From contig JAGAAW010000021.1 of assembly GCA_017615055.1 (NCBI GenBank), forward strand, positions 1-43,081: a DNA stretch of 43,081 bases, in the 5' to 3' direction. Positions 1-43,081 of the stretch are shown here, one piece after another (within the stretch, counting starts at the first letter, position 1; each line of letters opens with the position of its first letter). Both the position numbers and the translations under genes were made by a program. The notes below the pieces were generated by a model that saw only the letters and a program-made list of their open reading frames with translations, made no database searches and was not told the DNA's origin. The stretch comes from Fibrobacter sp. (GTDB taxonomy: Bacteria; Fibrobacterota; Fibrobacteria; Fibrobacterales; Fibrobacteraceae).

Positions 1-197
1 AAACCTCCCACGCCGAGCGCCATGTCGAGCTGGATACAGCCGGACGGGATGACGGGGATTTCTTCGACAGGCTGGCTGCCGAGGGCCATGATGGAACCTT
101 TACCATAATTCTTCTCGATCTGGGCGATTGCTGCCTCGACCGCTTTTGCCTTGTCGGCGGAAAGGTTGCTGGTGGGTGTCGTGTTCTTCTTTGCCAT
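1..197 (-). CDS. recA: Recombinase RecA, N-terminal fragment
   Basis: The reverse strand from 197 down to the window edge encodes 65 residues that read as the start of RecA: a lysine-rich N-terminus, then [14 protein letters not shown] and [16 protein letters not shown], which is the standard RecA lead-in to the ATPase core. The Walker A loop and the rest of the protein lie outside the window. RecA forms the strand-exchange filament on single-stranded DNA and triggers LexA self-cleavage in the SOS response. The ATG at 195-197 has GGAG six bases upstream. The gene sits directly downstream of a cinA/pncC-type gene on the same strand, an arrangement common in bacteria, but it also has its own promoter in the tail of that gene. 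Confidence 0.95.
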
Positions 198-228
198 ATT
201 GGACTCCATTTTTTGTTTTTCTTGTCTA

Positions 229-257
229 AATATACTATTTAGTGTTCACTTGTGCAA
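229..257 (-). promoter_or_regulatory. recA promoter overlapping a LexA-box-like sequence
   Basis: Reading the minus strand, TTGCAC (257-252) and TATATT (234-229) are separated by 17 bases, giving a good sigma-70-type promoter about 30 bases before the recA start codon. The -35 hexamer lies inside the palindrome CACTTGTGCAAGTG (247-260). The plus-strand sequence TGTTCACTTGTGCA (243-256) differs by one base from TGCNCN4GTGCA, the Fibrobacter LexA box as I recall it from the literature. SOS control of recA is therefore inferred. Confidence 0.6.
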
Positions 258-835
258 GTGCTTTTTTGTTTATTTAATAAAACAAATAGCCTGCACAACA
301 CCATATAAACGGATTTGAGCCTTATTTTGAGCCTATCACCTGCGAAAATTTTACAAAAAGCCTCATTTTGCACCGAGTTGTTACCATTTTTCCACGAAAT
401 TGCCATCCAGACGGTGCCCACGGGCTTGCCGGGTTCTGCCCCGCCGGGGCCGGCGATGCCCGAGGTGGATACCGCCCACTGGCAGCCGAACTTTTCAAGT
501 GCGCCCGCGGACATCTCCTTGACGGTCTGCTCGCTTACTGCCCCGAACTGCTCGAGAGTCTCGTGGCTTACCCCGAGGAGCGCTTCCTTGATCTCGTTCT
601 GGTAGGCGACGACCCCGCCGGCGAGCGCTGCTGAGGATCCTGCCTCGTTCACGATGCTGCTTGCGACAAGCCCGCCCGTGCAGGATTCCGCGGTAGCCAT
701 CATCTCGCCACGTGCGATAAGCTTTTCCTTGATGGCGTGGACCAGCTCGGCGATAGCCTCTTCAAGAAGGTTCTTGTCGATTTCCATACCTTCGATGTTC
801 GCTTCGTTGATGGCCTGTACGCTCTTCATTTTCAT
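239..835 (-). CDS. pncC: CinA C-terminal-type nicotinamide-nucleotide amidohydrolase (PncC family)
   Basis: This is a stand-alone CinA C-terminal domain of about 198 residues without the N-terminal MoCF-like domain of full CinA. The family hydrolyses NMN to nicotinate mononucleotide and ammonia in pyridine nucleotide recycling. Visible signatures are AESCTGG near residue 50 and the later [11 protein letters not shown] and KPVGTV blocks. The end of the protein, rich in Lys, Leu and Cys, is not typical of the family. Start choice is uncertain. TATATT at 848-843 (minus strand) lies seven bases before the ATG at 835, which suits a leaderless message. GGAG lies seven bases before an ATG at 829, two codons later. 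An upstream ATG at 865 would lie upstream of this promoter. recA follows on the same strand. Confidence 0.85.
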
Positions 836-991
836 ACTCCGTAATATAGAATTTATTTGTGTCAAAAAATGTCACAACAAAAGAAAAGTGAATTTTTTTT
901 GAAAAATATAATTATCATGAAGCTCCAGTGCATGCCCTTTCCCGCGAACCATCGTCAATCATCAATCATCAATTATCAATCAACTAATTAC

Positions 992-997
992 TATATT
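992..997 (+). promoter_or_regulatory. TATATT -10 element eight bases before a start codon
   Basis: TATATT is followed by eight bases and then the ATG at 1006, with no Shine-Dalgarno between. Transcription would begin at or next to the start codon. No convincing -35 is visible. The region just upstream (about 952-985) is a run of imperfect ATCATCAAT-type short repeats. Confidence 0.45.
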
Positions 998-1005
998 TCA
1001 AGACG

Positions 1006-2082
1006 ATGTATAACCGTCTTTTGTCCATAATCCTGTTTGCGTGCCTCGCCCTTGCGGGTGTGGCCGTGGCGCAGGCCGATTCGACGGTTGCGGCATCTGC
1101 CCCGGCAGACACGACGCTTTCCGAAACGGCGGAACCGGATTCCGGTGAGGTGGCAGAAGAGGTCCCGGCAGATACGGCTTTCGTGGGTGACCCGCTGGTA
1201 AAGGGCAAGACGGGCATCCGTTCTATCGATACGCTCCCTGTGAACGAGTGGGATATCCCGACAAAGCACAACTCGCTCGGGCTTACCATGCTCCTGAGCC
1301 TTTTCCCGGGTGGCGGGCAGTACTACACGGAACACTACGTGCGCGGTGGGTTCATCACGGGTATCGAACTCCTGCTGGTCTATGAGGTTTATTTCAACAA
1401 GTCGTGGCAGAAGGACCGCGTGCTCGAGCAGGCGCAGCCCTTCCGTGATACGGTCTCGATTTATTCGAAGCTTATCCGCGAGACGCAGGACCGTGACAGC
1501 ATTGCCTACTACCAGCAAAAGCGAAACGAGTATGCGAATCGTGTGCGCGAAAAGAGCGACAAGAAGATGGAACAGGAAGATTTGCGCTACGCCGAGAATG
1601 CGTGGCTGTTTGGCCTGCACCTGTACGGCATGATGGATGCGTTTGGAATCTGGTACAAAAACAATTACCGGAGTGTGGAACTCCGCGACATGAAAACTGC
1701 GGTGCTGCTCGGGCTTATCCCGGGGCTAGGCCAGATGTACAACGGCGAGTTCGGCAAGGCGGGGTTACTTTATATGGGACTCATCGGTGCCGCTGCGAGC
1801 ATCCACACCTCGCAGAATATGGTGGAATACTACCTCGACCGCAAGCATTTCTTGGAGAAGGAGAATTCCTCGTCGGAAGAGCTTGACCGAGTGAGCGAAC
1901 GCGTTACATACTACCGCAAGAACAGGAACCAGTACATCTGGGGACTTGCACTTATTTACCTGTATTCTCTTGGCGATGCGGTTGTCGATGCCTTGCTGAG
2001 CGATTTCGATAACCCGGTCCACTTCGCGCTGTTGCCGAAACTTACCGGCGGCGCGCAGGCACTGTTCTCGCTAGACTTCTAG
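1006..2082 (+). CDS. Membrane protein with two PGxGQ (DUF5683/TM2-like) modules
   Basis: This 358-residue protein begins with a signal peptide (LLSIILFACLALAGVAVAQA). A Ser/Thr/Ala/Glu-rich stretch to about residue 60 follows. The rest contains two similar modules. One starts at FPGGGQYYTEHYVRGGF (about residue 100) and the other at IPGLGQMYNGEFGKAG (about residue 237). Each continues into hydrophobic helices and a DAFGIWY/DAVVDALL-type segment. The P-G-x-G-Q-x-Y motif is that of DUF5683 and TM2-like proteins, whose function is unknown. A charged, probably helical segment separates the modules. Its TAG stop overlaps by four bases (shared CTAG) the stop of the convergent phosphatase gene. Envelope location is inferred from the signal peptide. 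Confidence 0.75.
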   Translation: MYNRLLSIILFACLALAGVAVAQADSTVAASAPADTTLSETAEPDSGEVAEEVPADTAFVGDPLVKGKTGIRSIDTLPVNEWDIPTKHNSLGLTMLLSLFPGGGQYYTEHYVRGGFITGIELLLVYEVYFNKSWQKDRVLEQAQPFRDTVSIYSKLIRETQDRDSIAYYQQKRNEYANRVREKSDKKMEQEDLRYAENAWLFGLHLYGMMDAFGIWYKNNYRSVELRDMKTAVLLGLIPGLGQMYNGEFGKAGLLYMGLIGAAASIHTSQNMVEYYLDRKHFLEKENSSSEELDRVSERVTYYRKNRNQYIWGLALIYLYSLGDAVVDALLSDFDNPVHFALLPKLTGGAQALFSLDF

Positions 2083-2696
2083 TCCATCACGAGCGGGGGC
2101 ATCTTGATGCCTTCGTGAATGGTCGTGAAACTCCCGCGGAAATGCCCCTCGCTGTTGCGCGTGAACTCGAAGCGCGTGACCATTGCGTAGCTGAACATAC
2201 CCTCGACAAAGACCTCGTCTGGCAGTCCGCACGCAAAGTGCTGGAGCGCGGCGATTACGCCCGCGTGGCTTACCCACAGGTACTCGCCGTTGTCGTCAAG
2301 CGTGTCAAGAAGTGTCTCTACGCGCTTGTCTACGTCGTGGAAACTTTCGCCCGTGGGGAACCTGTACCCGCGCCAGTCGCTTTTCCATGCCGCCATCTCG
2401 GTACGCGGCACGGCGGTGAGCTTTTGACCTTCCCAGGTGCCGAAGTTTATTTCCATCAGGCGGTCGTCTTTTTCGATGTCGAGCCCGGTGGCAACAGAAA
2501 CCTTTTCGGCGAGTCGCATGCACCGCAGGAGCGGGCTGCTGAAAAGGCGGGTCGGGTGGGCGCCAGCCTTCAGGTAGTCCTCGATGGCGCTGGAGGATTC
2601 TTCTTCGAATGTGGGGGATACGTCAAAGTCGAGTCGCCCGTAGCAGACGTCTTTCGGGTTGTAGGGCTTGGTGTGTCGAAAAGTCCAGAGGATCAT
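2079..2696 (-). CDS. Histidine phosphatase family protein (phosphoglycerate-mutase/CobC-like)
   Basis: The 205-residue protein has the fold signature of the histidine phosphatase superfamily. FRHTKP at residues 6-11 carries the catalytic RH pair. LFSSPLLRCMRLAEKV (about 52-67) contains the second conserved arginine region. LMEINFGTWEGQKL (about 83-96) matches the E-x-x-F-G-x-W-E-G block typical of alpha-ribazole phosphatase (CobC) and related enzymes. VSHAGVIAAL (about 143-152) supplies the second histidine. The length suits the CobC/GpmB branch, but no cobalamin genes are nearby, so the substrate is open. It is convergent with the PGxGQ membrane protein gene, and its promoter is not obvious. 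Confidence 0.85.
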   Translation of the reverse strand: MILWTFRHTKPYNPKDVCYGRLDFDVSPTFEEESSSAIEDYLKAGAHPTRLFSSPLLRCMRLAEKVSVATGLDIEKDDRLMEINFGTWEGQKLTAVPRTEMAAWKSDWRGYRFPTGESFHDVDKRVETLLDTLDDNGEYLWVSHAGVIAALQHFACGLPDEVFVEGMFSYAMVTRFEFTRNSEGHFRGSFTTIHEGIKMPPLVMD

Positions 2697-2726
2697 AAAA
2701 ACGTTGAAGGGGCCTAAATCTTGTGA

Positions 2727-2749
2727 ACAAAAAAAGCCCTTTGCAGGGC
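2727..2749 (-). terminator. Rho-independent terminator downstream of the SRP RNA
   Basis: The hairpin GCCCT/AGGGC (2736-2749) is followed on the minus strand by seven U residues (2735-2729). It lies just beyond the 3' end of the SRP RNA and would stop read-through into the phosphatase gene. Confidence 0.7.
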
Positions 2750-2754
2750 ATTAA

Positions 2755-2857
2755 AAAAGAATCCTAGGCGACCTGAGCACATAAAAATTCACAAGTCCGT
2801 TGCTGCTTTCGCCCTGGCGAGTTGCCCGCAAATAGTCATTGCGCAGGGCCTAGGACC
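2755..2857 (-). ncRNA. ffs: Signal recognition particle RNA, small bacterial type (4.5S-like)
   Basis: The minus strand encodes an RNA of about 103 nt that folds as one long hairpin. The 5' end (GGUCCUAGG) pairs with the 3' end (CCUAGGAUU), and CCUG pairs with CAGG just inside. The apex holds the invariant SRP domain IV signature: CAGG, then a GC-GAAA-GC tip, then AGCA (2816-2801), followed by ACGG. The CAGG/AGCA internal loop is the binding site of the Ffh M domain. The tip stem has two base pairs before the GAAA tetraloop, one fewer than the three in E. coli 4.5S RNA. A TATATT -10 sits seven bases upstream, and an oligo-U run at the 3' end agrees with a discrete short transcript. Confidence 0.85.
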
Positions 2858-2861
2858 ACTA

Positions 2862-2867
2862 AATATA
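2862..2867 (-). promoter_or_regulatory. -10 element of the SRP RNA gene
   Basis: TATATT on the minus strand, about seven bases before the predicted RNA 5' end near 2857-2855. A weak TTTAAG lies 17 bases further upstream as a possible -35. Confidence 0.55.
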
Positions 2868-3111
2868 GGAAAATTTCGGCGATTCTTAAAGGCCGGCATG
2901 CTCCAAATTGGAATGAAAAAGGCCTAAAATTCGCTTAAAAATGCAAAATGTTGCGATTTGGACAACATGTCCACGGCAAAGGTAAAATATTCGTTACCCG
3001 CTACGTAAAATTTTGGATATATTAATAATGACGGATTGTAAAAAATTCGTTTCTTGGTGTATTTGGAAAAGATTTTTTGATGTAACGAACCCTGTTTTCC
3101 AGGAGGCGATT
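2868..3111 (+). promoter_or_regulatory. Intergenic region and leader of the first giant adhesin gene
   Basis: This region separates the SRP RNA gene from the adhesin gene. It contains a perfect inverted repeat GGACA-ACA-TGTCC (2960-2972), a possible operator. A TATATT at 3018-3023 is the likely -10, implying a leader of about 80 bases ending in AGGAGG before the ATG at 3112. An in-frame ATA/ATG stretch extends upstream to 3013 but would lie within or before this promoter and has no ribosome site. Confidence 0.45.
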
Positions 3112-6100
3112 ATGTTGAAAGGGATGATAAATAAGATTTATTTGGCCATGGCCGTGCTCGGCCTGTTTGGCGGTGCTTTTGCCGCCAAGGTTGCCCCGCT
3201 GTATTTTGAGAGCCTTGGGAATGTGACTTCGGAAGATTCCGCTGCCCAGCAAGAGCGTTGGGAAGCCCTGATGAAATATAAATTGTGGGGAACGCATAGC
3301 CTTGATTTTTCGAATAATACGGTTTCGATTGCTGATGATGTGGGCTATAACGGAACTGCCGATGGTAACCTGTTGATGTATTATAATAGGCACCACATTG
3401 GTGGTCCGACCTTGGTTGGTGGAAATTTCACGTTTGTAAACTCCGATCACGATACACTTTCGGCTGGACCGGTTCGTATTCTTGGTAATCTCCAACTTTC
3501 TACGCAAACAGAAAATGTTATGCAAGGAGATTGGTGCGTTGGTGGTAGCATTACCGACCAGTATAATAGTAATCCTGATCCGACGCAGACTAATGTTGGT
3601 AAATGGAAAAATCTTGTAACGGGCAATGTTTACAATGACGGGCTCGCTGGAACGGACACCAATGTTTTGTATAGGAAATGCCCTTCAACCGTTCCTGAGT
3701 TGGAAACTGCGATGGCTGTTCCTGAATGGCCGGAACCTGCTTCGTGGGGCTCTGATGAGATTGCGATGAACAGTAACTATCCGAAAGAAGTTGCCTTTAT
3801 CCATGTTCCTCCTGATACCGTAGAAACGAATGAATATGGGACCTATGACAAGTACATTACCAACTTCACGATAGGTGGAAGCACCGGAAAGATTCTTTAT
3901 GTCTTAATGCCTCCCGGAGGCAAATTGACGCGTATTTATTCGAAGAATGGTTACAATTTCAGTAACTCCGCGAATGATATGAAAATTGTTGTGGCGTATG
4001 TAGAACCTGGTTTAGCCTTTGATCGCACTACGATGAAGTGGGATGTTGCTGAACCTGCTTCCATGACGGGTTATCCGACTCAGCCGGCGAATGGTTCTTA
4101 TTGGGAATTCTTGGACGATGCAAAAATCCATGTACTTTCAAATAAGGAGTATGCGGGTAATCTTCTGTTCTATACAAAAGAAAGTATTAATTGGAACTAC
4201 TGGGTAAGTGCTAGTTTCCAGGGCTCTTGGATTTCTAAGGGCACAATCAAGGTGGGCGGTCATTTCAAATTGGCTGGTCAGGTCATTGCGAACAATTTGA
4301 GGTTTGATGCCGATATTACGGGCGACTTCCGTTATGTCCCGTTTGATCCGCCTATATTGAACATTGACCCGGAAGTGCTCCAGAATGGCGCATTCCCCGA
4401 AAACAACGACGATGCGGTAATTCCGATATCGCTTGATACCGTTTCGCTCACGACGGTCAAATTCAATTACTGCTTCGACTTGAATCCGTCGCTTTCGACC
4501 GCTAGTGCTGCCGACTTTAAGAAGACGACGAAGTCAAAGTTCCCGATTTGCGAATGGAACGATACGACGTGGAGCTATGTCTATGAAAATGACGATCCCT
4601 CTATGCCTATAATAGATAGCGTGTATGCAAGTCATGTTGTCCATCACGATTCCGGCTATGTGGAAATCGCAGCTGGCGACTTGACTCCTGCTGATGCGTA
4701 TAAGGCGTACTTGCACGTGCTCATTGATGGACTCGAAGAAGGTGAAGAATACCTGCACATGAAGATATTCAACCTTGCGGGCGCAGTGCTCCCAGGTAAC
4801 CTGCTTGAAGGCCACTTCACGCTGAAGATTGTTGATTCGAATAATCCGCCGGTGACTACAGATGGTAGCGTGACGGGTACCGAAGATGTGGTGTACACCT
4901 TCAAGAAGAGCGACTTCGCGTACTCTTCTAGCAAGGGCTATGCAGAAACGGGCGTCATTATTGCGACGCTCCCGGGCAAGGGTACGCTTACCTACAAGGG
5001 CGGCTCCGTCACTGCTGGCCAGTTCATTCCGGTGGATTCCATCGGCGACCTCAAATACACGGGCAAGAAGGACGATTACGGGACTCCTACCACCACGTTC
5101 CAGTTCAAGGTGAGGGACGTAATGAATTCCACCTCGGGCGCTGCCGTGATGACGGTGAATCTCGCTGCGGTCAACGACGCTCCGAGCGCTACGGCTAGCG
5201 AGTTTACCATTGCGGAAAACTCTCCGGTGAATGCTACCGCTACGGGTACCCTCGTGGTGAAGGATGTCGACGACAATAAGTTCGTGTACAGCCTGGTGGG
5301 CGGTGCTACCAACGTGTTCAAGATTGATTCCACTACGGGCAAGATTTCGGTGAAGTCCGCGGTTCTCGATCACGAAACCAAGTCGACCTACACGGTGACG
5401 GTGCACGTGCGCGACATGAGCTCCACGACGACTCTTGCCGATACGCTTTCGTACAATGTCTCTGTGACCATCCGCGTTACGGACGTGAACGAAAAGCCTT
5501 CCATTGTGGATGCGAACCTCAGCGTTCCCGAAATCTGCGATTCCGGTACGGTTGTCGGCCCGGTCATTGCAAGCGAACTGGATACTGCTGCGGCATTTAC
5601 CCAGCTCACTTACACGATTGTCGAGACGGGCGTTCCGTTCGTGATGGATTCGAACATTGTCAAGGTGAAGGACCCGAGCAAGCTCAACTACGAGGCTGAT
5701 TCCGTGGTCACGTTCCATGTGGTGGTGAGTGACGGCCAGTACACCGATACTGCGGTCGTGACGGTGAAACTCACCGACGTGAACGAGCCGCCTCACTTTG
5801 ACGACAACATTCCGGCCCTCACGGTGGACGAGAATTCTCCGGCCGATACTCACGTGGGTACGGTGACTGCAAACGACGTGGACGGCACGGAAACGCTCGT
5901 GTACTCCATCATCGATGCGACGGGCACGTTCTACATTGTCGCCGAAACGGGCGAGATTAAGGTCGTTGCCGACAGCACCATTGACTACGAGACCAAGGCT
6001 ACCTACACGGTGCAGGTCGTGGTGACGGATAAGGAAGGCCTTACCGATACCGCTACGGTCACTATCAAGGTGAACGATGTGAACGAGGCACCTTCTATTG

Positions 6101-9063
6101 ATGATGCCGTGTTCGCAATCGACGAGAATTCCAAGAAGGGCGATTCCGCAGGTGCGGTCATCGCTTCGGACCTCGATACTGCGGCGCAGTTCCGCATACT
6201 CACGTACGAGATTATAGAGACGGACGTGCCGTTTGAATTGGATTCCAACATCATCAGGGTGAAGGAACCCGGTAAACTGGATTACGAGACGGATTCCGTG
6301 TTCACGTTCCATGTGGTGGTTACCGACCAGGATGGCCTCTCGGATACCGCTACCATTACGGTGAACCTCAACGACACTCCGGAACCGCCTAAGTTCGATG
6401 ACAAGACTCCGACGTTCACGGTGGACGAGAATGTGCCTGCGGGTACGCATGTGGGCGATGTGGTTGCGAGCGACGTGGATGACGACGATACGCTCACCTA
6501 CAGCATCAAGGATCCGACCGTTACCTTTATTATCAACGAGGCGACGGGCGAGATTACGGTGAAGGCCGACAGCACCATCGATTACGAGACGAAGAACGAA
6601 TACACGGTGACCGTGGTGGTGACCGACAAGTACGGCTATACCGATACGGCGACCGTGACCATCAAGGTGAACGACGTGAACGAGGCTCCGGATGTTCCTG
6701 ACCAGACCATAACGGTGAAGGAAGATGCCGAGGTGGGTACCGACGTGGGCCACATCAAGGCTAGCGACCCGGATACTGCGAAGGCGTTCAGCACGCTGAC
6801 CTACGAGCTCGTGGAAGAAAGCGAACAGTTCGACGTGAAGGATGATGGTACCGTGGTGCTCAAGAAGGGTCTTGACTACGAGACGGATTCCGTGTACGTA
6901 ATCAAGGTACGCGTGACCGACGGCGAACTTGCCGATACCGCCCTCGTGACGGTGAAGATCGGTAACGTTGTCGAGAAGTCCGAACTGGAAATCACCCGTG
7001 CCGAGACGAAGGATTCCGTGTGGCTCAATCCGGATACGGTGTTCATCAATACCACCGACCTCTGCATCGAATGGAAGGCCGACGGCAAGCTCATGGGTCC
7101 CGATTGCGACCTTGAACTCCACGAGGGCGAAAACGTCATCATAAAAGAATACCAGGCCCCGGACAAGGATAAACCTGGTATCGATACGCTTGTCGTGTAC
7201 GTGAGCACGAAGAGCCCTGTCGTGACGGTTACCGCAGTTGTCGATGACGGCAAGAAGCCGAATATTTTCACGATTGTGGAAGAACAGCAGTCCGCCGATA
7301 CGGCGTTCTACGTGAATTCTAAGAAAAACGATATCATGGTGAAGGTGAAGGACCCGGAATCGGGCGCAAGGGATTCGTTCGTGGTCAAACTTGACCTCGA
7401 TACTGTGAGTATCCCCGCGAAGACGTTCACGAGCACGCTTGACGGCTTTACCAGCGCCTCGCTTACCCTGAACGAGAATCCGGCTACCGGCGTGACGCAC
7501 ACGCCTATCAATGACGACAAGGTTGCGGTACGCTACACCGAGGTGGTGAACGGCCAGGAACTCACCGTTACCTACTACACCGACAAGGAAGGGAACGTCA
7601 TCAGGAACGAAGATGGCGTGCAGGTGATGACCGTTGCCTACGAGACCGAGGTCAAGGGCAAGAAGGTCGTGATCTCGTACAACGTGGATGCCGTGACGGG
7701 CGAGGTGGTGAAGACCTCTGGCGGTTACGCGAAGCCGGAAGACTCCGCTATCGAAAGCAGCAGCTCGGGCAAGTCTGGCGACAAGTCTAGCAGTTCGGGC
7801 AAGTCCGAAGGCAAGGCAGGAACGTTCGAGAACGCTGTGGTGTTCACGGTTACCTACGACTACGTGGATGAAGCCGGCAACACGATTACGGTGGCGTACG
7901 GCGTGGATGCCGAAGGCAACCTCGTGAAGAACGAAGACGGCAATCTCGGCTACGAAGTGAGCTACACGTACACGAACAAGTACGGCAACTCCGCGACTCA
8001 GTCCGTGTTCATCGTGCTCGACCAGGTGCCGCCCAAGGTGGAAATCCTCTTCCCGCTCGAAGGCGACGTAATCTACTCGAACTTCGTGGACGTGAAATGG
8101 ACCGTGGATATCGGCGACGGCCGTGGCGCCGTTGTGCAGGATACCCTCATTACGCAGGGCCTTGTGAAGGGCGGCAATGCGATCGTGCGCTTCTACCGCG
8201 ACAAGGCGGGCAACGAGGCTAGCGATACGGTGCGCGTCATCATGAAGAACGCGAAGGATGTGGATATCTCCATCGAGCAGGCGGTGACCGAGATTACGAA
8301 GGACAAGGTTGCCGAGTACTACGCGACGAACGAGCCTGAAGAAGGCGAGACATTCGCAATCACTATCTACAACTCCAAGACCGAAAAGGAAGTGGAAACA
8401 CTTGTGGGCGGTGGATACAAGACCAAGACCGGCAGCGGCGACGAACCGTACCCGGGACTTACCGGTCACCTGGGCCCGACTCTCGGAATCGAGACGAAGG
8501 TGCCCACGATAAATGCGGTGGGTGGCCTTGCTACCCTCGACGACATCATCGGTTCCGACGGCCTTGTCCCGCTTGAGGGCGTGGACGCCGAGGAGAGCGA
8601 GAAGGTGACTGTGGAACAGTACGTGCAACAGTACTGCAGTGACGAGTTTGCCGAGAACGTTGGCTCGGATCTCTCGAAGGCGAACCTCTACACGACCAAG
8701 ATGTACGTGAAGATCTGGATCTACACGAGCCTTGGCCAGTTTGCGGACTACTACGCGTTCACGCAGGACCTGAACAATCCGGAATACGTGAACGACGCGG
8801 GCCTGCTGACGCTCTACTTCGAGATGAAACCCGACAAGGACGGCAACGTGCGTTCCGAGACGGGTAGGCTCTATGCGACGGGTGCATACGTGTTCCGCAC
8901 GGAAGTCGAGATGAAGTCGATGCTCCGCTGCTCGGTGCCTCCGTTCGTGAAGACTTCCGGCGGCATGGAACCCGAGAAGCCCTCCAACAAGATGGGCTCG
9001 TCGCGCGTCGTCAAAGATGAGCTGCTGAAGAGTTTCGGCTACAAGCGCCCCAACATGAAGTAG
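3112..9063 (+). CDS. Giant secreted cadherin-repeat protein 1 (putative adhesin)
   Basis: A 1,983-residue surface or secreted protein. The start at 3112 is set by AGGAGG five bases upstream and by the signal peptide that follows (YLAMAVLGLFGGAFAA). In order: a unique N-terminal domain (about 25-415) with Gly-rich strands resembling choice-of-anchor-A domains; a Calx-beta-like domain (about 418-580); a cadherin-like domain beginning TGTEDVVYTF (about 583-690); six cadherin repeats (about 692-1288) with DENSPAGT, DxD, LDYET and DVNE calcium-site motifs; an Ig-like region; a Ser/Gly/Lys linker (about 1548-1568); and a C-terminal region ending FGYKRPNMK. The N- and C-terminal regions match those of the next gene. 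Binding to cellulose, matrix or neighbouring cells is inferred from architecture only. Confidence 0.85.
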   Translation: MLKGMINKIYLAMAVLGLFGGAFAAKVAPLYFESLGNVTSEDSAAQQERWEALMKYKLWGTHSLDFSNNTVSIADDVGYNGTADGNLLMYYNRHHIGGPTLVGGNFTFVNSDHDTLSAGPVRILGNLQLSTQTENVMQGDWCVGGSITDQYNSNPDPTQTNVGKWKNLVTGNVYNDGLAGTDTNVLYRKCPSTVPELETAMAVPEWPEPASWGSDEIAMNSNYPKEVAFIHVPPDTVETNEYGTYDKYITNFTIGGSTGKILYVLMPPGGKLTRIYSKNGYNFSNSANDMKIVVAYVEPGLAFDRTTMKWDVAEPASMTGYPTQPANGSYWEFLDDAKIHVLSNKEYAGNLLFYTKESINWNYWVSASFQGSWISKGTIKVGGHFKLAGQVIANNLRFDADITGDFRYVPFDPPILNIDPEVLQNGAFPENNDDAVIPISLDTVSLTTVKFNYCFDLNPSLSTASAADFKKTTKSKFPICEWNDTTWSYVYENDDPSMPIIDSVYASHVVHHDSGYVEIAAGDLTPADAYKAYLHVLIDGLEEGEEYLHMKIFNLAGAVLPGNLLEGHFTLKIVDSNNPPVTTDGSVTGTEDVVYTFKKSDFAYSSSKGYAETGVIIATLPGKGTLTYKGGSVTAGQFIPVDSIGDLKYTGKKDDYGTPTTTFQFKVRDVMNSTSGAAVMTVNLAAVNDAPSATASEFTIAENSPVNATATGTLVVKDVDDNKFVYSLVGGATNVFKIDSTTGKISVKSAVLDHETKSTYTVTVHVRDMSSTTTLADTLSYNVSVTIRVTDVNEKPSIVDANLSVPEICDSGTVVGPVIASELDTAAAFTQLTYTIVETGVPFVMDSNIVKVKDPSKLNYEADSVVTFHVVVSDGQYTDTAVVTVKLTDVNEPPHFDDNIPALTVDENSPADTHVGTVTANDVDGTETLVYSIIDATGTFYIVAETGEIKVVADSTIDYETKATYTVQVVVTDKEGLTDTATVTIKVNDVNEAPSIDDAVFAIDENSKKGDSAGAVIASDLDTAAQFRILTYEIIETDVPFELDSNIIRVKEPGKLDYETDSVFTFHVVVTDQDGLSDTATITVNLNDTPEPPKFDDKTPTFTVDENVPAGTHVGDVVASDVDDDDTLTYSIKDPTVTFIINEATGEITVKADSTIDYETKNEYTVTVVVTDKYGYTDTATVTIKVNDVNEAPDVPDQTITVKEDAEVGTDVGHIKASDPDTAKAFSTLTYELVEESEQFDVKDDGTVVLKKGLDYETDSVYVIKVRVTDGELADTALVTVKIGNVVEKSELEITRAETKDSVWLNPDTVFINTTDLCIEWKADGKLMGPDCDLELHEGENVIIKEYQAPDKDKPGIDTLVVYVSTKSPVVTVTAVVDDGKKPNIFTIVEEQQSADTAFYVNSKKNDIMVKVKDPESGARDSFVVKLDLDTVSIPAKTFTSTLDGFTSASLTLNENPATGVTHTPINDDKVAVRYTEVVNGQELTVTYYTDKEGNVIRNEDGVQVMTVAYETEVKGKKVVISYNVDAVTGEVVKTSGGYAKPEDSAIESSSSGKSGDKSSSSGKSEGKAGTFENAVVFTVTYDYVDEAGNTITVAYGVDAEGNLVKNEDGNLGYEVSYTYTNKYGNSATQSVFIVLDQVPPKVEILFPLEGDVIYSNFVDVKWTVDIGDGRGAVVQDTLITQGLVKGGNAIVRFYRDKAGNEASDTVRVIMKNAKDVDISIEQAVTEITKDKVAEYYATNEPEEGETFAITIYNSKTEKEVETLVGGGYKTKTGSGDEPYPGLTGHLGPTLGIETKVPTINAVGGLATLDDIIGSDGLVPLEGVDAEESEKVTVEQYVQQYCSDEFAENVGSDLSKANLYTTKMYVKIWIYTSLGQFADYYAFTQDLNNPEYVNDAGLLTLYFEMKPDKDGNVRSETGRLYATGAYVFRTEVEMKSMLRCSVPPFVKTSGGMEPEKPSNKMGSSRVVKDELLKSFGYKRPNMK

Positions 9064-9082
9064 CTTGTCGAATATACGATTT

Positions 9083-9140
9083 AAAAAGATCCCTTGTCAT
9101 TCTGGAGGCCGTAGGCCGATAGAATCACGGGGATCTTCTA
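9083..9140. repeat. Palindromic intergenic repeat, possible terminator
   Basis: Just after the adhesin stop codon, AAGATCCC (9086-9093) pairs with GGGATCTT (9130-9137). ATTCT/AGAAT and GGCC/GGCC form inner stems. The sequence TGTCATTCTGGAGG inside it belongs to the same family as elements near 20546-20690 and 33033-33129. A short T-rich stretch follows, so it may also terminate transcription. Confidence 0.55.
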
Positions 9141-9365
9141 TTATATATAGTGTGTGCCCTCCACCTGCCAAAAAGTGTAAAAGCTTATCATTGCAAACAA
9201 AATTTTACAAAAGTGTGTGAGGAATGTCACATTTGGGAAGAAACGCCCCGAAAAATGGCCTGAATTGTTCCATTTTTTTTGCAATAGCTCTTTGAATGTA
9301 ACAATTTTTTAGTATTTTTACTAATGTGTGGGGATTTGGTCTAACCTTATCCTGTGGTGGATAGT
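9141..9365 (+). other. AT-rich leader region of the second giant adhesin gene
   Basis: I see no gene in this stretch. It is AT-rich with runs of T and A. TTGAAT (9292) followed by TATTTT (9313) has only a 15-base spacer, so the promoter is unresolved. GGTGGA near 9356-9361 precedes the ATG at 9366 and probably serves as the ribosome site. Confidence 0.35.
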
Positions 9366-12300
9366 ATGAAGAAGAAAATACTCGGACTTGCAATATTCCT
9401 AATTGGAATAGGCGCTTCATTTGCAATGGATGTGGCTCCGCTTTACTTCGTTGATGCCCAAGGGAACCGTATTGCGGCAAACCTGCAGCAGGAATACTGG
9501 AATTATCTCGTCAAGTATAAACTGTTCGGGAACGATTTTGTAAAGACCGGAAACCGCGTTATCATTAACGATGAATCGGGCTGGACCGGATCCAATGGTT
9601 ATTTTAAAGCTGAACAACCGGATGGAAATGGAACTTCGGTTGGTACTCAGCTGGGTGGACCTGTTGTTGTTGCTGGAAATATAACTGTTGGACAGGACTA
9701 TAAGTTTACGACTGGACCTGTACGAGCAGAGTCTTTTACGTTTGTTGATAATTGTGGTACCTGTTATTTTGGGGCTCCGATATGTTTAAATAATACAACG
9801 GTTACTAGTCTAAGTGGGAATTCGCTAAATGGGAACACGGGCTTCCAGGCACAACCAATTAGTAGCTGTCCTGATCAGCCTTCTGCAAATACCGCTGTTA
9901 GCATTCCTCGTCTTGATTGGCCTGCCTCTCCGACTGCAAGCGATATTCTAATTAGTGCGAATAACGGTGAGCAGAAAATCATTGTGCCTGAAGCCGAAAA
10001 TGGAAGCAAGGACCCCTATGATTTGTACATAGATAATATTCATACAGGTATTGGCGGTACTAACGGCGCTAAAATTATTGTGAGTATGCCTGCAGGTGGT
10101 CGTTTGACTCGTATCTTTGTACATCAGATACAGTTGGGAAACCATACTGTTATTCAAATCGTTTATAGGACTCCGCAAGAGGATGGTTCTGTTGTTGAAG
10201 TTCCTGCTGAAAAGTATACGGGTAATCTGTTGTTCTATACAGATCATGACATAAGCATTAAAAATACGGACAACAGTGAGCTTCTGGGAACATATGTTTC
10301 TACCGGAAGGATTTTCTTGCAGAGTAACATTAACTTTGCTGGACAGTTGATTGCTAATGAACTGGTGGTTGGTAACGAATTTGATGGCCGAAGCTTTGTT
10401 TTTGTTCCGATTGATCCGCCGGTCTTGGACTTGAAGCCTCAGGCCGATACTCCGCTTGAATTCCCTGAAAACGATTTGCTGGTAAAGGTTCCCATTGCGC
10501 TCGATACCCCCGCTCCGGCAGATGTGTTCATTGACTACTGCTTTGATTTGCAAAATTCGTCGGCGAAGGAAAGTGACTTTAAGCTGGAAGATGGATATTC
10601 GTATCCCAAATCGAAGGGCCATCTGTTCCCCATATGTGGGCAGGGCATGGGCAAGGTGACAATCCTTAAAGATGCAAAAACTCCTGCAGATGCTCCTGAT
10701 GTTAGTGTGTGGATTAATGTCGCTAAGGACGAATTGGTTGAAAGGCCGAATGAAACTCTTCGCTTGAAAATCACGAATATTTCTGGTGCAGTGTTGCCGG
10801 GTAATAAGTTGGATGGTTATTTCGACTTGATTATTGTCGATGCGAATGTTGAACCGACTAGCGAAGACTTTGAAATCATTGCAACGGAAGATGAAGTCTT
10901 TATATTTGATTCTTCCATGTTCAAGTATGAATCTGCCTTTGATAAGGTTGAACAGGGCGTCGTGATTACGTCGCTTCCCGAAAAGGGTTTCTTGTTGAGT
11001 AATGGCGACACGCTTACAAGCTCTGACTTGAATAAGTTTATTCCGATTAATGAAACGACAAACATAGATTTGCAATTCATTGCTGCAAAGGATGAATATG
11101 GAGTTTCTCCGGCTTATACTTCCTTTACCTTCAAAATGAAGGATGCGGATAATGTCGTGTCTGAAAAGCCTTACACCGTTACGGTTAAGGTAAATCCGGT
11201 GAACGATCCTTTGACTGTGAACAATCCGACATTTACGGTCAATGAGAATATTGACGGAGAAACTGTTGGCAATACTGTTAACGGAAAAATCACCGTGAAG
11301 GATATCGATGACACGCAGTTCACGTATGCATTTGATACGAACGATGCAAACTACACTAAGGTCAGCGGGAAATTTGTAATTAACCCGAGTTCGGGTGTAA
11401 TTACCGTTAAGGGCGGTGTTACGCTTGATTACGAAGCTCTTGACGCTGATACAGTGATGTCGATTGCGGTTAAGGTGACTGATGCTGCAATTACGACCGG
11501 TGGTGTTGGTTCGGTTACGGCAACTTCCAATATTAAGATTAAGGTTATCGATGTGAACGAAGCTCCGGTTGTTCGCGACACGGCCTTCACTGTGGATGAA
11601 AACGTTCCTGCTGGTACCGAAGTCGGTACATTGGAAGCATCTGATCCGGATATTAGGAACTCGGATTTTGGAACCCTGTACTTCTCCATTGATGAAAATG
11701 CGGATGGCAATCCGGCGACTAATGTTCCGTTTGCAATTGACAACGATGGAAAAATTACGGTTACCGCTGATGACGCACTTGATTTCGAAACGAAGCCCAC
11801 TTGGGTAATTCATGTGACTGTTACTGACGGCTTCATCCCGCAGACGGTCGAAGTGGTTATCAATCTCAATGACCTGAACGAACCTCCGCATATTGATGAC
11901 ATCCTGGATCAGTATGTCGTTGCGGAACATTCTGCAAATGGTTGGCCTGTTACTTCTCCGGCTATCAATATTTCTGACCCGGATGCTGGCGATAGCCAGA
12001 GCACCCTGAGTGCAAGGATTGAAGGCAAGAACACTTCTGATGCGATGGCCGAACAGCTTTTTGAAGCTACGGTTGCTGCTGCACAGGATGGTTCCTTGAA
12101 GATCATGATTACTGTTAAGGACAGTGCAAAGCTCAACTACGAAACGTTGCTTGCAAGTGGTGCCGATACGGTAAGTTACGAAATTCGCCTTATCCTCACG
12201 GACCGTGACGGTGGAACGGGTAGCTTTGCCGATACCGCAATCACGACCATCTATGTAAAGGATATTAACGAAAAGCCGACTGCTAACGACGCTGAATTCA

Positions 12301-15300
12301 CGATTGCCGAAAATTCTGCTGCCGGTACGTTGGTGGGTAAGGTCGTGGCTTCTGATCCGGATGTTGCTCATACCGCATACGGTACGCTCTACTACAGCTT
12401 CATGAATGAAACGACTCAGTTCGTTATCGATGGGGCTACGGGCGTGATTACTGTTGCTAATGGTGCTACGCTTGATTACGAAACGACTCTTCCGGACCAC
12501 AAGATTACCCTCGATGTAGCTGTGACGGATAGGGAGTATACTGAAATTGCAAAGGTGACCATTACGCTTACGGATTCGACGGAAAATCCTGAAATCAACT
12601 GCATCGAAGGCGATATCGATTGCAATGGCCCGTTCGAGATTAAGGAAAATTCCAAGACGGGAACGGTTATCCATTCGTTTGCGATTTCTGACGTGGATGC
12701 CGGCGATGCAGGTAAGTTGACCGCCACCCTTACGGATAACGGAACGACCAAGACGGGTGCCGATACGTTGTTCGATGTGGTCGTGAATACGGCCCAGACG
12801 CAGGTAAGCATAATCGTTAAGGATAGCACGAAGCTTGACTTTGAAAAGATTAACGCACTTCACGAAGTGGTTATCACGGTTATTGATGATGCCGGCCTTA
12901 CCGATACGCTCATCCGTCAGATTCAGGTGCTCGACGTGAATGAAGCCCCGGTCATTGACGACCGAAACTTTACTCCGAACGAGAATATTGCTAATGATTC
13001 GCTTGTCGGTGAAATGAAGGTGACTGAACCGGATACCAAGAATGTCGAGTTCCGCCATCTGGACTTCTCTATCATCGAGAACGTTCCGTTCTACATGGAT
13101 TCGAACAAGGTGAGGGTTGGCGATGCAAGCCTGCTTGACTTTGAAACGACCCCGGAATTCACTTTCCGAGTGGTAGTGAAGAACTGCGAGAAGAACGCTT
13201 CTACGGGCAAATACACCGACAGGTGCCTTGCTGATACGGCTAACGTGAAGATTTCTCTCCAGAACGTAAACGAGGATCCGGATATCAAGTGCATTGCCGG
13301 CGATACCAAGTGCAACGGCCCGTTCGATATTAAGGAAAATTCCAAGACGGGTACCGAAATACACTCGTTCGCAATTTCCGATGTTGATGCTGACGATGCC
13401 GGCCAGTTGACTGTTGAACTTACCGACTCGAAGGAAGGTGGCATTGCCGCTACGCTCTTTGATGTGAAACTGAACTCCGCGAATACGGAAGTGACCATCG
13501 TGGTAAAGGATAGCGCAAAGCTTAACTATGAAACGGTGGATTCCTCGTATGTGGTTATCCTTACGCTTAGGGACTCCCATAACGCTACTGACACGCTTAT
13601 TCGCAAGATTAACGTGATTGACGTGAACGAGACTCCGACGGTTTCGAACAAGACCGTGACGAAGCAGGAAAACCTTCCGAAGAATACTGTTGTTGCAACC
13701 CTTACGGCGTCTGATCCGGATACGAAGCATGTAGAAAAGTTCGGCCATCTGGACTTCTCTATCATCACTCCGAACATGCCGTTCTGGATGGATTCGAACA
13801 AGGTGAAAGTTGCAGATTCGACCGCACTTGACTACGAGACGACCCCGGTGTTCAAGTTCAAGGTTGAGGTGAAGAACTGCGAGAAGAACGCCTCTACGGG
13901 CAGGTACACTGAGAATTGCCTTGCCGATACGGCTACCGTGACGGTCAAGCTCAGTAACAAGAACGAAAACCCGGATATCAAGTGCATCGTGGGCGATACC
14001 AATTGCAATGGCCCGTTCGATATTCCGGAAAATTCGAAGACGGGTACTCCGATACACTCGTTCGCAATTTCTGACGTGGATACTAACGACGTTGGCAAGT
14101 TGACTGTTGAACTTACCGATTCGAAGACTAATGGCATTGCCGCTACGCTCTTCGACGTTGTGCTGAACTCCACGAATACGGAAGTGACCGTCGTAGTGAA
14201 GGATAGCTCGAAGCTTGACTACGAAGCGGTTGACTCCATCTTTGTGGTTGTCCTTACGGTAAAGGATTCTGCTGGCCTTACCGACACGCTCGTCCGCACG
14301 ATCAACATCAAGGACGTGAACGAAAAGCCGACGATTGCCGACAAGAGCGTGAAGCAGCCGGAAAACTTCCCGAAGGATTCCGTGATTGCGGAAGTCTCTG
14401 CGACGGATCCTGATACGAAGCATGTGGATGATTACGGCCACCTGGATTACTCCATCATTACTCCGGACATGCCGTTCTACATGGATTCGAACAAGGTTAG
14501 GGTAGGCGATTCTACTAAGCTTGACTTCGAAACGACTCCGGTGTTCACCTTCAAGGTGGAAGTGAAGAACTGCGAGAAGAACGCCTCTACGGGTAGGTAC
14601 ACGGATCGTTGCCTTGCCGATACCGCTACTGTGGTTATCGAACTTAAGGATGTCAACGAAACTCCGAAGATTATCATTGATGATGGTCCTGACGGTGACG
14701 ACGATAGCGACTCTCTCTGTGTTGCGTTCTGCGATACGACCAGCCGCGGCCACACCGACGATAGCACGCTTACCGTATATATCAACGAAAACAGCGCTAA
14801 CAACGCGAAGGTGTTTGCCTACGTGGTTTCTGACGAAGACGCAGGTGATTTGAGTAACCTCACGCCGAGCCTGAAGGATAATGACGGAACTGGCGCGGAT
14901 AGCCTCTTCAAGGCCGTGATGGTGGTTGAAGGCGGCAAGACCAAGTTGGCCGTTGTTGTGCCCGATGGTTCGAAACTTGACTTTGAAAAGGTCAAGCCGC
15001 TGCACGAGGTGACTGTGTATGTTACCGACCCGGATGGCTTGCAGGATTCTATTATCCGCAGGATCCTGGTTATCGACGTGAACGAAATGCCGGATGTCAA
15101 GGATGCCGAATTCGCAGTGGAAGAAAACTCCCAGAAGGGCGACTCTGTCGGCGTGGTCGTGGCTAGTGACCCGGATATACTTAATCCGGCTTTCGGTACG
15201 CTCTACTACTCGCTGCTTGATTCCACTGTGGGTGCTGCAAGCAAGTTCGAAATTGACAACAAGGGCAAGATTACGGTTGCCGAAAACGCTGGCCTCAACT

Positions 15301-18300
15301 ATGAAGCGGATTCCGTGTTCTACGTGAAGGTTCGCGTGACCGACAATGAACTTTCCGATACCGCCCTCGTGACCATCAAGCTCAAGGATACCGACGAAAA
15401 GCCGAAGATTATCGTTGACGATGATGACGATGGCGACGACGATAGCGAAGATGACTCGCTCTGCATCGCTCACTGCGATACGACTGACCGTGGCCATGAT
15501 CCGGAAACAGGGAAAACTCTCACCGTGGGTGTCAATGAAAATTCTCCGGAAGGGAAGGTGGTTCTCCAGTACTATGTGGATGACGAAGATGCTGGCGATG
15601 CTGGCTCGCTTATCCCGTCCTTGGGCCTGATTGAAACCAACGTGACGACTGGCGTGACTGTTGACGACCTCTTTGAAATCAGCAAGGTGGATACCATCGT
15701 CAATGGCGAAAAACGGACGAAGATTGTCGTGACAGTCAAGGATTCTGTACTTCTTGACTACGAAGCGCTTCGTAACGCAAAGAGCAGCGACGATCCGGAA
15801 CCACAGTTTAAGGTGGCTGTGATTGTGTCTGAACCGGACGACGGCCGCGAGGAAATTCTGAAGGATACGATTATCCGCGTTATCCAAATCCTGGATGTGA
15901 ACGAATCTCCGCTCTTCACTGTGGAAACGTGTGAAATTGCCGAAAACAACCAGATCGGCGATTCCCTCGGCCGCATTGAGCACCCGAGCGATATCGACTC
16001 GATGTCTAAGATTGTCGACTACTACGACAACCAGTTCAGGTTGGTTGATGGCGATACCGCCCTGTTCGACCTGAAGTATGGCGAACCTATTGACGGGCGT
16101 CCGAACATCATAGTTGTGGCTAAGGTCGTATTCGACTGCGAAGCGGAACCGTACAAGAACAAGTGTGGTCTCGACAGTGCATTCCATGTCGTGATTGATT
16201 ACTTCGACAAGAACGACACGACCATCAAGACTACGCATGATGTTCCGATCAAGCTTATCGACGTGAACGAAAAGCCGACGATTACCACGGATTCTGTGGA
16301 AGTCAAGGAGAATGTGGAGAAGGGTACCGTTGTTGATACCATCAAGGCCACTGACCCCGATGTGTATGACTCTGTGCTGACCTACACGCTTGTTGAAGAC
16401 GAGAGCGGCTGCTTCGATGTCTCCGAGCGCGGTGTTATCACGGTCAAGGTGGACAACTGCCCGGCTCTGGATTACGAAAAGAATCATGAACTCCCGATCA
16501 CGGTGAAGGTGACCGACAATGGTACCGACGGCGAAGGCGAAGAAACTTTGTCCGATACCAAGACGATCTACGTGAAGATCACCGACGTGAACGAGAAGCC
16601 GAATATTCCGGACCAGTCCATTACGGTCTCCGAAGATACCGAAGTCGGTACCGAGGTGGGTGAGATCGAGGCTTCTGACCCGGATACCTCGAAGGCCTAC
16701 GGTACTTTGACCTACGAACTCGTGGAAGAAAGCGAAACGTTCGAAGTCAAGGAAGACGGTACGATTATCCTGAAGGATACTCTCGACTACGAGAAGGATT
16801 CCGTCTACACGATCAAGGTGCGCGTGACCGACGGCGAACTTTCGGATACGGCGACAGTCACTATCAAGATTGGCAACGTTATTGAAACGCCTGAAGTCGA
16901 GATTACCCGCGCCGAGACGCAGGATTCGACCTGGAAGAGCCCGGATACGCTCTACATCAATACGGTCGATATCTGTGTTGACTGGGAAGCCCGTAACAAG
17001 AAGTCGGGAGCCGTGCTGAAGGATACTACCGAGTGCATGGTTCTTGATGAAGGCGAGAATATCATTGTCAAGAAGTTCGAAGATCCGTCGATGGACTTCC
17101 CGGGTTACGATACGCTCGTTGTCTACGTGAGCAGGGCTACCCCGATTGTTTCTATCCGTAAGGCAGAAGACGACTCCAGCATCCCGAACATCTTCACGGT
17201 GGTGGAAGAGTCTGCACAGAGCGACACCGCGTTCTATGTGAACGAACGCAAGAACGAAATCATCGTTACGGTGACGGATCCGGAGTCTGGCTCTAAGGAA
17301 TCGTTCACGACGAAGATTGAACTCGATACCCTGACAGTGCCTACAAAGACCTTCACGGGTACGATGGCCGGCATTACCGACTTTGGCCTTGCCCTTACCG
17401 ACAATCCGTCTTCGGGCACGAGCCGCACGCCGATAAATGGCGAAAAGATCGCAGTCTCTTACACCGAAGTGGTTAACGGCCACACGGTGACGGTGACCTA
17501 CTACACCGACGACAAGGGCGAGATGATTGCCAATGAAGAAGGTGTTGTCGAGATGACTGTTGCCTACAAGGATACCATCGGTGGTCACGAGGTGACGATT
17601 TCTTACCAGGCCGATGCCGTTACGGGTGCTGTAATTAAGACCTCTGGCGGTTACGCCAAGCCGGAAGATTCTGCTATCGAAAGCAGCAGCTCGGACAAGG
17701 ACGGTTCCTCTTCTTCGGGCAAGGATGGCAAGTCTAGCTCTTCTAAGGGTGGCGACAAGACGTTCGAGAACGAAGTGGTGTTCACCGTGTCTTATGAGAC
17801 GGTTGACGAAGCTGGCAATGCGATGACGGTTTCTTATGGCGTGGATGCCGAGGGCAACATCGTCCGTAACGAAGACGGCAACATCGGTTACCTGCTGACC
17901 TACACCTACAAGAACAAGTACGGCAATACCGGTACGCAGTCGCTGTTCATCGTGCTCGACCAGGTGCCGCCGACAGTCAAGATCCTCTACCCGACCGAAG
18001 GCGAAGTCATCTACTCGAACTTTGTCGACGTGAAGTGGACGGTGGATATCGGCGATGGCCGTGGCCCGATCGTTCAGGATACCCTCATTACGCAGAGCCT
18101 TAACAAGGGTGGTAACGCGATTGTCCGCTTCTACCGCGACAAGGCTGGCAACGAGGCTAGCGATACCATCCGCGTGATTATGAAGAACGCGAAGGATGTG
18201 GATATCGCTATCGAGAAGCCGGTTACCGAAGTCACGCAGGATCTCGTGGCCGAGTACTACGCTACTCACGAGCCGGAAGACAACCAGACGTTTGCTGTGA

Positions 18301-19004
18301 CTATCTACAACCCGAAGACGGATAAGGAAGTCGAAACCGTTATCGGTGGTGGATTCGACAACAAGCCGGGTACTGGCGAGGAACCGTATCCGGGACTCAC
18401 TGGCCACCTTGGCCCGACTCTCGGAATCGAGACGAAGGTGCCGACGGTGAATGCCGTGGGTGGACTTGCTACCCTCGATGACATCATCGGCAAGGACGGA
18501 CTTGTTCCGCTCGAAGGTGTCGAAGCCAACTCCAGTAAGAAGGTCACTGTCGAAGAGTACGTGGAAAACTACTGTACTGACGAGTTTGCCGAGAACATTG
18601 GTTCTGACCTTTCTCGCGTGAACCTCTTCAAGACCAAGATGTACGTGAAGGTCTGGATCTACACGACCCTGGGCGACTTTGTGGACTACTACACGTTCAC
18701 TCAGGAACTGGACAATCCGGACTACATGAGCGATGCGGGCCTCCTGACGCTGTACTTCGAAATGAAGCCGGATAGGGATGGTAACGTGCGCACGGCATCG
18801 GGACGCCTCCTGGGTACGGGTGCCTATGTCTACCGCACCGAGGTCGAGATGAAGTCCACGCTGCGCTGCTCCGTGCCTCCGTTCAAGGAAAATGCCGACG
18901 GCGGCTGGGAACCGGAAAAGCCTTCCAACAAGGCCGGCGCTGCTCGCTCCGTCAAGGAAGACATGCTGAAGAACTTCGGTTACAAGCGTCCGGAAATGAA
19001 GTAA
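9366..19004 (+). CDS. Giant secreted cadherin-repeat protein 2 (putative adhesin)
   Basis: A 3,212-residue protein with the same plan as its upstream neighbour. It has a signal peptide ([16 protein letters not shown]), the N-terminal domain starting VAPLYF, a Calx-beta-like domain (about 359-492), a cadherin-like domain (about 499-614), about 16 cadherin repeats (about 616-2509), a Ser-rich linker (about 2772-2797) and the shared C-terminal region ending FGYKRPEMK. The start at 9366 is preferred over GTG at 9354 because the signal peptide begins there. Repeats 5-10 form three two-repeat blocks with paired cysteines. Two repeats near 14660-15900 carry Asp-rich insertions. Tandem duplication with the preceding gene followed by repeat expansion is inferred. 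A function in adhesion is likely but unproven. Confidence 0.85.
12587..14665 (+). repeat. Three tandem ~690-bp two-cadherin blocks inside adhesin 2
   Basis: The Cys codon before the GD..CNGPF motif occurs at 12600, 13290 and 13983, giving periods of 690 and 693 bases. Each block has an A-type repeat (CI.GD..CNGPF, then [17 protein letters not shown]) and a B-type repeat (HLDFSII or HLDYSII, Fx[21 protein letters not shown]). Nucleotide similarity between the blocks is obvious by eye, pointing to fairly recent duplication. Confidence 0.8.
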
Positions 19005-19026
19005 GCTCCTGACAAAAAAGTTTTAT

Positions 19027-19050
19027 CCCCGCCTCGTGCGGGGATTTTTT
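19027..19050 (+). terminator. Rho-independent terminator after adhesin 2
   Basis: CCCCGC (19027-19032) and GCGGGG (19038-19043) form a short stable hairpin followed by ATTTTTT. It lies 22 bases after the adhesin 2 stop codon and ends about 12 bases before the nfo start codon. Confidence 0.85.
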
Positions 19051-19062
19051 ATTATTGGGAAT

Positions 19063-19890
19063 ATGCTTATAGGTTGCCATCTTTCTAGTGCTGCAGGCTT
19101 CAAGGCGATGGGCGAGGACGCCCTCTCCATAGGGGCCAATGTGTTCCAGTTCTTTACCCGTAACCCGCGCGGGGGTGCCGCGAAGCCTTTCGATAAGGCT
19201 GATGCTGACGCGTTGGTGAAGTTGATGCGCGAGAACAAGTTCGGGCCCGCGCTTGCACATGCGCCCTACACGCTGAACCCGTGTGCGGCGGACCCGGGGC
19301 TGCGCGACTATGCCCGCGATGTGATGAAGGACGACCTGTGGCGCATGGACCACTTTCCGGGGGCGATGTACAACTTTCATCCGGGGAGCCACGTGAAGCA
19401 GGGAGCCGAAAGGGGCATCGAGCTGATTGCGGAACACCTGAATGCGATACTGCGCCCGGACCTGAAGACGCTTGTGCTCCTGGAAACCATGGCGGGGAAG
19501 GGGAGCGAGGTTGGCCGCACCTTCGAGGAACTGCGTGCGATTATTGACCGCGTGGAGCTCTCGGACAAGGTCGGGGTCTGCCTGGATACCTGCCACGTGC
19601 ATGACGGCGGCTACGACATCGTGAACCGCCTGGACTGGGTGCTGGAGCAGTTTGATAAGGTAATTGGATTAAAACGGCTGCATGCAATCCATCTGAACGA
19701 TAGCAAGAACCCGCTGGCGAGCCACAAGGACCGCCATGAGGTCATCGGTGCGGGCTTTATCGGGCTGGATGCCCTAGTGCACGTGGTGAACCATCCGGCA
19801 CTGAAGGACCTGCCGTTCTACCTGGAGACCCCGAACGAACTGCCGGGGTACGCCAAGGAAATTGCCCTGATGAGGAGCCGCGCTGTTTAG
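19063..19890 (+). CDS. nfo: Deoxyribonuclease IV (AP endonuclease, Nfo family)
   Basis: A 275-residue TIM-barrel enzyme that cleaves the phosphodiester bond 5' of abasic sites in base-excision repair. The three-zinc ligand motifs are all visible: [43 protein letters not shown] with [13 protein letters not shown], and ETPN near the C-terminus. Length matches the family (about 280). The ATG at 19063 is the start because the family consensus begins there (IGCHLS). A GTG at 19036 lies inside the upstream terminator. There is no good Shine-Dalgarno. TATTAT at 19050-19055, seven bases before the ATG, suggests a leaderless message starting immediately after the terminator of adhesin 2. Confidence 0.93.
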
Positions 19891-19960
19891 GCTTCTTTGC
19901 GAAAATGGGCGTTTAAAGGCAAAAAAACGGAAAAAATAATCTTTTTTCTTCTAAATCCCC

Positions 19961-19988
19961 TTGACAATGGGAACGGAATATCTATATT
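19961..19988 (+). promoter_or_regulatory. Promoter of the tRNA-Asn gene
   Basis: TTGACA (19961-19966) and TATATT (19983-19988) with a 16-base spacer, 20 bases upstream of the mature tRNA 5' end. This is the clearest sigma-70-type promoter in the window. Confidence 0.8.
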
Positions 19989-20008
19989 TGAGCCGTCCAA
20001 CAAGACGA

Positions 20009-20081
20009 TGCTTCATAGCTCAGTTGGTAGAGCCCGCGACTGTTAATCGCGTTGTCCTTGGTTCGAGTCCAAGTGAAGCAG
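20009..20081 (+). tRNA. tRNA-Asn (GUU anticodon)
   Basis: A complete 73-base cloverleaf. The acceptor stem is TGCTTCA/TGAAGCA with discriminator G. The D arm is GCTC/GAGC, the anticodon stem is CGCGA/TCGCG with loop CTGTTAA (anticodon GTT), and the T arm is CTTGG/CCAAG with TTCGAGT. CCA is not encoded. A strong promoter lies upstream and a terminator immediately downstream, so it is a single-gene transcription unit. Confidence 0.97.
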
Positions 20082-20084
20082 CTT

Positions 20085-20117
20085 AGAACCCCGTTCAAAA
20101 GAGCGGGGTTCTTTGTA
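20085..20117 (+). terminator. Terminator of the tRNA-Asn gene
   Basis: AGAACCCCG (20085-20093) pairs perfectly with CGGGGTTCT (20104-20112), followed by a short T-containing tract. It begins four bases after the tRNA. Confidence 0.75.
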
Positions 20118-20135
20118 TTTGCTATATTGGGTAAC

Positions 20136-20537
20136 ATGATAAAGAACTTGCTTATCGCTATTCTCGCTGCGGCTGCATTTGCGCTGGCGGCTGACCCCGT
20201 CACTGTCGAAGCCCGCCTGACCGAAATCCCGGGCAAGATGCCGAGCAATGACCTGTACAGCTACGTGTACGTGTTCAAGTACAAGGTGCTGAAGGTTGTC
20301 TCTGGCAAGCTTGACGCGAAGGAAATCTTGGTGGGCGTGTACAACCCGCTTATCGCTCGCGGCAAGGTCAAGGACAAGATGGCCGACAAGAGCAAGGGCA
20401 ACGTGGGCGAGTTCAAGGCGAAGGCCAAGCATACGCTCAAGATTGTGCCGCTCGAGGGCAACTGGGACGGTGCCGTCGAGGACGAGTACTTTGACGACGA
20501 ATCCCCGCGCTACCTCGCTGTGGAAGTTAATGAGTAG
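20136..20537 (+). CDS. Small secreted protein of unknown function
   Basis: A 133-residue protein with a signal peptide (LLIAILAAAAFALAA) and a mature part of about 115 residues. I do not recognise the family. The mature part is rich in Val, Lys and Asp, lacks cysteines and looks mostly beta (YSYVYVFKYKVLKVVSG). It ends in an acidic tail (EDEYFDDESPRYLAVEVNE). The ATG at 20136 is chosen because the signal peptide starts there and TATATT (20123-20128) lies seven bases before it, again without a Shine-Dalgarno. The longer open frame starts inside the tRNA gene and is not credible. A dispersed repeat follows the stop codon. Confidence 0.65.
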   Translation: MIKNLLIAILAAAAFALAADPVTVEARLTEIPGKMPSNDLYSYVYVFKYKVLKVVSGKLDAKEILVGVYNPLIARGKVKDKMADKSKGNVGEFKAKAKHTLKIVPLEGNWDGAVEDEYFDDESPRYLAVEVNE

Positions 20538-20545
20538 AATGCGTT

Positions 20546-20690
20546 GTGTCATCCTGAGTGTAGTGGCGCAGCCACGAAATCGAAGGATCCCTTTGAATTA
20601 GATTCTTACCCAAAGGGCATAACTCAACTAAACAATAAATTGTTAAGTTTCGTATATCGACTACGCCTACGGCTCCGCTCAGAATGACAC
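20546..20690. repeat. Intergenic dispersed repeat with inverted ends
   Basis: GTGTCATCCTGAG (20546-20558) and CTCAGAATGACAC (20678-20690) are near-perfect inverted copies bounding the element. Inside are shorter palindromes (GTGGC/GCCAC) and GAAGGATCC. The end motif resembles the GTCATTCTGGAGG element at 9083 and the GTCATTGCGAG element at 33033. No protein is encoded. Confidence 0.6.
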
Positions 20691-20701
20691 CCTAATAGAT
20701 T

Positions 20702-22120
20702 ATGGTCTTTTCTTCGCAGATTTTCCTGTTCTATTTTTTGCCGACTTTTTTGGTCGGCTACTTTGTGCTTTTGCGTGCCGGAGTGAAGCATTCCGGTCTC
20801 AACTTCTTCATCACTGTTTTCAGTTACATCTTTTACGGCTGGCTCGAACCGTGGCTCGTCTTCTTGATGTTCGGCTCGACGCTTGTGGTTTACGTGAGCG
20901 GGCGGTTCATCTCTGCGCCTGGTGCGAGCAAGCGGCAACGTAACCTGGCGCTCCTTGCGGCGATTGTCGTGAACCTCGGTGCGCTTGGGTTCTTCAAGTA
21001 CTACATGTTCGGCATGGGCGTCATCAATGACGTGGCGGCAAAGCTCGGTTGCGAGCCGTTCTCGGTGATGACGGTGCTTTTGCCGGTGGGTATTTCGTTC
21101 TATACGTTCCAGTCCATGAGTTATGCGATTGACGTGTGGCGTGGTACGGCCCCTCCGGTCAAGGACTTCGTGACGTTCGCCTGCTATGTGGCGCTGTTTC
21201 CGCAACTCGTGGCGGGCCCGATTGTGCGTTACAATACGGTGGCCGAGGAACTTGCGACTCGCGCGCATACGCTCGAGAACTTCGTGCGCGGTATCATGTT
21301 TTTCAGTTTTGGTTTTGCGGAGAAGATTTTCCTTGCGAACCAGGTGGGCATTATTGCGGACCGCGTGTTCGCTGCCGATGCGCCGGGCGTTTTGAATACG
21401 TGGTGGGGCGCCCTCGCGTACATGTTCCAGATTTACTTTGACTTCTCGGCGTACAGCAATATGGCGATTGGCCTTGGGCTTATGCTCGGGTTCCATTTCC
21501 CGCGCAACTTCAACGGCCCGTACCGCTCGGGGAGCATCACTGAATTCTGGAAGCGCTGGCATATTTCGCTCACGAGCTGGTTCCGCGATTACCTCTACAT
21601 CGCCCTCGGTGGAAACCGCGTCGGCAAGAAGCGCCTGTATTTTAATTTGTTCATGGTCATGTTCCTGAGCGGCGTGTGGCACGGCGCGAACTGGACGTTC
21701 GTTTGCTGGGGCCTGTACCATGCCTTCTTCATGATCGTGGAACGTGCGAACAACAAGAACGCGCTTTACTACAAGGCGCCCCGCGTGGTGCAAATCTTGA
21801 TTACGCAGGTGCTCGTGCTGTTCGGCTGGGTGCTGTTCCGTGCCGATAGCATTGGCGAGGCGTGGCGCATGTGGAAGGCTATGCTCGGGTTTATGCCGGT
21901 GAGCGGCGCCGACGCCATTCTTACGGCCGAAATCTTCACACCCACATGTGTCGTGTTCATGGCTGTGGCGGCCCTGCTCTCGTTCTGGAAGTTCCGCAGT
22001 TTCGACTGGTGCAGCGAGGTGAAGACCTGGAAGGCCGCCGTCGCGCTTGGACTCTTCGTGCTCGCGACACTTGCGCTCTTTACCCAGAGCTACAACCCGT
22101 TCCTGTATTTCCAGTTCTAA
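20702..22120 (+). CDS. MBOAT family O-acyltransferase (AlgI-like)
   Basis: A 472-residue multi-spanning membrane protein of the membrane-bound O-acyltransferase family. It opens MVFSSQIFLFYFLPTFL, typical of AlgI-like proteins. Further signatures are LPVGISFYTFQSMSYAIDV, QLVAGPIVRY, YFDFSAYSNMAIGLGLMLGF, FPRNFNGPYRS, EFWKRWHISLTSWFRDYLYI and the GVWHGANWTF block with the catalytic histidine. Such proteins move acetyl groups across the membrane for O-acetylation of exopolysaccharide or cell-wall polymers. The usual SGNH partner (AlgJ/AlgX/PatB-type) is not in the window, so the acceptor is unknown. The start has no clear ribosome site and follows a dispersed repeat. Length is normal for the family. 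Confidence 0.93.
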   Translation: MVFSSQIFLFYFLPTFLVGYFVLLRAGVKHSGLNFFITVFSYIFYGWLEPWLVFLMFGSTLVVYVSGRFISAPGASKRQRNLALLAAIVVNLGALGFFKYYMFGMGVINDVAAKLGCEPFSVMTVLLPVGISFYTFQSMSYAIDVWRGTAPPVKDFVTFACYVALFPQLVAGPIVRYNTVAEELATRAHTLENFVRGIMFFSFGFAEKIFLANQVGIIADRVFAADAPGVLNTWWGALAYMFQIYFDFSAYSNMAIGLGLMLGFHFPRNFNGPYRSGSITEFWKRWHISLTSWFRDYLYIALGGNRVGKKRLYFNLFMVMFLSGVWHGANWTFVCWGLYHAFFMIVERANNKNALYYKAPRVVQILITQVLVLFGWVLFRADSIGEAWRMWKAMLGFMPVSGADAILTAEIFTPTCVVFMAVAALLSFWKFRSFDWCSEVKTWKAAVALGLFVLATLALFTQSYNPFLYFQF

Positions 22121-22160
22121 ATCGCGAAAGGCGCTGGATTTGGACTGCGCCCCGCACAAT

Positions 22161-22200
22161 GCCCGTTTTAAGACTGCGCGGGCCTTTTCGGCGTGTTTTT
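22161..22200 (+). terminator. Probable terminator after the MBOAT gene
   Basis: GCCCG and CGGGC near 22162-22183 form a hairpin followed by CTTTT, and a further T6 run at 22195-22200. It lies between the MBOAT stop codon and scpB. Confidence 0.45.
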
Positions 22201-22216
22201 TACTATCTTGCCTTAT

Positions 22217-22924
22217 ATGAGTGAAAACCCGCAGAATGTAGAAGAGGCCGAGGAACTCGAGGAAGAACTCCCGAAAGTCGAGAGCAGCGAGGACCTTGCC
22301 CGCATTATCCAGGCTATCGTATTTGCATCGCCCGACATCGTGACCTTGAAGAAGTTGCGCGAGATCCTGGGCGACTTCCTGGATGCCCGTACTGTATCGG
22401 ATGCGCTTATCGCCGCGAATGATTCCCTGAACAAGATCAACTCGCCGTTCGAGATTGTTGAACAGGCGGGCGGCTACCGTTTCCGCACGCGTGCCAAGTA
22501 CTACCCGTGGGTCCGCAAGCTTTTCCCCGAGGCGAACGCACGCCGCCTGAGTCAGGCCGCGCTCGAGACGCTCGCGGTGATTGCCTACCAGCAGCCGATT
22601 ACGAAGGCCGCTATCGAACAGGTGCGCGGTGTTTCTTCTGTGGATGGCCCGATCAGGAACTTGCTCGATAAGGGCTTTATTGCTTTGGGTGCTCGCGCCG
22701 AGACGGTCGGCAACCCCTACACCTACGTGACGACGCAGGAATTCATGAAGTATTTCGGCATCAACCGCATTCCCGAGGACCTGCCGCGCCTGCGCGAGTT
22801 CAGCGAACTCCTGGAAGCGGGGACGCTCGTGCCGCAGTACGCGAAGCCCGAGACCGCCCCGACGGAGCCGACTCCCCCCGAGGAGAATCCGGAGCAGATT
22901 GAACTGTCGATGGGAGACTTGTAA
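22217..22924 (+). CDS. scpB: Segregation and condensation protein B
   Basis: A 235-residue winged-helix protein that works with ScpA and SMC in the bacterial condensin complex. Characteristic sequences are LARIIQAIVFASPDIVTLKKL (first winged helix), GGYRFRTRAKY, LSQAALETLAVIAYQQPITKAAIEQVRGVSSVDG (the family signature, about 110-143) and LLDKGFIALGARAETVGNPYTYVTT. An acidic N-terminal tail and a Pro/Glu-rich C-terminal tail flank the core. The ATG at 22217 is preferred over 22193 because TACTAT lies ten bases upstream of it. The stop TAA overlaps the mutS start by one base, indicating translational coupling. scpA is not in the window. Confidence 0.93.
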   Translation: MSENPQNVEEAEELEEELPKVESSEDLARIIQAIVFASPDIVTLKKLREILGDFLDARTVSDALIAANDSLNKINSPFEIVEQAGGYRFRTRAKYYPWVRKLFPEANARRLSQAALETLAVIAYQQPITKAAIEQVRGVSSVDGPIRNLLDKGFIALGARAETVGNPYTYVTTQEFMKYFGINRIPEDLPRLREFSELLEAGTLVPQYAKPETAPTEPTPPEENPEQIELSMGDL

Positions 22925-25536
22925 TGGCTGTCACCCCGTTGATGCAGCAGTATTACGAGATCAAGAAACAGAACCCGGGCTGCATTTTATTTTTCCGCAT
23001 GGGCGACTTCTTCGAACTGTTCGAGGACGACGCTGTCATAGCATCCAAGATTCTTGGACTTACGCTCACGAGCCGCAACAATGGCGCCTCGGGTGCGACT
23101 CCCTTGTGCGGGTTCCCGCACCATGCCGCCGACCGCTACGTGCCGAAGATGGTGGCGGCGGGTTACCGCATCGCGATTTGCGAGCAGGTGGAAGACCCCA
23201 AACTTGCGAAGGGCATCGTGAAGCGCGATATCGTGGAGATTATCAGCGCCGGCACCGCGATGGACGAATCGAACCTGAACGCGAAAGAGGCGAACTACCT
23301 GTTTGCCTATGTGCCTGCCGAGAAGGAGGCCGCGTTTGCCGTCGCCGACGTGACGACGGGCTACCTCGCCGTGTGCAGGAGTTCCATCCAGTCTTTCGAG
23401 TGCGAGTTCAGCCGCCGCATGCCCAAGGAAATCGTGATACCCGAGGGTGTCGAGATTCCCTCCAGCATCATGGACATGGTCAAGGCGGACAACGTGCTGG
23501 TGACGCAGATTCCCGAATTCATGTTCGGGGAGGAGCAGAGCCGCGACGTTCTGTTTAGCCACTTCAAGGTGGAATCGCTGGTGGGCCTCGGGCTCGATGG
23601 CCGCGAATGCGAGACGGAAGTCGCGGGCGCCCTGATGGCCTACCTGATGGACCAGAAGAAGTCCGAACTTTCGCACTTTACGACGCTCGAGATCTTGAAT
23701 CTCGACGACTACATGACGCTTGACCCGAGTACGCTACGGAACCTGGAACTTACGCGCCCGCTGAATGCGGACGACTACTCGAGTACGCTCTGCTCGGTGC
23801 TGGACCACACGGTGACCGCGATGGGCGGGCGCACGCTCAAGGACTGGGTGAGCCACCCGCTGATTTCTGTCCCGCGCATCCAGGAACGCGAGGAGGCTGT
23901 CGCCGAACTGGTACAGAACCCCGTGGCGCTTGACGAACTTAAGGAATCGCTCACGAGCATCCTCGACATGGAACGCCTGATGGGGCGTGTGGGGAGTGGG
24001 CGTGCCAACGCGCGCGACCTTGCGGGCATGGGACGTTCGCTTTCGCAGGCATCTAAGGTGGCCGACGTGCTCGAGGGCCTGCGCTCCTCCATATTCGAAG
24101 GGCTCCGCAATACGCTGGAAAATGCGCGCGGCCGTGGCGAGGAACTGTTGGCGCAGTTCAACGAGGACTTGCCGCTCACGGTGCGCGAGGGCGGTATGAT
24201 ACGCCCGGGCGCGAACGCGGAACTCGACGCGATGAACGAGGACATCAAGGAAAAGCGCGAATGGATTGCCTCCCTGGAGGGCCGCGAGCGTGAACGCCTC
24301 GGAATCCCGAGCCTGAAGGTCGGTTACAACCGCGTGTTCGGCTACTACATCGAGATTACCAAGGCGCAGATGGCGAAGGCGACAGCCCCCATCCCCGAGG
24401 AATATATCCGCAAGCAGACGACGGTGAACGGCGAACGCTACATTACGCCCGAGATGAAGGAATGCGAATCCATCATCAGCAACGCCGAGGTGAACATCCA
24501 CGAGCTGGAATACCGCATATTCTGCAGCCTGCGCGACCGCGTGGACGGCTGGCGTGGCGAACTCCAGGAGATTGCCGACGCGGTGGCGAAGGTCGATACG
24601 CTCTACAGTTTCGCGCGGGCGGCCCGCAAGTACAACTACGCGTGCCCCGAGGTTTTCGAGGGCTCGGGCATCGAGATCCGCGGCGGTTTCCATCCGGTGA
24701 TTGTCGCCGTGAACCCCGACCTGGACTTTATCCCGAACGATGTCTCGCTTTCGCCCGATGGCACGCGCCTGATGCTCATCACGGGCCCGAACATGGCGGG
24801 TAAGTCGACTTACCTGCGCCAGATCGGACTCATCGTACTGATGGCGCAAATCGGCTGCTTTGTGCCGGCGGAATCTGCCCGCATTGGGGTAGTGGACCGC
24901 ATATTTACCCGCGTGGGGGCGAGTGACCGCCTGAGTCGCGGGCTCAGCACCTTCATGGTCGAGATGATCGAGACCGCAAATATCTTGCGGAACGCGACTC
25001 CGCACAGCCTTGTGCTGCTCGATGAAATCGGGCGCGGCACGAGCACCTTCGACGGGCTTTCCATCGCCTGGGCGATTGTGGAGACCCTCCACGACGAGCC
25101 CGCACGGCAGGCGCTGACCCTCTTTGCGACGCACTACCACGAACTCACCGGGCTCGTGGAAAGCCTCGAGCATGCGGGCAACTTCCAGGTGGCCGTGCAG
25201 GAGAAGGGCGACAAGCTGGTGTTCCTCCACAAGATTCTCGCGGGCGCCTGCGATTCGAGCTACGGCATTCATGTGGCCGAGATGGCGGGCCTCCCGAACA
25301 ACGTTGTCCGCAGGGCAAGGAAGATTCTTCTCCGACTTGAGAAGGAGAAGATTGACCCGAGCGACGGCGCCGTGAAGAAGAAGCAGAAGGACCACCCGCA
25401 GCTCGACATGTTCGCCCCGCCCGACGAGAACACGCAGCTGTTGAAGGACGAAATCCGTAGGCTCAAGCCCGAGGAAATGACCCCGATGCAGGCGTTGCAG
25501 CGCTTGATGGAACTGAAGGAGAACTACGGCGCCTAA
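22924..25536 (+). CDS. mutS: DNA mismatch repair protein MutS
   Basis: An 870-residue MutS of normal length. The N-terminal mismatch-recognition domain carries the Phe-x-Glu motif (GDFFELFEDDA). The connector, lever (FGYYIEITKAQ) and clamp domains follow. The ATPase domain has Walker A GPNMAGKST (about 621-629), Walker B LVLLDEIGRGT (about 696-706) and LFATHYHELTG. The C-terminus has ARKILLRLEKE and a DMF-containing tail. The protein recognises mismatches and small loops and recruits MutL. The ATG overlaps the stop codon of scpB (TAATG), so the two are probably one operon. An HD hydrolase gene follows after two bases. No mutL is seen in the window. Confidence 0.97.
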   Translation: MAVTPLMQQYYEIKKQNPGCILFFRMGDFFELFEDDAVIASKILGLTLTSRNNGASGATPLCGFPHHAADRYVPKMVAAGYRIAICEQVEDPKLAKGIVKRDIVEIISAGTAMDESNLNAKEANYLFAYVPAEKEAAFAVADVTTGYLAVCRSSIQSFECEFSRRMPKEIVIPEGVEIPSSIMDMVKADNVLVTQIPEFMFGEEQSRDVLFSHFKVESLVGLGLDGRECETEVAGALMAYLMDQKKSELSHFTTLEILNLDDYMTLDPSTLRNLELTRPLNADDYSSTLCSVLDHTVTAMGGRTLKDWVSHPLISVPRIQEREEAVAELVQNPVALDELKESLTSILDMERLMGRVGSGRANARDLAGMGRSLSQASKVADVLEGLRSSIFEGLRNTLENARGRGEELLAQFNEDLPLTVREGGMIRPGANAELDAMNEDIKEKREWIASLEGRERERLGIPSLKVGYNRVFGYYIEITKAQMAKATAPIPEEYIRKQTTVNGERYITPEMKECESIISNAEVNIHELEYRIFCSLRDRVDGWRGELQEIADAVAKVDTLYSFARAARKYNYACPEVFEGSGIEIRGGFHPVIVAVNPDLDFIPNDVSLSPDGTRLMLITGPNMAGKSTYLRQIGLIVLMAQIGCFVPAESARIGVVDRIFTRVGASDRLSRGLSTFMVEMIETANILRNATPHSLVLLDEIGRGTSTFDGLSIAWAIVETLHDEPARQALTLFATHYHELTGLVESLEHAGNFQVAVQEKGDKLVFLHKILAGACDSSYGIHVAEMAGLPNNVVRRARKILLRLEKEKIDPSDGAVKKKQKDHPQLDMFAPPDENTQLLKDEIRRLKPEEMTPMQALQRLMELKENYGA

Positions 25537-25538
25537 TT

Positions 25539-26045
25539 ATGATTGACTTTGCTGCCATAATGGAACATGCTTTCGCGAATCGTCCCTACGAGTCGGACAT
25601 TCACGGCATAGAGCATTGGCACCAGGTGGAATACAACGGGATGATGCTCGCAAGCATTCTTGGTGCCGATGTGGACATTGTGCGCCTTTTCTCGATATTC
25701 CATGACAGCAAGCGTTTTGATGACGGTCATGACCCGGAACATGGGGAACGTGGAGCCGAGTTTGCGAAGGAATGCCGTGAGGCGAAACTGTTCGAAATAG
25801 ATGATGAGCGCTTTGAGAAACTTTACCATGCGTGTAAGTTCCATACGCACGAACGGAAGAACGACGATATTACCATAGCCTGCTGCTACGATGCAGATAG
25901 GCTAGACTTGGGTAGGGTGGGGTTCCCGCTCGACCCCGAGAAGATGGCGACATCATTGGGTAGCAGGATTGCCAAGCAGTCCCTGAAAGAGCGCGTGTCG
26001 GTATTTGCCATGCGCGAATGGATTAAAACTTTAAATTTGCCCTGA
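25539..26045 (+). CDS. HD-domain metal-dependent hydrolase
   Basis: A 168-residue HD-superfamily phosphohydrolase-like protein. The metal-binding residues are visible: HGIEHWHQV (first His, about 22-27), LFSIFHDSKRFDDGHDPEHG (the HD pair, about 54-55), HTHERK and DADRLDLGRVG (the distal Asp). The HGxxHW pattern resembles small HD hydrolases of the YfbR/HDDC type, but the substrate cannot be told. It begins two bases after the mutS stop codon and is probably co-transcribed with scpB-mutS. A thioredoxin-like gene follows within 11 bases. Confidence 0.82.
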   Translation: MIDFAAIMEHAFANRPYESDIHGIEHWHQVEYNGMMLASILGADVDIVRLFSIFHDSKRFDDGHDPEHGERGAEFAKECREAKLFEIDDERFEKLYHACKFHTHERKNDDITIACCYDADRLDLGRVGFPLDPEKMATSLGSRIAKQSLKERVSVFAMREWIKTLNLP

Positions 26046-26056
26046 GAGGTATGAAA

Positions 26057-26647
26057 ATGCGAATGAAACTTATCACCTGCCTTCTGCTTGCCCTTATTGC
26101 AAGTACATTTGCAGCACCCGCTGCCAAGGGTGCTGCGGCTAAAGCCCCTGCGGGCAAGGCTGCTCCGGCCCCCTCTGAAATCAAGCTGCTCCCTCCGGCG
26201 GTTGTCGATTCGCTCAACTGGTTCGCCGCCCGCGAGATGGGCGGTGCCAACATGCCGTTTACGCGTGCTCACCTCGCGAAGGTTGCTGCCGGAGCTAACC
26301 GCGTGGCACTCGTGTACTTTGCCACATGGTGCGTGCCTTGCCGTGCCGGCATGAAGGCTCTTGTCAATTCCAGACAGGAACTGGAGCAGAACGGGATAAA
26401 GATTATCCTCGTGAATGCGGGCGAGCGAGAAGAGCCCAAGATCAAGAAGATGGTCGAAGGCCTCGGGGCGAACGTGTTCCCGGTGGTGCTCGACCCCTAC
26501 AAGCGCCTTTCGGAAGGTATCGGCCTTGTCAAGGAAGGCGAGAATATTGCACTCCCCATGACGCTTGTCGTGGACAAGGCGGCAAAGCCCGTGTTCATGA
26601 TTGGGCAGGAAGGCAGCGATTGGCCCTCGGTTCTATGGACAAAATAG
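26057..26647 (+). CDS. Secreted thioredoxin-like (TlpA/redoxin) protein
   Basis: A 196-residue exported thiol-disulfide protein. It has a signal peptide (LITCLLLALIASTFAA), an Ala/Lys/Pro-rich linker to about residue 45 and a thioredoxin fold with active site WCVPC (residues 91-95) after VALVYFAT. The cis-proline segment LPMTLVVDK appears later. It probably reduces or isomerises disulfides in the periplasm. GAGAGG lies seven bases before the ATG at 26057, so this is favoured over 26051. It closely follows the HD gene and may end the scpB-mutS operon. Confidence 0.88.
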   Translation: MRMKLITCLLLALIASTFAAPAAKGAAAKAPAGKAAPAPSEIKLLPPAVVDSLNWFAAREMGGANMPFTRAHLAKVAAGANRVALVYFATWCVPCRAGMKALVNSRQELEQNGIKIILVNAGEREEPKIKKMVEGLGANVFPVVLDPYKRLSEGIGLVKEGENIALPMTLVVDKAAKPVFMIGQEGSDWPSVLWTK

Positions 26648-26657
26648 GCTGTGGGGC

Positions 26658-26685
26658 TTGAAAATCATCTTGTAAATTCTAAATT
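26658..26685 (+). promoter_or_regulatory. Likely promoter of the pyrophosphatase gene
   Basis: TTGAAA (26658-26663) and TAAATT (26680-26685) are 16 bases apart. The leader contains a GGGCTC/GGGCCC hairpin (about 26716-26732) immediately before the GGAG ribosome site, which could influence translation. Confidence 0.5.
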
Positions 26686-26743
26686 TACCTCCACGTAAAT
26701 AATATGAATGCAATGGGCTCAAGGTGGGCCCTCTGGAGCATAA

Positions 26744-27334
26744 ATGGCAATTAACTACCTGGATCTCCCTATCGGACGCAAGTACCCCTACGAAGTCGAC
26801 TGCGTCGTGGAAATCGGCAAGGACACCAACCTCAAGTACGAATACGATGAACGCCTGCACGTGTTCCGCCTGGACCGCTGCCTGCTCAGCTCGATGAGCT
26901 ACCCCTGTACTTACGGATTTATCCCGAGCACCAAGGCCGATGACGGCGATGCGCTCGATATGCTTATCTATAGCCCCGCCTCGATGATGACGGGTACGGT
27001 CTGCACCTGCCGCGTGATTGGTGCACTAGACATGACCGACGGTGGGAAAAAAGACTATAAGGTGCTTGGCGTGCCGGTATTTAACCCTAGGCCCATCAAG
27101 GACATAGGCGACGTTGACCAGATGTTCTTGCGCATCACCAAGAACTTCTTCCAGAACTACAAGGAACTCGAAGGCAAGGATGTGCAGATTGGCGAATGGA
27201 AGGATGCCTCGTTTGCTCGCGAGCGCGTAATTGCGGCCCACAGGGCCTACTTCCAGATGCAGGTGCAGGTCCCGGAGACCTTCTACCAGGAACCGGAAAG
27301 TGCCGAACACCTCCCGCCCGAGGAACTGATCTAA
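26744..27334 (+). CDS. ppa: Inorganic pyrophosphatase, family I
   Basis: A 196-residue soluble enzyme that hydrolyses pyrophosphate to two phosphates and so pulls biosynthetic reactions forward. Family I signatures are present: VVEIGKDTNLKYEYDE, YPCTYGFIPST and the metal-binding DGDALDMLI (about 65-73). Later GDVDQMFLRI and FFQNYKELEGK fit the family. The usual DxDP(L)D motif has Ala in place of Pro. At 196 residues it is a little longer than the E. coli enzyme, with an acidic Pro/Glu C-terminal tail. GGAG precedes the ATG by about five bases. It appears to have its own promoter. Confidence 0.95.
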   Translation: MAINYLDLPIGRKYPYEVDCVVEIGKDTNLKYEYDERLHVFRLDRCLLSSMSYPCTYGFIPSTKADDGDALDMLIYSPASMMTGTVCTCRVIGALDMTDGGKKDYKVLGVPVFNPRPIKDIGDVDQMFLRITKNFFQNYKELEGKDVQIGEWKDASFARERVIAAHRAYFQMQVQVPETFYQEPESAEHLPPEELI

Positions 27335-27460
27335 CGAAAATTTGCCTTTTGTCGGGCATAGTCCGCAATTAGTCTTTTTTTTACTTTGTTATTCTTTTTC
27401 CCGCTGAAAAAAGAATATATTTGTGGAAAAGGTTAAGTAGAACTTTATCAAGGAGAATAA

Positions 27461-27877
27461 ATGAAAAAGCTCGTTCTTGCAGCCTTGGCTGCGACACTTA
27501 TGCTTTCTTCTGGTGCATGGGCTGGTTTTTCCATCCATGTGGATAACAACAAGAAGAGCGAACGCCGCAACGATCCGCCTCCTCCGCCGCCTCCTCCGCG
27601 TGAGCGCCTGGAATGCCGCTTCGAGAAGCCCGACTGCCGCCCGCGTGACCGTCACTACCGTGTGGACTACCGCAACCGTCGCCCGATGATCGAGGGTGAA
27701 TGCTACCATGGTGATGCCGACGGCCGCTGGGATTACTTCTGCAATAACGGTACCCGTTGGATGACTGTTGACTTCCGCCGTAACCGCCCGGGCCGCGTGG
27801 ACTGCTTTGACCCGCGTCGTGGCCGTTACTTCGAAGCCCGCAACGTGAAGGAATGCGTCGACATCCACGACCGCTAG
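27461..27877 (+). CDS. Small secreted Pro/Arg-rich protein of unknown function
   Basis: A 138-residue protein with a clear signal peptide (LVLAALAATLMLSSGAWA) and a strong ribosome site (AAGGAG). The mature part starts with a short Asn/Lys segment and a run of eight prolines, then about 90 residues rich in Arg, Asp, Tyr and six cysteines (ECRF, DCRP, ECYH, YFCNN, DCFD, ECVD). The cysteines suggest three disulfide bonds. I do not recognise the family. TATATT lies upstream near 27416. The gene is convergent with metF and shares a terminator with it. Confidence 0.75.
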   Translation: MKKLVLAALAATLMLSSGAWAGFSIHVDNNKKSERRNDPPPPPPPPRERLECRFEKPDCRPRDRHYRVDYRNRRPMIEGECYHGDADGRWDYFCNNGTRWMTVDFRRNRPGRVDCFDPRRGRYFEARNVKECVDIHDR

Positions 27878-27903
27878 TCTAGTCTAAATTTTTTTGACAA
27901 ATT

Positions 27904-27934
27904 AAAAGCCTTCCCGTTAGGGAGGGCTTTTTCT
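27904..27934. terminator. Bidirectional terminator between the Pro/Arg-rich gene and metF
   Basis: AAAGCCTTCCC (27905-27915) and GGGAGGGCTTT (27920-27930) form a hairpin with a T run on one side and an A run on the other, so it can serve both convergent genes. Confidence 0.8.
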
Positions 27935-27958
27935 ATGCGCCGGTAGGCGCGCATGCAC

Positions 27959-28843
27959 TTAAAAATTCTTCCCGAGAATGGCCGATACGTTCTTCAAGAT
28001 GCCTTCTGCCACATCGGGCTTGTTCATCGAGTAAACGTGTACGTTCGTGATGCCGTTCGCGTACAGGTCGATAATCTGGTCGCTTGCGTAGATGATGCCA
28101 GCCTGCTTCATGGCCTCGGGGTCGCTCCCGAACTTGTCGACGAGCGACTTGAAACGCTGCGGCATAAAGGAGCCCGAAAGCTTGATGGCTCGTTCCACCT
28201 GGTTCGCGTTCGTGATGGGCATGATGCCGGGGAGCACCGGACATGTGACGCCCTCCTCGCGCAGCTTGTACATGAAGTTGAAGAAGAGGTTGTTGTCGAA
28301 CACCATCTGCGTGGTAAGGAAGTCCGCGCCCGCATCCACCTTTTCCTTGAGGTGCAGAATGTCTTCTTTCTGGTTCGGGCTTTCGGGGTGCTTCTCGGGG
28401 TAGCAGGCCGCGCCAATGCAGAAGTCGGAGTCGGATGCCTTCAGTTCGCGGATGAGTTCCACGGCATAGTGATAGTCACAGTTGTCGCGCCCCTTCTCGA
28501 TGAGTTCCGGAGTCAGGTCGCCACGCAGGGCCATCACGTTCTTGATGCCTGCAGCCTTCATGTCGGAAATGCGCTGGTGGATTGTCTCCTTGCTGCTCGA
28601 GACGCAGGTGAGGTGTGCAAGCATCGGAATATCGAATTTCGCCTTGAGGTTCTTCGCAATTTCGAGCGTGTACTGGCTAACGCCGCCGCCTGCACCGTAG
28701 GTGACGCTCATGAATGCGGGGCCGAGTGCCGCGATGGATTCAGTTGCGGCCTTCACGCTATCGAAGCTTGTTTCCTTCTTGGGCGGGAACACCTCAAACG
28801 AAAGGCTCATCTTGTCTTGCTTCAGGATGTCTATAATCTTCAT
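27959..28843 (-). CDS. metF: 5,10-methylenetetrahydrofolate reductase
   Basis: A 294-residue FAD-dependent TIM-barrel enzyme that makes 5-methyl-THF for methionine synthesis. Family signatures: LSFEVFPPKKE near the N-terminus (catalytic Glu), FMSVTYGAGGG, LAHLTCVSSSKE, NVMALRGD, ADFLTTQMVFDNNLFF and PGIMPITN. Length equals the bacterial enzyme. The start has GCGAGG upstream. The leader on the minus strand contains a 7-bp hairpin and a GGGCUAAAAAAG stretch, and TATATT elements lie further up. The gene diverges from the FecR-domain gene at 28999. Confidence 0.96.
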   Translation of the reverse strand: MKIIDILKQDKMSLSFEVFPPKKETSFDSVKAATESIAALGPAFMSVTYGAGGGVSQYTLEIAKNLKAKFDIPMLAHLTCVSSSKETIHQRISDMKAAGIKNVMALRGDLTPELIEKGRDNCDYHYAVELIRELKASDSDFCIGAACYPEKHPESPNQKEDILHLKEKVDAGADFLTTQMVFDNNLFFNFMYKLREEGVTCPVLPGIMPITNANQVERAIKLSGSFMPQRFKSLVDKFGSDPEAMKQAGIIYASDQIIDLYANGITNVHVYSMNKPDVAEGILKNVSAILGKNF

Positions 28844-28986
28844 TTTTGCCTCGCAAGTCTAAACTTTTTTAGCCCGGACCACCATGGGTAGTCTATGCGG
28901 ATATTTGAATATATGCAAATATAGATAAAGTACCTGTATTTGTGCAACTTTTTTTCTGAAAATAGACGGAAAGTTTCTTACAAACT

Positions 28987-28992
28987 TATATT
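28987..28992 (+). promoter_or_regulatory. -10 element of the FecR-domain gene
   Basis: TATATT lies six bases before the ATG at 28999. TAGACG at 28963-28968 is a plausible -35 with an 18-base spacer. No Shine-Dalgarno is present, so a leaderless message is expected. Confidence 0.55.
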
Positions 28993-28998
28993 TAACGT

Positions 28999-30717
28999 AT
29001 GTTCAAATCACAAAAACTCTCTCTCTGTTTCATGGCGGCCCTGTCTGCCATGGTTTTCTGGGCTTGTAAGGATGAACCCGACCCGCGTACGGTTGCCGAT
29101 AAATCTTCCGAGGCAAGTGATTCAAGTAAAATCAAGGCGAAGGTTCGCAAGGTTCTTGGCGAAACCGAGCTGCAGCGCAAGGACACCGAAAAGTGGAGCA
29201 AGCTCCGCTACGGCCAGGTCGTTGCCGAGAAGGACCGTATCCGTACGGGTGCCGAATCCGAGGCGTTGATGATGGTCAACGACGGATCCTCGCTGTGGAT
29301 TTCGGAACTTTCGGACATTACGCTCGATGCCGAGATCTTTGATTCGCTCAGTCACCAGGTTTCGATCCGTGTGAACAACGGTGCTGTGGTATTCGATGTG
29401 CAGAAACAGCCCTCCGGACGCACGCTCAACTTTACTACCGGCGTAGCGACGGCTGCCATACGTGGTACGGCCGGCTTCGTTGCTAGTGTCAATGGTCAGA
29501 TGGTTGCCTCGCTTAAGGAAGGCTTGGTTAGCGTGAATAGCGTCGCTGGTAATACTGGCGATGTCGCCGAGAACCAGACGCTCTTTGTGGGCAAGGACGG
29601 CTCCATCAAGAGCATGCAGTTGAAGAGCTCCGGTACGAAGGCCCTTTCCTTTGTCCTTGGCAATGTGAATATCTGGGGCGACGGTCCTCAGTCCGAGGAG
29701 TTCGAGAAGGCGATTACCGAATTCGATAATGACTACGATGCCCGCAGGAAGGCTTTTGAAGATAAGCTGAACTTCAGGGCGAATCCGCTCCCCGATACGG
29801 TGCTGCTCCCGAGCGTGACCCTCCAGGCCCGCGTGAACCCGGGTGTCGTGGTGACCGTGATGGGCGAGGCCGATACGGTTGGCGAGAACGGAATCTTCCA
29901 GCGCACGGTTGAATGGGCTGACGATGCCTACGGACTCAAGCGCTTCCTCGTCACTTGTGGCGAAGGCGATATAGAAGTGCAGTGCTTCACATGGAAGACT
30001 GTGTATGCCGCTCCGAGCAAGTCGGGTAGTGGGGATGAGAATGCTGCGGGCGATGCTGCCGCGGATTCTGCCGCCGCTGCCGCTGCTGCAGACTCTGCCG
30101 CCGCTGCGGAGAAGGCTGCTGCAGAAAAGGCCGCCGCTGACAAGGCCGCCGCTGACAAGGCTGCAGCCGAAAAGGCTGCAGCAGATAAGGCTGCTGCGGA
30201 AAAGGCCGCGGGCAAGAATGCTGCCGGCAAGAAGGCCGACCAGGCTGATGCTTCGGCCACCAATGAAAAGAAGACCTCCAAGAATGTGAACGTGTCTGTG
30301 AAGCTTGTGGGCGGGAAGACCGAAAGGAAGCACCTTGACCCGCCTGCGACCGAGTACAAGACGAAACTCAAGTTCTCGCTGGGCGGCATCACAGATGCGG
30401 ACATAAGCGAGATTGCCAGCGTTACGGTGAAGCGCAAGGGCGAAGTGGTGGAGTCGTTTAACAATGTAAGCGCACTTACCTACGAGGTCCCCGTCTCTAT
30501 CGACCTGAACACGATTGCGAAGTTCGATATCGAAATTGCCCTGAAGAACGGCAAGAAGATCCGTATGACCAAGACCTACGAGGTGTTCTGTGAGCGCCGT
30601 AACCACATGGGCAAGGCCCGTAACTGCGTCCAGTACGACAAGGTCGATGGCGGTGGCTGTGATGAAAGCCATGCCGAAGAATACGAAGCTGCCAAGAGCA
30701 AGCTGAAGGAAGACTAG
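28999..30717 (+). CDS. FecR-domain lipoprotein with TolA-like Ala/Lys helix
   Basis: A 572-residue exported protein. The signal sequence ends at a probable lipobox (FWAC). A FecR domain spans about 50-205 (LRYGQVVAEKDRIRTGAES, ITLDAEIF, GAVVFDVQ, IRGTAGFVAS, LVSV). An Ig-like segment follows (about 255-340). A long Ala-rich helix of AAxKAAAEKA repeats (about 348-416) resembles the spacer of TolA. A C-terminal beta-rich domain with several cysteines ends the protein. FecR domains are known as periplasmic sensing or scaffold modules, here without an adjacent sigma factor. It starts a cluster of three envelope genes on the same strand, with the next gene 30 bases downstream. Confidence 0.82.
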   Translation: MFKSQKLSLCFMAALSAMVFWACKDEPDPRTVADKSSEASDSSKIKAKVRKVLGETELQRKDTEKWSKLRYGQVVAEKDRIRTGAESEALMMVNDGSSLWISELSDITLDAEIFDSLSHQVSIRVNNGAVVFDVQKQPSGRTLNFTTGVATAAIRGTAGFVASVNGQMVASLKEGLVSVNSVAGNTGDVAENQTLFVGKDGSIKSMQLKSSGTKALSFVLGNVNIWGDGPQSEEFEKAITEFDNDYDARRKAFEDKLNFRANPLPDTVLLPSVTLQARVNPGVVVTVMGEADTVGENGIFQRTVEWADDAYGLKRFLVTCGEGDIEVQCFTWKTVYAAPSKSGSGDENAAGDAAADSAAAAAAADSAAAAEKAAAEKAAADKAAADKAAAEKAAADKAAAEKAAGKNAAGKKADQADASATNEKKTSKNVNVSVKLVGGKTERKHLDPPATEYKTKLKFSLGGITDADISEIASVTVKRKGEVVESFNNVSALTYEVPVSIDLNTIAKFDIEIALKNGKKIRMTKTYEVFCERRNHMGKARNCVQYDKVDGGGCDESHAEEYEAAKSKLKED

Positions 30718-30747
30718 CCTAAAGGATTTTATACAGAGGTTAAAACC

Positions 30748-31749
30748 ATGAAAAAGAACATGACTCAATTGATGGGTGCGCTCGCTTGCGCTTGCATGCT
30801 TGCCGCCTGTGCCTCGAACCCGCCTGCCAAGGAAGACAATTCGGACGAGATTCGTGCTCGTGCCGATGCCGCCCAGCGCGAGATTTCCCGCGAGACGGGT
30901 GAGGTCGTTGAAGACGAAGCTCCGGCTGCCGCTGCATCGTCGGGAACGGCTGCTGCCGCTGCGGAAGACGACGGCATTATCGTTTCGACGGTGAACTTCA
31001 AGACTAGACCGACAGTGCTTGTTGCCCCGGCTATGGGCGCGAAGATGGCGGGTAGCATCGACGTGATCCGCAGGAACCCGCTTGCAAAGACTGCGATGGA
31101 AGTCATCAATGCTTACCTCACCGGTCGCGACTACACGGTCATTGGTCTTGAAAGCCAGGCTCAACTTGATGAAGTGGTGCAGCTCCAGTCCGATATCGCG
31201 GGCAACAACGAAGACCTTGCCTACGTGGCGGGCCTCTCGGTGGGTGCTGACATCAACATCACATACGCCGGCAGCATCCAGGAAGACTACATCGTGATTG
31301 ACCTGAATGCGAGCGAGGCTTCTACCGCTAACCTCCTGGCGAGCGAATCGATCCGTCTCAAGGACAACGGCGAAAGCCAGCGTGTGCTCGTGCAGAAGGC
31401 AATACAACTTGCCATCAAGAAGCTCGAGAACAAGGTGCGTGGCCGCCTTGCCGAAGAGCAGGAGAAGGGCGCTCTCTACAAGGTGGTTGCTCACCTGACG
31501 GGCGAGTTCACCGACGACCAGGCCGAAGAAATCTCGAACATGGTCTCCATCAAGATGCGCAAGAAGTTCAACAAGATGCAGGTCATTTCGATGAGCCGCA
31601 ACACCTACGACTTGCTCATCTACGTGGACCCGAACAAGTATGAAGATGCCCAGATGGTCTACGGCGAGTTTGTCGAGAGCCTTGAAGGGCTTGCCAAGGT
31701 GCGCAAGCAGAACATCACCAAGAAACTCATCATTCTCGAAATCCAGTAA
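30748..31749 (+). CDS. CsgG/LpoB-like outer-membrane lipoprotein
   Basis: A 333-residue lipoprotein with lipobox LAAC (Cys21), then a Glu/Ala-rich linker to about residue 75. The next section reads like the CsgG/LpoB fold: RPTVLVAPAMG, NAYLTGRDYTVIGLESQAQLDEV, DLAYVAGLSVGADINITYAGSI, then a strand-rich stretch ending SESIRLKD. The C-terminal third (KVVAHLTGEFTDDQAEEI and onward) looks like an additional small alpha/beta domain. It may correspond to DUF6175-type proteins. The family assignment is by pattern and is not certain. AGAGG lies upstream. It lies between the FecR-domain gene and an LPP20-like gene with short gaps, so the three are probably co-transcribed. Confidence 0.6.
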   Translation: MKKNMTQLMGALACACMLAACASNPPAKEDNSDEIRARADAAQREISRETGEVVEDEAPAAAASSGTAAAAAEDDGIIVSTVNFKTRPTVLVAPAMGAKMAGSIDVIRRNPLAKTAMEVINAYLTGRDYTVIGLESQAQLDEVVQLQSDIAGNNEDLAYVAGLSVGADINITYAGSIQEDYIVIDLNASEASTANLLASESIRLKDNGESQRVLVQKAIQLAIKKLENKVRGRLAEEQEKGALYKVVAHLTGEFTDDQAEEISNMVSIKMRKKFNKMQVISMSRNTYDLLIYVDPNKYEDAQMVYGEFVESLEGLAKVRKQNITKKLIILEIQ

Positions 31750-31767
31750 TCACGCGGGAGCGGAATT

Positions 31768-32949
31768 ATGAACAAACTATTTACTGCATCGCTGCTGTCG
31801 CTCGCTGTGCTTGCCTCTTACGCGAATGCCGAGATCCTGACTTATACGGCTTCTTCCAAGAAGTCGCAGAGGGATGCGGACCAGCTTGCGTTGGAAGGCC
31901 TTGCCAAGCAGCTGCGCACGAAGGTCTCGAGCGAGTTCGAGACCCGCGTGAAAGAAGATGCTAACGGCAAGGTGACATCGACGGCGAAGAGCGTGAAGAA
32001 CACTTCGACCAACATGGTGCTCAAGGGCGCGAAGGTGACTCCGGGGCCCAAGTCGGGCGGCAAGTTCCAGTCTACTGCCACGATGGATACCGACCAGATG
32101 GCATCGAAGATTCTGGTAGACCTGGAATCGATCCGCAAGGAGATGCATGCGAAGGACTCCATTATCCGCCTGGACATGGTGGATGGCGACTACCGCAAGA
32201 TGGGCGTCGACATGCTTGCTCTCGAAAAGCTGGCTGATACATATAGCGAGAACCTCGAGGATCTGAGCTGCGTGCAGAAGATCCCTGATAACCTGAGGCT
32301 TGAAAGCACGATTGGCGAACTGACGGAATACCTCGTTTCGGGTATGGCCAGCCTCAAGATGGAAACTGACCTCACGAGCGAAGCCCTTATCGTTACGGTG
32401 ACGGACTTCAACGGCCCGGTGGTCGGATTCCCGCTTGCCCTTACGCAGGATAGCAAGGACATTGCCCACGAGAAGACGAACGAGGAAGGCGAGGCCGTGT
32501 TCTCGCTTGCCCAGGTGAAGAAACTCCACCCGAGCGGCGACGTGACGGTACATGCAGACCTCTCGTTCAGGTATGTGCGCAAGTCTGCTGTGATTACCAA
32601 GTCGGTGCACTACACTTCCGAAGTGGCGGCATGCGCCTACACGCTGGAATGTGAGGGCCCGACTGAGGCCTGCGGTGCACTGCGTGGTCACCTTATCGCG
32701 TCGGGTATCTCGATTTCGGACAAGTCGAACCTCACCAAGATGAAGGCTACGATTACCTCTGCCGACAAGATGAACTCTAGCAAGACCCTCTGTACGTCGC
32801 GCATTACGCTTGCGATCGAGGCGGGCAAGCAGTCCATCTCCGAGCAGGCCCAGGGCGTTGGTCGTGACGAGGGTATCGCTCAGGCTACCGCCGTGAAGAA
32901 GGTGAATGCGACTCGCTTGCATGATACCTTCAAGAAGGCTTGCCAGTAA
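31768..32949 (+). CDS. Secreted protein with LPP20/FlgT-like N-terminal domain
   Basis: A 393-residue exported protein with signal peptide LFTASLLSLAVLASYANA. The first 140 residues show the LPP20/FlgT-like pattern: an Ala-rich helix (SQRDADQLALEGLAKQLRTKVSS) followed by alternating strands. The middle has a carboxypeptidase-regulatory-like or Ig-like segment (GPVVGFPLALTQDS..HEKTNEEGEAVFSL). The C-terminal part has paired cysteines (CAYTLECEG, CGAL) and a final ARLHDTFKKACQ. GGGAGCGG precedes the ATG, 18 bases after the LpoB-like gene. Function unknown. LPP20/FlgT/FlgP relatives assemble outer-membrane structures, but no flagellar gene is present. Confidence 0.6.
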   Translation: MNKLFTASLLSLAVLASYANAEILTYTASSKKSQRDADQLALEGLAKQLRTKVSSEFETRVKEDANGKVTSTAKSVKNTSTNMVLKGAKVTPGPKSGGKFQSTATMDTDQMASKILVDLESIRKEMHAKDSIIRLDMVDGDYRKMGVDMLALEKLADTYSENLEDLSCVQKIPDNLRLESTIGELTEYLVSGMASLKMETDLTSEALIVTVTDFNGPVVGFPLALTQDSKDIAHEKTNEEGEAVFSLAQVKKLHPSGDVTVHADLSFRYVRKSAVITKSVHYTSEVAACAYTLECEGPTEACGALRGHLIASGISISDKSNLTKMKATITSADKMNSSKTLCTSRITLAIEAGKQSISEQAQGVGRDEGIAQATAVKKVNATRLHDTFKKACQ

Positions 32950-32983
32950 GCCCGAAACTTGTAAGAGCAGAATTAATTGAAAA

Positions 32984-33010
32984 GATCCGGTAGTCGCTAC
33001 CGGATTTTTT
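32984..33010 (+). terminator. Terminator of the FecR/LpoB-like/LPP20-like cluster
   Basis: ATCCGGTAG and CTACCGGAT form a perfect 9-bp stem with loop TCG, followed by TTTTTT. Confidence 0.9.
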
Positions 33011-33032
33011 ATTGTCCGCTCGCTCGCCTTGC

Positions 33033-33129
33033 TTGTCATTGCGAGGAGCCGGTGGCGACGAAGCAATCACTTACCCGCTTCTTTGATGCTGGTTTGTGGT
33101 TGCTTCGCCCTATGGGCTCGCAATGACAA
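33033..33129. repeat. Intergenic repeat with 13-bp inverted ends
   Basis: TTGTCATTGCGAG (33033-33045) and CTCGCAATGACAA (33117-33129) are perfect inverted copies. Inside, GAAGCAATC and GGTTGCTTC also pair imperfectly. It lies between two convergent transcription units, each with its own terminator, and is a member of the GTCATT-type repeat family seen elsewhere in the window. Confidence 0.7.
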
Positions 33130-33136
33130 AACAAAA

Positions 33137-33160
33137 AAGACCCGGTTTGTACCGGGTCTT
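33137..33160 (-). terminator. Terminator of the LPP20-type lipoprotein gene
   Basis: AAGACCCGGT and ACCGGGTCTT form a perfect 10-bp stem with loop TTGT. On the minus strand it is followed by a run of T. Confidence 0.88.
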
Positions 33161-33188
33161 CTTTGCGTTAAAATCGCTAGGGCAGAGA

Positions 33189-33731
33189 TTACTGCTTTTC
33201 GATTTCGGCATCGAGTTCAGCGTAGGCCTTGTTGGCGGCTTCGCGGATCTTGTTGGCGACAGCGTCGTCATACTGGCCGGCGGCCTGGAGGCTCTTGAGG
33301 AGTTCGGCGACGAGGTCGGCGTCGAGCGTCATGATGCCGTAGATCTTGAAGTGGCCGTCTTCAGTGGTTTCAATCTGCACGTCGGTGAGAGTAGCACCGC
33401 TCATGTGGGTGTCCACGACGGTCTTGGAAGTGCTCTGGAAGTGTTCGGCAACCTGGTCGTTCACGTCTTCCTTGAAGTTCTTGATAAGGGCCTTCACGCG
33501 GGCGTCGAGTTCCTTGGCGAGGTCGACACGGGCATTCTGGTCAGCCTTTTCCATGGCAATCTGTTCATCGGTAGAAACACCGATGCCCATACCAGCCGGC
33601 ACGTGGTCCTTCAGGTAGGCCTTCTTCTTCATCTGCATTTCCATGAGTTTGCTTGCAGACTTTTCCTGCGGGGTAGAGCTACAACCGATCATCAGGAATG
33701 CAGCGAGAGCGGCAACGATCAACTTCTTCAT
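33189..33731 (-). CDS. LPP20-family outer-membrane lipoprotein
   Basis: A 180-residue lipoprotein with lipobox MIGC (Cys17) after a short signal sequence. The mature part matches the LPP20 pattern: GMGIGVSTDEQIAMEKADQNARVDLAKELDARVKAL, a helix in which Ala residues recur before DLA, then VVDTHMSGATLTDVQIE, and GHFKIYGIMTLD, then a helical C-terminus. AAGGAG lies eight bases before the ATG at 33731, so that start is chosen over the longer frame. The gene is convergent with the FecR-led cluster, whose third product shares the LPP20-like N-terminus. It lies downstream of rsmE on the same strand, 156 bases away. Confidence 0.82.
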   Translation of the reverse strand: MKKLIVAALAAFLMIGCSSTPQEKSASKLMEMQMKKKAYLKDHVPAGMGIGVSTDEQIAMEKADQNARVDLAKELDARVKALIKNFKEDVNDQVAEHFQSTSKTVVDTHMSGATLTDVQIETTEDGHFKIYGIMTLDADLVAELLKSLQAAGQYDDAVANKIREAANKAYAELDAEIEKQ

Positions 33732-33887
33732 AATAAACTCCTTGTTTAAGTTGTCCCCATTATGGGGTTGAATTGAAGTCTGTATCAAAAATATCTTAAA
33801 GATTGCAGAAAGTCAAGGCGAAAAATTAATTTCTTACGAAAATATGATGAAAATCAAATTTCGGGCGAAAAATGGCGAAATTTTAAT

Positions 33888-34589
33888 TTAAACGAACTTT
33901 CCGAGGGCGATAATTGCTGCTGTTCGTGCCCTTAGGCGGGTATTGCCGAGGTTGATGAGGTCGGTCTTCCCCCGCTGGTATGACTTTATTCGTGAAATTT
34001 CTTTGTCTGAAAAGCCGCCTTCGGGACCAACGAGCAGGGTGGTCCTTTGGTCGAGGGTGGGGGCGGTGTTTTTGCCATTTATGTCGCAGAGCACGAGGTC
34101 GCCTTCGTAGGTGTCGAGCCAACGGTCAAATTCGACTGGACCTTCTATGCGGGTCAGCCATGGTTTCTTGGATTGCTTGAGGCTGACTAGGCTCTTGAGT
34201 TCGGCACGCCGGACAAGCTTGTGCAGGTCGGAATTCTTGGGTTCCTGCGAAAAGTCTGTACGCAGAAAATAAATTGTGTCAATTTCTGTCTGGGCTGCGT
34301 GGAATACGACTTCCTCGAGGGCGTCATCCTTGAGGCATGCGATGGCGAGGTTCAGTTTAGGGCGCTCGGTAGAAACGGTTTCGAAATTGTCGATGCGGAC
34401 TTCGCAGGCTTTCGGGTCTGCCTTTACGATTGTCGCATCGGCAAAGTGCCCCAGCCCGTCGCAGAGTTCGAGCGTGTCGCCAATGGTAGCACGGCATACG
34501 CGGACGGCATGACTGCTCTCGTTCTCGTCGAGGGTGAATGTGCCCACGCCTATTTGCGGGCAGTAAAAACGGCTGTCTGGGGTTCTCAT
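33888..34589 (-). CDS. rsmE: 16S rRNA (uracil1498-N3)-methyltransferase
   Basis: A 233-residue SPOUT methyltransferase that methylates U1498 of 16S rRNA. The N-terminal PUA-like domain (DENESSHAVRVCRATIGDTLELCDG) leads into the knot domain with LLVGPEGGFSDKE and the C-terminal LINLGNTRLRARTAAI. The last motif normally reads LRTETA, so the Glu is replaced by Arg here. The start at 34589 fits the family N-terminus (FYCPQ). The reading frame stays open upstream to 35219, but that part is antisense to the HAD gene and is rejected. The gene diverges from the HAD phosphatase gene across 36 bases containing a 16-base palindrome. Confidence 0.92.
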   Translation of the reverse strand: MRTPDSRFYCPQIGVGTFTLDENESSHAVRVCRATIGDTLELCDGLGHFADATIVKADPKACEVRIDNFETVSTERPKLNLAIACLKDDALEEVVFHAAQTEIDTIYFLRTDFSQEPKNSDLHKLVRRAELKSLVSLKQSKKPWLTRIEGPVEFDRWLDTYEGDLVLCDINGKNTAPTLDQRTTLLVGPEGGFSDKEISRIKSYQRGKTDLINLGNTRLRARTAAIIALGKFV

Positions 34590-34598
34590 AGTGTATAA

Positions 34599-34616
34599 GG
34601 TAGAAATTTTTCTACA
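34599..34616. promoter_or_regulatory. Palindrome between divergent rsmE and HAD genes
   Basis: GTAGAAA-TT-TTTCTAC is a perfect 7+2+7 inverted repeat that overlaps TACATT (34613-34618), the likely -10 of the HAD gene, and lies upstream of rsmE. It may be an operator for both genes, or chance in AT-rich DNA. Confidence 0.4.
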
Positions 34617-34625
34617 TTGGGGCAC

Positions 34626-35414
34626 ATGCAACATAAACCGGTAAAGGCAGTCGTATTTGATCTGGATGGCACGCTCTACCTGAGCGGTCGCCCGTATCCG
34701 GGTGCCGTCGATACGGTAAAGCGCGTGGCAGAGCGCGTGCCGGTTTACTACCTGAGCAACAATACGAGCAAGTCGCCGGTGTTCTACGAGAACCGCCTCC
34801 ATGTGATGGGGCTTCCGCTTCGCGATGATTCCATCATCTCGGCACTGTACCTCTCGCTCGATGCAATCCACGAGAAGGGCATCAAGAACGTGTTCTTTTT
34901 CGCGAACCCCGAGGTATACGAGTGGTTTGCGGCGCAGGACCCGAGCCTGAACCTGAATCCGTCGGTAGAAGAGACGGAACTCGTGCTCGTTGCCTACCAC
35001 AACAGCTTTGACTACCGGGAACTCTGCGAACTCAGTTTCCGCGTACAGCGAGGCATCCCGTTCTGGGTGACGCATACGGATTTCGTTTGCCCCGACGCGA
35101 ACGGCCCCGTGCCCGATATCGGGAGTTTCATGGCACTTTTGAAGACTGCCTACGGTGTGGAACCGGAGCGCAGTTTCGGCAAGCCGAACCCCGCGATGCT
35201 TGCGGGCGTGCTCAAGCATTATGCTCCCGAAGAAATACTCTTTGTGGGGGATAGGCTCTATACGGATTTTGAACTCGCGAAACGTGCGGGTTGCAGGTTC
35301 GTGCTGCCCCTATGCGGGGAGACCAAGCGCGAGGATGTCGATAAGCTCGACGTGAAGCCGGAGTGTATCGTGGAGTATGTCCGCGATATCGACTTCGACG
35401 CCTTCCTTAAATAA
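34626..35414 (+). CDS. HAD-IIA family sugar/nitrophenyl phosphatase (NagD-like)
   Basis: A 262-residue haloacid-dehalogenase phosphatase of subfamily IIA. Motif I is VVFDLDGTLYLSGRPYPGA (nucleophile Asp near residue 13). Motif II is YYLSNNTSKS. The Lys motif is SFGKPNPAML, and motif IV is ILFVGDRLYTDFELAKRAG. The large cap domain between motifs II and III is typical of NagD/AraL/PGP-type enzymes, and the substrate is unknown. The ATG at 34626 is chosen over TTG at 34617. TACATT lies seven bases before it, although GGGG is also near. Its stop overlaps the convergent YfhO gene by eight bases. Confidence 0.9.
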   Translation: MQHKPVKAVVFDLDGTLYLSGRPYPGAVDTVKRVAERVPVYYLSNNTSKSPVFYENRLHVMGLPLRDDSIISALYLSLDAIHEKGIKNVFFFANPEVYEWFAAQDPSLNLNPSVEETELVLVAYHNSFDYRELCELSFRVQRGIPFWVTHTDFVCPDANGPVPDIGSFMALLKTAYGVEPERSFGKPNPAMLAGVLKHYAPEEILFVGDRLYTDFELAKRAGCRFVLPLCGETKREDVDKLDVKPECIVEYVRDIDFDAFLK

Positions 35415-38199
35415 TCTTCTTGCGGCGACGGACTGCGATGAATACGCCGAATGCGGTAAGCAGCAGTGCGGCGAACGCGCTCACCTTGATGCAGGCATGG
35501 AACGGCTTGCTCCGGTATTCCATGCGGACTTCGGACTTGCCCTTCGGGATTTCGACGGCGCGTAGCGTGCCGAATGCCTTGTAGACCTTTGCCGGAGCGC
35601 CGTTAACGGTCGCGTGCCAGTAGGGGTGGTAGTTGCCCGCGACGACCATGAAGCCTGCGCGGTCGCTTTCTACCTGGAATACCTGCGTGTCCATCTTGGG
35701 GCTTGCGACGAGTTTTGCGTATCCGTTTGCAACGCCGCCTTCGCCTGCGTTTTCGGGCTTCTCGGAGAGGATAACCGTCTCGCGGTAGTAGAAGTTGTCA
35801 TCGTCGGTTGCTGAGCTTGCCGAAGCATCGGCCTGCGGCAGCACTGCGGCAACTTGTTCCGCGGCGGCTTCGGTTGCAGTGCTGTCTGCTTCTGCAGTTG
35901 CGGAATCGCCGGCGGCTGTCGTGGAATCTTCCGTAGCGGCGGGGGTGGGTTCCTCGGCCTTGGGCTTGCGGATGGCGGCTTTTTCGCGGAGTGTCTTGAT
36001 GGCGCTGGCATCATCCATCGTGACTGACTGACCGTAGATGTAGGCTTCGCCCATCGCCGTCTGGATAGGCATGAACGTTGTTCCCTGGCGGCTGTCGAAG
36101 ATGATGGCACCCACGTTCATCAGGTCGAGGAACGGGTGGGCCGCATCGGGGTTGTTGATGTTCAAGAGGTAGTTCGCGTTCTGCTGTCCGCCGCGGAACT
36201 CGCGGTAGGTCGCAAGTTCGTTATCGTGGAAGCCGTCGGCATTGCGCATGTGGAACTGCGGGAAGGCGTTTGCCCCGAAGGCCTTGTTGCGGGAAAGCGA
36301 AAGTACGCGCGGTGTGTTGAGGGAATCTGCCTTGTAGGGAGCCTTGAGGGCTGCGACAATCCCGTTGTTCGGCTGCAGGTATTCGCTTGCGGGCACATTC
36401 TGGATGAATGCCGCGTTGATGAAGAAGAGGTCTACCGCGGCGGCAACGGCAAGGATGCATGCCTTGTATGCGGTGGAACCGTTCCACTTGAATACGGCAA
36501 GCGCGACACCCGCAATCACGAGAATCAGGATGAATCCCGGAATCACGGTGCTTGTGGTTGCATTCATCACGATTTCGTTCAGTGGCTTGAAGTACGGTGC
36601 AATGACCGGGTCGTTGAGCAGGTCTTGCCCGCTTATGAGGAATGCGCCAATGGCGGTGAACCCGAGCACGATGCATGCCTGTATAACGCGGCTGGAACCC
36701 TTGAGTCCGGACTTGTAGGCATCGATCAGGTTAGCAAACGTGAACTTTTTGCCCTGGTCGTCGAGGTTCATTACGCCGATGCAGGCAATGCCGTACAGAA
36801 TGCAAGCGACAAGCCCGACGGGGCCGATGAACGTGGTCCAGTTGTAACGTGCAATGACGACAAGCAATAAGAGGATGGCAAACATCGCGGCGCCATGCAG
36901 AATAGCACGCCAGTTCTTTTCAATGTCTTCGCTCTTGCTTGTGACGGAACGGAGCACGGGGCCCGCCATCATCACGAGCAGCAGCGGGAGCCAGAACAGC
37001 GCCATGCCCGGGGCTCGGAAATTCTTGACGCCCGGGAGGATTGCATACCAGAGCTTGAACAGCGGGGAATGGGCCCCCATGCCGTAACTGAGGGCGACGA
37101 CTGCACCCACGGCCCAGAACGTTGCCCAGCGGCGCTTGCCGGGGAGGAACAGGCAGAGGAACCCGAGGAAGGTGAGGAGTGCACCCGCATTGTTGTGGTC
37201 AAGCTTGAAGCTGTTGTGGCCCCAGTAGAACGGGCTGCCCTGGCTGCCGGATTCCGCCATCTTGCGGTATTCGTTCATCGTGACGTTCACGAAGGAACTG
37301 CCTTCGAGATCACCCGTTTTTTCGTTCTGCTCGTACACGTCCACGCCGATGAATCCCGGCAGGAGCATCTGCGCGAGTTCTTCCTGGTGGAGTGACCAGC
37401 TGGTAGCATGCCCGATATTGGTATGGTCGCCTTCACCGCGCACGGACTGCGTGGTGGTGTACATGTAGGGCGGCACCAGCTGGAAGCAACTGAGCGCAAG
37501 CCCGAAGGCGAGGCCGGCGGCGGCGAGCCCGATGCGCTTACCGCGGGTCTTGAACGTTTCGCAGTGGAAGAAAGCCTCGTAGAGCGTGTAGAATCCTGCA
37601 CCCCACAGGAACAGGTACGTGAGCTGCAGGTGGCTCCCGAGAATCATCCAGGCTATGCTTGCCGCAAGGACGATGAGGTAGGGGAGGCTCCCGCAACGGA
37701 CCACCTTCCTGATGGCGAGGAGGGCGAGCGGCGCGATGGCGAAAACCATCATCTTGCCGTCGTGACCGCCGTAGATATACGTGAAATATTCCGGAGAGAA
37801 AGCGTAGAGGAACCCGAGGAGGGCGCCCCACCAGCGGTTACCCGTGAGGTTCCAGGCCAGGAGCATGGCGCTCATGAAGGCGACCCACACGGTAAGGATA
37901 AACTTGAAGCCCACGGCACGTGCCGGGTCCATCAGGAACTGAGTCCACACGAGCGGGTGGTAGGCATCGGCGAAAAGTGCGTCGATGGTGGGCACGCCGC
38001 CCAGGCGGCTATCGTCCCATTCGGTAACGATGGCGTTCTCGGCACGCAGTATGCGGCTGCCGATGCCATTCAGCTGGTCGCTGTTGAGCATCAGCTGGCT
38101 ATCGTCAAAGGCGAAACCGCGGAAAACGATGAGGAGGATTGCGAAGAAAAGCGCGGCCATCGCCGCAAAGAAAACGGGCTTCTTGTTCAGGAAATTCAT
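35407..38199 (-). CDS. YfhO-family polytopic membrane protein
   Basis: A 930-residue membrane protein with about a dozen predicted transmembrane helices and a large periplasmic C-terminal part. It is followed by a final helix and a basic tail (AVRRRKKII). The N-terminal FAFDDSQLMLNSDQLNG and EWDDSRLGGVP, then FLMDPARAVGFKF and FSPEYFTYIYGGHDGKM, are characteristic of YfhO. These are GT-C-like proteins linked to glycosylation of lipoteichoic acid or other surface glycans in Gram-positives. The donor and acceptor here are unknown. An unusual low-complexity Ala/Thr/Glu/Ser stretch of about 50 residues (around 750-800) interrupts the periplasmic part. It lies downstream of a 36-residue miniprotein gene, separated by a terminator. 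Confidence 0.88.
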   Translation of the reverse strand: MNFLNKKPVFFAAMAALFFAILLIVFRGFAFDDSQLMLNSDQLNGIGSRILRAENAIVTEWDDSRLGGVPTIDALFADAYHPLVWTQFLMDPARAVGFKFILTVWVAFMSAMLLAWNLTGNRWWGALLGFLYAFSPEYFTYIYGGHDGKMMVFAIAPLALLAIRKVVRCGSLPYLIVLAASIAWMILGSHLQLTYLFLWGAGFYTLYEAFFHCETFKTRGKRIGLAAAGLAFGLALSCFQLVPPYMYTTTQSVRGEGDHTNIGHATSWSLHQEELAQMLLPGFIGVDVYEQNEKTGDLEGSSFVNVTMNEYRKMAESGSQGSPFYWGHNSFKLDHNNAGALLTFLGFLCLFLPGKRRWATFWAVGAVVALSYGMGAHSPLFKLWYAILPGVKNFRAPGMALFWLPLLLVMMAGPVLRSVTSKSEDIEKNWRAILHGAAMFAILLLLVVIARYNWTTFIGPVGLVACILYGIACIGVMNLDDQGKKFTFANLIDAYKSGLKGSSRVIQACIVLGFTAIGAFLISGQDLLNDPVIAPYFKPLNEIVMNATTSTVIPGFILILVIAGVALAVFKWNGSTAYKACILAVAAAVDLFFINAAFIQNVPASEYLQPNNGIVAALKAPYKADSLNTPRVLSLSRNKAFGANAFPQFHMRNADGFHDNELATYREFRGGQQNANYLLNINNPDAAHPFLDLMNVGAIIFDSRQGTTFMPIQTAMGEAYIYGQSVTMDDASAIKTLREKAAIRKPKAEEPTPAATEDSTTAAGDSATAEADSTATEAAAEQVAAVLPQADASASSATDDDNFYYRETVILSEKPENAGEGGVANGYAKLVASPKMDTQVFQVESDRAGFMVVAGNYHPYWHATVNGAPAKVYKAFGTLRAVEIPKGKSEVRMEYRSKPFHACIKVSAFAALLLTAFGVFIAVRRRKKII

Positions 38200-38256
38200 G
38201 CCCGAAAATATAGTTACTCATTACTCGCCGCTAGTTGCTGGAAAATGATTAAACGA

Positions 38257-38285
38257 CAAAAACCGGAGCCGAGGTCCGGTTTTTA
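38257..38285. terminator. Terminator between miniprotein gene and yfhO-like gene
   Basis: AAAACCGG (38258-38265) and CCGGTTTT (38277-38284) form a hairpin with U/A tracts on both sides. On the minus strand it follows the 36-residue gene. Confidence 0.75.
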
Positions 38286-38307
38286 AATCTAGAGTAAATG
38301 AATCGAC

Positions 38308-38418
38308 TTAGTCGGCGGTGTTTTCGTCGACCTTGTTGTACTTGACGAGACTGTAAATGCCGAAGGCAGAGATGATGCACACGGCGGCTATCACGATAAT
38401 CTTGATAATTTTGCCCAT
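38308..38418 (-). CDS. 36-residue single-pass membrane miniprotein
   Basis: A short open frame starts at the ATG 38416-38418 with AGGAG seven bases upstream, and ends TAA at 38308-38310. The product has a basic start (MGKIIK), one hydrophobic helix (IIVIAAVCIISAFGIYSLV) and a polar tail (KYNKVDENTAD). A likely promoter (TTGCTT, then TATTTT) and a terminator downstream frame it as a single-gene unit. The family is not recognised. Strong expression signals around a tiny gene make it likely real. Confidence 0.7.
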   Translation of the reverse strand: MGKIIKIIVIAAVCIISAFGIYSLVKYNKVDENTAD

Positions 38419-38493
38419 AAAAGTCTCCTGGTTTTATTCCTGTTCCTAAAATACCTTTTTTTAGGTAAAAAGCAATAGTTTTTTCAAAAAATG

Positions 38494-39426
38494 TTAAGCC
38501 TTCGTGAGAATCATGCAGATGACGGGGAGTTTCTTGTCCACCTCGTTCTCGCTCGGGATAATCTCGCTCTCGAGAATCTTGCAGTTGAATTCCTTCATGA
38601 AGAACTCAAGTTGTCCGCGGTCAAAGCCCAGCCAGATGTGGCCGTGCGTGGTGCGGAAGGATTCTTCCTTGTGCTGTGCGAGATCGAGGAATGCAAGCGT
38701 TCCACCCGGCTTGAGGATGCGAATGGCTTCCTTGAGGGCGAGTCGCGGGTCGGTCGCATGGTGGAGCACCTGGCTCATGAGCACGAGGTCGGCGTAGTTG
38801 TCGGGGAGGCCGGTCTTTGTCATATCGGCGACCTTCGGCGTGATGTTCTTGATGCCCTTCTGCTTCAGGATTTTCTGGAGCCCGCTGATGACCTTCGGGT
38901 CGTAGTCGAGCGAGGTCACGTTCTTGCAGCGGTTCGCGAGCATGAGCGAGAGGTCTCCGCCTTCGCCGCAGCCGATATCCACCGCGTTTTCAAAAGGTAT
39001 CATGAGTTTGCTGAACAGGCTGATCTGTGCCTTGAGGCTTCCGCCCGCCTGGTTCAGCTTGTGAATCTGCCCCTTGGTCTTGTCGGTACGTTCCTCGAGC
39101 ACCTGTTCGGCGCGGCAACGGATAATGTCCTTGTCGCTTAGTTCCCCGTATGCGTCGCGGATTACGGAAAGCACGCGATTGCTGAGCAGGAGTTCCTCGC
39201 TCAGGCGGTAGTATGCCTTGATGCCATCACGACGGTCCTTCAGGAGGTTGCAGGCGGAAAGCTTCGAGAGGTGCCTGCTTGCGTTACTCTGGTGGATGTC
39301 GAGGATATCCTTGATTTCGTTGACGGTAAATTCCGCAATGTCGAGGAGCATCAGGATCTTGAGGCGCATTTCGTCGGAAATCGCGCTGAACAAATCCATG
39401 GTCGGGGTAATCGGTTCACGTTGCAT
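38494..39426 (-). CDS. ArsR-type HTH / SAM-dependent methyltransferase fusion
   Basis: A 310-residue two-domain protein. The N-terminal winged helix (about 8-85) has the ArsR pattern SDEMRLKILMLLDIAEFTVNEIKDIL..HQSNASRHLSKL, without an obvious metal-binding cysteine pair. The C-terminal class I methyltransferase (about 140-280) has motif I VDIGCGEGGDLSLML, an acidic post-I residue (LDYDP), LVLMSQVLHHATDP and ILKPGGTLAFLD. Such fusions exist in several phyla, some near methionine/SAM-cycle genes, but the target is unknown here. TATATT lies nine bases before the ATG with no Shine-Dalgarno. It diverges from the PAP2 gene. Confidence 0.85.
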   Translation of the reverse strand: MQREPITPTMDLFSAISDEMRLKILMLLDIAEFTVNEIKDILDIHQSNASRHLSKLSACNLLKDRRDGIKAYYRLSEELLLSNRVLSVIRDAYGELSDKDIIRCRAEQVLEERTDKTKGQIHKLNQAGGSLKAQISLFSKLMIPFENAVDIGCGEGGDLSLMLANRCKNVTSLDYDPKVISGLQKILKQKGIKNITPKVADMTKTGLPDNYADLVLMSQVLHHATDPRLALKEAIRILKPGGTLAFLDLAQHKEESFRTTHGHIWLGFDRGQLEFFMKEFNCKILESEIIPSENEVDKKLPVICMILTKA

Positions 39427-39462
39427 ACGGGTATCAATATAAATATTTAATTTTGGGTTGAA

Positions 39463-40344
39463 ATGGCAAGGTTTTCGAAAAGCATTTTATTCGCGGTACT
39501 CGCGCTGGCGGTGGCCTGCATGGCTGCCCCCTCGGGCGAGGCTTCCCCGATGCCCGCAGGTGAACCTGCGCCCTTGAGCGTAGGTGCCGAAACCCGCCAC
39601 TACATGTTTACGCTCGAGAAGGACCTGCCGCTCACGTTTTTTGCCGCCTTTGGGAGTATCTACGGGAACTACAGGCTAACGCACATGTCGGTAACTGCCC
39701 CCGAGGACATGCCGCAGCGGGATGACCTTATGCCCTGGGACCGCGCCGTTATGGGCCGTTACAACAAGACTGTAGCGGAAGTGAGCGACTGGTTTGTTGT
39801 ATTCGGGGCGATGCCGCTTGCCCTGGGGGCTGCGTCGTGGTACCGGGGGGATGCCTGCGGGCGCGACTTTGCCGTATATTCCCTTATGTTTGCACAGGCG
39901 CTTGCCCTGCAGAGTGCGCTCAACCTTACGTTCCGTTCCATGAAGTTCTGGCCGCGCCCCTACATTTATGCCGAGGATGGGGCGGGGGCCGAGGCCGCGG
40001 AAAGTGCCGAGGGCGAGGCCTACGGGAGCTTTTTTAGCGGGCATGCCTCGGCGGCGTTCACGGTTGCCGTGTTTACGGGCGAGTGGTTCTCGGAAATGTA
40101 CCCGAATTCTGCCTACAAGCCGCTTGTCTGGGCGGGCACGCTCTCGCTGGCGGGCTTTGTGGGGGCGTTGCGTATCGCTGCCGGCAAGCACTATCCGAGC
40201 GACGTGATTGTGGGTGCCCTGGCGGGTACCGGCGTCAGTTTTGCAATCATCGGTATACACAAAAAATCGGTACGAATTGGCCCGGTTGCCCTCTCCGGAC
40301 TCTGGGCCGGGCCTAGCGCCGCCGGCGCAAGTTTTGCATTTTAG
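39463..40344 (+). CDS. PAP2-family membrane phosphatase
   Basis: A 293-residue protein with signal-like N-terminus (SILFAVLALAVACMAAPS) and several hydrophobic helices. The three-part phosphatidic acid phosphatase signature is present: RSMKFWPRPY (motif 1), SFFSGHASAAF (motif 2 with the catalytic His) and ALRIAAGKHYPSDVIVGAL (motif 3). An acidic insertion (AEDGAGAEAAESAEGEA) sits between motifs 1 and 2. PAP2 enzymes remove phosphate from lipids such as undecaprenyl pyrophosphate, lipid A or phosphatidic acid. The substrate cannot be told. The promoter region is shared with the divergent HTH-methyltransferase gene. A repeat element follows the stop codon. Confidence 0.9.
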   Translation: MARFSKSILFAVLALAVACMAAPSGEASPMPAGEPAPLSVGAETRHYMFTLEKDLPLTFFAAFGSIYGNYRLTHMSVTAPEDMPQRDDLMPWDRAVMGRYNKTVAEVSDWFVVFGAMPLALGAASWYRGDACGRDFAVYSLMFAQALALQSALNLTFRSMKFWPRPYIYAEDGAGAEAAESAEGEAYGSFFSGHASAAFTVAVFTGEWFSEMYPNSAYKPLVWAGTLSLAGFVGALRIAAGKHYPSDVIVGALAGTGVSFAIIGIHKKSVRIGPVALSGLWAGPSAAGASFAF

Positions 40345-40400
40345 TCAAACTGCGACAATTCCGAACGGCCTTCGCAGTAGTGTGCAAACTTAATCAAGAT

Positions 40401-40562
40401 ATAAACATTTCTTTGCTTGAAATAAACGGGCCTTGCCCGAGATAAACGATGTAGTTTAACGTGTGGAAGGCGTCGGCCAAGGATGGGGAGGGTGCAGGGA
40501 GGGGCCCGTGCGGCCTTCGCAACTCCGAGCTGGGGCCCCTCCCGCGTGTTTTTTATACCTGT
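40401..40562 (+). repeat. Left arm of an inverted repeat pair flanking the FISUMP/CAP genes
   Basis: This 162-base element recurs inverted at 42507-42738. It includes AAATAAACGGGCC, GATAAACGATGTAGTTTAAC, GGAAGGCGTCGGCC and a perfect 11-bp hairpin GGGAGGGGCCC (40497-40507)/GGGCCCCTCCC (40533-40543) followed by a T6 run. The hairpin plus T tract may terminate PAP2 transcription. Similarity fades at both ends. Open frames through it are not genes. Confidence 0.8.
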
Positions 40563-40665
40563 TTTTTTTCTTGGCAAAAAAAACAGTTTTTTTTTCAAAA
40601 ACGTTCCTTTTTCATTTTGCGTATATATATTAATGAAAAAGTTTGTTACCCTCAGAGGTGTATTG

Positions 40666-41670
40666 ATGTTTAGACTTGTTGGCCGTGTGGCTGTGGCCTT
40701 GCTTATTGTTGCGGAAGTGTCGTTTGCAGATACCGTTATCAAGGACAACCGTGACGGGAAAATGTATAAGACCATTGCGTCTGGCAACTTGAACTGGTTT
40801 ACCGACAATCTCTCCTACAGAAAAATGGCGTCGTTTACCGACGATGGTGGTGTGCCGTACTACAAGCAGGCCAACTGGAAAGCCGCATGCCCGGTAGGGA
40901 CGCACGTGCCCGATATTCAGGAATGGACCGTGTTTGCGAAGGACCGCTTTACTGGCCCCCGTAAGCTTTCGAACGTAAAGTCCTTTGCGGGCAAGACGCG
41001 CGGTTTTTACAATGGCGAAGATACGAAGAAGATTCAGGGTAAGGATGCCGCCTACTTTGCGGTGAGTGACCCCAATGGCGTGCGTGCGATGATGCTCGAC
41101 GTGAAGCGCGGTAACGCGAAGATGGTTGAACTCCCGGCGAATGCGATAACGACGGTGCGTTGCGTGAGCGAGAGAAACTTCTACGCCGAAAAGAACGTGG
41201 ACGAGAAGAAGATGGTGCTTACCGACCCGCGTGATGGTAAGACCTACAAGGTGGAACTGCGTGGCGAAAACAAGCTCTGGATGGTGACGAACCTCAAGTT
41301 CAGCCTTACGAGCGCAAGGCAGTGCCTGCTCGAGGATACCACGTTCTGCAAGAAGTTCGGGCGGTTCTACAACTACAACGATGCCAAGAAGGCATGCCCT
41401 GCGGGTTGGCACTTGCCCGACGATGGTGAGTGGCGCGATTTTCAGAAGGACCGCGAGAAACTCAACTGGGAAACAATCGGCCGTGGCGGTTGCAAGGACT
41501 GGGACGGCTACTGCAACAGCGAACTGACCGGGCACTACTGGTCTTCGACTTCCATCATGAAGAACACCGGGCGTTCCTGGGAGTTCAGGCGGCAGGCGAA
41601 GAGCATCGACCGTACCGACCAGAATGTGCAGAAGGGCCTTTATGTTAGATGTGTAACGGAGCTGGAATAA
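40666..41670 (+). CDS. Secreted protein with two FISUMP domains
   Basis: A 334-residue protein with signal peptide (VGRVAVALLIVAEVSFA) and two copies of the Fibrobacter succinogenes major paralogous (FISUMP) domain. The first (about 27-170) is degenerate: DNRDGKMYK, NLNWFTDNLSY, WKAACPVGTHVPDIQEW, VRCVSE. The second (about 185-334) is canonical: DPRDGKTYK, LWMVTNLKF, CKKFGRFYNYNDAKKACPAGWHLPDDGEW, YWSSTS, SWEF, YVRCV. Function unknown; the family is expanded in Fibrobacter. AGAGG before the ATG at 40666 and the signal peptide set the start, and earlier ATGs lie partly in the repeat. Its TAA overlaps the next ATG. Confidence 0.88.
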   Translation: MFRLVGRVAVALLIVAEVSFADTVIKDNRDGKMYKTIASGNLNWFTDNLSYRKMASFTDDGGVPYYKQANWKAACPVGTHVPDIQEWTVFAKDRFTGPRKLSNVKSFAGKTRGFYNGEDTKKIQGKDAAYFAVSDPNGVRAMMLDVKRGNAKMVELPANAITTVRCVSERNFYAEKNVDEKKMVLTDPRDGKTYKVELRGENKLWMVTNLKFSLTSARQCLLEDTTFCKKFGRFYNYNDAKKACPAGWHLPDDGEWRDFQKDREKLNWETIGRGGCKDWDGYCNSELTGHYWSSTSIMKNTGRSWEFRRQAKSIDRTDQNVQKGLYVRCVTELE

Positions 41671-42479
41671 TGAACAAGAAACTTAGTTTGTTTAAAATCT
41701 GTGCTGCGGTTGCTGTCACGGCATTCTTTGCGTCGGGCTGTTCCGATGATTCCTCGGCAAGTTGTGCGGGGAGTTGCGTCGATAGCGGCGATACCATTGA
41801 CATTCCTATCCCGGGTGGTGATGGCTCGGGCGACAAGACCGAGGGCGCTTCCAGCGATTCCAAGTCCAGCGCGGACGATGCGGTAAGCAATGCCGGCGAG
41901 AAAACTCCTGCGAGCAGTGTGGGTGAAAAGGCTCCCGAGAGTTCCTCTGCGAAGGAGGAGGCTGCAGCATCGAGCACGGCAGAACCTGTATCAAGTGCGG
42001 CAGAACCGGCTTCGAGCGATAGCAAGCCAGCAAGTTCCGAAACCGCATCGGAAGACTGGCGCGACTATTGCCTTGAGGTGGTGAACGCGAAGCGCGCGAC
42101 GGAAGACCTGCCGCCCCTGGTGCGTGCGACTACTGAACGTGAAAAGTGCGTGGCGACGCAGGCAGCAGACGACATGACTGCGAACAAGGGGCACGCGAAT
42201 TTCGGTGACTGCGGCGAGTCTGCGCAGAACTCTGGTCCGAACATCCAGACGCAGTACTACAGTACCGAGAAGAAGATTGTCGATGCCTACGTGAACATGA
42301 TGTGGGACGACGAAAAGAAACTCGTGACCAGCGGGGAACGTGACCTGGACAACAAGGACGATTACAGTTATATCGGCCACTACAAGAACATGAGAAGTTC
42401 TTCGTACAAGTCGCTTGCCTGCGGGATTGCCTACAGTACGGACGGCAAGAAGGCGTGGTTCAACATGAACTTTTATTAA
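41670..42479 (+). CDS. CAP-domain (SCP/PR-1) lipoprotein
   Basis: A 269-residue lipoprotein with lipobox FASGC (Cys24). A Ser/Ala/Glu/Asp-rich linker of about 100 residues, typical of Fibrobacter surface proteins, follows. The C-terminal CAP domain (about 129-269) shows CLEVVNAKRATEDLPPL, AADDMTANKGHANFGDCGESAQN, IVDAYVNMMWDDEK and GHYKNMRSSSYKSLACGIAY, the last matching the GHYxQMVW..CG motif. The Trp of that motif is replaced by Arg. CAP proteins act outside the cell in diverse roles, and function here is unknown. Its start shares a base with the FISUMP stop (TAATG), so both are made from one message. Confidence 0.85.
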   Translation: MNKKLSLFKICAAVAVTAFFASGCSDDSSASCAGSCVDSGDTIDIPIPGGDGSGDKTEGASSDSKSSADDAVSNAGEKTPASSVGEKAPESSSAKEEAAASSTAEPVSSAAEPASSDSKPASSETASEDWRDYCLEVVNAKRATEDLPPLVRATTEREKCVATQAADDMTANKGHANFGDCGESAQNSGPNIQTQYYSTEKKIVDAYVNMMWDDEKKLVTSGERDLDNKDDYSYIGHYKNMRSSSYKSLACGIAYSTDGKKAWFNMNFY

Positions 42480-42506
42480 GCTCTAAAAAGGAGCCCCTTT
42501 GATATT

Positions 42507-42738
42507 CCGGTATGAAATTCATGCGGGAGGGGCCCCAGCTCGGAGTTGCGAAGGCCGCACGGGCCCCTCCCTGCACCCTTCCCATCCTGGCGCAAGCGCC
42601 AACCTTACGGCTCGGCCATAGCCATACAAGTATGGCTGCGGCTCTCGCCTTGCCCGGTGGTGGCCGACGCCTTCCACATGTTAAACTACATCGTTTATCT
42701 CAGGCAAGGCCCGTTTATTTCAAATACTAGATGTTTAT
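42507..42738 (-). repeat. Right arm of the inverted repeat pair flanking the FISUMP/CAP genes
   Basis: On the minus strand this element matches 40401-40562, but is about 70 bases longer. The extra sequence lies between GTCGGCC and AGGATGGG and contains the palindrome AGCCATACAAGTATGGCT. The hairpin GGGAGGGGCCC/GGGCCCCTCCC is conserved. It lies between the CAP gene and the fusA terminator and carries no credible gene. Confidence 0.8.
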
Positions 42739-42744
42739 AGAAAA

Positions 42745-42778
42745 CAAAAAAAGGCCCCGGCGATTGCCGGAGCCTTTT
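42745..42778 (-). terminator. Terminator of fusA
   Basis: AAGGCCCCGGC (42751-42761) and GCCGGAGCCTT (42766-42776) pair with one mismatch, with a T tract on the minus strand. It lies 20 bases after the fusA stop codon. Confidence 0.85.
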
Positions 42779-42798
42779 AAGCTTTTGGGGCTTAAAGA

Positions 42799-43081
42799 TT
42801 AGCCACGCTGGTTAACCTTGTCGCCGTACTTCTTGATGAGTTCTTCCTGGATGTTGCGCGGCACCGGAGAGTACTTGCAGAATTCCATGGTGAACTCGGC
42901 CTTGCCCTGAGTCATGGAGCGAAGGTCGGTAGCGTAACCGAACATTTCGGAAAGCGGAACTTCGGCGGTGATGGTCGTCGTGCCGAGTTCTTCGCTCGTA
43001 CCGGTGATGGTACCGCGACGCTGGGAGACGTTACCCACAACGTTGCCCTGGAATTCGGTCGGGGTGGCGATTTCGACCTTC
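42799..43081 (-). CDS. fusA: Elongation factor G, C-terminal fragment
   Basis: The minus strand from the window edge to 42799 encodes the last 93 residues of EF-G, the translocation GTPase. Domain V signatures are clear: the end of domain IV ([16 protein letters not shown]), then [39 protein letters not shown] and [17 protein letters not shown]. The N-terminal GTPase domain is outside the window, so I cannot tell whether this is the main EF-G or a paralogue. Confidence 0.95.

Follow-up and report, generated by a model that had tools for sequence, protein, structure and literature searches.

A tandem pair of giant cadherin-repeat proteins in Fibrobacter whose N-terminal domains are exchanged between species

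Fibrobacter is a plant-fibre-digesting gut bacterium and must stick to fibre; to our knowledge it uses no cellulosomes in breaking down cellulose, and its adhesins are still ill defined. Giant cadherin-like adhesins are already known, and Caldicellulosiruptor, the source of the tapirins, is Gram-positive. The tapirins themselves are adhesins with a beta-helix fold that bind microcrystalline cellulose with an affinity in the micromolar range (PMC7142884). In the polysaccharide degrader Saccharophagus degradans, the large cadherin-domain proteins CabC and CabD are reported to bind carbohydrate and one another (as described in PMC12153261). Within Fibrobacter itself, FSU_2931/Fisuc_2377 (annotated 'Cadherin') and FSU_2932 ('Cadherin domain protein') were among the biotinylated cell-envelope proteins of F. 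succinogenes S85 (Raut et al. 2015; PMC4619616). FSU_2932 (317.91 kDa, pI 4.69, GRAVY -0.422) was recovered on microcrystalline cellulose only, with two peptides, and FSU_2931, for which a mass of 22.06 kDa is printed, on glucose (four peptides) and acid-swollen cellulose (two peptides).

The gene pair and its relatives

The window, that is, the whole 43,081-nucleotide stretch of Fibrobacter DNA analysed here, carries on its forward strand the two adjacent open reading frames that the original prediction had placed there: gene A, the short member (1,983 residues; ATG at 3112, stop at 9063), and gene B, the long member (3,212 residues; ATG at 9366, stop at 19004). In gene A a signal peptide recognised by inspection (residues 1-24; 3112-3183) is followed by an N-terminal domain (3184-4341) that is predicted from an AlphaFold model to be an ice-binding-protein/tapirin-like beta-helix and that the DNA comparison with the relative G063 identifies as a swapped cassette. 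There follow a Calx-beta-like domain (4345-4848), located by structural alignment with CALX CBD1 (3ead), six cadherin repeats (5182-6975; Pfam and a custom HMM), a Ser/Gly/Lys-rich linker (7750-7824; by inspection) and, from sequence comparison, a conserved C-terminal module of 411 residues (7828-9060) with a basic FGYKRP tail at its end. Gene B has its signal peptide at residues 1-20 (9366-9425; by inspection), its own swapped N-terminal domain, a predicted beta-helix, at 9426-10421 (boundary from the alignment with gene A), 16 cadherin repeats, some with paired cysteines, at 11214-16886 (custom HMM), and its C-terminal module at 17766-19001. The common order of signal peptide, N-terminal domain, Calx-beta-like domain, cadherin repeats, Ser linker and C-terminal module is thus borne out by Pfam, the custom HMM, predicted structure and inspection. 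Pfam Cadherin (PF00028) matches both proteins (E 1.3e-63 for A and 7.8e-88 for B), LDxE and DxD motifs occur in nearly all repeats, and the linkers between repeats are of the DVNExP type. The further claim that only repeat number differs greatly between the two proteins was wrong: the C-terminal 411 residues are 77% identical, the N-termini about 30%, and it is the N-terminal domains that differ most and that are swapped between species independently of the rest.

Change of repeat number by slippage was considered and rejected, since tandem DNA repeats were not reported inside the genes and long members of one clade keep a length of about 2,890-2,950 residues in many species. Very long antisense open frames lie opposite genes B and A (9948-18407 and 4534-8628, both on the minus strand; 2,819 and 1,364 residues) and are probably by-products of codon usage. 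A small bacterial SRP RNA (RF00169), just above the gathering score, lies between the histidine-phosphatase gene and gene A (2759-2855, minus strand), and elsewhere in the window a FecR-domain gene (28999-30717) contains short repeats rich in Ala, Lys and Glu (30055-30238).

Other genomes have the pair as well. The C-terminal module was found in 78 of 80 Fibrobacter genomes. A search of 41 genera of the phylum found it in 13, with strong matches confined to the same family; the N-terminal profile is almost confined to that family (nine genera), and the phylum-wide searches recovered little beyond the window's own family. The 78 genomes that supplied genes comprise 75 Fibrobacter genomes and three from other genera, many of them draft or metagenome assemblies and most of the named relatives from the gut. 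Tandem copies were present in 45, a single gene in 26 and separate genes in seven, some of the single and separate cases sitting at contig ends; among genomes of the genus at least 90% complete the respective counts were 30, eight and four. The shorter gene comes first at 47 of 48 tandem junctions, with a median gap of 269 bp. Copy number is not fixed at two, as single, triple and quadruple arrays also occur. The window's own genome has a third paralogue of about 1,490 residues with two cadherin repeats by the custom HMM (G000:C81:6170-10555, locus L068), and in one relative further open frames bearing the N-terminal domain (2,229 and 1,659 residues; G018:C128:25949-35904) lie away from the usual locus. 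A histidine-phosphatase gene stands upstream in many loci, including one in another genus, which indicates that the site is old, and single-copy relatives in other genera suggest that the duplication occurred within or near Fibrobacter.

Long members in the set (315.6-320.3 kDa, pI 4.59-4.72) fit the values published for FSU_2932. A short member would not have the mass printed for FSU_2931, which may have been misprinted. FSU_2931 and FSU_2932 are the apparent S85 counterparts of the pair, compared by description: their orthology is read from adjacent locus tags and physical properties (the mass, pI and GRAVY of FSU_2932), next to the cadherin annotation and signal peptides. Their recovery by cell-envelope biotinylation, in few peptides, and the retention of the pair in relatives support the earlier idea of a surface system duplicated into short and long forms.

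Predicted structure of the tip and the C-terminal module

Structure prediction of the N-terminal region, proposed originally as a check, gave a model with a beta-helix followed by a Calx-beta fold (570 residues, pLDDT 83.5, pTM 0.85). The first 386 or so residues of the model resemble the ice-binding protein FfIBP (7ehk; Z 15.2, 3.0 A over 198 residues) and the tapirins (4wa0, Z 13.2; 6n2c, Z 12.3; 6n2b, Z 11.6), and residues 388-555 or thereabouts resemble CALX CBD1 (3ead; Z 11.0, 2.5 A over 108 residues, 22% identity). Foldseek alone returned no match for the N-terminal domain at E<=0.001, the fold claim resting on re-alignment with VIA-align 2. A sequence search of solved structures returned nothing useful for either end of the proteins, and the Calx-beta Pfam model gave no match at E<=1, this domain being clear in the predicted structure only. 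PF11999 (Ice_binding) matched weakly in three of 35 relatives (best E 6e-4) and not in the first window protein. The N-terminal region is therefore best described as a predicted ice-binding-protein/tapirin-like beta-helix with a Calx-beta domain behind it. Such a likeness shows a fold, not a ligand; the same fold binds ice, and ice binding by this domain is implausible. The role in cellulose attachment that had been proposed for the pair is plausible, as suggested by the tapirin/ice-binding fold of the model and by the recovery of the S85 long member on microcrystalline cellulose only.

The model of the C-terminal region is less certain (pLDDT 82, pTM 0.59). PorU (Z 8.0) and PorZ (Z 7.1) are among its best structural matches, at scores that unrelated beta-sandwich proteins also reach, and are at most suggestive. 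In sequence, the end of the module is matched by the C-terminal ends of this genome's own fibro-slime proteins (96% probability, E 1.9e-9). The fibro-slime domain itself (TIGR02148) was not matched in the pair, nor was a cadherin match found in the fibro-slime proteins. Two of these (1,245 and 1,246 residues) are encoded in tandem elsewhere in the genome (L178, 817-8474). An RTX adhesin exported by a type I system was rejected, as neither gene has a Pfam RTX match at E<=1 and both have Sec-type signal peptides by inspection.

Exchange of the N-terminal domain

Among close relatives, sliding protein identity is 85-99% over the C-terminal parts and falls to 30-60% over the first 300-500 residues. 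At the DNA level the window and the named contig of G063 are 93% identical over 1-3290, with no alignable DNA at 3291-4147 (gene A) or 9412-10398 (gene B); the remaining aligned stretches of the pair are mostly 86-88% identical, identity dropping to 66% where the repeats of gene B begin. Against G043, gene B has no alignable DNA at 9411-11306. In both relatives the signal peptide of gene A is kept at the locus while the next domain is different. The controls behave otherwise: the N-terminal domain of the third paralogue is, unlike that of the pair, kept at 92-97% among close relatives, and a fibro-slime protein can be aligned from end to end (87-91% in G063 and G043).

Across 138 proteins, with N-terminal domains compared over a fixed 330-residue segment, C-terminal identity is at least 90% in 29 between-genome pairs, and in 21 of these N-terminal identity is below 70%. 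At 50% identity the N-terminal domains, or tips, fall into about 40 clusters. The reverse is seen too: some N-terminal domains differ by a dS of 0.02-0.06 between species in which the backbone has reached saturation (dS >1), as in the short gene of G059 and G020 (N-terminal dS 0.02, C-terminal 1.44, neighbouring gene 1.21) and in G017 and G074 (0.06 and 1.71). Within the pair of G076 and G077, only about 1 kb, the short-gene tip, is reduced to 53-73%, the rest being 94-100% identical except for one stretch at 89%. G076/G077 and G041/G044 are natural tip-swap pairs, in which it is mainly the tip or tips that differ within the locus. G042 has its long-gene tip in common with G067 and its short-gene tip in common with G075. 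The trees agree with this mosaic, as N- and C-terminal trees have only 5 of 39 splits in common for A and 7 of 39 for B, and the A and B subtrees of the C-terminal tree 22 of 39. In 133 of 136 genes the N-terminal DNA has a lower GC content than the DNA for the C-terminal part. The N-terminal domain is thus a swappable cassette, exchanged between species while stalk and base stay, and the two cassettes of the pair assort independently. The simplest reading is horizontal allelic replacement through recombination in the flanking conserved sequence, a DNA route that we infer.

Other sources of tip diversity were rejected. Intragenomic cassette switching does not fit seven genomes of 100% stated completeness, in which silent N-terminal copies were not detected and each gene has one N-terminal domain, and recent conversion of tips from A to B does not fit N-terminal identities within one genome that have a median of 30% and reach at most 52%. 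Omega within tip classes is about 0.07-0.4 for pairs with usable dS, so there is no sign of positive selection by point mutation; one near-identical tip pair gave an omega of 1.5 with dS near zero.

Possible functions and known systems

We consider it moderately probable that the pair consists of a long and a short surface adhesin with polymorphic, recombining distal tips. Both proteins would be exported by the Sec route through their signal peptides, and the conserved C-terminal module, which ends in a segment common to fibro-slime surface proteins, would anchor them on the outside of the cell. The stalk, made of about six or 16 cadherin repeats whose motifs make stiffening by Ca2+ probable, would bear the Calx-beta domain and, at its end, the predicted beta-helix that makes the contact; a conserved C-terminus and a variable N-terminus suggest that the N-terminus is distal. 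Recombination between species in the conserved signal-peptide and Calx-beta/cadherin sequence on either side of the tip would replace stretches of about 1 kb or more, in one gene irrespective of the other, and each strain would present two unrelated tips at different heights. A plant cell-wall polysaccharide would be the most likely ligand.

Counting against this adhesin reading, the tip is more variable than an unchanging ligand such as cellulose would call for, and polymorphism of this degree would equally suit escape from enemies or recognition of self. It may be that adhesion is the tip's job and that exposure to enemies is what makes it vary, the tip being a phage receptor or a feature recognised by rumen protozoa, with rare tips escaping. 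The number of tip clusters and the repeated replacement between species resemble the outcome of frequency-dependent selection, such diversity would be superfluous for one fibre ligand, and the flanking backbone is not replaced along with the tip. Purifying selection within tip classes nevertheless suggests conserved binding functions, and escape alone does not require unrelated tips to be kept on two adhesin genes per genome; we regard this account as unlikely. Distinctly improbable in our judgement is recognition of self or kin, with homotypic contact between cells through cadherin stalks and polymorphic distal domains, matching tips marking compatible strains as allorecognition proteins do. 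The two independently assorting cassettes per strain, their strong polymorphism, the cadherin repeats and the tandem array would all suit it, but the annotated neighbours show no linked effector or exchange machinery, and the predicted tip resembles ligand-binding beta-helices.

A doubtful though possible alternative concerns the base rather than the tip, namely that the proteins are type IX secretion (T9SS) substrates anchored through a divergent C-terminal domain and serving mainly as a cellulase scaffold; its export part is compatible with the adhesin reading. The genome encodes SprA and about 35 Por tails, all over cut-off, and PorU and PorZ are among the best structural matches of the C-terminus, if only at Z 7-8. 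A type IX tail at the end of the pair was nonetheless rejected, as the pair is absent from the genome's TIGR04183 matches at E<=0.1, an hhalign comparison with 18 T9SS tails from this genome puts the probability at 0.2%, and the end matches fibro-slime C-termini instead. A 6,963-residue open frame in the same genome (G000:C134, around 39898-40068; L187) does end in such a tail. Finally, the mosaic could be an artefact of tips misassembled in metagenome bins, given the many draft or metagenome assemblies. This is barely credible: the pattern is also seen between genomes 94-100% complete in 9-70 contigs (G076/G077, G041/G044, G042), near-identical tips recur in separately assembled species, and neither the third paralogue nor the fibro-slime control shows it.

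A bolder version, which we think rather improbable, is that the tandem giant proteins form a recognition system throughout the genus, presenting horizontally traded, independently assorting recognition domains at two heights, much as a polymorphic identity code on the cell surface would; if true, it would govern which cell attaches to which fibre or neighbour. More immediately, the analysis names a conserved candidate adhesin pair whose apparent S85 counterparts are expressed and whose predicted tip fold is related to known cellulose adhesins. Trading of the tip between species, with stalk and base retained, has left natural swap pairs (G076/G077 and G041/G044), with which hypotheses on ligand, phage receptor and kin recognition become directly testable.

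Each known system shares part of this design. The likeness to the Caldicellulosiruptor tapirins is one of fold alone (Z 11.6-13.2), in a host unrelated to Fibrobacter, and that to the DUF3494 ice-binding proteins, although closer in fold, comes without a sequence match in the window proteins and with Fibrobacter relatives that are mostly from the gut. The fibro-slime proteins of the same genome (TIGR02148) have a homologous C-terminal segment but lack cadherin repeats, as the pair lacks the fibro-slime domain. CabC and CabD are alike as large cadherin-domain proteins of a polysaccharide degrader; their description in PMC12153261 mentions neither a beta-helix tip nor a pair. The giant repeat adhesins MpAFP, LapA, SiiE and BapP (PMC3492233, PMC12153261, PMC7493085) likewise have a very long stalk of beta-sandwich domains with Ca2+ motifs, presumed to be an extender. 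The pair differs from them in the lack of an RTX match, in its tip fold, in its tandem short and long members, in the exchange of tips between species and in its Sec-type signal, though BapP also has a predicted Sec signal. For FSU_2931 and FSU_2932, the literature searched mentions no function, pair concept or tip exchange, nor does it describe elsewhere a short and long pair with independently exchanged beta-helix tips. What is new here, set against these systems, is the N-terminal domain as a swappable cassette.
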